Origin: Labyrinthula sp. Ha
Taxonomy: Eukaryota; Sar; Bigyra; Labyrinthulida; Labyrinthulaceae
DNA length: 64,000 bases
Assembly: GCA_015227615.1 (NCBI GenBank)
Contig: JAALGZ010000045.1
Span: 1-64,000 of the forward strand
Direction: 5' to 3'
The position numbers and the translations under genes were made by a program. How positions within the stretch are numbered: position 1 is the stretch's first letter; every line of letters starts with the position of its first letter. The notes beneath the pieces are model-generated. The model was not told where the DNA came from. It searched no databases and saw only the letters and a list, made by a program, of their open reading frames with translations. Positions 1 through 64,000 of the stretch are shown piece after piece.

Positions 1-1380
1 AAACAAAAAGTAGAAAACACGACATTTTAACGCTAAGATAGTTTTAAGGAAAATTTTTAATATTTCAAATAGCAGTCGGCAGTGGGGTAATATTCAATTT
101 TCCGAACAATAATACTCTTAATAACCCAATAAATATTTTTCCAAAGCTTAAAGAAACCATATCACTAAAAAATTTGTGAATTTAGTTTAGAAATAATTTG
201 ATTTTTAATTGAAGCAAGGACTTAACACTTTCAAAGAGAATATTGTGAAAATACTTTAGCATTAACTAGGTAAAAGTATGAGCAAGAGCATAGCTAAGTA
301 CTCTATATATGTAATTGGAAAGTGACTACTGTTTCAGCTTAATGGGAATAAGAAATCCCTTTGAGTAGGTGTTGGTAGTTGGCCCAAACCTTCGAAAAGT
401 GAAGTAGCTACAGATACAAATTATCATCACAAAAAAGTTAAAGATTTAATAAGAGCAGTTTTAGGAAAAGATCGCTACAGCAGTGCACCACAACTTGAAC
501 CTATATTATCCGGAATTGGACTTAAATATATCTTCAGATGCATCAATGAGGTTATAGGTTAGATTCTTATTCTAGACATTAGATAAACTATAAACAAAAT
601 CCAGTCATGAAAAAAAAAACACCGGTAAAAAAGGTTATTTTCCGGAAAGTTCGTTATTACACAAAAGAAGTAACACATCTCCCAGCAGGAATTTTTCCCG
701 ATCTTACAAGTGATGGAGAGGCTGAGGTACATGGTTCTTGGACATTCATCGTGTGTTCAAGTATACAAATATCAAACAAATTTTTCCTTTGGAATGAAAT
801 TGCAAGGTTTAAAGAAAAATGCGAATGTTAGCAGTTTGTATGGGTTGGCAATCAAATTCCAAGAAGCAAATTCCATCTTCAATAGCGAAGAAAAAAAATA
901 TGCATTAGCCGATTTAGTCGATGCATTGGAAAATTAGAGAAGTAGTGACCTCAACGAGTCAGAGGCAAAGATACACCTAGCATCGGTCTACTTATTATCT
1001 CCGATAGTACAGGGAGTCACGGATGATGATGATGACGAAACAGTGAAGATCCAATCAGAGAAACTACAAGAAAACAGACTCTCCATTGCAAAAAAAAAAA
1101 CATGAGAGATGATAGCAGAAAAAAAAAGTAAAAGCGCTAGAATAATGTGGGAGGGTAAGGAATATATCGAAAAACGGGGTTGTGCAAAAAAGGCTCAAGT
1201 TACCACAAGAGAAGATAATTAGACTCAAAATATGTAATTTTTTCTAGGAAATACACCCGCCATTGACTTGAGAAATCATGGAACTGAAAAAAAAACTCCA
1301 GTTTAGAACTGCCGAGTAATATAACTTTGCAAACGCTGGTCGAGAATTTGTATAGAATGTACCTATACAGTGTTAGAGAA
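1..1380 (+). other. Unidentified left part of the duplicated segment, with short open stretches
   Basis: This stretch is upstream of the recognisable integrase remnant. It holds short open stretches, the best being from about 713 to 1100, rich in charged residues and with an Asp run encoded near 1024-1040. They are conserved in the other copy (about 15118-15510). I cannot assign them to a protein family; they may be the decayed upstream part of the same retroelement. No LTR was recognised here. Confidence 0.4.
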
Positions 1381-3900
1381 CAGATGCTGAGAAAAACGGA
1401 GCATCAAGTCTCTAAATCAGCAAAGAACCGGAAGGAATTTGTAAGAGCCAGTTTCCCCTACATTAGCCATTAGGGGTACATCCTAGTCATAACAAATGAA
1501 GCTACCAGGAAACTTTCCTTGATCTATGCATATTAGGTACTGCAACAGCAGTGGTTATAGTATTATTTGAATTGCACGCGTGGATTGGGTAAAGGGATAT
1601 ATTTCAAATAATCACTGACAGGGGAGGTTATTTATGCAATGAACTTAAAGATCAATTATCTAGGTGGCTTAGATTTAGTCATGCCTACAATATAAGTTAC
1701 ACGCCATGAATATACGGATTTAACCAGGTGAGTAACGTGTCTATATTGCTAGTGATGTTGATCATTTGCAGTTAACCAATTCTAAAAAGCACAGAATGGT
1801 CTCAGCTGTTCTCACACAATATGGCGACGATAAAAACGACAACTAACAGAAAGAATGAAAGGACCTTTACGAACTATTTATTCTTAGGACGATAGGAACT
1901 AAATGAGAAGAAAACCGATGCCATTGAACTGAAAAAGTGGCAATCAGAGCTATGAAAAAAGATTGGGGAACTACAATGAGGCCATTGGGAAACATAGAAA
2001 GATAAGAAGAAGCTGTAGGCAGACTAGGAGTGATGATCTATAACAAGCAGGGGAGGTGTAATATTATGTGAAGACCCAGGAAATTAGGGCTAAGTTGCAT
2101 ATAATAGATTTCATAGCACGAAGGTCCTACTATTCCATCGGGGGGAATGGATTATTGTCAGTTTGGCAGGAACGCAGAAGGGAAGGTAAAAAAATTAATG
2201 TAAAATAAAAAAGCCCTTGCATGGTTAAAGAGAAAATCTCAAATACCTTTTACAAAGTAGAGAGCTTAATCTAAAAGGCCAAGTTAGTCCATGCGAGAAG
2301 ACTCATGTGATATGAAGGAAAAACTTATGAACCAAGTGCAAAGATATCAGAACATTTTAAGTGGGATGAAAGAAACTTATATGTCATAAAACTTATGAAG
2401 CTAAAACTAAGAGACTCTGCATACTTCTTAGAAATGTAGTGGCTTGAGATGGGGAAGAAGAATGCAGCAATGGAAATATTCGAAATTATGGATGAGGAGG
2501 TATAGGATATGGTGGTGAAATTTCTCGAGGGTAAGAAAGCAGGAACCAAAGAAAGTAAACACCGATTACGAGCCTTGAAAGTATTAGATAAGAAGATTAA
2601 AGAGAGTATTTACTTAGGATCAGCAGACATAAACTGCTGCAAGGAGGAGAATGATCAATCAAGAGAGTCCGCAGACAGCAAAGGATGGCTCAAGATAGAA
2701 AAAACATAACTTTATGCAATGTGAAATGATGCACTGGATTGAGAATGACGCGGTAATACATAGGAGCAAGCACTTACCGGGGAAACCACATAACAGAGGT
2801 ATTCACAGATGCAGAACATCATCGAAAAATAGTCCTTGGATAAATATTCTAAAGTTCAACCAAGCGGCAAAGAAATCGTGTTGCAAAATAGACGGAAGTA
2901 TGGCACGAAGAGATATTTTCTAATTTCCCGAATAATTTCCACGACAGAAATTTTGTGAAAAGATTATTCGATCTATGAAAGCATAAGTTAAAGGTTGTTT
3001 TAAAGCTCTTCTTCAGAAAAGGATTCGATACAATGGAACCAAGAAGAGAGAAACTTGCTTTCCTGAAGAATAAGATGAAAGAAGTAATGATAGAAAGGGT
3101 ATGGCTAAGAATAGGGAGTGAAAGTCAGCAGTTGATTGGAGAATCGGATAGCATGTGCAAGGGGAGCTATGATCAGACAACAAAGGAAAAAAGTCAGGAG
3201 AAGAAGTTTGTAGAGATTTAGAGGGCAAGAAATCTGTGTGAAGGAACGCACCAGATGACCTGAGGAGAGAAGCAGTGGACGATTGAGACGGATAATAGAT
3301 TCAATAAGGCTTGAGGCATGGATGGAAGAGTCAAGTATGAATTCCCATGGATACCTGCAAACAGCTTGCGGATACGCATGGATGTTGCTGAGGTTGAAAT
3401 ACTGCTTTAAGATTTTCTTAGATGGAACCGCAGTAGATGTGTTATTCCTGCATCCCCGGTGGAGCATATCAGCATTGGATCCGATTAGAGGAGCAGCTTT
3501 AGATTATAGAATATTGAAGGTTGATCAAGTGCCGTGGACCATGCTGTTCGAGTTACTTCCAAATGGATTTATCTTTTTCGGGCTAGTAAATGCAGTAGAG
3601 GTCAGAGCACAAAGAATTATTCGATATGCAGTCTTAAATCTCATGAAAGCCGTTTCTTATATAAAAGATAGCATTGAGGAAGAGCTGTCACCATCGATAT
3701 GTTATTTAGTGATGCGGGGGAAAGAAACTTCTTTGGTTGATAAGAAAGAAGAATCTTCAAAAAACCAGATTAGACAAAACATTGGAGTTGATGTGATCTT
3801 GGAATCGCATCGAGAAAGAAACAGAAAACTACAACGCTTGCATGAGGTAAATATTGTCAAAGTTTCAAGGAATGTAATCAAAATTCAAATATTTTAAAGT
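1380..3900 (+). mobile_element. Fossil LTR-retroelement segment B, copy 1 (integrase to methyltransferase)
   Basis: From about 1380 to 1900 the plus strand encodes recognisable pieces of a retroelement integrase: a stretch like GYILVITNEATRKL (compare GYILVILDSATRK in element C), an ITDRGG-type segment and a SYTP-type segment. These occur in the same order as in elements A and C. About 1.2 kb downstream is an MT-A70-like methyltransferase remnant. The spacing integrase - spacer - methyltransferase matches elements A and C, so I place this fossil in the same lineage. It is old and heavily broken, with many interruptions. Neither LTRs nor a recognisable reverse transcriptase were found, so only the 3' half seems to remain. 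Confidence 0.7.
3283..3897 (+). pseudogene. MT-A70-like methyltransferase remnant of fossil B, copy 1
   Basis: An open stretch of 204 codons with no ATG at its left edge, so it is a piece of a larger reading frame. Around 3436-3462 it shows the beta strand and a degenerate version of the D-P-P-W catalytic motif of MT-A70 enzymes. This is followed by a segment like ALDYRILKV (ALEYPTIPL in element A), then LPNGFIFFGLVN (compare PSFLFIWVTNRS in A). The C-terminal part resembles the family's DVIVAE...KP.EIY region. The family transfers a methyl group from S-adenosylmethionine to N6 of adenine in RNA or DNA. With a degenerate catalytic motif this copy is probably not an active enzyme. It is the longest open stretch left in fossil B. 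Confidence 0.65.
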
Positions 3901-4210
3901 TGTGGAATCTACTAAAAGTTTGGATTACCATTACAACAGAGCTACCATAAATAATTTCGATAGTTGTATTTGAGGATAAGAATTTTATTCAGAGGGAAGA
4001 TCAAATATATAAAGGTTAATGGTAGTTTAATATATGTACTAGACTACCTTTGGATAGTATTGTAATATAGAATTAGAAGGCTTTTGTTAAAATATAAGAA
4101 TTTTAGATACAGATTTTCAGTTATATAAAGTAAGTGAAATAAGAAATAGAAGAAAAGATTAGATAAATACCAAAGAAAAGAACTCTTCAATAATAGTTGA
4201 TAATTTATTT

Positions 4211-5170
4211 TTATCCCAACAAGTTATTATATAAGTATGATTTTAATATACACGATGACTTCAAGGCCTTATTTCTACCAAGTTCAAAAGAAACTTTTCT
4301 TCCAGCCTCCTTAGCAAAATAAGCACAAGAAACTAAACCCCAAACTAGACCAAGGTGTTGGCTCAAATTATCATCAATATATATAGAAAACTCAGTTTCT
4401 TCATGATATTTCAAGTATTCCTTTACAGCCAACAACGTAAAAACATAAAATTTGTCCTCATTATGTTCTATTTTCGATCCAATAGATATTCTTAACTTTT
4501 GAATACTTAATCTAGAATAATTTCTTGAATCTCTAAATATTCTATGCATATCAAGAGTTGGAAAAACATATATTTCACTAGTTTCAAATTTCCACTTCGT
4601 TGAAGAATTGAACACTTCTTCCATAGGTCGTAACTTTATTAATCTATAATATGCTCGATATTCCCGTTGTAAAAATAAGGCATCAAAATCATGTTCCTCA
4701 AATTCAAAGGAAGAAATATTACTCACTTCAAAATATTCCATAAGGTCTCCACTTTGAAAAAAATTAGACACTTTTAAACTATATTTTTTTATATCAAAAT
4801 TATTCTTCAAAGAATTTATAATATTTTCATATCCTTCAGCAACTTTTTTTGAATCTTTATCAACATACTTTTCTCGTTTTCCATCTTTTGTTGTTCCAAC
4901 TTCCATACCTGTTTCATTTGTGTAAAATAACCTAAATTTCTTTCTTAATACTTTCATATTATTCAATTTTATTAAATCTGAATGTTTAATATCATTATCT
5001 AAAAGTACAGTTGACAAACTTTGTTCAAATTCTGTCTCATTGTAGACACTTTTACCAGGGAGTATTATAAAATCCATATCTAAGTCTACCCAGGTAGAAG
5101 AATATCTATCTCTGGGATCAGGTAAGGCCCCAATATAAGTTATTACTTTAGCTTCTATTTTAAGCTCCAT
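4211..5170 (-). CDS. Hypothetical protein, 319 aa, duplicated family (copy 1)
   Basis: An uninterrupted single-exon reading frame of 319 codons from the first ATG (5170-5168) to a TAA at 4211-4213. The same frame is open 13 codons further upstream but without an ATG, so I take the ATG before ELKIEAKV as the start. I do not recognise the family. The protein is mixed alpha/beta in look, charged, with no clear signal peptide or transmembrane segment. Its N-terminal third has a strand-like TWVDLDMDFIIL segment. Its C-terminal third has a helical YVFTLLAVKEYLKYHEE segment followed by SIYIDDNLSQHLG. The copy at 18615-19574 has the same length and no indel. A more distant relative lies at 34034-35026. 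It may be a host gene or cargo of an unknown element. Confidence 0.75.
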   Translation of the reverse strand: MELKIEAKVITYIGALPDPRDRYSSTWVDLDMDFIILPGKSVYNETEFEQSLSTVLLDNDIKHSDLIKLNNMKVLRKKFRLFYTNETGMEVGTTKDGKREKYVDKDSKKVAEGYENIINSLKNNFDIKKYSLKVSNFFQSGDLMEYFEVSNISSFEFEEHDFDALFLQREYRAYYRLIKLRPMEEVFNSSTKWKFETSEIYVFPTLDMHRIFRDSRNYSRLSIQKLRISIGSKIEHNEDKFYVFTLLAVKEYLKYHEETEFSIYIDDNLSQHLGLVWGLVSCAYFAKEAGRKVSFELGRNKALKSSCILKSYLYNNLLG

Positions 5171-6857
5171 AATGATACAATTTATAATTGTTATGCTTCT
5201 TTTATTCAATATTTATTTGAATTTGTTCTTTTTCATACCCAAAAGTATGTCTTTGTTGGACATTCCAAAATAGTCATGTTTATATTTTTACTGAACAAAT
5301 AAAATATTTAAAAGAATAAGAAATATAAAATATAATATCAATAGATTCTAATCCATTGAATAGAAAACATATAAAAAATACAATTATACGTCTAAAAGTA
5401 AAATAAATATTTATTAGAACTAAAATTTTAGTTTCAATGGTGTATTGAAATCGAGATAAACTCCCTCTTCTTGATGGATAAAACATCTACAGGAGAGAAC
5501 TCCTGTTTGCTGATATACTGATTGAAGAAAATATAATTTTATTGGATATACTGGAAAGATAAACAAGTTATCTTAATTTAAACTATCTGCCACTCTAACT
5601 TGATGCCTTCAATTTCCTACTAATGCGTGTACTAGCTAAGAAATCAATAATGGTATTAAAATAGTATGAAAGATTATGGAATAACGACTGGCCTCTAAGT
5701 ATATGTCAAACTTTTGACTTGAGCTTATGTTAAAATATATCCTTCTGCTCGTATCCCTCACTTAATACTTCTTCCACTTTAGAACACGTTGCCTTCTTCT
5801 TCTACTAGTACACACGAAAAACCCCATGTGAATACCATCTAGCTTAAAGTTCGATCAAATATTTCCTTTTCGTGTAAAGTGAAACAAATTTAATATAGAA
5901 TATTTTTTCCGGTAATAGAGATTAACTTTAGTTAATCTGTTAGAAATTTCATCACACTTCTCTTTCTCTTGGTATAAAACCACCTATCTGAATAGATAAC
6001 TAAACATTCAGAAGAACATTAAGATTTCCGGAAAACCCTATTTCAAATAAACAAAATTAGCTAGCAGTGCTTTGGAATTAAAACGTTGAATTATGCATCA
6101 AATATTAGAATATGTTTCTTTGGTGTTCATGAACTTTGTACATAGACAAAAAAGATTTCACAGTATATTCTCTTGTATTAGAGTTCATTTGTAGAATATG
6201 AGTAGTTCTTGCTATGAGGTTGCTTAGATGTCAAACTGCTAGGTGGAAATAAAAATCCATTTTTCGTATATTGGCTTAGACTCTTTTCACGTACTCTAAT
6301 AAAAGCCAATTTAACAAATCTATTTATCATTTACTTTATGGTTTGAGAATCGTAAACATACTTTGAGACATAATTTTTTTTCGTAAGTAAAGTTTGAAAT
6401 ATAATCAAAACTACTCAACTCAACCTAAATCAAGAATTAGGATAATATGATAAACTATTTAATACTCCGGTAACTCCATTCTTGGAGAATTCGTTTCATA
6501 CAAATATTCTTCAGTCTTTAAATATGAGGTGGTTATATATCTTGTTTTCCTGTATTGTGCAAATATTAAATACTAAATAAAACCTCTTATTATCAATCCA
6601 AGAAACCAGCAGACAAAGTACACAAATAAATATGAGTAGAATCTTTATTCAGTACTTGGTATATGATTATAAGCTGCTAGGTTTTTGTGTGTTGACACCA
6701 TGCAGTTTTAAAACTCATTTTCATATATCCTTCATTTCAAGTGATTATTTAGATCTTTTTGCAGAAGTTAGACTATACTAATCATAATTATCTAACAAAA
6801 TAAAATCAAATTTTATTCTACCTTTCAGACCTTCACAGCAAAGAATTTCTTATCTAT
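5171..6857. other. Non-coding right part of duplicated segment, copy 1
   Basis: AT-rich sequence upstream of the 319-codon gene with no convincing ORF. It aligns with 19575-19636 plus 23888-25379 plus 33140-33277 of copy 2. The two places where copy 2 was interrupted are intact here: near 5213-5232 (the LINE site) and near 6715-6745 (the element A site). These are the ancestral empty sites. Confidence 0.8.
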
Positions 6858-6859
6858 CC

Positions 6860-7150
6860 ATTGTATCGATATAAGTATAAATTGGTTAGTATTTAATAAT
6901 GTATTCTATTGGTTACAAGGTACGTTGTGATTGATTAGTAATTACGATCATAAGAGTCAGAGTTACAATCCAATACAATAGCAAAAAAGTACAACTAAAT
7001 AAGAAGTAAAAGAAAGAGATAACAAACGAGTGTCAAGGAGCAATCAGGCAATTTTAATAGTGAACAGAGAGACAATCAAGCAAAGTATCTAAAAGTTCGA
7101 ACGAGTACCTATCTATCTGAGCCAAATTCCAGATAGATCTACTATAAATG
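6860..7150 (+). mobile_element. Old LTR (solo or 5' LTR) related to the LTRs of element D
   Basis: The stretch AGAGTCAGAGTTACAATCCA near 6955-6975 and its A-rich continuation align with the middle of the element D LTRs (45190-45330 and 54490-54645). Just downstream, ACCTATCTATCTGAG ... CCAGATAGATCTACT (about 7107-7143) matches the ACCTATCTGCCTGAG ... CCAGACAGATCTATT found right after the 5' LTR of D. No second LTR was found, so it is either a solo LTR or the left end of a largely lost element. It is old and diverged. Its left edge coincides with the right edge of duplication copy 1. Confidence 0.55.
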
Positions 7151-7893
7151 ATGTTTCTAAATATTATTATCGACTGAATTCGATATAATTAAGATAAAAA
7201 AAAAGAAATAATATCATCAATATAACAAAGTAAAAAGCCTCAGACGCTAAAAATATGTCATGGAGTCATAATTTAGAAGATGAATGCAATGACAAATTTA
7301 CACAATATAATACAGTTGTGAAAATATTTGGAATCGAAGAGGACGTTCAGTCAGACAAAACTTCTGAAATTGAGACATACGACTTTATTTAAGGAACATA
7401 ACTCTACTAGTTCTTTCATAATCAACAGCTTAACTATTGCAAGAAGCTAGAATTATTAGAAAGGACCTGTTTTATGTTTGTCAGGGTTATAAAGACTATA
7501 GAAACTTGCTTTGAATGTATTTCCGCAACTGCTTGGGCTAAAGTTATGACAATAAGGGAGCTTCTAAGAAGTACTGCATCGAAAGGTGTAAAAGATTCAT
7601 TTATTTCAGCCCAAAGTCTAGGGTTTTCAGTATGAAGGGGCTTTATGTGTTTTTTACCTTTACAAAGAGCTACAGTCTCCATAATTCAATTCTTGTTGAA
7701 TTTGAAATCAATGTATACAACTAGAGACCCTGACAACACTAAACGAATAAAAAATATACAATTAAACCCCAAAACAATTAATAGATGAGCTTAGTCAGAA
7801 GAGAAAAGGCTGGTGCGAGGCTTTTGTCGAAGGCTCATCTGAATCATATAAAATTTAGTTTAGGAACTATATCGACTCATACAAAACTCGTAT
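7151..7893 (+). other. Possible decayed coding region next to the old LTR
   Basis: Two short protein-like open stretches lie in one frame of the plus strand. One begins with ATG at 7255 and is about 45 codons long; the other spans roughly 7408-7632 and includes a helical segment AWAKVMTIRELLRST. Their position just after an LTR-like sequence suggests a decayed gag region, but no family match can be made. I see no other gene here. Confidence 0.25.
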
Positions 7894-7901
7894 GTTACAA
7901 C
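7894..7901. repeat. 8-bp target site duplication, left (GTTACAAC)
   Basis: Direct repeat abutting the left inverted repeat of the hAT-type element. The identical partner is 8355-8362. Confidence 0.88.
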
Positions 7902-8354
7902 CAGTGATGCTCAAATCTGGCCCCCCACTAATAGCCACTCCAAGGCCATACGTCCCCACACGAAATTTATGTTGCTATGAAAAAGAAAATTCCAGATTTT
8001 GATGAAAAGGAAGAAGATGAACAAATGAAGAAGTAAAAAGAGAAGATTTGACACTTGAGGGATTTCGTTCTTGTGACAAAGAGGTGCATAGCGATGACGA
8101 AGCTTAAGCTTTAAGGGTCATAAATAAGTTTTATCTTTTCTTCATATAAATATATACAAAAGCAACGATATTTCGGAAAATTATTTGTGCGAGTTGTCAC
8201 GGGGACGCCAGCAAATTTCCACCCCCGCGTACTCACCATTTTTTTCTAGAAAATTTGCGTCCCCGTCATTTTTTTCTAAAAACTTTGCGTCCCCGCAGAT
8301 TTCCACAGAAATTCTCTACCCGTAAAGACCCGCAAAAAAATTTGAGCATCACTG
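7902..8354. mobile_element. hAT-type non-autonomous DNA transposon (MITE-like), 453 bp
   Basis: The element begins CAGTGATGCTCAAAT and ends with the exact inverse ATTTGAGCATCACTG, giving 15-bp perfect terminal inverted repeats of the CAGNG type that is typical of hAT elements. It is flanked by a perfect 8-bp direct repeat GTTACAAC at 7894-7901 and 8355-8362, the target duplication length expected for hAT. The interior has no transposase. It contains a C-rich right half with a unit of about 29 bp repeated twice, with the shared core TTTGCGTCCCCG (about 8230-8290). The intact ends and perfect duplication suggest a fairly recent insertion moved by a transposase encoded elsewhere. Confidence 0.88.
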
Positions 8355-8362
8355 GTTACAAC
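8355..8362. repeat. 8-bp target site duplication, right (GTTACAAC)
   Basis: Identical to 7894-7901, abutting the right inverted repeat of the hAT-type element. Confidence 0.88.
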
Positions 8363-11300
8363 TGTTTTGGAGGAAGACAAGGCAAAAATTAACTTTTAAA
8401 AAAGTTATTGCCGCTAACTCCTTCTGTGCTAAGTTAGTTAAAGCTATGTGTGAATATTTTATAAAGTCTTTAAGAGTACATCTGATAAGTATTGGCGTGT
8501 TAGAAAAAAAATCAAGTAAATGTAAATAACACTGAGTTCTCAATGTTTCATCGTCCTATTTGGAGGCATCTTGGCTTTTCAAATTTTCAGATGAGATTAG
8601 ACACAAGTATGACTTTCTCAGTTCATGAACTCTTCCCTAACTTTGAAGATAGAAAACGCCTTTGTCCTCGTGATACCGAGGAAATTTCTATTTTATATCC
8701 AAAAAAGCTTTCTCAGCTATGTATATACATGGATCTTACCCAGAGTATAATGAAAACAAGAATCTTTAAGATTTGTGCAAACGTCTTAAGGTCCCCTCTT
8801 CGTTTAGCATGCTCACAATGTGTTTTTTTTTTTAGTAGATTGAATCAATTGATCGAAATTAGATCCTGGGGTGTTGAACAGGGTATATTCTGAGTATTCC
8901 AAAACCTGTTCAAGCTGCCTCACACGATGAAGCAAGAGGAAACTTAACTGTAGTTTCAAATAGTTGTATCATTTTTCCTTTCGAAAAATACGGGAAGAAA
9001 AGCACCTTGTATTCTTGGAGTTTTCCTCTCTGCTGTTTCGAGTCAAGAGCAGAAGTACCTAATTTTTGTTTAAAGGCTATTAAAATAAAAGATAATGAGG
9101 CCATGATATTCAACAGGACATTCCTTGATCTTTCGGAGTAAACTAGAGGTGTTAATTACGACAACTCAACGCTTTTCTAAAGGTTTTATGCTGCTTGTCT
9201 TCAAGTGGGAAAATGGGAAAATATTTCAAATAATAATTCTAATCTTGTGGGTTTGATTATTCAAAATTATGAGACCGATCAAAAAGAAAAAGATAAAAAT
9301 ATGCAGATATATCAAAATGGAAACAATAACAATAAGCAGAAATCTCAAGAGGAAGATATGGATATCCTCTTGCATTCCAGGAAAAATATCGAGAGCAACT
9401 TCGTACATCTCTTATTTTCCTTTGAGGATTGAAAGTTTATGAGGGATGAGAACAAATTTAAATAATTACAATTGCTACTATAATGCACTGATCTTGTTGT
9501 ACAGGTGCCATAGATCTCTGATATGAATTCTATCAAGCCAAACTATGAGTCTTTTTTAATCCAGAACTGTTGAAAACCTTGGTGGGCATTGTGTTGTAAT
9601 TCAAATAAAACATAAGTCTCTTTTCTTTATACAAATTAAAAGGCTTAATTAGCGGTCTTGACTTATTTATATGTTCCTTTTTACCTTTTGTTACGCAAAA
9701 TCAAAAATATAGAGTCGAAGCTACATAAAACTAATACCAGACTCAAACTCGTAAATAAACTGCTCTCTCCTTACACGTGCTTAGTTACTGGAACGTACAA
9801 CACATCGAGACAAGAGAAGTCAGAGGGAAACGGTGAACAGAATATAGTTATCTTGGGGGACAAACATGGAGAAGTAAGTACTTGAGCCTGCTAAGAGCAA
9901 AGAATATCAAGAAACTATAGTTGGAAGAAATAAGTAGGAGTTTAAGCTTATAATCATAACTAACTCACGCAAAAAAATAAAATTTTGTAGTAGTGGGTAT
10001 ACCTTTGAACAGAATCGATTCGTCATTAAGAAGACCTTAAAGTTAACGAATGTTTAAGGGTGACAAAAAACTGTGTCTTACTTTAGTTAGTCACTAATCC
10101 TTTTTCGCATTCAAAAAAAATGCATCACTTTTTTAACGTTTTATTGTATCAAACACATAATCCTCCTTTTGATTTAGAAGGAACTGGTAGCTGAAAGTGC
10201 TGCCGGTAGCCGACCGTGTGAAAAGCTAGAAGCAGAGATTGAATCTTCTTGGGTGCTGTGCTTTTTAGTAGCCGCTCAAGATTGTGGACTTTGAAATAAA
10301 ATTATATTCACTTAGAGAAAAATAATAAAAACTTATTTATTATAAATAAACTATTTTGCCTTGGGTAACCAGCAATATTAGTTCTGACTTAATTCAATAT
10401 GTGTTTTTTTCGTAGGTTAAATAATAAATTTGATGTACTAAGGTTTACAGCACCACATCATGTAAAATGGATATTTTAGTAAACTTTAATCGTAAGAAAT
10501 TAATCGGCTGTTACAAATCACTGATCCTGTGAAAACTCGACTTCATTCCATGTCCTTGAGATATCTCAATTGAACAAATTAAATAACATAATACATCAGA
10601 AAAACAATCAAAAAAACTATAATTTTGTTTGAACTGGATCCTGATACTATTTTAGAAGTCAATTATGAGTTTGAAACCTATCAAAAACCAACAGAAAATA
10701 AAAGGAGAAGAATTAAAACTACATGCTGTCGCGAGAAACTTTAAGACAAGTACAAAAAGAAGAACAAGTGGTCAAACTACACTTAACGTAAAACCAGGAA
10801 CTAGATGAGAAGTACAAAGAAGGTTCAAACGAGAAAATTAACGAGGATATTGTTCCGAAAATGTACCAGGATTGATATTTGAAAGAATGGATTGCTTATA
10901 AATAGTTTATACATAAAAACAAAAGAAATAAAGTAAAAAATAAAACAAAAAGTATATCTGGATGGCTGGCATGGAAAAACAAATCTCGGGAGTTGTTTAA
11001 AAAGTTTTGGGTGGCTAGCCACAAGAAGAAAACAAACCCAAAGTGCAGAAAAGAGAAAGTCCCAATGAAACTACTTCTCCATGGAGACAAAAAGCAATCT
11101 CTCAGCGGTGGTAGGAGCTTAGAAAGAGTATTTGGTATTGGTCTAAGTACAAATTCACAGATAGTGCAAGATGTTACGAATACTAGTTTGGATATTCTCT
11201 TTGCGCAGAATGAATAGCTTGATTTCGGATAGGAACCTATTGAGCTGGACACTTTAGCTTGGGATAATATCAAAGAAGAAATCGATAATAAGCTTGTTAC

Positions 11301-14300
11301 CATGACCTAGTTATATACAATCTAAGGTTTAAACAAGATGCAACCAAAGAGAAATAATATGCTTAAATATATTATAATAATTTACACTGACAAAAAGTCT
11401 CATACTTGCTTGGAGAATTTTTGACTTGTTCACTGCAATACTCGTCACTCTAAACTCTCTCTCTCTCTCTTTCCACAAAAAAATTACGCAGCATTAGATC
11501 ATACAGCTCTTGTAGAATTATTTACTGGTAAGTTGCTTCAAAGGAAGAGCAAATACACTGTTGTCTTAGTCGCCTTTAAAACGATAGCTCTGCATTCTTA
11601 AGTACTGTGGCTTAATTGTATAAGATTTAACCAGTACTTCCATGAGGGTTAAATAGTTTTCATACAATTTCAAAATGAAATTCCGCCAGAAGCTGGGCAA
11701 CAGTAAAAGAAACAACGAGATCCTCTTTCCAATCAATCAGACCTAAGATATGAAGAGATAATGGAAATAAGAAATAAACTCAAAATTAAATCAGAAAGCA
11801 AGCAGGACACTAGAAACGTCGACCAGAAAAATATTTTGAAATGTATTCTTTGCACCCTATCTTCAACACGGATCATAATTAATGGAATACAGAAAATACC
11901 AGTGAAAATATAAGTAAGACTTTTGAATAAATTGTTGGAATGATATTCACTTAAGTAATTATCATACACCCTATATTCGCCCTCAGAAATACTCAAAACA
12001 ACTTCGTTTTTTGTTGTGGAGGTTAGCATTTATTCCCTGTCATATGTGTCTAAGTTGGAATCCAAACTAGGAGTTGTATGATTGTAGTTTAAACCGGACT
12101 TCAGCTAGTTAGAGTGGAGAAAGAAGTTGAGAGCCAAAACAGAAGTGAATATTTATCAGGAACAAGACTTTAAACGAAATAGTTATTTTAGGTTAGAGGA
12201 GAAACTAGGAGAATTAATGGATTTTGTACTCCGGACTTGTTATTAGGGGTGCCGTTTGAGGATTTTTTTTATATATCTTTTGAATTTGGAGGGTTTTAAT
12301 GTTTTCTGAGTGAATTTTAGTTTTTTCACAGAGATTTTTCCTTAGTTTTAAAAACATTTTTAATATAATTTGAGTTTTTGGCTGTATGGCTCACTTTCTT
12401 GAGTTTTAATATTCGAATTTTTTATATTTTTTAAATTTTGTCACTTTCTGATGTACCATGGTACTGCTATAAAACCCTTCTCAGTTTATAGCAATCAAAT
12501 ACATGGCCAACGCTTCATCCATTGTATTGCTATAGCTACACTAGCAAGACTAATGTATATCTTGTTAGTATTACAGGCATTACAGGCTGGCGCGTCAACT
12601 TCGGACTTTCCTCCTCAAGTGCCAAGACAAGATATTAAACACACATAAGCAAGTAATAGAAGTTAAGGGACTTACTTTAAAAAGATTTAAAAGATCTTTT
12701 CTGAAGAGTACATTTCTTTAACTTTTACTTAATTTGAAACAGTTAAGAACAATAAGCATCAGTGTTCCATTAACAGCGAAACGGATGATGACTGCAGACA
12801 ATAAAATCTATCTAACTTGGCTAAAAATTAGTTTCATTAAAAGTTAGATATATACTCGTAAATTTACCTGCTTTAACTTTTAGGACAATTAAGATTGATA
12901 TCCTAAAAGAGTTTGACTTTCTTAAAACAAAATATAGTTCTTCGCGATGGCAAGAATTTTGCGTAATCTTCAAATATAAATGCTTGTATGTTGGCTCAAA
13001 CTCTTTTTCAGAAAATTTTTAGCACAACATTTGGAAATGTATACTAACTTCCTATTTAGTCGCAAAAGGGAGTTTAGGTTTTTAAGAAGCTAATCAGGAG
13101 TTATCTACGTTTTAATATCCGAATATCAATGCAGAGCTTAGCATGTGAAACTTTTTCGCAGTAAAATTCATTTTCCTCAGCTAATACTTTGTCTTCTTAA
13201 ATCAAATAAAATCTAAATTTACCATAGAGACTAATTCTCAGAATTTTTTAGTTTTTTCTTTTCTTTTACTACAATATACTATGGTTAAACTACTTATTTT
13301 TGTTTTCCAAAATACATTCAATTTTCAAGTCATATTCTTGTTTATCTGGTATTTCGCTTCATTCTAATGTAAAAACTATTGTAACATATAAAGCTTATTT
13401 AAATTTTTTTTTAAATAGCTGGTTTTTATATTTGAGCACTGAAAAATATTTTTCTATTCTGTTCTTTTCGGCTCAACCTGTATTTTTGGTGCATTACTAA
13501 ATAGTTATAAATTTTATTTCTAAACACATTTTTCGAGCTACAATGAACCAAAAAATAGTCTTTAATAGCACTGTCAAATATATCTTTAGCTATATAAGAT
13601 AGTATATTTTTAAAAATTGTTGACTTTATGCAGAACATCAAGTATCGTAAAAATATTACACATCCACTCTATATTGACCAGAAAAGAATGAATAAGTATG
13701 TTACAAAACACCTTTAGACTTTCATGTATAAGCTCTGAATTAAAGTTACAATTAGTATCGAACTATGATGTTTTATAAATTTTGTTATTATTGGGTGGTA
13801 ACAACTTTATTAACGATTTTTTTTAAAATATTGTATAATTCTTCTAATATCTACAATACCTTTTCAGGTCATCTATAAATCTCAAAACCTATTATAGGCT
13901 AAGCATAATGCTTACTCGTATAGAAATATAAATGATTAAAATTATATCAAGTAAAAATAACCCACGATTATTGAAATAATTCATGCAATATTACTTAGTT
14001 TTTTTCACCGAATCTTGCCCAAATGCAATATTCTACCACATAATTTGCTTCTTATTAAGAAAACTTTCTAACTATACATTTTCAAGGTAATTGATAACGA
14101 TTAGCATTTTAACCCGTAGAAAGGACTAATTATAAGTGCCGTTTTCACTATGTTTACATATCTTTTAAAACACACATTCAAACAGAGCACAATGAAGAGT
14201 AATTCTATTGATGATTTGATTCATCTCATACCTAAGAAATTCACCATTTCAGACTTTAGAAATAATTCTCTAGGGTCTAATACTCGTGTTAGTTGTAACT

Positions 14301-14405
14301 GAGCTAAGCTTTACTCAGAAGAGTCAAATGCTTACAATTTGCTCCTCTGAAAATTTTAAGTCTTTCCATCCTGGTAAGATTCACTATTTATTGTTCTGCA
14401 AAAAA
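8363..14405. other. Spacer between the duplicated segments; no gene I can support
   Basis: About 6 kb of AT-rich sequence. Short open stretches exist: 116 codons in plus near 8543-8893, 74 codons from 10993, and about 65 codons from 12451. The last contains an internal MYILLVLQALQAGAS segment that resembles a signal peptide, but there is nothing to show it is used. None matches a family I know. A short TC-rich microsatellite lies near 11451-11470. An 8-bp stem GCTATAAA / TTTATAGC lies near 12466-12494. Bases 10.6-12.2 kb have several lysine-rich open fragments that could be decayed retroelement sequence, unproven. Confidence 0.5.
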
Positions 14406-15784
14406 AAACAAAAAGTAGAAAACACGACATTTTAACGCTAAGATAGTTTTAAGGAAAATTTTTAATATTTTAAATAGCAGTCGGCAGTGGGGTAATATTC
14501 AATTTTCCAAACTATAATACTCTTAATAACCCAATAAATGTTTTTCCAGAGCTTAGAGAAACCACATCACTAAAAAAATGTTTGAATTTAGTTTAGAAAT
14601 AATTTGATTTTTAATTGAAGCAAGGACTTAACACTTTCAAAGAGAATATTGTGAAAATACTTTAGCATTAACTAGGTAAAAGTATGAGCACGAACATAGC
14701 TAAGTACTCTATATATGTAATTGGAAAGTGACTACTGTTTCAGCTTAATGGGAATAAGAAATCCCTTTGAGTAGGTGTTGGTAGTTGGCCCAAACCTTCG
14801 AAAAGTGAAGTAGCTACAGATACAAATTATCATCACAAAAAAGTTAAAGATTTAATAAGAGCAGTTTTAGGAAAAGATTGCTACAGCAGTGCACCACAAC
14901 TTGAACCTATATTATCCGGAATTGGACTTGAATATATCTTCAGATGCATCAATGAGGTTATAGGTTGGATTCTTATTCTAGACATTAGATAAACTATAAA
15001 CAAAATCCAGTCATGAAAAAAAAACACCGGTAAAGAAGGTTATTTTCCGGAAGGTTCGTTGTTTCACAAAAGAAGTAACACATCTCCCAGCAGGAATTTT
15101 TCCCGATCTTACAAGTGATGGAGAGGCTGAGGTACATGGTTCTTCGACATTCATCGTGTGTTCAAGTATACAAATATCAAACAAATTTTTCCTTTGGAAT
15201 GAAATTGCAAGGTTTAAAGAAAAATGCGAATGCTAGTAGTTTGTATGGGTTGGCAATCAAATTCCAAGAAGCAAATTCCATCTTCAATAGCGAAGAAAAA
15301 ACGAATGCATTAGCCGATTTAGTCGATGCATTGGAAAATTAGAGAAGTAGTGACCTCAACGAGTCAGAGGCAAAGATACACCTAGCCTCGGTCTACTTAT
15401 TATCTCCGACAGTACAGGGAGTCACGGATGATGATGATTACGAAACAGTGAAGATCCAATCAGAGAAACTACAAGAAAACAGACTCTCCATTGCAGAAAA
15501 AAAAACATGAGAGATGATAGCAGAAAAAAAAAGTAAAAGCGCTAGAATAATGTGGGAGGGTAAGGAATATATCGAAAAACGGGGTTGTGCAAAAAAGGCT
15601 CAAGTTACCACAAGAGAAGATAATTAGACTCAAAATATGTAATTTTTTCTAGGAAATACACCCGCCATTGACTTGAGAAATCATGGAACTGAAAAAAAAA
15701 CTCCAGTTTAGAACTGCCGAGTAATATAACTTTGCAAACGCTGGTCGAGAATTTGTATAGAATGTACCTGTAAAGTGTTAGAGA

Positions 15785-18300
15785 ACAGATGCTGAGAAAA
15801 ACCGAGCATCAAGTCTCTAAATCAGCAAAGAACCGGAAGGAATTTGTAGGAGACAGTTTTCCCTACATTAGCCATTAGGGGTAGATCCTAGTCATAACAA
15901 GTGAAGCTATCAGAAAGCTTTTCTTGATCTATGCAAATTAGGTACTGCAAGAGCAGTGGTTACAGTATTATTTGAATTGCATGGCTGGGTTGGGTAAAGG
16001 GATATATTTTAAATTATCATCGACAGAAGAGGTTATTTATGCAATGAACTTAAAGATCAATTATCTAGGTGGCTTAGATTTAGTCATGCCTACAATATAA
16101 GTTACACGCCAAGAATATACGGATTAAACCAGGTGAGTAACGTGTCTATATTGATAGTGATGTTGATCATTTGCAGTTAACCAATTCTAAAACGCACAGA
16201 ATGGTCTCAGCTGTTCTCACACAATATGGCGACGATAAAAACGACAACTATCAGAAAGAATGAAAGGACCTTTACGAACTATTTATTCTTAGGACGATAG
16301 GAACTAAATGAGAAAAAAACCGATGCCATTGAACTGAAAAAGTGCCAATCAGAGCTATGAAAAAAGTTTGGGGAACTACAATGAGGCCATTGGGAAACAT
16401 AGAAAGATAAGAAGACGCTGTAGGCAGACTAGGAGTGATGATCTACAACAAGCAGGGGAGGTGTAATTTTATGTGAAGACCCAGGAAATTAGGGCTAAGT
16501 TGCATGTAATAGATTTCATAGCACAAAGGTCCTACCATTCCATCGGGGGGAATGGATTATTGTCAGTTTGGCAGGAACGCAGAAGGGAAGGTAAAAAAAT
16601 TAATGTAAAATAAAAAAGCCCTTGCATGGTTAAAGAGAAAATCTCAAATACCTTTTACAAAGTAGAGAGCTTAATCTAAAAGGCCAAGTTAGTCCATGCG
16701 AGAAGACTCATGTGATATGAAGGAAAAACTTATGAACCAAGTGCAAAGATATCAGAACATTTTAAGTGGGATGAAAGAAACTTATATGTCATAAAACTTA
16801 TGAAGCTAAAACTAAGAGACTCTGCATACTTCTTAGAAGTGTAGTGGCTTAGGATGGGGAAGAAGAATGCAACAATGGAGATAATCAAAATTATGGCTGA
16901 GGAGGTATAGGATATGGTGGTGAATTTTCTCGGGGGTAAGAAAGTAGGAAGCAAAGAAAGTAGACACCGATAACGAGCCTTGAAAGTATTAGATAAGAAG
17001 ATTAGAGAGAGTATTTACTTAGGATCAGAAGACATAAACTGCTGTAAGGAGGAGAATGATCGATCAAGATAGTCCACAGACAGCAAAGGATGGTTCAAGA
17101 TAGAAAAACATAACTTTGTGCAGTGTGAAATGGTGCACTGGATTGGGAATTACACGGCAATGCATAGGAGGAAGCACTTACCAGGGAAACCACATAACAG
17201 AGGTATTCACAGATGCAGAACATCATCGAAAAATAGTCCTTGGATGAATATTCTAGAGTTCAACCTAGCGACAAAGAAATCGTGTTGCAAAATAGACGGA
17301 AGTATGGCACGAAGAGATATTTTCAAATTTCCCGAATAATTTCCAAGACAGAAAGTTTGCGAAAGGATTATTCGATCTATGAAAGCATAAGTTAAAGGTT
17401 GCATTAAAGCTCTTCTTCAGAAAAGGATTCGATACAATGGAACCAAGAAGAGAGAAACTTGCTTTCCTGAAGAATAATGCGAAAAAGTAATTATAGAAAG
17501 TGTATGGCTAAGAATAGGGAGGAGTGAAAGTCAGGAATTGATTAGAGAATCGGATAGCATGTGCAAGGAAAGCGATGATCAGACAAGAAAGGAAGAATGT
17601 GAGTAGAAGAAGTTTGTAGAGGTTTAGAGTGCAAGAAATCTGTGTGAAGGAACGCACCAGATAACCTTAGGAGGGAAGCAGTGGACGATTGAGACGGATA
17701 ATAGATTGAATAAGACTTGAGGCATGGATGGAAGAGTCAAGTATGAATTCCCATGGATACCTGCAAACAGCTTGCGGATAAGCATGGATGTTGCTGAGGT
17801 TGAAATACTGCTTTAAGATTTTCTTAGATGGAACCGCAGTAGATGTGTTATTCCTGCATCCCCGGTGGAGCATATCAGCATTGGATCCGATTAGAGGAGC
17901 AGCTTTAGATTATAGAATATTGAAGGTTGATCAAGTGCCGTGGACCATGCTGTTCGAGTTGCTTCCAAATGGATTTAGCTTTTTCGGGCTAGTAAATGCA
18001 GTAGAGGTCAGAGCACAAAGAATTATTCGATATGCAGTCTTAAATCTCATGAAAGCCGTTTCTTGTATAAAAGGTAATGTTGACGAAGAACTGTGACCAT
18101 CTATATGTTATTTAGTGATGCACGGGAAAGAAACTTCTTTGGTTGATAAGAAAGAAAAATCTTCGAAAAACCAGATTAGACAAAACAGTGGAGTTGATGT
18201 GATCTTTGAATCGCATCGAGAAAGAAACAGAAAACTACAACGCTTGCATGCGGTAAATATTGCCCAAGTTTCAAAGAATGTAATCAAATTCAAATATTTG
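15785..18300 (+). mobile_element. Fossil LTR-retroelement segment B, copy 2
   Basis: The duplicate of 1380-3900, with the same integrase remnants (about 15785-16300) and the same MT-A70-like remnant (about 17690-18300). It arose by duplication of the surrounding segment and not by retrotransposition, since the flanks are duplicated with it. It is broken in many places. Its methyltransferase stretch is less open than in copy 1. Confidence 0.7.
17690..18300 (+). pseudogene. MT-A70-like methyltransferase remnant of fossil B, copy 2
   Basis: Aligns codon for codon with 3283-3897 over most of its length, including the degenerate catalytic-motif region near 17857-17868 and the LPNGFSFFGLVN segment. 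It is interrupted, whereas copy 1 is not. It has the same family assignment and the same caution as copy 1: a fossil with no evidence of activity. Confidence 0.62.
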
Positions 18301-18614
18301 AATGTTGTGGAATCTACTAGAAGGTTGGATTACCATTACAACAGAGCTACCGTAAAAAATTCGATAGTTGCATCTGAGGATAAGAATTTTATTCATAGGA
18401 ATGATCAAATATATAAAGGTTAATGGTAGTTTAGTATAGGCGCTAGACTACCTTTGGATAGTATTGTAATATAGAGTTAGAAGCCTTTGGTTAAGATATA
18501 AGAATTTTAGATACAGATTTTCAGCTATATAAAGTAAGTGAAACAAGAGATAGAAGAAAAGATTACATGAATACCAAAGAAAAGGACTCTTCAATAATAG
18601 TTGATAATTTGTCT

Positions 18615-19574
18615 TTATCCCAACAAGTTATTATATAAATATGATTTAAATCTACACGATGACTTGAAGGTCTTATTCCTACCAAATTCAAAAGAAACTT
18701 TTCTTCCAGCCTCCTTAGCAAAATAAGCAAAAGAAACTAAACCCCAAGCTAGACCAAGGTGTTGCCTCAAACTATCAGCAATATATATAGAAAACTCAGT
18801 TTCTTCATGATATTTCAAGTATTCCTTTACAGCCAACAACGTAAAAACATAAATTTTGTCTTCATTATATTCTAGTATCGATACAATAGATATTCCTAAC
18901 TTTTGAATACTCAATCTAGAATAATTTCTTGAATCTCTAAATATTCTATACATATCAAGAGTTGGAATAACATATATTTCATTAGTTTCAAATTTCCACT
19001 TCGTTGAAGAATTGAAAACTTCCTCCATAGGTGTTAACTTTTTTAATTTATAATATGCTTGATATTCCGGTTGTAAAAATAAAGCATCAAAATCATGTTC
19101 CTCAAATTCAAAGGAAGAAATATTACTCACTTCAAAATATTCCATAAGGGCTCCACCTTCAAAAAGATGAGACACTTTTAAACTATATTCTTTTATATCA
19201 AAATTATTCCTCAAAGAATTTATAATATTTTCATATCCTTCAGCAACTTTTTTTGAATCGTTATCAACATACTTTTTTCGTTTTCCATCTCCTGTTGTTC
19301 CAACTTCCATACCTGTTGCATTTGTGTAAAACAACCTAAATTTCTTTTGTAAGACTTTCATATTATTCAATTTTATTAAATCCAAATGTTGAATGCCATT
19401 ATCTAAGAGTACAGTTGACAAACTTTGTTCAAATTCTGTCTCATTGTAGTCACTTTTACCAGGGAGTATTATAAAATCCATGTCTAAGTCTACCCAGGTA
19501 GAAGAATATCTATCTCTGGGATCAGGTAAGGCCCCAATATAAGTTAGTACTTTAGCTTCTATTTTAAGCTCCAT
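18615..19574 (-). CDS. Hypothetical protein, 319 aa, duplicated family (copy 2)
   Basis: An uninterrupted single-exon frame of 319 codons from the ATG at 19574-19572 to a TAA at 18615-18617, the duplicate of 4211-5170. Counting by hand over the frame, the two copies differ at about 57 nucleotides without any indel: about 45 change an amino acid and about 12 do not. Changed residues spread over the whole protein, while the blocks IEAKV, TYIGALPDPRDRYSSTW and KEYLKYHEETEFSIYI are unchanged. A LINE sits 62 bp upstream of the start (its 3' end at 19637), so the promoter may have been displaced relative to copy 1. Function unknown; no signal peptide or membrane segment seen. Confidence 0.75.
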   Translation of the reverse strand: MELKIEAKVLTYIGALPDPRDRYSSTWVDLDMDFIILPGKSDYNETEFEQSLSTVLLDNGIQHLDLIKLNNMKVLQKKFRLFYTNATGMEVGTTGDGKRKKYVDNDSKKVAEGYENIINSLRNNFDIKEYSLKVSHLFEGGALMEYFEVSNISSFEFEEHDFDALFLQPEYQAYYKLKKLTPMEEVFNSSTKWKFETNEIYVIPTLDMYRIFRDSRNYSRLSIQKLGISIVSILEYNEDKIYVFTLLAVKEYLKYHEETEFSIYIADSLRQHLGLAWGLVSFAYFAKEAGRKVSFEFGRNKTFKSSCRFKSYLYNNLLG

Positions 19575-19624
19575 AATGATACAATTTATAATTGTTATGC
19601 TTCTTTTATTCAATATTTATTTGA

Positions 19625-19636
19625 ATTTGTTCTTTT
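19625..19636. repeat. LINE target site duplication, left (ATTTGTTCTTTT)
   Basis: A 12-bp direct repeat next to the LINE 3' end, identical to 23876-23887. Both derive from the single copy kept near 5218-5230. Confidence 0.9.
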
Positions 19637-19637
19637 A

Positions 19638-20346
19638 AGGTTAAGGTTTTAAGGGAGTTGTTTGGGCCTACTGGCCTAACCCTATGGCGGGGATCTAACT
19701 ACCGATAAAAGCTACGTACTTTTATGCTATTTAGCTATTCTATTATGTTCCATTATGATATTTTAATTTTATTGGTAGTTGACAGAATCCTCCGAAGCTG
19801 GTTGGTCAAACTATAATCTCTTGATCATTTCCAGTATTTCCCAAAATCCTGTCATTTCTGATACAATCCACAATCAAATTAACAAAACACAAATCATGCA
19901 AAAAGTAAAGATAATCTCACGGGTGTCCAGATCACGTCGCCAGCTGCTTTTCCACTGAAGATTTATTATGATATGGCTTTCTATTATGTTCCTGTTCAAG
20001 ATTTTCACGGCTTTGTTCATTTTTATCTGGATTCTGCATTTTGGATGGCCTGTTTTTATCTTATGTTGGTTTTTTGGACGATCCTGTATTAGTTTCAAGT
20101 TGTTTGAGGGTAATTGAAGATGATTTGAGTTCGGGAGGTTGAAGGGGAGTATAGATGGTGAGGTTTCCTGATGCTTTTGATATGTTTTCTTGATTTTTTG
20201 AAGATTTTGCTTCTTGCTGTTGAGGTTGTCGATGGTCTTAGTGAGTGATGGGGGGCCTCCTTTGAGCTGACTTGCGCTGTTTTTGTGTTATTCTATAGGT
20301 TGGTTGTTCGTTGCTGCTGTTCCAGGTGAAGGATGTTGATATTTTG
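19638..20346 (-). other. LINE 3' untranslated region
   Basis: About 700 bp with no long ORF between the LINE coding end and its short repeat tail. Near its end the minus strand reads GGGTTAGGCCAGTAGGCCCA, a GGCC-paired motif that probably forms a hairpin used for recognition by the reverse transcriptase. This is an inference from its reuse at 40870-40920. Confidence 0.55.
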
Positions 20347-20655
20347 TCAGGGTGGAAGGATTTCGTTTATTTGTTCCAGCAGTTGAATATAGTCCATTGG
20401 GTTCATTCCTCTTCCTCCAGCTGTTATTCTTGACGTTTCTCTCAGGGCTTTAGGTGTTATTCTGGTTGTTGTGTTTTCTGTGGGTTGATTGTGGATGTTG
20501 TATCTTGGTCGAAGGATGGGTGTTAATGGTCTTCTTCTCGTGTCCAGGCTCCTGTTCATATCCAAGTCCAAGTCAGTGTTCCTGTTCAAGTCCAAGTTCG
20601 TGTTCATGCTCCTGCTCGCGTCCAAGTTCCTGTTCAAGTGCTGGTTCCTGTTCAA
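20347..20655 (-). pseudogene. C-terminal tail frame of the LINE, repeat-rich
   Basis: An open stretch of 102 codons beginning with TTG (not ATG), overlapping the end of the main LINE frame in another register. It starts inside a short tandem repeat of about 12 bp (CAGGAACTTGAA-like), which encodes LNRN-type repeats in both registers. The simplest reading is a length change in this slippery repeat that split off the last 100 codons of the LINE protein. A separate small ORF is less likely. Confidence 0.5.
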
Positions 20656-23600
20656 GTGTTCTTCTGGTTCCTGTTCAAGTGTTCTTCTGGTTCCTGGTTT
20701 CTTGCGCAGTTTGAAGGTTGGTTCTCATTTTCAGGGAAGTGGGTAAAGTGGGATGGTGGTGGGTCCTCAGGCGGCACTGGTTCTTCTCCTAGTAATGCAA
20801 GCGCTTCATAGTAGTATATAGGTTTTGCTGTTGGTGGTGGAGATGGGTTTTGAAGTTGGTATTCTCTCAACGCTGTTAGTTCCTTGTCGATAATGTCTTT
20901 CGCTGTGGATTTGTGGTTTTCTTGACGCTTTTTTATTATATTGACAAGGTCCAGGTTGTCTTCTTCAAGTTGAAAGTCAAAGCTGTCGATTCTATCTATG
21001 GTTCTCTTTAGCCTTCTTGATATCTTTGTTAAGGCTTTTGTTATCTTCACGTTGGACGGCCAGTTTTCTACATTATATATAACTGGAGCTATTACTAGCG
21101 CTCTTGCCAAGTTGATTCTTGTTTTCTTTTGGATGCTTGAGGAAGATAATATATCTCTGAACCTGTTGATATGGCTGTGGGCTTCATTTAACTTCTTGGA
21201 AATAGCATCAGCATTGATACCTTGTGGATCGAAGATAGTTCCAAGATACTTGTACCTTGTCACAGCTTCAATTGTTTCTCCTACTACTTCAATGTTGTTT
21301 GTCTTGGGTTGGATTTTGTCGTGTATGATCGTTCTACTGTCAGTAACAGCTAAAGTCCCAGCTCTGCTTCTGTTGCGCGTCCCATCACAAAATCTTGAGC
21401 TTTTGTGACACCTTAGGTACGTTTCAGAGTGAAAATACCTATCGCAACGCTCACAGTGGAAGTTGTTTAATATTCTATTCATATCTACGTCTGGAATCTT
21501 ATCAACCAAATTTTAACCTTCGCTTGTGAGCATAACTTTTGTCTTGCTAACATTAATTTTTAGGCCCGTGCGTTGCTGAAGATTCTGCAGTTGTGTTACG
21601 AAGCTGATCATTTCTTCATCGTTCCTTGTTAGTATTACTAAGTCATCTGCAAAAGCAAAGTATCTGAAGGTTTGGTTGTGTAAGCTGGTGCCTTGTAAGG
21701 TATTATTTTTTATTCTCTTCATTATAGAGTCAAGACAGAGGATAAAGAAGCTTGGGGATAAACTATCTCCTTGGAGCACTCCTCTCTTTATATTTACTAA
21801 ACTGCTTTTTTCTCCGCTGTCTGAAACGAAAACTTTGGTCTTGTCGTAGAGGATGGTGATAAGTTTGATGAGTTTTCTTGGTACGTGATGTTCTTCTAAA
21901 GCTAGTTTCATGAATTTATGCGAAATACTATCAAAAGCTTTCGCAAAGTCTATGAAAAGAATTCGAAGATATATTTTCTGCTTCAGAGTTTCCTTTATGA
22001 TTGTATCAAGTGCTTCAATTTTCTGTATCGTTGAACGGTTGTTTCTGAATCCTGCTTGGTAATCTGGAAGTTTCTTCAGTATTGGTGCTATTCTATTGTT
22101 GATGATTTTTGTGAGAAGTTTAAAGTGAGAGTTCAATAGTGAGATTGGTCTATAGTTTGAAGGGTCGTTTTTACTTCCCTTCTGTTTGTATAGATACACT
22201 ACTTTGCCTCTGCAGATTTTTCTCATTTTTTTAGACTTGAACGCGTCTAGCCTGAAAAAAGATTGGATTTCTCTAATAGCATGTTTTTGAACTACTTCAA
22301 CATGCTTCAGGACTTCGTTTCTTATGTTGTCTGGTCCTGGAGCTTTATTATTCTTTAGGGTTTTGATGCATTCTTTGACTTCATCTGCTTTTGGAGGATG
22401 AATGTTTATGCTGTTTGAAGGAGCCGGTGCAAGTATTGGAGTTTGGTAATGTCGTATTTGGTTTTCCGTCAATAAATTCGTTGGAAGTGGTAGGTTTTGT
22501 TACTTCTCTAAATATTCTTTTAGTATCTGAATACGACCTGCGGTTCCCACCAATTTCCCAGCTGTATTCTTGGTTATTTTACCGAACTGTTTACGGACTG
22601 GTTTTACCTTCTTTATCAGTTGATACCCGGTTCTCGTATTATTGCTTTGAAACGCAGTTTCTATTTCAGACGCTATTCTCTCCAACCAGTTGTTGTAGTC
22701 TTCTTTAGCTGATCTTTTTACTTCGTTTGTAATTCTTTTCTTCTCCTCAGGATTTAGGTTGCTCCAATTGGCTGGTTTGTACCTCATCAATGACATGGTT
22801 TGTTCCGAGTTCTGGTGTTCAGGAAGGTTGTACTTGACTTCTGGGAGATGTTTCTTCATGATGGATGGAATTGAGTGGGTTAGAGTAAGGTAGGTGTCCG
22901 TTAGTGTGTCATTTAGTTCAAGTACCTCCTTGAGATCACTACTTATTTTCTCTTGTAGTGCCGCGTTGGACTTTAACACACTGTAGTCCAGCTGTGATCT
23001 GGGTCTCTTCTTCGATGTATGATGCTGATGTAAGTTCACCCTTATTGAAAGAGCTAGATGATCGAAGTTTTTCTTCATCCATAGGTTGTATGCTATGGTT
23101 GAGGATATTTTGAAGCAAGATATTGCAGGTACATGGTTTGTAACTACATAGTCAATTTCGGATGGCCCCCCACTATTTGACCTTGGCATAAATGTAGCAT
23201 GTTTCCTAGAACCTTTCTTGCCAGTAACAGCTAAATGGTTGTAGATTGTTAGTTCTTTTTCTTTCAAAAACTCCACTAACAGTTTACCATTAGCATTTGT
23301 ACGGTGAGAGAGTCCTAATCTACCTTCTACATTTAATTCTTTTCTTGAAACTTGAGCGTTAAAATCACCACAAATGAGAACCAACCTTCTTTTGTTAACT
23401 CCATTCAGCTTTGACTTGAGCTCCTTCAGGTACTTCTTGTAGACTTCTTGACCGTGACCGCAGTGTGGCGCGCAAGTGTTAATTAGAATGAGGCTACTTT
23501 TTCCACCTAGTTTGACAACCAGCTTCAGGATCCTGTCGCTCCTTCCATCTGTGTCCGTTACTTGGCTAGCAAGCTCGTTACACAGGAAGGTCGCTACGCC

Positions 23601-23873
23601 CGCAGCTTTTTCAGGCAGTTTTGAGAAAAACCACCTTCCTGAAGCCGAGCTAACGTTCACCATTCGCTGTAGGCGTTGCATTCCCTGCTTGTGCAGTTCC
23701 TGCAACATTAAGATTTCGTTTTCTTTAGTAAGTTGTTGTACGTAGCTGCACTTAAAGGCAGTTAGACCACCAACATTCACGCTCACCAACTTGGGAGAGC
23801 GCTTCAGTCGGCTCGCTACCCCTGGGACTTCTTTCGAAGGAGTAGAAAGGTCGCTACTCTGAAAACTTTGCAT
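20652..23873 (-). pseudogene. LINE polyprotein: endonuclease, reverse transcriptase, C2HC finger (two in-frame stops)
   Basis: One frame of 1074 codons starting at ATG 23873 and interrupted by two TAA codons (22502-22500 and 21515-21513), otherwise open. The N-terminal 300 residues form an apurinic/apyrimidinic-type endonuclease: SVNVGGL, MLQELH, CGDFNAQ, SEIDYVV and FDHLALSI carry the expected N, E, D-x-N, D and D-H residues. Reverse transcriptase follows: KAPGPDNI, YRPISLL, QAGFRNNRST, FIDFAKAFDSI, GVLQGDSLSP and the catalytic FADD (near 21640-21665). After the palm comes a zinc-finger-like CERCDRYFH...H...C segment (near 21455-21390), then a thumb beginning YKYLGTIFD. The rarity of breaks implies a fairly young copy. 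Confidence 0.92.
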
Positions 23874-23875
23874 TT

Positions 23876-23887
23876 ATTTGTTCTTTT
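23876..23887. repeat. LINE target site duplication, right (ATTTGTTCTTTT)
   Basis: Identical to 19625-19636, next to the LINE 5' end. Confidence 0.9.
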
Positions 23888-25379
23888 TCATACCCAATAG
23901 TATGTCTTTATTGGACATTCCAAAATAGTCATGTTTATATTTTTACTGAGCAAATAAAATATTTAAAAGAACAAGAAATACAAAGTATGATATCAATTGA
24001 TTCTAATCCATTGAATAGAAAACATATAAAAAATACAATTATACGTCTAAAAGTAAAATAAATACTTATTAGAACTAAAATTTTAGTTTCAATGGTGTAT
24101 TGAAATCAAGATAAACTCCCTCTCCTTGATGGACAAAACATCTACAGGAGAGAATTCCTGTTTGCTGATATACTGATTGAAGAAAATATAATTTTACTGG
24201 ATATACTGGAAAGATAAAACAAGTTATCTAAATTTAAACTCTCTATCATTCTAACTTGATGCCTTCAATTTCCTACTAATGCGTGTACTAGCTAAGAAAT
24301 CAATAATGGTATTAAAATAGTATGAAAGATTATGGAATAACGACTGGCCTCTAAGTATATGTCAAACTTTTGACTTGAGCTTATTTTAAAATATATCCTT
24401 CTGCTCTTATTCCTCACTTATTACTTCTTCCACTTTAGAACACGTTGCCTTCTTCTACTAGTACTCACGAAAAAACCCATGTGAATACCATGTATCTTAA
24501 AGTTTGATCAAATATTCCTTTTTCGTGTAAAGTGAGTCAACTTTCATATAGAATATTTTTTCAAGTAATAGAGATGCACTTTAGTTAATTTGTTAGAAGT
24601 TTTCTCACACTTCTCTTTCTCATGGTATAAAACCACCTATCTGAGTATATAACTAAACTTTCAGAAGAACATTAATACTTCAGGAAAACCCAAATTCAAA
24701 AAAACAAAATTACATAGCAGTGGCTATGAAGTAAAACGTTTATTCAGGTATAAAATACTATTTTATGTTTCTTTGGTGATCATGAATTTTGTACATAGAT
24801 AAAAAAGATCCACGGTATGTTCTCTTGTATTAGAGTTCATTTGTTGAATATGAGTAGTTCTTGATATGAGATTGTTTAGATGTCAAACTACTAGGTGGAA
24901 ATAAAAAGTTGTGTTTCGTATATTGGCTTAGACTCTTTTCACGTACTCGAATAAAAGCTATTTTAAGAAATCTATTCATCATTTATTTAATGGTTTGAGA
25001 GTCTTAAACATACTTTGAGACATGAAAGTATTTTTTTATAAGTAAAGTTTGAAATACAAACAAGAATACTCAACGCAACCTAAACCAAGAAGTAGGATAA
25101 TATGATAAACTAATTAATACTCCGGTAACTCCATTCTTGGAGAATTCGTTTCATACAAATATTCACCAGTCTTTAAATATGAGGTGGTTATATATCTTGT
25201 TTTCCTGTATTGTACAAATATTAAATACTAAATAAAACCCCGTATTATCAATCCAAGAAACCAGCAGACAGAGTACTCAAATAAATATGAGCAGAATCTT
25301 TATTCAGTACTTAGTATATGATCATAAGCTGCTAGGTTTTTGTGTGTTAACACCATACAGTCTTAACACTCATTTACTT
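23888..25379. other. Non-coding right part of duplicated segment, copy 2
   Basis: Counterpart of about 5232-6735 in copy 1; AT-rich, no convincing ORF. It ends at the target site of LTR element A. Confidence 0.75.
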
Positions 25380-25543
25380 TGTCCATCCTATGTAGACTAG
25401 GCTGCTCGGATTTTCTAATGTGACATAGTTGATAATAAGCCGCTGGAATATTTAGTAAGACCTAGCCGTTATTACTTCAATTTAAGATCTAAGTTTGAAA
25501 TAAAGAAGAAGACTTCAGATCAATCTACCTAGATTACGTGACA
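25380..25543 (+). repeat. 5' LTR of element A
   Basis: 164 bp, begins TGTCCATCC and ends ACGTGACA. Close to its end AATCTACCTAGATT can fold into a small hairpin. The sequence right after it (TTATTCGAATAACG) is palindromic and does not look like an ordinary tRNA primer site. Confidence 0.93.
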
Positions 25544-25685
25544 TTATTCGAATAACGTAAAAAGTTATTTAAAGAGATACAAGAAAAGACTATATGGCTC
25601 CCCCTGAAAAGCAGAAGAAAGGCAAAAAGCCTTCCCATGAAGCCGCAAGTCCCGATAAAAAAATGAAACCGCCGGTCAAGAGGCG

Positions 25686-26860
25686 ATGACCCCAGAGACC
25701 GACAAAAATGAGGACGAGGCATTTATGGAAACTCACAGCGACAAGGAGGTGAGTCTTACAGTTGAGGAGGTTAAAACATTACTGGATCAAGAGCACAATA
25801 AGGAGGTACCCATACCCCAGGAATCTGAAACTTCAAATCCTTTGGTTTTGGAACAGGAAGTGAGTAAGCAAATGGTTAAGGCCTTTAGCCCCACGAGAGC
25901 GGTTACACAAAGTATAAAGAGTCAGCTCCAGGCTATCCTAACTAGCGACGTTTTTATGGGAACCCTTGAGAGTAGCATGAAAAAGATCGCAATCACTACG
26001 GTCCAGGAACAGTTGCCAAAAAAGATAGAAAAGGACAAAGAGAGTTTGAGTCCAGCTGTAACCGATGAAAAGAGACCAATGAAGTCAAAGGTGCACAAAA
26101 ATAAGTCGAAAAGCAGTAGAAAAATACAGAGGAACCAAAGCAGACTTTGCTATTGGACCACAGCCGCTTCTCTGAGGAATTATTAAGAGAATCAGACTCT
26201 GGAAGTATGATCAGTGGCGTCACAAAGGCAAACCTTTCGGCGGTGGAAACATTGTCAAGGCAGTATGTTCCGTTTGCGCAACCTGAAAAGCTCAAAACAT
26301 TGAAAGGGACAAAAGTTGATGAATTTATGCATGAGTTCATGACCTTGAAGTAGAATGCCAAGGGAATAAACATACAGAACTTGTTATCTAAAAAAGTTTA
26401 AGATACACTCAAGGCAAAAAGGGTAAATGTTCAAGCGACTAGAGCGGTAGAAGCTTATTTAGAGAATAGAAGAACCAAGTTCAAAGCAAGAAATAAGAAG
26501 AACGCTATCAAAAGGATGAAAGATAACCTAACGTGGCGCAGAAATCTTATAGGTGGAGACAAACAGGTTGACAACTTTTTCGATGACGTCGATATGTTCT
26601 TGTCAGATTTAACTCCAAAGGAAAAGAAGCTACATTTCAAGAAAATTATAAAGATCATGGTTAACACTTTACCCTCATCATTCAAGATATCTGCAGATAA
26701 GGTGAGTTATAATAAACAACTCTGTTCAATGAAAAACTTCAAGGAGTTGCTGTATTCTAGAAGTTTTGTGGCGGAGAAGCAAAAACCAAAGGTTAGAGCA
26801 ACTAAAAACGAGAAACCTTCTATAGCTAAGCCAGAACATGAAGTAAAAAAATAAGGTGAT
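25686..26860 (+). other. Gag-like region of element A
   Basis: Several open stretches encode a charged N-terminal region and then a capsid-like helical part (VDNFFDDVDMFLSDLT, IIKIMVNTLPSS). A similar segment occurs in element C near 63400-63530. The lysine-rich end fits a nucleocapsid. Broken. Confidence 0.6.
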
Positions 26861-26929
26861 AAAGTTGAGAAGATTGGGCAAAGAAGCCCAAAAGCTACAC
26901 TTGCATTTAAAGAACGTGAAGACCGGCTC

Positions 26930-27250
26930 CTTTGAAGAGGTAAATGGAATAGCCGACACAGGTTAGGACTGTAACATCCCTCTGTTTTCGATTATACCGA
27001 AGTTTGCGAAGTCAGTCGAAGATTCTCAATACATTTTCGAGATAGAATATCCGTAGAAAACGCGCTACAAGGTCAAAAAGGTAGTTCTATCTGACGCCAT
27101 GTTGGTCCAGGGCGAGCTACAATTGTCGATGAATAAACAGAGATTCTTTTGCGTGGACCATAGAAATTGGACGGAAATTCTCATAGGCCTAAATACCCTG
27201 AACAAGTATGGTCCTAGGTTAGACCTAAAAAACGCACCACAAGCAAAGCC
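26930..27250 (+). other. Aspartic protease region of element A
   Basis: The segment VNGIADTG carries the D-T-G active-site triplet of retroviral-type proteases (bases near 26954-26962). It lies between the gag-like region and the reverse transcriptase, as expected. Broken. Confidence 0.6.
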
Positions 27251-27979
27251 ACGAGCATAGGAGATAGACAAGAAGAAGCAGAAAAACACTTCTTTGATGT
27301 CGGAAAATGACTTTAACAAACCAGTTGGTTCAAGATGTGTAGAACAGAAGCCGATGCTAAAAGGTGCCCAAGTTTTGGTAGTAGGTGTCCACTATAATGA
27401 GGAAGTACCTATTGAAATACTGAAGAATAAGCTTATCGACAAAGACTATGAGCTCTTAGCTATCCAGGTGTACTATAAGAATATACAGTAAATCAAAGAG
27501 TTCCTTATGAAGGAATCTTATACATTTATTAACAACTAGTTTTATACAGTCCGAGCCTAAAGCCTACTCAAGGCCATTTTTTCGAACACTTCAACACAAA
27601 GTATCTAATTTACCGAAGTAACAAAACAAGTCAACATATTTTTAACTTCCAGAAGGGAAAAGATCTTGTGATCCAAGACGACTCAAAGGAAAAATAATTA
27701 TATAAACTATTCAAGAAGATACTTAACACTCAAGAATTAAGGGTTGACACGGTCACTATTGTAAACGAGGCAATCTAAATAGCCAAGTTAGAAGTAACCC
27801 CTCTAAGTTAAATGGACACGTTCATGGCAGATGAACTGGTGGAGTTGGTAAATCACCAGAGAGATATAAAGCCTATTCTAATAAAAAAAATGCTAGAACG
27901 AATACCCAATGAGTTCAACAAAAAAGGACTCGGAAAAGGAAAGATTTAGGTTGAGCAGGAAAAAGAAAATAAGAATAAA

Positions 27980-29600
27980 ATGATTAGCCAAAAGATTGAA
28001 GCCAGTGAAGCAACTAAGGACCAAAAATTGTATTTAGAGAACACACTGAGAGCGAACCTTTCTAGCTTTGGACTGGAACAAAGCAACGCTCGTATGTCCT
28101 ATCTTACTCCTATTGAAGTGGATTTAGTGCCGGGACACAAGGTTATTAAAAGTAGCGGCTATCACTTTACAAATGAAGAGGAGTAGTTCATACAAAGAAA
28201 GTTCATTACCTTGCAGAAGGTTGGTATAGCCGAAGCATCGAAGAACACATTATGGGTGTTACCAATATTCATAGTTCCAAAGAAAATAAAAACCACTAGT
28301 GAATGGGAAAATCTAAGCGCGGAAAAGAAACAGAAATGGGACGATCAAAACTTATTAAATAGGTACCTAATGGTAGCAAATATGGCACGATTAAATGATA
28401 TTACCATACGTACCAGTCTAGATTTACTTAACCTTGAGAGACAGATGACCAGTTTGAGGGCACAAAGTATTACTTAACTCTGAATATTTTATCCGTATTC
28501 GATTTTCTTTCCACAAAACCCGAGCACATGAAGTATTTCACCCTTATAATAAGAAAGGGGGCATGGCAATTAAATGGGGCTCCGATGGGCTGGGCGAATA
28601 TGTCCGCACTTTTTGTGATAGGATTGTAAATGATATAATCGACGACGAGAACGCCAGTACGAGATACTTTTGCAGGCCAAAAACTGATGCTCTAGCATAG
28701 TTTTATGACCTACTCTTATATTCAAAGACATAGGAAGACCTAATGGACATGCTGGAAGAGATAATAAAGCGTGTGGCAAAAGAAATATCCGTTTCAATTT
28801 ACGAAAGTGTGAATTCTTGGAGAAAACTCTAGTTTGGTGCGGTCAATAAATAAGATGTGGCTCTTGGAACTTTGTGGAGAAATGTTATGAGGTAATAATG
28901 AACATGCCTAAGCCGGAATTTGAACATCAAGCAGCTCAGTTAATATAATTATTAAATTAGCTAGGACCGAACATATCAAAATTTGCAGAGTTGCAGTTAC
29001 ATTTTAATGAGCAAGCCAATTTGCAAGGGAAAACGCTAAAACAAGTTGAAAAAGAGCAAATCCCCGTAGAGTGGACCAAACAAATGGAGGAATCTTATTC
29101 CGAGATAAGGACAGTATTCAACGACTCGAGCAAATGTTTCTTGGCAAACTACGATGAGAAGTCCCCGATTTTGTTATTCACAGACTCGTCAAATGTTTGT
29201 TTGGTCGTTATCAGTATTTCAAGATGATATAGAAAATATTTCAAATATTTTACAAGAACTACGACCACGCCCACTGTTGTTCTTAAGTGGAAAATTCAAA
29301 GAGAATGAAACTAGATGGCATATAAGCAGCAAAAAGCTGTATCCAGTCGCCTACTCATTCGAAAGAATTTTTTTATTCTTAAAATGCACCGAGCAGGAAT
29401 ATTTTTATATACGGACCATAAAACCATTTTGACGGTATTGAAATCTTAGAAAAACGAAAAATGGATTTACTGGGATAGGTTATATAGATGGAGCATTAGG
29501 TTGCAGGAAGTGGATCTGACAGTGTTTCATCTCAGCTCGCGGGACAACTTCATGGCTGATATTTTAACAAGATGGGTACATGAGGCACATGAAGATAAAT
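27980..29600 (+). other. Reverse transcriptase and RNase H region of element A
   Basis: The reverse transcriptase N-terminal pattern is seen in TPIEVDLVPG, VGIAEASK, PIFIVPKK and YLMVANMARLNDITI, then NGAPMGWANMSALF. The RNase H part shows LLFTDSSN, WHISSKKLYPVAY and SSRDNFMADILTRW. The order and motifs are those of Ty3/Gypsy pol. Broken in several places. Confidence 0.85.
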
Positions 29601-30029
29601 ACACGAAGCTTCTGGATCTCAGAAAGGCAAATCTCTGTATTAACATAGAAGAACAATAATTTAATTTCAGCCATGATGAATCAAGAAATACACTGACTTT
29701 GAACCAGGGCGACTTATCTTTATCCAAAGGGGAAGAATAGACGGATGTCTAACGAGATATGCTCATTAATGCAAGAGCGATAACAACAGCCAGCAACAAC
29801 GTATAATACTTTGCGGCAAATAAAACTGAATTCCCCGAGAAACTTCAAGAATTAAGAGACAATTTAATAATGCAGCATGTGAGTTTTCTGATTTCATATT
29901 ACTCGGACAATACATGGAAGCTTTTTACCGAGGAAGAAATAGTAGAGTCACAGCAGGACCTGGTTGATAAGGAGTATGGCAAAAAGGAGGGTATCTACTA
30001 CAGAACAAGAAAATGGTAATACCGGCTAA

Positions 30030-30690
30030 ACTGGTGACCTGTTTAATAGTAGGACTTCATATTTCGAGGGGACACCCCTTCGGGGTTGAGGAGAAAGCAC
30101 AATTAAAAGGATTTCATTTTGAAGGTTAAAAGAAGTCAGATGTGGATCTGTTGCTTATATCATTTAGGCAAAGGTGCCCACACGGCTGTAGAGCTCCCCG
30201 ACTTATTATAAGACCTTATAACTTACACGACTAGCAATGAACATAAGACAGATATTACACGCTGATTTCCTTTATGTCAACACAGTTGGCTATATACTAG
30301 TCGTATTAGACGGATGCACTAGAAAGACTCATTTAACGTTATCGTAGACAGCTTCATCAGAAACAGTAGTCGACGCGCTACAGAAATAGAGAGGAGATTT
30401 CGGGTTTGACCCATACTTTCTCCTGGTGACTGATAACGCTTCTCACTTCGCGAACGCGCTTATGGAAGAACTGACGCGCAGCATCAGTTTCGAGCAGTCG
30501 TTCAACATAGCATATGAACCCTGGACAAACGGAGCGGTCGAAATAACTAACTCAGGGATCTTGAAGCATATGAGAGCGCTAATATCACAATACTCCCTAC
30601 GCGAGACGCAGTGGCCGAGCTTAATTCCGCTATTGAATCACATAGTTAACAACAAGCCCTCGGACAGAAGGGGTAGATTTACATAGAACG
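30030..30690 (+). other. Integrase region of element A
   Basis: DFLYVNTVGYILVVLDGCTR starts the core domain; LVTDNASHFANAL and WTNGAVEITN give the second Asp and the Glu of the D-D-E triad. The long stretch 30426-30686 is open and matches 59334-58459 of element C closely. Broken elsewhere. Confidence 0.88.
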
Positions 30691-31189
30691 AACTGTTCTT
30701 ATTCTATAAACTAGAAACGACGTTATATCTACAGAACCCTAAGCATTTGCCGTCAAAATAGAAAAGCAGTTAAAGCAGCCGATGGATGTGGACAAGCTTA
30801 TTCAGGAAGCGACAAAAATAAAGGAGATATTGCATGGTAAGTGTGAAAGAGCATATGAACTTACACGATTGGTCAGACTCGCCAAGAACAAAAGGAGAGG
30901 GAAGAACATAACCTTAGTGATTCAATTCTCCCCAGGTGATTACGTTTTGGTCAGCGAAACGAACACAATAACAACCCAGGAGAAAACAAGAATAACCTGA
31001 CATGGCCCGTATCAGGTCACGGAAATAATAAGCAGGGATATATATAATGCTGAAAGCCTCATGGCAAAGAAAAGATCGTACATGCAACCATAATATGGTT
31101 CTACTCGACTATAGAGCCGCTAGGGGCACAAGCTGAGGCAAATCTTCATGCACAATTTCAATGCTGTAGAAGTGGATAAGATCTTGGAC

Positions 31190-32000
31190 GTCAGACTAAG
31201 GGGGCACAAAGACCAAGATTGGAGGCAAAAGTAAGATAGAGAGAATTCGAGAAAACAGACGACGAATGGCTCCCTCTTAAGAGCTTATACAACGCTCTAC
31301 CGGAATTAGTGCTGAAGTACTTGGAAGTTACAGAAATACTCAAGCCAGAAAAGAGAGTGATATATAATAGGATCCTGAAGTGGGAACCAGGTCCCAAGAC
31401 AAAAAAGTTGCGAAACATAATCAAGGTTAACGCGGTGAAAATGAAGAACCCCCGCGCAGTGTTCCCAAAATACACGCTAGGGTGGTACGCTGAGGAGAAA
31501 GAGGTTTTGGAAGCACTCATAAAGAAGTTGGGATGTGGGAACTACGAAGTCTATTTAATCTCAGGCGTGTTACCGCGACGGAACAAGTAGCAACTATCCA
31601 CCCAGATGCAAAGGCTAATGCACTTCCAAGCAATAGGCCCGTTTCACGGCATCAATATAGACCTAGAAAAAGCGAAAAAGTTTCTCAGCGAGGAAATGGG
31701 AATACACAAGTTTACGAAGAGACTCCCTGGATAGTTCATATCAAAGCAGGGGGAGAGGGAGTTAATCTCCGTATCCAGGAGGGAGCTGCACGAAACAGAA
31801 CTCAGAGAAACTACAAAAATCCCATATTTCAGGAGGTTTGAAGACCCGGAGAGTTTACGCCTAGCGACCCAGGAATGGGAATGGAAAGAGTGCAGGGAAC
31901 TCTTCATAGCTAAGAGTATCAAGACAAAGCAGGAATTGGAGAAGTGCCTGGAGCAGTTCAATCTAAAAGCTAACAAAGCGCTAAAGAAAGTGGAACCATA
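31190..32000 (+). other. Spacer of element A with Myb/SANT-like segment
   Basis: Between integrase and methyltransferase lies a conserved segment beginning YTLGWYAEEKEVLEALIKK (from about 31471), followed by LGCGNYEVYL, LPRRN and a QAIGPFHG piece. The W-x-EE, GxGN, LP-R spacing resembles a Myb/SANT DNA-binding repeat. The same order (DWYPGKRLILEALVLKYGCG ... QAIGFFHG) is present in element C near 58215-58030, so the segment is a conserved part of this lineage. Broken. Confidence 0.55.
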
Positions 32001-32138
32001 ACTGGGCCTTATCGCAAAACTATATGAGCAAGACGACGTGTTATTCTACTCGTTGCACGCATTGAAAACCCTGCTAGGCGACCGGTCAATGGCCCAAAAA
32101 TCAACTTTGAGCAGCAGCAGATCAAACTTTATTTTGCA

Positions 32139-32963
32139 GTGGGATCTCTTGTCATATCTTTTAGGGTAACAAGAGACCTCATAGAGGTAGAGGTCCTGGA
32201 AGTGACACAGAGCAGAAAAAAACTAGTCCTGCACTACAACGGAGGAAATGTTTTTGAGCTACCTGAAACAGGTCACCGTATCTACATGGACCCACCGATG
32301 GCAAAACCGGTATTATGCAACGTGTTTGATTTGAATTTTAATTCCCCGAAGAAGAAGCAAAATAGGTTTCAAATAGTTCTCATGGATCCCCTTTGGGGCG
32401 CGGGCACTAGGCATCCTATGCGCGATGTAGCGCTGGAATATCCAACAATCCCCCTGAAAAAGTTCAAGTCTCTAAACTTTCCGCCAGAGCTATTAGTACA
32501 GCCTTCATTTCTATTTATCTGGGTTACAAACCGCAGTTTCTTCGATACTGTTTCTTGGGCACAGGAGAAGGGATACGCGTTAGTTGATGAGATAGTATGG
32601 ATCAAAAGACACAATTCTGGGTCGTTGACAGGGTCACTAGGGCAATATTTACAACATGCGCAAGAAACTTGCCTGTTGTTTAGGTCGCTTTCAAAGTCAG
32701 GATATTTCAAAGATATGTTCCAGGAGATTTGCAAGTTCCAAGGATCTTCGACCATAGTAGCAAACCCTCAGATGAATTCTTTTAAACCACTTGAACTGTA
32801 CACCCTTATAGAAGATACGTGGCCGCACATGAACTACTTGGAGTTATTCGGGACTCATAAGAATTTGAGGCCTAAGTGGACAACCGTTGGGCTTGATCTG
32901 ACTCCTCATTTTTTGTTGAATTACTTAACTTACGATCGTGAAGATTGGAAGGCCCCTCTCTAA
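32139..32963 (+). other. MT-A70 adenine methyltransferase domain of element A
   Basis: The longest uninterrupted stretch of element A, 274 codons, with no ATG at its left edge, so it was probably translated as part of a polyprotein. It shows the D-P-P-W-type catalytic motif (bases 32385-32396, read as MDPLW), then ALEYPTIPL, PSFLFIWVTN, HAQETCLLF, FKPLELYTLIEDTWP and a C-terminal LELFGTHKNLRPKWTTVG. These match in order the METTL3/METTL14/METTL4 fold (HxKEHCLxG, KPxEIYxxIE, ELFGRxHNxRPxWxxxG). Known members methylate N6 of adenine in RNA or DNA using S-adenosylmethionine. The substrate of this one is unknown. Similar domains lie in element C and in fossil B. Confidence 0.9.
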
Positions 32964-32975
32964 AAAAAAGGGGGA
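32962..32975 (+). promoter_or_regulatory. Polypurine tract of element A
   Basis: AAAAAAAAGGGGGA directly abuts the 3' LTR, the place and composition expected for the plus-strand primer. Element C has an almost identical tract. Confidence 0.85.
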
Positions 32976-33139
32976 TGTCCATTCTACGTGGACTAGGCTG
33001 CTCGGATTTTCTAATGTGACATAGTTGATAATAGGCCGTTGGAATATTTAGTAAGACCTAGCCGTTAGTACTTTAATTTAAGATCTAAGTTTGAAATAAA
33101 GAAGAAGATTTCAGATCAATCTACTTAGATTACGTGACA
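32976..33139 (+). repeat. 3' LTR of element A
   Basis: 164 bp, aligned without gaps to 25380-25543 with 9 differences. Confidence 0.93.
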
Positions 33140-33277
33140 ACTTTTATTCTTCTTTTCAATTGATTATTTAGATCTTTTTGCAGAAATTAGACTATACTAA
33201 TCATAATTATCTAACAAAATAAGGTCAAATTTTATTCTACCTTTCAGAGCTTCACAGCAAACAATTTCTTATCTTTC

Positions 33278-34033
33278 GATCATAGTGCTCTAAATTTCTT
33301 AACCTCATCACGATAAGTGACGTTCTTTCTTAACTGATTCAAGTATAACTTCTAGTTATTATTTAGGTAACTCAATTATTTAACACATTCTGTTCTTCCG
33401 TTGCTACCATTGAGTCTATCTCTCCGACCAAGTAAACGCGTAATTTTGCTATATCAAAGGGATTTTATTCCTTTGCCACACTTGATTACTAATTCACTGG
33501 GTTTTATACATTGCTCATACCCAGTTTTCTGGAACACTTCGGTATCATACTATTCTCCATAAGCTTAGTAATATCATCTAATCCAGCTTCCCTTTCTCCT
33601 AGATTAGATTAACTGGGTAAAACCTTAGCCCTATATAAACCCCATTCAGAGCCAACAAACTACACTTTGTTCAATAAAAGGTATAACATTACGGTTCTTT
33701 ACTTGAAAAAGTTCTGTTAAAAGGTTAGATTAGTTGGGAAATATTCAGTGGTAGATTATAAAAGGAAAATGAGGGCATCGAAAAAAATTCTTGCCAGTTC
33801 CTCTAATAAAATATATTGTTTCCTTCTAATAAAAATTCTACCTAGTGAAGTATCCAACTTATTTTCTTAAACTTTCTATTTTTCTTACTTATGAAAATGC
33901 TAGACTTAGTGTTTGGGCATAATTACAAGCTCTTTTATGGTTTATTTACTTTGTTATGAAGTTTTGGACACAATAAAACTAATAAAATACAGTATCTTAG
34001 TTATATTTATTTTATATTAAATATACTCAATAG
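33278..34033. other. Unique spacer with an LTR-like promoter/poly(A) arrangement
   Basis: Beyond the right edge of the duplication. Near 33630-33685 the plus strand reads CCCTATATAAACCCC followed about 35 bp later by CAATAAAAGG. This TATA-box plus AATAAA spacing is common inside LTRs, but no partner LTR was found and the borders are not visible. No ORF of note. Confidence 0.3.
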
Positions 34034-35026
34034 TTAATACCAGTTATTCTTAACCTTAGATTTTTTCTGAAACATATAACTCATAAATATTTTTTTCACT
34101 AAATGAATGTCGTCAAATTGATTAAAAATACTAAGTTGCCACAAACTTTTTCTTGCAAGGCATAGTATTCGAATAATAGCTCCAATAATACCAAGTTGAA
34201 ATATTTGATTATCACTAGTTATGTGCTTAACCCAGACTTGATGTGAAGTATTTTCCACATATTCACTCAAAGAATATAACATTGACAAAAAGCGCTTTTC
34301 TCTTGCTTCATCAAAGACTCCAAAGTCTGTAATAATCATTTCACGTAAACGAAACCTTGAGTATAGATCTTTAACTTTGAGAATAGTGACTGCGTCTTTC
34401 TTATATGATAAGTAATCAGGAGATATACCTACAACTGTGTTTTCACTCAATTCTAGTGCAGTTTTCGCATTTCCCGAGAAAGAAATTTCATCATCTCTTT
34501 CCCAAACGTATTTCATAATAAACGCACTCATAAAAAACTTTCTTCCAAATATTTCTTTTAAAATTTTGCATATCTGAAATGTTCTTGTTTTACCTGGGAT
34601 TAACTTACTCTTCAGTTTCAAGTCGATAGACAAAATATCTAGAACGTTATCAATTGCGGGAAAAAATCTTTTAAATAGATTTTCAAACTCTTTTTAATTT
34701 ATTTTCTCAAAGTATTCATGCCTTATTAACTCTTTAAAATACGGTTGACCCATCAACCAATAAGGAGCATCAGCAAACTTCTTCATAATAAAAATCCAAT
34801 TACTTTCTATTTTAATCATTGCATTTCTACCAACTGCTACCTGTCGAACAATCTTCTTTAGAACCTTTTTTGGTTTAAAAGCACTTGTTTTCTTCAAGAC
34901 ACTAAACTCTAAGTCAATTCTTGTATACTGTTCGTAAGAAGGTAGAACCTGGTTTTCAATATACAGGTCCACCTGAACATCAACAGGAATTTTATCTGTT
35001 TTCTTTTTCTTCCTAGCCAACATCAT
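34034..35026 (-). pseudogene. Distant relative of the 319-codon family, one in-frame TAA
   Basis: A single frame of 331 codons from ATG 35026 to the terminal stop, interrupted by one TAA at 34696-34694 and open on both sides of it. Length, strand and layout match the 319-codon genes. The N-terminal YIENQVLPSYEQYTRIDLEF lines up with YIGALPDPRDRYSSTWVDLD. The C-terminal EYVENTSHQVWVKHITSDNQ lines up with EYLKYHEETEFSIYIDDNLS, followed in both by a small-residue helix. Identity is low, so the relationship is an inference from conserved order. It may be a pseudogene, or two separate shorter proteins (34694-35026 and 34034-34633). Function unknown. Confidence 0.5.
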
Positions 35027-35417
35027 TTAGCTCTATTTATAGCTCTAAATAGAACTTCAACATGTCCAAAACTGGGATTGAACTGTCCATAAGCCGTATC
35101 TTAAGTGTTCCCAGATTCAAACTGCCAAGACTGTACATAGAACTTATCCTTTTATAGAATATTTTGGTTCAAGTATTGGAATAGTGAGTTCAAAATGTAC
35201 AGCTGCAGTTGAAGAAAGTTCCTATTTTACTTTGGCTATCAAAGGAAAGCTCCGCTGTTCTGGGACTGTTCAACCGGGCAAACTTTTTTTCGGTTATTAC
35301 TAATATCTGGCAAAGTTTTTTATAAAGAAGTCTTTTTTCCTGGGTATGCAATAAGGGAAACCTTAGTTCAGTTCAGTTACACTTTGTTCGCAAATTCTTA
35401 GTTATTAATTCACAGAT
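35027..35417. other. Spacer upstream of the interrupted 331-codon frame
   Basis: AT-rich, no ORF. A small repeat AGCTCTATTTAT / AGCTCTAAATAG lies just upstream of the ATG. Could hold the promoter of the minus-strand gene; nothing more specific is visible. Confidence 0.3.
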
Positions 35418-35429
35418 AACGGATCTTAG

Positions 35430-35510
35430 GGGGCGTGGTTTTTTTTTGACTCTGGAGTCAGATACTCCTCGCGATCTCATTGGTCAGATCGATTTCCCAA
35501 AACTTTTTCA
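35430..35510. repeat. Left terminal inverted repeat of the MULE
   Basis: TTTTTTGACTCTGGAGTCAG followed by ATACTCC is the inverse of 38612-38650. Similarity extends to a CATTGG-containing inner part. Confidence 0.75.
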
Positions 35511-35629
35511 TCATACTTCGTCTGAATAATCGATGCACAGAATTTGTGAATCCCATACTTAGAGAAAATTTAAAGAGGGCAGGCAAAATATTTTGGGCAA
35601 ATTTCAAGAAATAATTACGAACAAAAACC

Positions 35630-37718
35630 ATGCAAAAAGAGGAAACAAAAGGAAAGAGCCTCCAGCCAGAGGTTATACACCCTGAAGAGCAAAGTCAATC
35701 AGAAGTACTTGGAAAATGTACTTCAGCAACGTATTCTACTTCAGGAGAAATGTTGGAAGTGATCAGTAGACTTTCCACTGGTCCTTTAAGTGGAAAATTC
35801 GTGTTTCTCACTACTTTGACGAGGCAATCAGCTTGGTTAAGTGGAATTGGAACTGCAAAAGAGTTAAGAGATGTAAAATTAAGTGTAGTTCAGACAAAAA
35901 TTGCTCGTTTGAAGCTAACAATAAGCTTAATCTTGAAACTTCTAAGTACATTTTTGTCGTAATTAACAAAAATCATTGCAATCATGAGGTAAAAACACTA
36001 GGAAAGATTTAAAAAAATGCACACCAGCTTACAAGTAAAGAATTAAAAATGATTAAACACCTAGGAGTTGCCAACAGTAGAATTGCAGCAGCAGATGTCG
36101 CTCTACATCGCAATTTTCCAGACACATTGTTTGGCAAAGAACTAGTAAAACGAATCATAAAAAAAGCTAAAGAAGGTGTTGACGCTAGTGAAGATAGCAA
36201 TATTAAAAAATTAGTTACGTGTGGGAAAAGATGATTAGAACGCGGAGGAAGATTTGATCTGACTTGGGATTATTCCAAGGAAAGCGAAGCCATTCTAAAT
36301 GGACTCAGCTTTCAAGAAGACCTACAAAATAAATTAAAAAAAGTATATGGGGATAGTATCCAAGTGGATAATACCCATGGAATGAGCCGATATCGGTTGG
36401 TAGCAATGTTTCCTTGCGGGATCGACTGCTTCCGTATAACCATAAATTTCGGGTGCTCAATGATGGAAAGTGAGGCCAGTAAGGATGTTGTGAAAGGGCT
36501 GAAACTTCTGGGTCTTCAGGATGCGAAAGTCATCATGACTGATGGGAGTAAGGCTCTGGAAGCAGCTGTGGAGGAACTGGGAGCATCTCACGTTCTTTGC
36601 AGGAAAAACTTTCTTTCAACCTTGAACTCAGCAACATCTGGCCTAAAAGGGATGAAAAAAATAAAATTTACAAGCAGCATAGGGGATGTTCTCACTGGAA
36701 TCTTTTCAGAAAAAAAATCTTGATCAGCTTATTGAAAACATATTGATTGAATATCCTGAAGCAGCACAGCAAGATGCCCTAAAAAAATTAAGGAAAAAAC
36801 AATATGTGTTGGGAAATGACGAGAAAACTTCCAAAGTTCTCTCACAGCACTACTCAGAGGGTCGAATAATTTCACTCGACTATCAAAGGGAATAATTTTT
36901 TAAAAAGTTTTCTTAAAACATGGACACTTGGTGAAGTTGTAACCCACCACGAGAATAATGTGGATAAGTACATGGAGAAGATTTTGAAAAAGATTAAGGA
37001 TTTGATTCGGGAGGATAAAAATTTTTCAAAGGAAGCTGATGAAATGTTTACAAAAGAGTTGAAGTTGATGGGAGCGTGCTGGATTTTTGAAGAATTGAGT
37101 TCAAGAAAGTTCATTGTCAGTGATTCAAACTTGAGAGTAAAGATGAAACATGTACTGGAGGTTGTTGAAAGGGAAGGGGTAAAACTTCAGTCATGTACTT
37201 GTGAAACTTGGACAAATCAAAGTTTTCCATGTCAACACTATGCACGGTATTGTGATCGTAAAAGGATCAAATACATGGACATAGATCATCTTACAGCGAG
37301 GTGGAGATACCAAGAGCATCCTTTGTTCAAGCAGGCACTAAGGGAGATGGGGCGAGAAGTCGATGGCCCACGTGGGTGTGTTGAGTTCAAGGTGAAAGTT
37401 CCACCTGTGAGCGCAGCTTACATCCGAAGAAAGCCGGAAGCTAAATATTCCAAGCTCCCCATTGCATGCAAAGCGCTCTATGAAGAGGAGAAAAGCAGCA
37501 ACGAGGGCTGGAAAAAAAGCTACACAGCAGTCTTAAAGATGACCGCTGCGCTCAAGGAGAATCCAGATGGAGACTTCGGGGATTTGGATCAAGTTTCAGA
37601 AGAAAGTGGGATTATGTTTGAGTCACCAAGGAAGAGGGTCAAAAGAAGGAAAGAGAAGGGAGAAAGTGTCGTTTTGCCTCTGAACTTCTCTCAGCCCACT
37701 CTTCTCACAGATGAGTGA
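35630..37718 (+). pseudogene. Mutator-like transposase with FLYWCH-like finger and SWIM domain (frameshifted)
   Basis: The start is ATG 35630. The N-terminal part leads into a CSSDKNC...HCNH zinc-finger-like segment (35884-35990, in another frame from the start). The catalytic part has QVDNTHGMSRYRLV (first Asp, near 36363), IMTDGSKALEAAVEE (second Asp, near 36538) and HVLCRKNF. The C-terminal part has a SWIM finger CTCETWTNQSFPCQH (near 37195-37240). There are at least five breaks: a frame change between 35962 and 35884, TAA at 36010, TGA at 36232, a frame change in an A run near 36712-36719, and another near 36895-36960. The last 252 codons (36960-37718) are fully open. The enzyme would cut and paste the element through its inverted ends. 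Confidence 0.88.
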
Positions 37719-37769
37719 GAAAAGTATCCTTGAACTTGCCCTTGGAATTCAGTTTGTTGTATTTAAATA

Positions 37770-38260
37770 TAAATTGTTGAACTTGAACTCTTGAACTTTT
37801 TTTGAAATATAAAATTCTGGAGCTGATTCTTTTAAAATATAAATCCTTGAAGTTTCTTTTGAAAATATAAAATACTTGAACCTTTGTTTGAAAATATAAA
37901 ATCCTGGAGATGTTTCTTTTGAAATATAAGTTGAACCCTACCACCCAACCATGTAGAAGAGAACTGAGTTCTCAACCACATTATAACCCTATCCCAAAGT
38001 AAAAAACTTGATCCTTGAAAAATTCTCAACCACCTTTTCAACCCTATCTCAGGTTTTAAAATCCTGAACCCTTTTTCTATTTTATTTTGAAATATAAGAT
38101 CCTTGAACCCGTTCCTTTTTGTTTTAAAATATAAATCTTGAACATTTTTTTTAATAATAGATCTTGAACATTTTCTTTTAAAATAAAAGATCTTGAGCAT
38201 TTTCTTTTAAATATAAAATCTTGGAAATTTTGTTTTTAAATATAAAATCTTGATCCCTGA
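37770..38260. repeat. Degenerate tandem repeat, unit about 30 bp
   Basis: Repeats of the type TTTTGAAATATAAAATCTTGAAC, roughly 10-12 units, partly interrupted by a CAACCCTATC-containing stretch. Lies inside the MULE between the transposase and the right end. Confidence 0.85.
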
Positions 38261-38589
38261 TTATTTGCTGGTGTTAAAATAACTCTTCCCCCTCTGAGCA
38301 CCTATGTATTAATAGAAAAATATACCTTTATCCCTTACTACCTCACTTCCTGCACTCCGTTTTGTTGAATGTATATACCTCTTGTAAAGTTTTCTTCATT
38401 TTTTGTAAATTATTGTTTATTTTCCCCAAAATTTGGTTTATTCTTGTTCAATTGTGTTCCATGTTTGAAAATATCCTCCGTTCTTGGTTTTAATCTTGTT
38501 CTTTGATGTCTTTTACTATCATGATCTCGTGATTTGATTTTTTTGATTTTGAATTTGTTGGTTTGTTTTTTTCGAAAAAAAATTTGGGC

Positions 38590-38675
38590 AATTGAAAATT
38601 CGGCCAATGAAAATTTGGAGTATTTGACTCCGGAGTCAAAAAACCCTATTCGGTCCGTAGGGATCCGTTTATTTT
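38590..38675. repeat. Right terminal inverted repeat of the MULE
   Basis: GGAGTATTTGACTCCGGAGT followed by CAAAAAACCC, inverse of the left end. Confidence 0.75.
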
Positions 38676-39300
38676 GTATGCATGAGTAATTTAGACACGG
38701 CATGTGATTGGTTGATTTTTTTTAAAAATAACCATTTATTGCATAGGTAAAATTAAGGCATTAATGACATTTGTGATTTCAGGATTTCAAATTTGGGCCA
38801 TATAATCAAAAATCATACTTTACGAAAATTCTGAAGTAGCGGAGTTGAAAAGTGGGCCATTTGACCCAAAATCAGAAAAAAAACAAAAAGGAAAAAAAAA
38901 TGTAAAAAATTGAGAACCTACTTGAAAACAAAAAGGACCTAGAAAACGCTCCAAAACCAATAGACCTGGAAATATAAGTACATTCTCAAGTTGCTACAGA
39001 AAACGAGATGTTTTTGCACCTTTCAACGGTTGCAAACGGTTGCTTCAGGTGGTTCAAAAGTACATCAGTATTTTTTTACTTTAGAAATTAAAATTTTAAA
39101 CTTAAGTATTTTAAAAATTGAAGAAAATATTGTAGTTCTATTTTAGTAATTGTTGTTTTGTTTCTATTTTCTCGTAAATATAAATTCAAGGATAAACTTA
39201 TTTAGAAGTTTAAGACAAATAATTTTGCAAACTGAAATTCAGAAGATCTAGATTCTTGTTAAAATTAAAATTTAAAACTTAAGTAGGTTGATACTTTAAT
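38676..39300. other. Spacer, no gene seen
   Basis: AT-rich with A runs (38880-38910). Nothing recognisable. Confidence 0.4.
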
Positions 39301-39304
39301 CTAG

Positions 39305-39905
39305 GTGCAGTTTTTCTAAAACTTTCATCCCTTTTTTTTTTCTTTTTTCGTTTTCTTTTTCATATTTTTTTATTAAGCTTTTACCCTTTTTCGTTTTTTT
39401 TCATATTTTCGTTAAACTTTCATCCTTTTTCTTTTTTCTTTTTATATTTTTTTTGTTAAACATCCATCGTTTTTCGTTTTTTTTTTCATATTTTTTGCCA
39501 AACTTTCATCCTTTTTCTTTTTCTTTTTCATATTTTTTTGTTAAACTTTCATGGGTTTTTATTTACTTTTCCATATTTTTTTATTAAAAATCCATCTTTT
39601 TTATTTTTTTCATATTTATTTTTGTTAAACTTCCATGGTTTCTCATTTTCTTTTCCATAATTTTTTGTTAAACATCCAGCGTTTTTCGTTTTTTTCATAT
39701 TTTTTTAAACTTCATTCTTTTTCGTTTTCTTTTTCATATTTTTTTTGTCAAACTTCCATCTTTTTCGTTTTTTTTTATATTTATTTTGCTAAACTTTAAT
39801 TAATTTTTGTTTTCTTTTTCATATTTATTTTGTTAAACTTTAATTCATTTTCGTTTTCTTTTTCCTATGTATTTTGTTAAGCTTTAATTCATTTTGTTTT
39901 TTGCG
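39305..39905. repeat. T-rich tandem array, unit about 43-55 bp
   Basis: About 12 variable units built on TTTTTCGTTTTCTTTTTCAT then ATTTTTTTGTTAAACTTTCATCC. One strand is almost pure pyrimidine except for the AAAC and CAT markers. Units vary in T-run length. No coding capacity on either strand. Confidence 0.92.
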
Positions 39906-40054
39906 TTTTTTAATCCTGACTTCACATAGTTTTTCATTTCTTTTTATTCAAACCTAACAAATAAAAAAAAAGAATGACACTTATTCAGAATCAGTGAGAG
40001 GCACTGCATACCTCTCACGGTCTTTATAAACCTCTCTTGGAGGTTGTGATCTGT

Positions 40055-40735
40055 AGTGCTTGTATTTTTGGTTTCAGCTTTGGTTTCTTGTTGGTTATTA
40101 AAGTATTTCGATATTTGTTTCTCGAGCTGCGTGATCTGCTGTGTGTGATATAGGACTCTCGACTAAAGATGTGTCTATTTTTGTTATATGAAGGCTATTT
40201 GATATATTTACAGCGATAAAGAGTTATTCGTGACACTTTCTGAGATGTTTTGTGAAAGATATGATCACTTTTATATGATTTGAAGACATATTTCATTGTC
40301 TTTTTTCTTTCGTATTTGATGATATTTTCGCCCGTGATGTAGTTTGAAGGTGTGTACTTTACTGATGTTTTTATGCTGCGAATTTACATTACGTGATATT
40401 GGTTGATACAGAGCGAATCTGGAATAACATTAGTCACGATTGGAACAAAATAGCAAAGTAAGAGTTCATAAGGGGAAAATGTGCCAAGATTACATACTAA
40501 GTAATTATGACTTGGTATTGGAAATACTTTGAAATACACAATTACGAGTTAACAGTTGATATATAGTCATTGCGTAGTGATTTTTTTTCGTTAATTTTTA
40601 ATTGTTAACTGTTGTTGAAGAAGAGAAAAAGTTTTCTATATATTAAAAGGGTACCTGAAAGCTTTGTATAATGTTGAATTTTGGCCACGTGTATAAGCGT
40701 CTACTTTTTGTTCAAGTATACACGAAAAGCATTAT
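40055..40735 (+). repeat. Left inverted-repeat arm
   Basis: Inverse of 42570-43270. Best conserved over 40514-40735. Just outside it a perfect hairpin GTGAGAGG / CCTCTCAC lies at 39994-40018. Confidence 0.75.
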
Positions 40736-40869
40736 AGATCCTTTGATCGTCTTTTCATTTCCATTTCTTGATTGCTGGATCGTGCTTTGTAAATTTAATA
40801 TGGCATAATTGGCCATTTTAGAATTGAGCCAATAGAATGCTGTGTTTAAGAGTGTAGTAAGTAGCAGGC

Positions 40870-40920
40870 TTGTAGAAGGTTAGGCCACAAGGCCCATTTA
40901 ATCCTTAACTAACTAACTTA
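40870..40920 (+). mobile_element. LINE-type 3' tail fragment
   Basis: GGTTAGGCCACAAGGCCCAT followed by CCTTAACTAACTAACTTA resembles the last bases of the LINE at 19637-23875 read on its own strand (GGGTTAGGCCAGTAGGCCCA then CCTTAAAACCTTAACCTT). It is either the end of a severely 5'-truncated LINE or of a SINE that shares the LINE tail. It lies between the left inverted arm and the central ORF. Confidence 0.55.
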
Positions 40921-41034
40921 CTAATGCCGTGTGTAAATTACACATGTGCAAAAAAAAACATTATCCTATCATATATCATCTTATATTCTTACTAATCAAA
41001 ACCAAACGTTGAAATTATAAAATATAATCTCAAG

Positions 41035-42312
41035 ATGACAGACTTACAGAAAGCGTTATCCGATTGTCATAACGAAGCTAACTCGAAACAAGCGAGAGAC
41101 TTTGCCAAGAAGTTGAAATTTGATAAGGACCACTATAGTCTTCGTCTTAGGGAGATGGTTGGTAACCTCGAAAATGAAGAATTTAACTTGTTTGAATCTT
41201 CCATAGATTTAGATTATTTTTCAAGAAAGCAAAAACGAGAAATAATCCGTTGGTGTGTGTTCTTTATGTTTTTCCATAGAACATGTTTTCGTGACAGATT
41301 TAATACTTACGAGAAGACACCTTTTTTAACGGTTTTTGAATACCTAGGAAAAAACCACAAGGATCAATATATTCCTGACCAAGTGCTTCAAAAACAGGAG
41401 TACACATTTGATTTGGTTGTAGGGACACTCTCTAAATATGACGCAGAAGAAATCTTGAATGAATCTAAGGAAAATAAATATGAACTAGTTAAAGGTGTTA
41501 CTTCTAAGACTATATGGAGAACTATAAACGTTTTACCCAAACACTGCTTGTTTCCGCATTGCAATGTTGAAGATATGATTTATTGGACAAAAAATGGGGG
41601 GGGGGTTCCTTTCTTAAGCGGTCTAACTGGAAGTTTAATAAATTTGAGGAACGAGGCCGTAGACAAATTCATATTTTTATTTTTATTTGATATGTGTGCT
41701 CGTAAGGGAGGGCGTTTCTTAGCGGAGAACTATATCAATAAGTCGCGGATAAACTGTTGGTCATACTTTGTTTTCAGGGTGCTGTATTTCATTCAAGAGA
41801 AGATCAAACAAGTGGAGATCGAACAAGAGGAGATCAAACAAGAGGATGAAGACTTAGTAAGCTTTTTTCTTGATTGCTTTTATGTCCTAAAACATAAATA
41901 TTCTGGCGTTGAGGTGGAAATTCTGCCCGATACTGTAATAACTGAAGAAAAAGTAACAGAAGAACCTGAGTCTACTTTGCTAAAAGAACGTCAGAGTCAT
42001 GCCCTCAAGAATCAAAATAAAACCGCTGATGGAACTTCTTCAAAAAAAAACAAAACAAACACACTGTTTAGGAAGACCGCGAAACACTCTGAGAAGAAAA
42101 AGGGTAAAACTTTTATGGTATTGAAAGAGTTCTTTGAGAATTGCACAACAAGCCCGGGTCTAGAAAAGAGTGTTCTTAATACTTATATCGAAAAAAGTGA
42201 TTATAAGTTTGAGCGAAATGATATCAGGAATCATAGTGAAGAACTCGGGGAGCGATATGGTTTGACTGCACAAGAGATAAGAAGTTATCGTGTCGAAAAA
42301 AAAAATAAGTGA
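41035..42312 (+). CDS. Hypothetical protein, 425 aa, inside the inverted-repeat structure
   Basis: An intact frame from ATG 41035 to TGA at 42312, unlike any family I can recognise. The N-terminal half is compact and aromatic (RCVFFMFFHRTCF-like stretch near residues 72-85). A CLFPHC pair near residue 171 and DMCARKGG near residue 222 could be metal-binding or catalytic, unproven. A charged repeat KQVEIEQEEIKQEDED lies near residues 261-276. Residues 310-360 are a lysine-rich linker, followed by a helical C-terminal domain (LEKSVLNTYIEKSDYKFERN ... YGLTAQEIRSYRVEKK) that looks DNA-binding. A G10 run (about 41596-41605) and an A8 run at the 3' end are slippery. After the A run another frame continues as ISEALWKDFRE, so the true C-terminus may differ. 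Possibly the transposase of the surrounding element. Confidence 0.7.
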   Translation: MTDLQKALSDCHNEANSKQARDFAKKLKFDKDHYSLRLREMVGNLENEEFNLFESSIDLDYFSRKQKREIIRWCVFFMFFHRTCFRDRFNTYEKTPFLTVFEYLGKNHKDQYIPDQVLQKQEYTFDLVVGTLSKYDAEEILNESKENKYELVKGVTSKTIWRTINVLPKHCLFPHCNVEDMIYWTKNGGGVPFLSGLTGSLINLRNEAVDKFIFLFLFDMCARKGGRFLAENYINKSRINCWSYFVFRVLYFIQEKIKQVEIEQEEIKQEDEDLVSFFLDCFYVLKHKYSGVEVEILPDTVITEEKVTEEPESTLLKERQSHALKNQNKTADGTSSKKNKTNTLFRKTAKHSEKKKGKTFMVLKEFFENCTTSPGLEKSVLNTYIEKSDYKFERNDIRNHSEELGERYGLTAQEIRSYRVEKKNK

Positions 42313-42569
42313 AGCATTATGGAAAGATTTCCGAGAATAGGAAGAAAAATTATAGAACAAAGCAAGAAAGGAATTGATGGTTCAGCAGATCCCACCATTT
42401 AGGCTTCAAAAACATTATATAACTATGGATACGTAGAGTTCTCTTATGCAGTATAAAGCCATATCTGCTTAAAAATTGCTGCTAATTGTTTAAAATTTAT
42501 CACAAAATCTAGTTTCATATTTTTTTTTCACTTTGCCGACTTTAAGCACTAAGCACTCGTCTCAATATT

Positions 42570-43270
42570 TTATAATGCTTTTCGTGTATACTTAAACAAA
42601 AGTAAACGATTATACACGTGACCAAAAATAAACACTGCACAAAACTCTTAGGTACCCTTAGAATATGAAGTTTTTCTCTTTTTTTCAACAAAAACTATTA
42701 TTAACGGTTTTATTCACGATACAAAAACTAATTAATTCCAACAAGTCACTTATATTATGAGGATACTAAGTACAACTTTAAACAATAATATTATTTCATT
42801 TTATTTCCAATACCGCTCTTATTACCAGAACAAGGATTCATAATATGTTCTTCCAGGGTTTTCATTCCTATTTTGCGTTACTTCAATCGTGACAAACAAT
42901 ATTCCAGTTATAAAATATCACACACTATCACATTAAAGTAAATTCACTGCGTAAAAACATCGATAAAATGAACACTCCATATATCATCACAGATGTAAAT
43001 ATCATCCAATACGAAACTGAAAAGACAATGAAATATATTTCAAATCCTCAACAACATATCCATATCTTACCATAAATGCTCCCAAAACGATGAAGAAACA
43101 GCTTATCCCATAGTATCTTCTTCTTAAATGGATAATATGACATAAACTTTCTTTCGCAATAATATTCCATAGAATTTTGACACAATTTCATGTAAAAGTA
43201 GAAAACCACTGCAATCATATAACAAAAACCGAAAGCTGAAACAAAAAATATACCAGTACAGCTTTCTCCA
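42570..43270 (-). repeat. Right inverted-repeat arm
   Basis: Inverse of 40055-40735. Best conserved over 42570-42818, with patchier similarity to about 43270. Confidence 0.75.
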
Positions 43271-43400
43271 ATAGTGTTTCTTCTTTCTGGTTCTTAGGGT
43301 CGTCAGAGGAATAAGAAGAATTCGTCTCTCTGTTGACATCCTCCATTTCATTTTCAACAAGAAATTCTTGTAAGGAATTAAGAATGAATTTATTGCTCAT
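43215..43400 (-). CDS. Small ORF, 61 codons, possible first exon of a membrane protein
   Basis: From ATG 43400. Acidic N-terminal part (EFLVENEMEDVNRE, SSYSSDDPKNQKEE), then a hydrophobic segment at the end (VLVYFLFQLSVFV). Past its stop, the next frame stays open on the minus strand to about 43060 and begins with a hydrophobic stretch (FFVSAFGFCYMIAVVFYF). A very short intron or a frameshift could therefore connect them, but neither is shown. The region overlaps the outer part of the right inverted arm. No family recognised. Confidence 0.3.
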   Translation of the reverse strand: MSNKFILNSLQEFLVENEMEDVNRETNSSYSSDDPKNQKEETLLEKAVLVYFLFQLSVFVI

Positions 43401-45085
43401 TCTCTTATTTTTTTATTATTTGATATGTGTTTGTTTATGTTCTATTCTGTCACAGGAATTGAAACTCTACGGTAATAAATTGAACTGATAATTCATCACT
43501 CAATTATCATCAAATTAACAAGTTACAGTGTGACATTCCTATCGGAAGGTTTTAAATTACATTGTATTTGAGGATCCATTGATGATTATTTCGTGACAAG
43601 AACCCAGTTGCTAAGTAAAATAAATAAGGAAATTTAAATAATCAGGGATAATTACTACGTTAAAACAATCAAACTCAGAGACCTACATTTTAAATCTTGT
43701 TCTCTTACGAAACTATAAATAAGTATTCTCCCACGAAGTCAATCACTGAAACCGAAAATATTTCTGATCTTATTCATATATACTTATTTACAACTCTCTG
43801 CAGCATTGCGTTAAAAAGAGACCCTACAAAATTGAAACATTTGTTTGAGCTAAGTTGGCAAAGCTATTATAGCAATAAAGCAGCAAGTAGTTGTATATTA
43901 CCAGCTAAAGAAACGAAGTAATAGCTAGACATCAAAATGGTTAATAACTAAAGGTACTTGAGGGTTGGCAGGATTAACATGAATCTCTGCGCGCAAGGAT
44001 ATATCAACTTGTAAAAAGGGGATCTTACTATCTTACAGAGTCAAAGAATGAAGTGTTTTGTTTCTTTGCATATTTTCACATATCTACCTACCTACATTTG
44101 TATTCCTTTTCCACATCCATTATCTTCTTCGCATTCTTTCTTGCTTTCAACAATGTGTTATCCACAGAGAAAAAAATTACAACGTAAATAGTCACGTTAA
44201 ATCAAATTACAAAAAATATACTCTTAAAGGTACTTAAAATTTAGAGCTTCGAACTTTGCTCTTGATGATGTATGATGTCTATTCAGAAAATGACTTTAGC
44301 GCTAAATACTTTTATGAGATAGCTTGATTTGTTTGAGCTTTTAGGCAAAAACTCTCTTCATCTCAATAGATCATGACAAAGCCTTTTAACATAAACTTTT
44401 TCTATGCTTCAAATATTTTTTTTCAGCCCATAAGAGACTCGAACATTTGTTAGTTGCAAATTTGATTTTAGGAGAATGATTTACAAGGTTCTTCAAGAAT
44501 ATGTACTAGGAGTTAGATTTTTTTGATTCTGTCAGCCATGTCCATCATGATCTTAACTAGTATTTTAGAAGAAACAGTATGTGTTATATGTTGTTTAAGC
44601 TTTAGGTGGTTTCATCTCTCTTGGATACGAAATACAATATAGAGAAAGAGAGAGAGAGGCTTTACGATATCTATTTATATAACGCTACTTAAAAGAAAGC
44701 GAAGAAAACCTCTAAGAAGTTTCCCATAGCTAACTATTGACCATGGAAATAAAATAACTAGGGTTGTAATATGGGAGTTTAGTTTCACTTTTCCTTATTT
44801 TGAGTACCAGTAATTTTTGAGTGGGCTAAAGATTTGATAGATTAAACTTTGCGGAAGAAAGACTGGAGACACCAGTGACGTGGTAGATGATATATATGAA
44901 CTATACCTTAAACGAAGTAAGTTAATTGGATTAGAAGTACCGACTCATGCCACTGCTTTTATTATTCGGTGACGGATCCGCTGCAAAATGGGTAGTACCC
45001 AGTTAAGGAAGTTCTTTTTGCATTATTGCCCGAGGTATTGGCTGAGTAACATGTTTTGATAGGACTCGACTTTTTAAGTGTGTAT
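43401..45085. other. Spacer, no gene I can support
   Basis: AT-rich. A 74-codon open stretch at 43697-43921 begins with TTG and is not convincing. A GA-rich microsatellite lies near 44642-44660. It ends at the 5' LTR of element D. Confidence 0.4.
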
Positions 45086-45333
45086 CGTTATGAGGATTTA
45101 AGTATTGTTTATTAAGTAAGTTGCTAGATATATATGATTGGGTAAATAGATCAATGTGATTGGATAAATCTATGACCAGAAACGTCATAGTTAGAATGAA
45201 ATAGAACTAAGAAATAAAAAGAAAAGATAAACAGATTCAGTTTCAGATCAGGAAGTAATAATATTTGCAAGCCAAGAACAACAGTAACAAGATAAAGAGA
45301 AAGACCTAGAAGCACGCGTGAACCTATCTGCCT
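45086..45333 (+). repeat. 5' LTR of element D
   Basis: Aligns with 54396-54645 through TTATTAAGTAAGTTGCTAGA, ATTGGATAAA.CTATGA and AAGACCTA blocks. Borders uncertain by several bases. Directly after it lies a hairpin-forming ATCTGCCTG ... CAGACAGAT. Confidence 0.75.
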
Positions 45334-47523
45334 GAGGAGTTAAGAGCACCAGACAGATCTATTGTAATTACAAAGCCAGAGGTTAAAGGTCGATGCCCGA
45401 ATTTGATGATGCCGAAATCGAGAGCAGAAAGGATTAGAGACAGGGAAAGAAGGAAGTTAGAAGAAGAGGATAAAGAAAGAAGGAGAAAAGAGCAAGAAGA
45501 AGGAGAAGAGGGTCAGGAGGAGCTCTTCGGAGTTAACTCGTCGTCAGACAAAAATAGTGAAGAAGAGGAAGGTCGGATTGAGGAATTAAGCGACGAAAAG
45601 CACGCGGCGCTATGAAAATCGCTTAATTTGCCGACAGATGATGAAGCAGAAAACGCTGCGGAGGATAACGCGTCGGAATATAATAACCAGAAAGCCGACC
45701 AAGTAACGGCGACTGAGGCGAACCGTGTCGCGACAGGAGCGCCGGATCGGGATGATCCTATGCCAGACACGGGCGTCGAAACAAGGATGGTATAAGAGTC
45801 GGGAGGTGATGCCGCCGCCGCGGAGGGTGAGGCGGAATGCAGAGCCGCCCCCGTGGAAGACGAGGCAGATAACCAATCCGTTGTTGTGGAAGACGAGGCG
45901 GAAACCCAATCCGTTGTTGTAGAAGACGAGGCGGAAATTATGGATCTGACTCAGTCGGCGGAAGCGGCTAAGGAAGTCGGGGCTGCATTGGCGATTCTGG
46001 TGCCAAATGATGAGGCCGCCTTAAGCGATGAGGCGCTAAACATTGAGAAACCGACAACCCTTGAGCGGGTAATTTAAAAAGGTCGGAAAAAGGTTGCCGA
46101 GGTGATAGCGGTAAATTTGACTCCTCCGCCATCGGCAAGGTAGAAGGTGACGCCAAAGGCTCCGCGGAAAAGAGGTTGACTAGGAGGTAGTGTGAGTTCT
46201 ACTTGAAGAGACCCCGCTGGTTTACTCTGAAGAAGTATATGATTTGCGAAGATGTTCTCCGCGAGGCGCAGAAAAAGATGAAAGGTAAGACAGCGGTGGA
46301 AATGCTTGAGGAAAAAGACATATACCTTGCCCCCCCCCCCCCCGAGGTATTCGCTCTTACTGATTATTGCTTTGTCGGAAAAGGAGCTCGACGGAGTTCC
46401 GAAAAGCAAAAGAGTGGTGCACATATTGGCGGCGGTTTCTAACTTTAGGGAGAACCAGGAGAAGTCGTTCGGTCAACTAATAGTACAGCGAAAAAGGACT
46501 CTGCTGCAGGTATTAAAGTCAAATACACCGACTTGGTTCTTCCGCTCAAGGAAAAGTCTAATTAAAACGGCGGTACAATTTATGGCGGATAGAGGTATGA
46601 CGGTTTTAAGAAGAAAGTTCCCGAAGCCTAATTTGTCGGCTAATGAGATCCTAGACCACCCAAGACGGATTCCGCCTTTTAAATGGGTGCTGAAGGTAAA
46701 ATCTGTTTCAGGAATAGCGATGAAAACGCCGAAGCTCAAGGTGAGACCTTCTGAGCATACCAGAACGGATGTGAAAAATAGGTTGCAAAAGCGCATAGAT
46801 ACGCTAACGACGGCGAATGAAAGAATTAAGTTGCAATCATTGGGGGGCGGAGTCGGTACTTAGAGATCAAAATACAACGATCATGAGGAAAACCGTAGAC
46901 AAGGAGTGAAAAAAAAATAAGACGGAGATCAGGAAGGCATTAAAAAAGTTGGCGGATATGAAGAAGCTCTATTGATCGGAGGTGGAGAAGGTAAAAGGAA
47001 CTCAAAAAAATGGCTATCAAGCAAAATAACGCCTTTGGGTTAAACCCTCCTAGTCTATAGATGCCTTATTCAACTCCCGTTCACGTAAAAACTCTTTCCG
47101 ACTTTGCAAAAATAATTTCGATGGCTGAAGCAACGCTGGAAAGTGTTTTTACTTTGTCGGCAAAAATGGGCGGGGGATAGAATTTATCTAAGCAAAGCTC
47201 ACGGAAGTAGTCACTCAGGCGCTAAGAAAGTCTAAGGATACAGACGAAATAGTAGAGATTCAATGGCAAGAGGGGGAAGATATGTGCCGCAATTGGACTT
47301 AGTGGTCTTATGGTAAAAGATTCGGAACGCTAAAAACGTTGAAGGTAAAAAGTTTCCGCGCCATACTAGATATACGCGACACATATTTAGATGTATATGA
47401 CAGAGAGAAAGATCCAAATCTATGGTTTCACGTTGATTCAGAACTCAGGCAGGGTTTGTCAAGTGCGGTGTGACGAAGGAAGGGCTCGTTGAGTATCTCA
47501 GATAGTATATTTCGGAGCATGAA

Positions 47524-48561
47524 GTGTATGAAGGAGAAGATACGCTCCGCACTATTGCGCAAAAGGTGACTTTGCCGAGTGAGGGCCCATTCCTCGAGCG
47601 CTTGAACACTTATATGAGCAGCGCCACGGGATGCATTAAATGGAAGCAGCTGACAGAGAACGCGCAAAAATTTGAAGTATTGAAAGCGCTCAATAAACGG
47701 CTTCCGGTAGAATTACAGATGAGAGATGCCCGCCTAAAGGTAAAGTTGGATGCGTCTCAGTCAAAGTTCGGCGGCTCGCTTAATAAATTTAAAGAACTTA
47801 TTAAGTCGGTCTATGAGCGGAAAATGGACACCATGGAGGAAGTGGACCTATCCCCGCCCGAACCAGCAGTCGCGGCGCCACGTGAGTCTGAAGTAAGAAG
47901 GACCCAACAGAAGGTGCATCGAAGCAGTAGGAAAAGGAGGCATTCGATACCTTCTGATAAGGAGAGAGGTAGACGCGACAACAAATATTACCGCCGCAAG
48001 TCTCGATCCCCTAGCCCTCGTGGATATAGACGAAGTATGAATAGAGGAAGATACTTTCCGCATAGAAACAGGGGCAGCTACAAAAACAGGCGCTATGAAA
48101 GGAATGAGGATAGAAAGCCGAAGCAGCGGGATTCATTTTTAGCGTTGCCAGCACCGGGGGACGAGTATAAAAAGAGAAACCCGACTAGAAGAATTAATGT
48201 GTCGGTGAGAAGGGCGGAGAAGAAAGATGTCACCATCCACCACATTAGATCAGGAGATCGCATTTCAGACGCGATCCTGGACAGTGGCGCGGATGAAAGT
48301 GTAGCTTCACTTCACAGGCATGCGTGGATGATGGACACTATAGATGATGTAAAAGAGAAAATGACTCTAGCCGACGGAGCGACGGATCTTCGTATAACTA
48401 AAGTGGGTTATACCGATCTTGAATTACGCATCGGCGGCATCTGGAGATGTGACTTCCGCCGAGTGAAGATCTTTTTGGTTGACGACAAGAACTGGAAGGA
48501 GTTGCTGGTCGGCGCTCCCGCGCTGGGAAAAGTGGGATTGATGCCACATCAGAATGCCTAG
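47524..48561 (+). other. Capsid end, nucleocapsid and protease region of element D
   Basis: An open stretch of 345 codons without a clear own start. First a helical capsid-like part, then a strongly basic Arg/Ser-rich part (RRSMNRGRYFPHRNRGSY) in the nucleocapsid position without CCHC knuckles, then ISDAILDSGADESVASL carrying the D-S-G protease triplet, and later ELLVGAPALGKVGL as the second protease strand. Confidence 0.8.
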
Positions 48562-49182
48562 GAAGTCGGCAGCGGGGCGGAAAACGGTCCCGTGTGCCTG
48601 AAGGTTTGTCGAAGTAGCTTTGCTGATAGCGCCGCTGTTGTAAGAGCGCTGATATCGGAGGAACTTGGACAGCTTTCTGGAGCATATGATATGTTTATAG
48701 TTGAGTTGAGCTTAAATTTAATACTTGGGTCAATTTCTAACTTCGCGGAACATGGATATACTTTAGCTGAAATAGTAAAGGTTGTAGATGAAGACGCCGA
48801 AGGGTTGCTGGCGGTAAAATCATATTTTGTCCACAAAAAATTTAAAGGCGCAGAAGCTTAACCGCCAGAAGTCAAAAAACGTACAATTTTTGACGGGGTT
48901 AAGGCTGCCTAGGCTGCGTATAGCGGTAATGACCAGAAAGTTAACGGGTGGAATAATGGAAGTCTTTGGCGATGTTTCGTCGATCCGCGCAGCGTCAATT
49001 CATTTTAGCAGACGCTTGCGAGATGGAAACGCGGGAGGAATATCTTTCGGAAAGATCATACACCTCAAGCAAAATAAAGATGTAGTCGACGAAGACAACT
49101 TGAAGCAATTAATGCTTCCCGAAAGAAATGCGCTCTATCAGCCGGATGCAAAAAAGCAGAAATAAGCAAAGCAATAACAAAA

Positions 49183-50406
49183 ATGGTGGAAGCGGCTGGC
49201 AACGCTAACGAAGACCAGCGTGACCAGCTCATGAATTTAAGCTTCAAGTATGAAGATGTTTTTGCGACGAGTGCATCGCAAATAGGAATCAGCCTTTTGC
49301 CGCCTATGGACGTTGTACCGACACAAGGCGCGGAGTTCAAAAAACCGGCGCCGTGGCCGTTGGGGCCTGGAAAGGCGGAGTTTGTAAAGGAAAAATTGGA
49401 CGGAATGGTCGAGAAGGGTATGGCAAAGAAAATCCGACAAGCGATCTATGGGTCGGTTGTCTTTGCAGTCCCTAAGAAGAATAATACTTGGCACATGGTG
49501 TTAGACCTAGTCGCAGTAAATAGGGTGTTACATAGGGATGTGAATATACTCCCTATACTTGAAACACAAGTGGTCAACACAGCGCCCGCACGTTTTTACG
49601 GATGTCTGGATGTCGTTAGTGGCTTTGATCAATTAGCAATTACTGACCGCGCTAAAAAGTACTTCAATCTTATGACAACCTATGGAGTGTTCCAATTGCA
49701 ATTTGCGCCAATGGGATACCATTCGACGCCGGTATTTTTTCATCAGCGCATGGTGGATCGTATTGCGGCGGCTAATTATAATAGAAAAGGTAATGGAATC
49801 GTTCAATGGATAGACGATACGTTGATACACGCAAAGGACTTTAAGCGCTACATCAGAATACTAGAGGATGTTTTGCGAAATTTGCAAAAATGGAAAGCAA
49901 GGATTAGCCCGACGAAGTCGATATTATTTACAACGGGTATTGAGTATTGTGGAGGAATTTTGCAGAATGGTGGATGGAATTTTTCAAAGAAGTATTATGA
50001 GAAAATTTTACTTGTCCCAAAGCCTGAGTATGTATATGAGTTAGCAAAGCTCTTACACTTGGCGCAATGGTTAACGTCGGCGGTTCCTGAAATGACGGAG
50101 CTTAGAGACAAAATTATGTTATTTTACCCAGAGATGAAAGGAAAGAAGAAAAAGCTTCTTAAAGAGAAAAAGCGAATTTTGTGGAACGAGGAATTAGAGA
50201 CGGCGTTTAAGCGCTTTAAACAAAGGTTGGCGGATGCCGCAAAGGCCCGCCTGCAGCATTACGATCGAAACATGGATTTGATCCTAGTAACCGGCGCGTC
50301 GGATAAATACCACAGCGCCATCCTATTCCAAGCGCTAAGAAGAGCGCGGAAAGGATTTGTTAAAGAAGACGGTTTATCCGATGATGTTTTTCAGCGGGAA
50401 ATTTGA
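49183..50406 (+). other. Reverse transcriptase region of element D
   Basis: An open stretch of 407 codons. Motifs: YGSVVFAVPKKNNTWHMVLD, RFYGCLDVVSGFDQL, LQFAPMGYHSTPVFFHQRM, IVQWIDDTLIHA (catalytic DD near 49810-49818) and IEYCGGILQNGGW. The frame runs on into the RNase H start. Ty3/Gypsy order. Confidence 0.93.
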
Positions 50407-50845
50407 CGCTAGTCAACTTGTATGGGGTATATGTCATAAAGAACTGTACCCCATAATTCGAACGTTTAATAAACTTCCATGCTTGTTGCCGTTTCATCCA
50501 ACAGCGGTACAAGTATATACAGATCACCTCAACCTCAAGGCAATATTACAAGGTGGGTCAAAGATTAACAATGGGCATTTTAACCGCCTGCAACGCTGGA
50601 TGGTGATATTGCAGCATGTGTTGGTGGATATTCATCACCTTGACGGAGATAGTAATATATTCGCGGACATGCTTACGAGATGGGCGGCGCCAACCGAAGA
50701 AAGTAACATGGCGGCCGTCCGCATAGTGAAAATGCAGACGCAGAACGTGGAAACGAGGGTACCTGTTCTGGCGCGTGCAGAAAAGCGCTTAAGGAAGATT
50801 TCCAAGATGCGCCAGGAGGAAACTGACGCTAAGATAATAGAGTAG
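50357..50845 (+). other. RNase H region of element D
   Basis: FDASQLVWGICHKELYPIIR, VQVYTDHLNLKAIL and LDGDSNIFADMLTRW match the RNase H and tether pattern of Ty3/Gypsy elements. Confidence 0.88.
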
Positions 50846-50848
50846 CTT

Positions 50849-52890
50849 ATGGAAGCGGTTATCGACACCCTATCGGTATATACGGTGAGGGACGACTCGC
50901 TATTATGTGGCGAAGACCGGTACTTCAGGATTAAGAGTGATTTTGAAGGATGGACACCTGACCTCTTGCAACCTAAGAATGTTCAATGGGTAGAAGGTTT
51001 AGAGATAGATATGAGCGCAAGATATTTCGCGCAACCAATTTTGGCGCAGCAGAAACGCATAGTTAGGGGAATTGTGAGAAAGCCGCCGCCGCCGAAAGAT
51101 AGAGCAGATCTGATGAGAGAAGTTGAGCGTCAGATTAGAAGGAAATATACTGTGGAGGAGTGTAGAAAGTTGACGGAGAACTTTGCGACGTGGCCGAGCG
51201 AAGTTCCGTCGGATGTTAGCGACACTAATAAGAAGCGCTACATTGAGACGGATACTTATTTGACGTCGGAAGATGAAGATAACACGACGGCAAAAATAAG
51301 AAGCGTGACGGCTAGAATCAATCATCTAAGACCAAAACAACAAATGGAAAAGAAAATTTATGCGTCGCTAAAGTCACTTGATAGATATAGCGTATCAGTA
51401 TTCAACCCATATTTTAAAGGTGATTGGGCGCCGCTGATGGAAGCGGAAGTCATTGAAGCGCAAAAAAGGGAAATGATTACTAGAACCTCGAGAATAAAAG
51501 GTTGGTGGGAAAGATTATTTTGCCGCCCTCCCTCTTGGAGCGGGAATTAGTTCATATACATTTGGCGAATAAGCATGGGTCACTCGAAGCGGACTTAGCG
51601 GAAGCGGCTAAATTTGAATGGAGAATACCCGCCGCTATGGAGAGCGCGCTACGAGGTGATACTCCATGGAAGAAGGTGGTTGAATTAATCCCTGTATTTA
51701 GAGATAACTGTATACATTACCACAGACTTCCTAAAGCAATCAAAACAACGTATAGCCTAGTTACAAGACCCAGGCGCTCGCGCGAAACTTTGTTCGCGGA
51801 TTTCCTATATGTGAATAGAATAGGACATATCTTAGTATTGATGGATGTCTATAGTAGATTCAAGCAGTTAACGCATACTAAAACGCCTGATATGCAGGCG
51901 GTTATAGAAGCGCTTGACAAATTTGCGACAAATTATAAATTGGAAAAAGACTTTACGTTAGTAACAGACCGCAGAAGTCAATTTGCGAATTCATTAATGA
52001 CGGTGCTTAGGAAGGAGCTTTGTTTTTCACAAAGTTTCGTGGTATCTTATGCGAGCTGGACAAACGGAGAAGTTGAAGCTGTGAATAAGAATATGTTGAA
52101 TTCTTGAAGAGTTTAGTTAACGAATATCGGCTAAATGAGGATGAGTAGCCAAAAATATTGAATAAAATTCAAGGTGCGATGAATGAATTACCGGTGCATT
52201 CACGGAAAATACCCGGTCGGAAGAATGAATCAACGGCATATGAATTATTTCTGTATGTGAGTCCGGAGCGCCAATATATTGAACCTGCAGGTCTTTCACC
52301 GATAGTGGAGAGGATCCGAGGCGGCGCTAGAATATTGATCGTTATTGATGACGATGTGCTGTACAAATTGAGTTCCGCTTTCAGAAAGCGGTTAGATGAA
52401 TATGAAAAGAAAGTCGCCAAGTATGTAGAATTTCAGAAAGTGCTGAATAATATGGGGAAGAGGACGGCCGTGGATCGAGCACTACTTCAATATAATGAAG
52501 GAGATTGGTACATGGTATCATCGAAGGGCACCCAAGAGAGCGTGATAATTTAGCGCTAGAGTGATCTGCCCCTTAGCAAATAGTGGAAGTAGTTTCAAAG
52601 AATTTGTATAAGGTTAAAACACTAGATGGAAAAGCGCCGGAGATACATGGAAATCGGTTATATTTTTTAAGCCAAGCGGTTTAGTACCATCGGAAGCACT
52701 CAGAAAGGTTTATTTCGGAAATTTTAAGCACTTAGAAGTAGCATGTTTCGGAGACGTTAGGTATGACCCTCATTTAACCGAATATGTCGTGAAAGTTAAA
52801 TGGAGGGGTTTCTGCGAACCAGACAATGCTTGAAAACCTATCCAAACGATTTATGAAGATGTTAAAAATGTTTAGACGGAGCATTTATCG
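50849..52890 (+). other. Integrase and chromodomain region of element D
   Basis: 51502-52107 is open and holds a zinc-binding H-H-C-H-like start (HIHLANKHG ... CIHYHRLPK), FADFLYVNRIGHILVLMDVY, LVTDRRSQFANSL and WTNGEVEAVNKN, i.e. the D-D-E core. 50849-51550 is a linker of unknown role. Near 52750-52890 a segment YVVKVKWRGFCEPDNA followed by a Pro and ...IYEDV resembles a chromodomain, which in this group steers integration to chromatin marks. Broken. Confidence 0.75.
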
Positions 52891-52899
52891 GCTAAGAAG

Positions 52900-54395
52900 C
52901 TCAGACCAAACCAGAATAAGTTGCACAAAAAAGCGAAACAAGGGCTTATGACAGCAGAACATGTTGTCGATTGAATAATAAGAAGAGTGCCGGAATTTTG
53001 AAAGTAGCATAGCTACTTGACGGAAATAAGAGCAAAATTACCGAAGGAGGAGCAATAGGTAGCTGCGGTAAAAGGACGGACAAAAGCGGGAAAACAGGGG
53101 ATAAGAAAGTTGGTTCTAAAATTCCGTATAGGTCATTTTGAGAAATATTGATTATATATCCCGAATAAAAGTACGTCTATAATCCGATACTATATCCAGC
53201 AGCGGCTAAAACGGCTGGATCTTGAGAATACAGGGGGAGAACGTTGGGATATTGAGAAAGGAGGGAAATCAAGTGAAAAGATAAGTTGTATGGATTTTTG
53301 TTGTGTAAGACAATTTTCCGACTGAGAAAAGGCATTAGTTCTTTTGAAAGAGAAAATAGTAAAGGAGTTTCCGCCAAAATATGTGACAGATCTGCGGAAG
53401 CACATAAAACGAGCCGCCGATTATGTTAGAGAAGCGGCGGAGCTGTGCAGGAAACTGGTGACATATGGAAAAAAATGATAAGTAAGATGGTTATCGTTTT
53501 TGAGGAGAATAAGTTAGTGGAATGGGAGGCAAATTGTTTTCGGAGAGGATACAAGCGCCATGATGAGCCGACCAGGACACCGCGGGTATTGACGAACATC
53601 CCATATCAAATTGAAAAGGATGCGAAATGACGGTATCTGATATCCTACATCGGAGGGGTGAAACTTACCGTAGTACAGTTCGCGGGGGCGGGTGTTTGAG
53701 ATTTTGCTTGAAGTAAGCGATTGGTGCTCAAATGATGTATAGCGCCACCTGAATCGGTATGGTATACACCTAATCCGTATGACAAGAGTTGGAGTCGGAA
53801 AGTAGTAGAATTACTGTCACTTAAGTTGATTTTAGCTGATACTTCTTGGAAGGACGTAGAAGCAAACAAAAGCGGAAATAACAAAATTGAACTTATGAGC
53901 TTTGGGGTAGAAGCGATAAGACCAAAGTACGCGGGAGGTTGGATTCCGCAATGGAGTTTGCGGCAAGCCTTCCAATATATGAAATAGTCGGATTATAAGA
54001 CCGTTCATAGTTGGATGCGGGTAAGATGACGCCGCGCGGGAAAATAAGAGGAGCGTTGGAAAAGTTATTCCAGATAGCGCATGAAGTGCTGTACCTCTTT
54101 AAGCGGAGTAGTGTCGAGGGATCGGCAGAGTTAGAAGTATTAAGAGAACAGGAAGTAATACTTTCCGATCGAGCTAAGCACGGAGCAAAATCATTAGTAG
54201 TAAAAGAATGAATTAGGCGGGCGATGGTAGATGAAGCGGTTCTGATGGAAGTATTTGCCAATACGAGCGGACTACAGAAAGGAATGCTACAGATCAAAAC
54301 TTGGGTTGATCCATACGGAAGAACGAGAAGTTTTGAGATACAGGCGATGCTTAGGCAGAATGGAGTCTTGCATTTATGGGAAGAGATTGATATAT
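52900..54395 (+). other. 3' region of element D, no recognised domain
   Basis: GC-richer sequence with several protein-like open fragments (for example AADYVREAAELCRKLV near 53405-53455). I cannot assign a family. It occupies the place where elements A and C carry the Myb-like and MT-A70 segments, but I see no such motif here. Confidence 0.45.
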
Positions 54396-54645
54396 TGTCA
54401 TAAGGAACATGTATTGATTTATTACTTAATTGCTAGAAATGTATACTTGAATAAACAGAGCAATATAATTGGATAAAACTATGAACGAAAAAGACACAGT
54501 TAAGAATCCAACAGAATAGAAAGAAGGAATAAAGTAACAAAAAATAAATTAAAGTTAATTTAAAGAACAAGAGTCCACCAAGAGAGCTAGCCAATAGTGA
54601 TAAACTTGATCAGGAGGTAAAAGACCTATTCACGTGAATCTGACA
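54396..54645 (+). repeat. 3' LTR of element D
   Basis: About 250 bp, begins TGTCATAAGG and ends CACGTGAATCTGACA. Paired with 45086-45333. Confidence 0.75.
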
Positions 54646-56450
54646 GTTTGAAGCATAGTTTTCCAAAATGTTCTACGTGATAGATGCTGATGCAGCAATC
54701 CTACCATGATTCTTGAACCTTTTTTATGCAAAGAACGATTTGATGTTTCCATCTTCCAGGAAGATATCCTTTCTCAACTATGAACTATTACTTCGAAATA
54801 CAAATTCTATCGAAGTATCTACACGAGGGATGAATGTTTATCCAACCAGAACAAGATGATATGCTTAAAGTATTTGTATTTCTCTCAAGAAAATTCACTA
54901 TATATATATGTTATGGTATCTCGCTGTTCTAAAATGTTTATACCCACTTTCCGATCTTTCTACTTGGGTGTTGCAACTACTTACTTTGTGATTAAGATTT
55001 TGAAGATTTTAATTTCTCTTATTTAATTTGAATTCATCTTTACGAATCAAATTTTCAATTTATGAAAAGGTTGAGTTCATATTGCCTAATTAGAGAAATG
55101 TAATGGTTTAACCGCTAGTCTATTATCCACTTAGTTTTCCATGCTTTCAGGCCTCTTTTCGCTTTAAATCTAATGTAAACCCCCTCTACTCAATCACTGG
55201 TCATGTTAAAAAAATAAAATTCTCTATAGTAAAAGACCGTACAGTGTATGGCCTCGTACATTTTTTTCATAAATTTTGCAGGGCATCGTGGGGTAGCTTC
55301 ATCAAAAGATACTCCATAAAAGTAAGCAAAATTAAATGTGGTAAAAGAGCTGAAAATATCGTTCTGTGAACACTATTACAAAAACTAGCTATATTGCCCC
55401 TTGATAAAGAAATGAAACAAGTTTCAAGAGATACTATAGCGTGTTTAATCTATTGCACATATATCGTATTTAATTTTTTAACCACTTAGACTAGAGTTTC
55501 GAATCCATCGTTCATGATGGTCTTCGCATTTTTCAAGCTAAGTACTTTGAATCCATTGAAAAGTCTGGGGCGTTCTCAGCCTTCACAAAAGTAGTATTCA
55601 TGAAAAATTTTTACCTGAAGGGAACATTACAAGTAGCTTGTAACATGAAATATAATGAGCTTTGCCAATTTGAGTACCGTTATAATGCACATCGACAAAA
55701 TATTTCTGAATTATCGTAAAAGCTTAATCCATTTAATTATGCTCAATTATTTGCAGTTCTATTGGATTAAATCCTTAAAATTTCATCTCTAACCGTAGTT
55801 ATTTAATAATGTTGAATTAGAAACTTAATATTTCTATCTCCTACAACATTTATTACACTTTTACTCTTCTTTATCTTTCCGCTAATTAATTTTTTGTGAA
55901 GTAAAATTCAAGGAACTTCTTTGAAAAGAGTCAATTCCACATGATTATTAGCTAAATTTACCTTCTCCAGCAATTAAATGAACATAATTTTGTTTTCAGT
56001 GATTGCTGAAACTTGTTTTTCTATATTGAAATAAATTTTAAACGCATTTCCAAGATATCTTAGTTTAATTATAACGAAAATGCAGAGCTTTCTGGTCTTA
56101 ACGAACTTAATATTTACTTCAAACGGACAGTTTAGTTGCTTCCACATATATATATACATATAGTTCTAAATATTTTTAGTTTTCTACTGTCTGAATCAAA
56201 TCATTTTTGTGCATCAACCTTCAAAAAATAATAATTCTTTTCAAACACCTTAATTTGCCCTGCAGCACACGTTTTCATTGTCTCCACTCTTTTATCAGAT
56301 AATAAATTACTCTATAGGGTCCAATTGCTATCTAAGCTCACTTTTTATTTTCTATTGATTTTAGTTGTATTCTTGTTTCCTTTCTTTGGATTTGTATATA
56401 GTTGTGTTTCGAAACTTTGTTAACGCACTATTCCAATTGTTAATTACTTA
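54646..56450. other. Spacer, no gene seen
   Basis: AT-rich with no ORF of note. A short AT microsatellite lies near 56148-56160. Its right part may include the unseen far end of the element C 3' LTR. Confidence 0.4.
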
Positions 56451-56694
56451 AAAGATGATCCAACGAAATAAATCAAATGGAGCAAAACACTAAAAAAACG
56501 AACTCGAGGAGTGTCTTTCTTCCTAGGTTAGATTTTTGATTATACATGACTTAAATTATTAACGATTATGTTTCTTGTATGTCAAGACCGATATATAATT
56601 TTTTATATTTCAAACTATGTTACAGAATATAGCAAATGTCTATAATTGCCATATGATCCGGGAGTACACACGTCAGTACTGTATAAAATTGAAA

Positions 56695-56707
56695 TCCCCC
56701 TTTTTTA
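56695..56707 (-). promoter_or_regulatory. Polypurine tract of element C
   Basis: On the minus strand AAAAAAGGGGGA follows the methyltransferase end, as in element A (AAAAAAAAGGGGGA). It marks the start of the 3' LTR toward lower coordinates. Confidence 0.75.
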
Positions 56708-56719
56708 GGAAGACTCTCT

Positions 56720-57345
56720 GTGGTTTGAAAACAGGTATGTAAGATGTGTCTTTGGTTTCAGATCCAATCCAATAGCAGTCCATTAAGATCTGACTTTGTT
56801 ACTTCTGGAGAATATATCAACCTTATTAGCAAAAGGGTAGAGTTTATTGAGAATATAATAGAGTAATTCTGGCTTTGTAGATGGAAGAGTAGTGTAAGTT
56901 CTTAAAATAGATTTGAATTTTTGCTCTTCAACTTTGTTAAAGGTATGAATATATTTTAATTAAGGCGAGGATCTTCTTTCAAAAACTAAACATGTTTCCT
57001 GAGAGTGTTGAAGAAAATGACTCAAACTCTTGAAAAGTTTCACGTTTTTAGTATATTTGATCCAAGTGATGTAATCAATTAAATAATAATGTTGTTCCGC
57101 GGCCCAATTTAAAGCACAATGGTAACTATAATTAGTCACCTAAACACATTAATGGAAACCAAAAGGAAAGTGAGATAAAGAAAGTTTGATCTTTTGAAAC
57201 TCTTCTAAAGATAAAGTAGGATATTTCAACGCAACTGCACCAGTTGGATTTTTGCTTTCCACAGACCATGGAGGATCCATAACAACAACTTGAAAAATGT
57301 TGTTTTTAGATTTAGGTTTGTAAAATTGAAGGTTAAATATATTAG

Positions 57346-57380
<35 letters not shown>

Positions 57381-57560
57381 TGCAGGGAGGTTCAGAATAA
57401 ACAGTTATTTTATTTCCATCAATAAGAAAAGTATTTCTTCCGAGATATTTTAAAATAATATTCTTTTGTGTTTCAACTTCGAGATAAGCAAGTGTAAATG
57501 AATCGAAATGGAGAAAGATAACTAAAGAATTTCTGTAGTGTTTAAATCTAGTTTGTAAAG
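56720..57560 (-). other. MT-A70 adenine methyltransferase domain of element C (fossil)
   Basis: The minus strand shows the canonical D-P-P-W motif (bases 57277-57266) in VVVMDPPW, preceded by a beta strand and followed by VALKYPTLSLEEF, as in element A (VALEYPTIPLKKF). Further on come a VTN segment, an H-x-Q-E-T-C-L-like stretch and a WTAIGLDLKPK end (GLDLTPH in A). The N-terminal extension (SLVIFLHFDSF ... ITVYSEPP) also lines up with that of A (SLVISFRVTRD ... IYMDPP). A TA microsatellite sits inside the domain. Broken. Confidence 0.82.
57348..57377. repeat. (AT)n microsatellite, about 15 units
   Basis: A pure AT run inside the methyltransferase region of element C, with no counterpart in element A. 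Confidence 0.9.
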
Positions 57561-58029
57561 ATTCAGAATCTATCTTTGAAATATCCTCTTCAAAGGGCAA
57601 AGTAAGGATAGAATATAGAGAACTAAGAGTTATCCATATTTATCCGTTTAAAAATAGAAACCTGTTCAAATGATCTAATAGTTATTGGTTGCTAAAAATA
57701 TTTTGACAAACATCTTCATTGAAACTTTTAATAGAATATTGTATCTCTTGAAGGGAATACATATATTGTGACCAATCAAAGACATTTAGCTTCTGGAAGT
57801 TCAAACTCTTGTAATAATAATCTTAGATGTCTTAAGTCACCCAACCGTCTAAAATATAGAACAGTTATAGATAATCCATCAAATAGAGTAACTTCTTGTC
57901 GAAAGAGCTGTAATGTATGTTCTTTTTTAAAAGGGTATTAAAAGAACCAGGGAGTTTTTTGTGAAAATGATTTATACTAAAATGTTTAGCTAAAAAGTTT
58001 CTTGCATCTTCTAATTTAAATTTTAACCC

Positions 58030-58215
58030 ATGGAAAAATCCAATTGCTTGAAGATTTAAAAGTCTTTGGAGCTGCGTTGCAATCTATTTTTTGCTCCTAA
58101 AAGGAATAGAATTTTCCTTTAGATAGTCAACGTAATATCCACAACCATATTTAAGAACTAGAGCTTCTAAAATAAGCCTTTTCCCCGGGTACCAGTCTAA
58201 AGTGTTCTCCTTTGG
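58030..58215 (-). other. Myb/SANT-like segment of element C
   Basis: On the minus strand NTLDWYPGKRLILEALVL, then KYGCGYYVDYL, a basic SKK stretch, and QLQRLLNLQAIGFFHG. It aligns in order with the segment at 31471-31680 of element A. The pattern of a Trp, a helix, G-x-G and a basic recognition helix suggests Myb/SANT. Confidence 0.55.
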
Positions 58216-58458
58216 AGATCTGCCAATATATCTAAGTTTGGTAAATTTAACTTGAATGCGCTGAAAATTTATATTTATTCTTTCATTTTATTTAGTGTCG
58301 TATTTTTTCTTAACTTTTTTTTCATTAAAACTAGTAAATGAAGTTTTCCCTTGATCATGAACTTCTTCTTCAACATAATTTCTAACTAGAATAGGAAGAT
58401 CTTTGTACATCCACTCGAAATCTTGCCATGTATTTTCATTAGCGCCAAAGTCCGACCA

Positions 58459-59598
58459 TCATGTCCTTATTTCGTACTGAGCTTTAATGACCTGGGAGAA
58501 GCGTATCCCAATGAATTTTTCTACTTCTAGAGTTTGGAGATAATGGATGAAGAGAGCTTTCAATTTTTTGTTTCCTAAAGGTCGGCTATCTGAATACCAC
58601 CAAAGTCTACTGCCGTGGACTAATCTTATTTTGTTCGTAAGAGATTCGACAGAATAAACATTTTTGGATAAAATATCAATGATTTGGTATGGACCTAACC
58701 ATGTCAGTCTCGTTTTCTCCTTGGCACTTTGAGTACCCTCTTCTGAAACAAGAACGTAATCTCCAATGTTAAATTGGAATAGTAAATTGTGATTAGGATC
58801 CTTTAATTTATTATCTGCTTCTCTTTTAAGTAAGACGTTACTATAGACTTTAGAATGTAGATCTTCCATGAGCTTCGAAATATTCTCAGCCTCTTCTAGT
58901 AAAGTGCTAACTTGATCCGGTTCTAATATTTTATCCGCAAGATGTATAGCGAAATGTTTAGGATCTTGTAAATAAAGAGGTTCTTTGATACAGAAATAGA
59001 GAAATAGCTCATTAGGAGTAGCATTTAATCTTCTTGACATTGGTTTATTATTGATAAGGTAAGTGATCAAGGGTAACAGAGATGGCCATTCTGCTTCCTG
59101 TAATCCAAACTGAGAAACTAAGCTGCGAATATAGCTTAAAATGGTTGAATTAACAGTTTCTATTGTCCCATTAGTCCATGGTGAATAAGAAATAGTGTAA
59201 CTTTGTGAAAAACCAACTGCTCTTGAAAGTTTTGAAAGCAGTTCATCTGCAAAATGAGAACCATTATCTGTGACTATTAAAAAGGATTGAAGAAAACCAT
59301 AGTTTGATCTCCAAGTCAATAGAGCATCAACCATAGCACTGGCTGTTGCCCCCTATGAAAAAGACATCTGTATCTTTCTTGTTGCTGAATCTAGGATAAC
59401 AAGAATATAACCAACTGAATTGACATAGAGATAATCAGCCCTTAATATTTCTCTGGGCTTCTTTGCCAACTTGGTAAGATTGTAAGGTTGTCTAATTAAG
59501 CGAGGTGATCGATTGCAATGCAGGTATTTATTGCAAAAAGTATTTAAAAGAATTGTGACATTCTTTCTAGGTAAACCATAAAAGTAAACTTCAGACAT
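58459..59598 (-). other. Integrase region of element C
   Basis: 59598-59353 carries the zinc-binding and start region (CNKYLHCNR, ADYLYVNSVGYILVILDSAT). 59334-58459 is a 291-codon open stretch with LIVTDNGSHFADELL, SPWTNGTIETVNS (D and E of the D-D-E triad) and a C-terminal FQFNIGDYVLVSEEGTQ / KTRLTWLGPYQI barrel-like domain. This is the best preserved part of element C. Confidence 0.92.
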
Positions 59599-59717
59599 AC
59601 ATTTCTTTTCTGCCTCTTTACTAGGATGACCACGTTGAGTGTGATTAACAATAATATATTTCGTAAGGGGCTCTTTCGGAATGACTAATCTTTCACGAAA
59701 ATAGAGTAAATCGTCCT

Positions 59718-61788
59718 TTACTGAACATTTATCAATGAATGAACTGGGTAACTTCCTTTGAGCTCTTTTAATTTTACTCTCACTGAAGTGAATCCAATTT
59801 TTCTTAGAATAAAAAGGTGAAAGATAGGAAATATGTCTCCAACAAACATATTTTCCAACTCAGAAGCCACAGCTTCTGAATGCTCTTCCTGGGTGTCCAG
59901 CAAAGAGTAATTTGAATATCTAGAAATTTGCATTATAGTACTGCCTCTGACCTTTATTCTACCCATAAATATATCTTTAATGTGCCTGTTCTCTTCCTCT
60001 AAAACTGTACGCCAGTCACATCTAGATGAGATACACATGTCGGCATCATTAGGCATATTAAATGGAGTAGATTTTTCTTCAGGATTGGTTTCATCTTCCG
60101 AATCGCCGGGAAAATCCTCGATGTCAGACTCTTCATGATTGCAGTTACTTAAATCTAGAGTAAATGAGTATCTATCTGACTTTAAACTTTGTCCGCTACC
60201 CCATCTTGTCAAAATTTCACTAACAAAATTGTCTCTGCTACCAATATGGAATACAATCATATCGACTGATTGTAAGCGGATCGCCCACCGGTAAAGGCAA
60301 TCCCAATATATTATTTTTTTTATTTTCCTTGGTATTGATAACTGATAATAAAGCACGATGATTTTTGTAAACGTAAATAACTCCAGTATGAGTTCGAAGG
60401 AGAAAACCTATATGCTCAAATGCATACACAATAGGGTATAGTTCTTTACTTGCAATATGCCAACGCGTTTCAGAAACAGAAAATTACCCCGATAAAACAT
60501 CACGGATTTAGGTTATAAAGTACGAACGTCATTAGTAATAGTCTTTTCGTCATTTTGAAATACCACCAATGACCAAACTGGACGACTTGAATCTGTAAAT
60601 AATAAAATAGGTTTTGATTCATCATAAGTACTTAAAAATCTTTTAAATACAGAAAAAATAGCTTCGTTTAGGCGAATATAACCTTCATCTAACTCTTTTG
60701 TCCATTTAAATTCATCCTTTTATTTTTGGACTTGAATAAGCTTTTTTTCCTTTAAGGTTCGCAAAATCCGCGAAAGGTTGATGAAGTGATGCAAGTTGAG
60801 GTATGTTTGGTGAAAGAAAATTAGCTAAATATACTAATTGGGAGGCTTCAAAGCGATAAACGGGTTTAGTCATATAAATAATCTCTTCAAAGAAGGTGGG
60901 AAAAAGTTCCAGAGACCTTGTTTGATTTCTCTGCCGCACCAAATAGTACGTTCGGGTCCAAACTCGCATTTGCGTAAATTCAATCTAACTCTTCGTTTCG
61001 CTGCACGATCCATTAAGTCTTTAATGATTCTGCAAAGATCAGAGAAAGTAGTGTCGTAGACTAGTAAATCATCTAGTCATGCGATCACTCCATTATTTTC
61101 AGCAGTAAAATACTTGGGTTCATCCCAATAAATTATTTCATTGACCACTCTGTCGAAAAATAGTGCAGGGGTGTTTTTTCACACCATTGGTGCACCTAAC
61201 ATAGTGTAAGCACTACGTCTTTTAACTAATGTAAAAATATCTCTATGATTAGGGTTCGTTGGAAGAAAATCGAAACCACTAAGTACATCTAGAGTTGCAT
61301 AAAATGATGAATTTTTTATCGACAATAGTTTTCTTTCTAAATTTTCTTTATTTAATGAAGTCGGGACTGTGATATTATTGAGTCTTATCATGTTACTAAC
61401 CATTCTAAATCGATTAAGTATATTTTTTTCTAGCTTTTTTTTCTTGACGAGTAAAACTTGAATAATTTGAAGGTAATTTAATTTTTTTGCCAACAACAAA
61501 GACTGGATGACCCTAAACTGGTCTCTTTGCTCTAGCTACAATACCTGTTTTAATTAAAGTTTCGAATTTTAACTCAAGAAATTGTTCTTCTTCTTTTGTT
61601 TGGTGATAACCATCTGGACGTAGAATATGATGATTTTTAATTAATTCAGCATCAATAGGTGTTAAAGTGCTCATCCTTACGTTGGACTGTTTAATTTCCA
61701 GAGCTGGGATACCATTCAATGGAATTGTTCTCAGATCATGTTTTTGCTCAGCATTAAAAATACTTTCATTTAATTTTTCTTGAATCAT
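59718..61788 (-). other. Reverse transcriptase and RNase H region of element C
   Basis: On the minus strand: TPIDAELIKNHHILRPDGYH, FETLIKTGIVARAK, MVSNMIRLNNITVPTSL, FYATLDVLSGFDFLPT and LDDLLVYDTTFSDL (catalytic DD, near 61060-61070). RNase H pieces follow near 60600-60240 and end with a GSRDNFVSEILTRWG tether. 59718-60180 is an acidic linker before the integrase. Broken. Confidence 0.85.
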
Positions 61789-62039
61789 TTAGGTCAGAAT
61801 ATTATTTTCCACTTCATATTAAATAACACATTCTCCGATACCCACTTCATTGAAATCTTCTGGAATATTATCCACTAAGTTCTGAATAACTAAAGTAGTG
61901 ACCTCTGAAGGGTAAGAGTCATCATCTAATTTTTTGAAGTGTTCTGAGTCCACATCTTCTACTGGTATGGGTTTGATAGTTTTAACAAGTTCCTACTGAG
62001 TGTTTTTATTTATGAGAGAGTTAGATTTAGAAAATAACT

Positions 62040-62350
62040 TTGAATTAGTATGAAAAATTGAATTTGAATTAGAAAGGGAAATTGAATTTGAGTTTTAAAG
62101 AAAAATTGGTATAGGATTAAAAAGAGAAGTTGGATTTGAATTAGAAAGAGAAATTGAATTTGAATTAGAAATAGAAATTGAATTTGAATTAGAAAGATAA
62201 AATGAATCTAAATTAGAAAGATAAATTAAATTTGAATTAGAAAGAGAAATTGAATTTGAATTAGAGATTGAAATTGAATTTGAATTAGAGATTGAAATTG
62301 AATTTGACTTAGAAAGAGAAATTGAATTTGATTTTTAAAGAGGAATTGAC
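62040..62350. repeat. 24-bp tandem array in element C
   Basis: About 12 units of GAATTTGAATTAGAAAGAGAAATT with variants, between the protease and reverse transcriptase regions of element C. On the coding strand it would give Asn/Ser/Ile/Phe-rich low-complexity protein. Element A has no such array at this place. Confidence 0.9.
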
Positions 62351-62999
62351 TTAGAGTTAAAGTGAGAAATAGAAGTAATATTAGAGAGTGAAATAACTTT
62401 AACATCTGCTAAAGAAATCATCTTTTGTAAAAAAATAGAAATATAATTGTAAGAAGTTTGACCGATAAAATGAACATCTGTGTTTGATTGGTGTATTAAA
62501 CTAGGAACCTTCGTTGATCTTTTAACAAATATAGAGCATCTACAATCAGGATGTAAAAATATGCCTTGTTTCTGTTGCTAAAAACTGCTGACATGAAAAC
62601 CGCCGATTATTGAATATGCAAAGCGAAAACACTTAGAATATAAAATGTCAAAGTTTTGAATCCATTCAGAAGTGGGGGAAATAAATAAAATAAATAAAAA
62701 TTTTTGAATATTTATTTGAGAGTGTTGAGAAAATAAAGAACAGATATCTACATTCTAAATAAAAAGAACTTTGAAATTGTCCTTCGTTTGAATGAATGTT
62801 GTTGGCCCAAGATGTTGATAATCTTCCTTGCCAGCTTCCTATTTTCTCTCTTTAGATCTATCTGCTTTTGTAAGGTCAAGAGTAATATCACAGTAACCTA
62901 ATGTTTTCTTGCCAATTATATAATCAGAACAAGTAGTAACATCGACACAAGAGAATCTTTACAGACCTAAGTTGAATTCTGTTTCCCCTTGAGATAATC

Positions 63000-64000
63000 T
63001 GGCTCTGGCCGCAATTACTTTTTTGATAGGTAAAACCTTGCAGTCAAGAAGTTCAACTTGTTTTACGTATCTTGGTTTTTCTTCTTTAATTAAATAGTTT
63101 CTCATTAACTTGAGACTTGAAACATTGCGGATGCACCAGTGTCCTCACTCCCTTGAACATGTTCAAAATCATTCGAATGAATATTCTTCAAACTTAAACT
63201 AATATCTTGGCGCAATGAGCCAACTTTTCCTACTTTGATCTGAAAATCCTTATTATTTTTATTCCTCTTGTTCTTTGAAGGTTCTTGTTTATTTACTACA
63301 CGTTGTTTTTTTTTGTAAAAGATTTGAATCCAGCATGATTTTTCATGAATGTTTGTTTAATTATTGGAAGGTTAAGGTGTCTGGCACCTAGCATTAGCTC
63401 ATCCAACTCTAAATTGATAGATGTTGATGCCTTCTCCATTAAAACCTTTATGATCCTTTTACGGGGCTGGTTCATTTCACTTTCAGTAAGAAACCTCAAT
63501 ATTTTATTGACACTGTCGAAATAAAGATATATTTGTTCCTCAGGAGATAAAGATCGTGATGATCACTCCAGATCTTTGACTAGATTGGCTAAACGTCTGG
63601 TACAATTTATTATATCAAATTTAGAGGCGCGCTTTTTAAATAATTGTAAATAGAAAGAGAACTAGTAACATCAACGCCTCTGTATCTTACACTTGAAGTA
63701 ACACCTTCTGTCAAAAGAGCCTGAATACTTAAATTTGGAACATTTGTGGCCATTCTATCAAAATCGTGAAGAAAGTTGATATTTGATTTCTGTGTAAGCT
63801 CCTTTAGCTAAGGAGGCAGTTGAAATTGAACCAATGGAAAACCAGAAGGTCTCCCTCAGAAATAGTATGCTGCTTGTAGCTGTATCTGTAGCCTTTTTTT
63901 ATTCGCATTCTTATCAACATAGTAGCTGCCAGTCTCACTCCATGGACTAATGATCGATAAGACATGGCGCTTTCCACATCTTTTTTAGCTTTATCTTCTT
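63000..64000 (-). other. Gag-like and protease region of element C
   Basis: The minus strand carries a capsid-like helical part (RKRIIKVLMEKASTSINLEL, compare HFKKIIKIMVNTLPSSFKIS in A). After it comes GSEDTGASAM with the D-T-G protease triplet near 63140. It continues past the window edge. Broken. Confidence 0.65.

What the first reader, a model, noticed from the sequence alone, without database searches (positions are those of the whole stretch)
25380..33139. Ty3/Gypsy-like retrotransposon carrying an MT-A70 adenine methyltransferase
Seen: the 274-codon stretch at 32139-32963, between the integrase region and the polypurine tract, has the D-P-x-W motif, FLFIWVTN, an H-x-x-E-x-C-L stretch, KPLELYTLIE and LELFG..KNLRPKWTTVG in METTL3/METTL4 order. 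It is inside the LTR boundaries, so it is element cargo. Known: MT-A70 proteins make N6-methyladenine in RNA or DNA. C5 cytosine methyltransferases in retroelements and Dam-like domains in DIRS elements have been described, but I do not know of MT-A70 as a standard part of a Ty3/Gypsy lineage. Inference: the element may have methylated its own RNA or DNA to escape silencing or to steer expression.
Basis: partly seen in the sequence, partly recalled or inferred. Interest (0 to 1): 0.92.

Follow-up and report, generated by a model that had tools for sequence, protein, structure and literature searches.

The report
Retrotransposons carrying a DNA-adenine methyltransferase
A large family of jumping genes in a eukaryote carries, fused into its own replication protein, relatives of the enzyme and of the DNA-binding partner that eukaryotes use to put a methyl mark on adenines of active DNA, so these elements may mark their own DNA as 'active'.

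Summary
Confirmed and enlarged. The window element (25380-33139; LTRs, 4-bp TSD, empty-site paralogue) carries an MT-A70 domain (Pfam E=3e-22) but is a decayed copy (DPLW). It is not a one-off: the host genome lists at least 159 MT-A70 places, and the domain sits at a fixed distance behind the integrase of Ty3/Gypsy chromodomain elements. Integrase hits that at first seemed to lack it were re-examined: 19 of 19 carry it.

The domain is not METTL3/METTL4 but AMT1/MTA1-type, the eukaryotic DNA-6mA writer (219 bits against 147 for METTL3), and the domain upstream is p1, the DNA-binding partner of AMT1 in ciliate MTA1c. So the elements carry a fused p1+AMT1 module; the host keeps a free AMT1 and two free p1 genes.

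Both domains are under purifying selection in the pairs measured (median dN/dS about 0.1), most families keep catalytic residues, and MT-A70 distances track RT distances (r=0.89): an old, retained capture.

Function is inferred: ApT methylation of element DNA to copy the host's 'active' mark. Activity is untested; ciliate MTA1 also needs p2 and MTA9, not found here. The literature searches made found no description.

The parts
25380..25543 (+). 5' LTR (164 nt)
   Evidence: direct repeat, 95% identical to the 3' LTR
25544..25555 (.). 12-nt palindrome TTATTCGAATAA directly behind the 5' LTR, where a tRNA primer-binding site would be expected
25659..26854 (+). gag-like open segments (no Pfam match; assignment by position only)
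28055..28846 (+). reverse transcriptase, broken over several frames
   Evidence: four colinear profile matches, best E=8e-14
28961..29432 (+). RNase H-like segments
   Evidence: weak Pfam RT_RNaseH/RT_RNaseH_2 matches below the curated cut-off, E=0.0018 and 0.00076
30004..30656 (+). integrase core, broken
   Evidence: three profile matches, E=6e-32 for the main piece
31246..31326 (+). chromodomain remnant
   Evidence: profile match E=2e-4
31474..31722 (+). p1-type Myb/homeobox-like domain (MTA1c p1 family), split over two frames
   Evidence: profile matches E=4e-8 and 4e-9; also hit by the Tetrahymena p1 query, 38.6 bits
32355..32900 (+). MT-A70 methyltransferase domain, AMT1/MTA1 type; decayed motif DPLW
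   Evidence: PF05063 E=3.2e-22; element profile E=6.5e-43; residues
32962..32975 (+). polypurine tract AAAAAAAAGGGGGA
   Evidence: sequence printed
32976..33139 (+). 3' LTR (164 nt)
5221..6874 (+). paralogue of the flanks without the element (empty site)
3430..3894 (+). MT-A70 of a second, decayed element
   Evidence: profile match E=3e-18
17836..18252 (+). MT-A70 of its duplicate (segmental duplication 1-5212 / 14406-19616)
   Evidence: profile matches E=6e-8 and 2e-4; duplication
56786..57304 (-). MT-A70 of another decayed element (RT to MT-A70, 61707-56786)
   Evidence: three colinear profile matches, best E=9e-13, with p1, chromo, IN and RT upstream
49246..54400 (+). fifth element: RT, IN and chromodomain; p1 and MT-A70 only as weak colinear traces
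   Evidence: none at E 1e-3; weak p1 E=0.01 and MT-A70 E=0.005

Best explanation
This is a diverse lineage of Ty3/Gypsy chromodomain LTR retrotransposons, some copies of it young, that long ago took up the core of the eukaryotic DNA-6mA writer, the catalytic subunit AMT1/MTA1 and its DNA-binding partner p1, and kept both at the C-terminus of the Gag-Pol polyprotein: gag-(protease)-RT-RNase H-integrase-chromodomain-p1-(protease)-AMT1. Likely working (inferred): the module is made with RT and integrase, travels with them, and methylates ApT sites of the new element DNA during or soon after integration, perhaps with host MTA9- and p2-type partners. Because AMT1-type 6mA marks the start of active genes, the new copy would be born with the host's 'active' label and be less easily silenced. 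Shown: anatomy, family assignment, copy number, purifying selection in the pairs measured, kept residues, co-inheritance with RT. Inferred: activity, substrate, timing and benefit.
For: Ty3/Gypsy: the RT profile's best solved relatives are Ty3 RT (4ol8 E=4.9e-36; 7q5b). Fourteen long-frame copies, fetched because they have MT-A70, all have RVT_1, RNase H and rve matches at E<=0.01, and 13 of 14 Chromo. Direct LTR pairs in 19 of 20 such loci (chosen mainly for long frames), nine full-length pairs over 99% identical; one frame of at least 1700 aa in 17 of 20. The reverse survey: 70 of 150 integrase hits have a listed MT-A70 2019-2382 bp downstream, and of the other 80, 19 of 19 that could be read carry it (4; 15). 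109 of 148 p1 hits have a listed MT-A70 597-1495 bp downstream. AMT1: profile 219 bits against 147 METTL3, 86 METTL14, 55 for 7cv6 and 55 for MTA9; the PxRG box of AMT1-like proteins is kept, R in 42 of 42 and G in 41 of 42 elements. p1: one element p1 hits MTA1c p1 at 3.6e-14, the next Myb protein at 3e-4; profile 2.2e-21 against 1.1e-12; L014 matches p1 residues 21-156 and no other Myb protein. Selection: median dN/dS (range) 0.107 (0.053-0.314) MT-A70, 28 pairs; 0.09 (0.031-0.369) p1, 25; 0.063 (0.057-0.193) RT, 4; 0.045 (0.023-0.742) IN, 8. Residues: catalytic D in 41 of 42, DPPW or DPPY in 33 of 42, K334 42, R357 40, N360 39 of 42. RT and MT-A70 distances r=0.888, 0 of 5000 permutations as high; RT-IN 0.900. 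Host free AMT1 and two free p1 genes. 6mA near active gene starts in AMT1 species: PMC12695648 (passages).
Against: No enzyme assay and no 6mA map. Ciliate MTA1, MTA1-MTA9 and MTA1-MTA9-p1 have almost no activity, MTA1-p1-p2 weak (PMC9174199, passages); no p2 or MTA9 was noticed in the elements, and they were not searched for in the host (no query sequence was obtained). Some families have altered motifs (DPAW 3, and DAPW, DFPW, DFPY, DLPF, NPPW, DPLW one each of 42), and N370 is kept in only 10 and D182 in 27 of 42, so some domains may only bind. In the species of PMC12695648 TEs are not enriched in 6mA (passages); whether any of them has such elements was not checked. The LTRs of nine elements show no excess of ApT (median o/e 0.80 against 0.82 in 20 background windows) and fewer SATS sites than background at equal G+C (5.4 against 10.5 per kb); internal regions have more (18-20 per kb) but also higher G+C: no footprint for marking of the LTR. 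In the MT-A70 tree elements without P0015 are rejected as one clade (p=0.005); with P0015 one clade is only not rejected (p=0.116).
Confidence: 0.6

Rival explanations
1. Targeting module: p1 and the MT-A70 fold, next to the chromodomain, serve to bring the integration complex to 6mA-marked, open chromatin; methyl transfer is secondary or absent in some families.
For: p1 is a DNA-binding subunit (PMC9852454, PMC9174199, passages); p1 and MT-A70 follow integrase and chromodomain in the aligned elements; some families have altered catalytic motifs.
Against: The catalytic D (41 of 42) and SAM-site residues K334, R357 and N360 (42, 40 and 39 of 42) are kept and the domain is under purifying selection, more than a pure tether should need.
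Confidence: 0.17
2. Shield: 6mA on the new cDNA protects it from a host nuclease or sensor that recognises unmarked DNA, like an anti-restriction methylase.
For: The cargo is encoded in the same open frame as RT, so it would be present at cDNA synthesis; the host has its own AMT1 and p1, so its DNA may be marked.
Against: No such nuclease was sought; none was met in the passages read.
Confidence: 0.1
3. Self-restraint: the mark limits copy number or keeps the element quiet, a long-term truce with the host.
For: Many families have persisted and diversified in one genome; de Mendoza 2018 (PMC5890265, passages) discusses self-methylation by retrotransposon DNMTs.
Against: AMT1-type 6mA is linked to active regions (PMC12695648, passages); several copies look young (nine full LTR pairs over 99% identical).
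Confidence: 0.06
4. RNA m6A writer of the METTL3/METTL4 type acting on element RNA.
For: METTL3 is also a significant relative (147 bits).
Against: AMT1 scores far higher and p1, the partner of AMT1, is fused next to it; MTA1c has no or weak activity on RNA (PMC9174199, passages).
Confidence: 0.05
5. One-off capture of a host pseudogene, or an assembly artefact.
For: The window copy is decayed.
Against: At least 159 MT-A70 places over many contigs, fixed spacing behind integrase and p1, 19 of 19 re-examined copies with it, open frames between young LTRs, purifying selection.
Confidence: 0.01

Closest known systems
Retrotransposons with captured C5 cytosine DNMTs: SymbioLINE-Dnmt, SymbioDIRS-Dnmt3 and KnitGypsy-Dnmt3 (de Mendoza et al. 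2018, PMC5890265, passages read)
   Same: A host-type DNA methyltransferase in a retrotransposon, many copies, purifying selection on the cargo; in KnitGypsy the DNMT is in the Pol polyprotein of a Gypsy element.
   Different: There the enzyme is a cytosine DNMT; here it is the unrelated MT-A70/AMT1 adenine writer, with its DNA-binding partner p1 taken up as well, in another host.
DIRS elements with Dam-like adenine methyltransferases (as cited in PMC5890265)
   Same: Retroelement with an N6-adenine methyltransferase.
   Different: Bacterial Dam-type enzyme in DIRS elements; here a eukaryotic AMT1-type enzyme in an LTR/integrase element.
AMT1/MTA1c complex of ciliates (MTA1, MTA9, p1, p2; PMC9174199, PMC9852454, passages read)
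   Same: Catalytic subunit and p1 subunit are the closest solved relatives of the two fused domains.
   Different: In ciliates a four-subunit complex of separate proteins; here p1 and AMT1 are part of Gag-Pol, in some lineages with the protease motif between them; no MTA9 or p2 noticed.
Chromoviruses (chromodomain Ty3/Gypsy elements; name recalled, with listings)
   Same: RT nearest to Ty3, chromodomain behind the integrase.
   Different: The added p1-AMT1 module, and a palindrome where a tRNA primer site is expected.

Membership tests
Ty3/Gypsy LTR retrotransposon, chromodomain type | LTRs and short target-site duplication | tested here: met
   LTR pairs in 19 of 20 fetched loci; a 4-bp TSD read by eye in 12 of 16 elements printed (not in L010, L015, L025; L028 unclear) and for the window element
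Ty3/Gypsy LTR retrotransposon, chromodomain type | RT-RNase H-integrase order with RT closest to Ty3 | tested here: met
   Pfam positions; RT profile best solved relatives Ty3 4ol8 and 7q5b
Ty3/Gypsy LTR retrotransposon, chromodomain type | chromodomain behind the integrase | tested here: met
   Chromo in 13 of 14
Ty3/Gypsy LTR retrotransposon, chromodomain type | tRNA-complementary primer-binding site next to the 5' LTR | tested here: inconclusive
   17 of 17 examined elements show a 12-18 nt palindrome there; no comparison with the genome's tRNAs was made
Ty3/Gypsy LTR retrotransposon, chromodomain type | protease between gag and RT | tested here: inconclusive
   motif DSGA before RT in 5 of 14, between p1 and MT-A70 in 7 of 14, not found in 2 of 14; Pfam protease support is weak
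AMT1/MTA1 (eukaryotic DNA-6mA methyltransferase) | best profile match to MTA1 over METTL3, METTL14, METTL4-type and MTA9 | tested here: met
   219, 147, 86, 55 and 55 bits
AMT1/MTA1 (eukaryotic DNA-6mA methyltransferase) | DPPW motif and SAM-site residues | tested here: met
   D 41 of 42; DPPW/Y 33 of 42; K334 42, R357 40, N360 39 of 42; weaker at 182 (D in 27) and 370 (N in 10). The window copy itself fails (DPLW)
AMT1/MTA1 (eukaryotic DNA-6mA methyltransferase) | tree position with free AMT1 | tested here: inconclusive
   elements and AMT1-like proteins join against prokaryote-type MT-A70 at 100/100; METTL3/14/4 were not in the tree; one origin not shown
AMT1/MTA1 (eukaryotic DNA-6mA methyltransferase) | methylates ApT in double-stranded DNA | not testable with these tools
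   needs an enzyme assay or long-read 6mA data
MTA1c p1 subunit | homology over the p1 region beyond a generic Myb fold | tested here: met
   L014 aligns to p1 residues 21-156 with no other Myb hit; profile 2.2e-21 against 1.1e-12 for the next; p1 tree separates free and element p1 at 95/95
METTL3/METTL4 (RNA m6A) | closest relative METTL3 or METTL4 | tested here: not met
Retrotransposon with captured DNA methyltransferase | cargo shared by many copies, open frames, purifying selection | tested here: met

The most novel reading that the evidence does not exclude
These retrotransposons encode a self-contained DNA-6mA writer (p1 fused to AMT1, released by a protease placed between them in some lineages) that stamps each newly made copy with the host's ApT 'active gene' mark before or at integration, a self-licensing retrotransposon whose epigenetic state travels with it, combined with a tRNA-independent, palindrome-based start of reverse transcription.
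Probability: 0.3. Interest if true: 0.95.

Novelty: new variant of a known kind. Interest (0 to 1): 0.85.

Why it matters
Retroelements with cytosine methyltransferases or Dam-like enzymes were known (PMC5890265), but a lineage that carries the eukaryotic 6mA writer together with its DNA-binding partner was not described in any listing of the literature searches made on this (open-licence PMC papers only). The role of 6mA in eukaryotes is debated. Here 109 listed p1-MT-A70 pairs in one genome, diverged and, in the pairs measured, kept by selection inside parasitic DNA, offer a test of what the mark is good for: if selfish DNA keeps an 'activating' writer, the mark probably has a causal benefit for transcription, survival or targeting. 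It is also a natural experiment on whether p1-AMT1 can work without MTA9 and p2.

Tried and rejected
One-off pseudogene: rejected by the genome survey. METTL3/METTL4 placement: rejected by profile scores and the p1 neighbour. Generic Myb/SANT domain: rejected, p1 is far the best match. 'Many Gypsy copies lack MT-A70': the first matching gave only 70 of 150, but the MT-A70 lists stop at the best 150; of the 80 others 20 were asked for, all with frames of 800 aa or more; one lay beyond its contig end and 19 of 19 read carry MT-A70. The remaining 60 of the 80, among them one long-frame case beside L011 and the short-frame, decayed cases, were not re-examined. ApT or SATS footprint: none for the LTRs. 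Relatives elsewhere: fused polyproteins turned up only under EukProt entries, 4 and 6; eight of these ten look the same as a fetched locus of this genome in the MT-A70 ends printed (P0001/L011, P0002/L039, P0003/L037, P0004/L045, P0005/L021, P0006/L020, P0008/L019, P0009/L044), P0007 and P0010 were not matched to a locus. One IMG/VR scan gave 15 pattern matches, none a relative. P0015, a metagenome protein, groups with one element: an element elsewhere or a divergent free AMT1, not settled. Phage MT-A70 proteins are only distant (71 records, 27-30% identity in those listed). Naming the organism: only that it is a eukaryote by rRNA; a paper search for assembly numbers gave nothing. Rows dropped before counts: of 82 MT-A70 matches in the held sequences 72 were near full length; 19 named rows (near-identical loci, database duplicates of loci, one partial window copy) and the non-element rows were left out to give 42 elements. 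dN/dS used only pairs from different loci with dS between 0.05 and 1.5. Loci L009-L028 were fetched around MT-A70 hits and chosen mainly for long frames, so they say nothing on the share of copies with MT-A70 or of intact copies.

Full report
WHAT IS IN THE WINDOW. Window 32139-32963 matches Pfam MT-A70 at E=3.2e-22. It lies in a 311-codon open frame, 32028-32963, just before a purine run and the 3' LTR. The LTRs, 25380-25543 and 32976-33139, are 164 nt and 95% identical. The window also holds the empty site: a paralogue of the flanks at 5221-6874 lacks the element; the spacing between repeats jumps by 7764 bases, that is the 7760-base element plus a 4-base duplication ACTT. Profiles made from related elements place RT (28055-28846), integrase (30004-30656), chromodomain, p1 (31474-31722) and MT-A70 (32355-32900) in order, with RT, IN and p1 broken over frames. 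This copy is decayed: its catalytic motif reads DPLW. The same window holds three more MT-A70 remnants (3430-3894, 17836-18252, and 56786-57304 on the minus strand) and a fifth element in which none is seen at E 1e-3 and only weak colinear traces of p1 (0.01) and MT-A70 (0.005) at a loose threshold; a better p1 trace (E=0.00016) on the other strand at 54704-54784 is unexplained.

HOW COMMON. In the 50.8-Mb genome the Pfam model gave 150 scored matches out of 354 candidates, all above the curated cut-off. A second search added nine places, so at least 159 MT-A70 places, one of which is the host's own gene. Twenty loci were fetched around MT-A70 hits, mostly those in long frames: 19 have direct LTR pairs, nine of them (L010-L014, L016, L018, L022, L024) full pairs over 99% identical, and 17 have one open frame of 1700 aa or more. 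Fourteen of these polyproteins all have RVT_1, RNase H and integrase matches at E<=0.01, and 13 a chromodomain. The reverse question is free of that choice: of 150 hits with one element's integrase, 70 have a listed MT-A70 2019-2382 bases downstream. The MT-A70 lists are cut at 150, so the other 80 are not true negatives. Twenty of them, with frames of 800 aa or more, were asked for; one lay beyond its contig, and 19 of 19 carry MT-A70, on the expected strand (the weakest best match E=2e-10). Of 148 element p1 hits, 109 have a listed MT-A70 597-1495 bases downstream. So the domain is a standard part of this lineage; short, decayed copies were not re-examined.

WHAT THE DOMAINS ARE. The RT profile is nearest to Ty3. 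The MT-A70 profile is nearest to ciliate MTA1, the catalytic subunit of the DNA-6mA complex MTA1c: 219 bits, against 147 for METTL3, 86 for METTL14, 55 for 7cv6 (listed as methyltransferase-like protein 2, which I recall as plant METTL4) and 55 for MTA9. The elements keep the box that in AMT1-like proteins reads PTRG or PSRG: R in 42 of 42, G in 41 of 42. The domain upstream was first seen as a weak Myb match (4 of 14). Against solved structures it is p1, a DNA-binding subunit of MTA1c: 3.6e-14 for one sequence, the next Myb protein 3e-4; 2.2e-21 against 1.1e-12 for the profile; and L014 aligns with p1 residues 21-156 and no other Myb protein. The elements thus carry two partners of one enzyme complex in one frame.

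HOST. A free AMT1 frame (L008; 743 bits to itself, the best other hit 160) matches MTA1 at 3.7e-73. Two free p1 genes (L053, L054) outscore the other hits with the ciliate p1 query (95 and 93 bits against 69 or less), and L054 matches p1 at 4.8e-34. The host also has two C5-methyltransferase matches.

SELECTION AND HISTORY. In pairs with dS 0.05-1.5 the median dN/dS (range) is 0.107 (0.053-0.314) for MT-A70, 28 pairs; 0.09 (0.031-0.369) for p1, 25 pairs; 0.063 (0.057-0.193) for RT, 4 pairs; and 0.045 (0.023-0.742) for IN, 8 pairs; pairs share copies and are not independent. MT-A70 and RT distances of 15 elements correlate at 0.888 (RT-IN 0.900), 0 of 5000 permutations reach it, and 8 of 12 splits are shared. 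So MT-A70 has travelled with RT. In the MT-A70 tree of 54 rows elements and AMT1-like proteins join against prokaryote-type proteins at 100/100, six of seven AMT1-like proteins form a group at 96/96 apart from the elements, and the seventh, the metagenome protein P0015, groups with one element. Elements alone as one clade are rejected (p=0.005), elements plus P0015 are not (p=0.116). The p1 tree puts free p1 and element p1 on two sides at 95/95. An old capture is the simplest reading; one origin is not proved.

CATALYTIC STATE. Residues from the MTA1 structures (PMC9852454, PMC9174199, passages): D209 in 41 of 42, DPPW or DPPY in 33 of 42, K334 42, R357 40, N360 39 of 42; but D182 in 27 and N370 in only 10 of 42. 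Most families look able to bind SAM and catalyse; some (DPAW in 3, single other variants) may not.

HOW IT LIKELY WORKS. Shown: the module is encoded in frame with Pol. Inferred: it is made and carried with RT and integrase, and methylates ApT in new element DNA. In species with AMT1, 6mA marks the starts of active genes (PMC12695648, passages). An element that marks its own copies would gain the host's active label. Against: ciliate MTA1 needs p2 for SAM binding and works well only as the four-part complex (PMC9174199, passages), and no p2 or MTA9 was noticed in the elements; they may borrow host partners, which were not searched for. LTRs have no excess of ApT and fewer SATS sites than background at equal G+C, so there is no footprint of marking there. 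The rivals, targeting, shielding and self-restraint, are weighed in their sections.

COMPARISON. Retrotransposons with cytosine DNMTs, one of them Gypsy, and DIRS elements with Dam-like enzymes are known (PMC5890265, passages). No paper describing MT-A70, AMT1 or p1 in LTR elements appeared in the listings of the searches made for it (passages were read of PMC12695648, PMC9174199, PMC9852454, PMC5890265 and PMC1282579 only). In a database of 5.8 billion proteins fused polyproteins turned up only in EukProt entries, 4 and 6, eight of which look like loci of this genome; the search needs shared 5-residue words, so distant relatives could be missed.

A SECOND ODDITY. In 17 of 17 elements examined (about seven different sequences) a perfect palindrome of 12-18 nt lies at or across the end of the 5' LTR, where a tRNA primer site is expected; in background windows of the same elements one as long occurs 0-3 times in about 275-317. 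The protease motif also moves: DSGA lies before RT in 5 of 14 polyproteins and between p1 and MT-A70 in 7 of 14. Both deserve their own study.

Noticed in passing
window 25544-25555; L009-L018, L022-L025, L027, L028 at the 5' LTR/internal junction: Perfect 12-18 nt palindromes (for example AATATTGGATCCAATATT) where a tRNA primer site is expected, in 17 of 17 elements examined, about seven different sequences; suggests an unusual priming of reverse transcription.
   Followed up: partly
L010-L013, L019 against L009, L014, L015, L018, L020, L021, L027: The aspartic protease motif DSGA lies before RT in 5 of 14 polyproteins and between p1 and MT-A70 in 7 of 14.
   Followed up: partly
L055 (G000:C49): The 18S rRNA match spans 1655 bases of locus for about 560 model positions, with a coding-like stretch inside, as if a non-LTR element were inserted in the 18S gene; an RT match in a 2901-aa frame lies just upstream on C49.
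   Followed up: no
window 1-5212 and 14406-19616: Segmental duplication of about 5 kb, segments 91-99% identical, with an open frame of 333 aa in both copies.
   Followed up: no
window 20655-23873 (-): Open frames with an RVT_1 match at 21522-22172, probably a non-LTR retrotransposon.
   Followed up: no
window 61970-62449: Tandem array with a 24-bp unit, 14 registers.
   Followed up: no
G000:C77:362853-363845 and C121:1129060-1130208: Two C5 cytosine methyltransferase matches in the host genome, so 5mC may exist beside 6mA.
   Followed up: no
L053 1333-2484: One of the two free host p1 genes has a long C-terminal extension after the p1 region, which by eye (from recall, not tested) resembles a Tudor-like domain.
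   Followed up: no
window 54704-54784 (-): Short p1-like trace (E=0.00016) on the minus strand inside the fifth element's downstream region; origin not clear.
   Followed up: no
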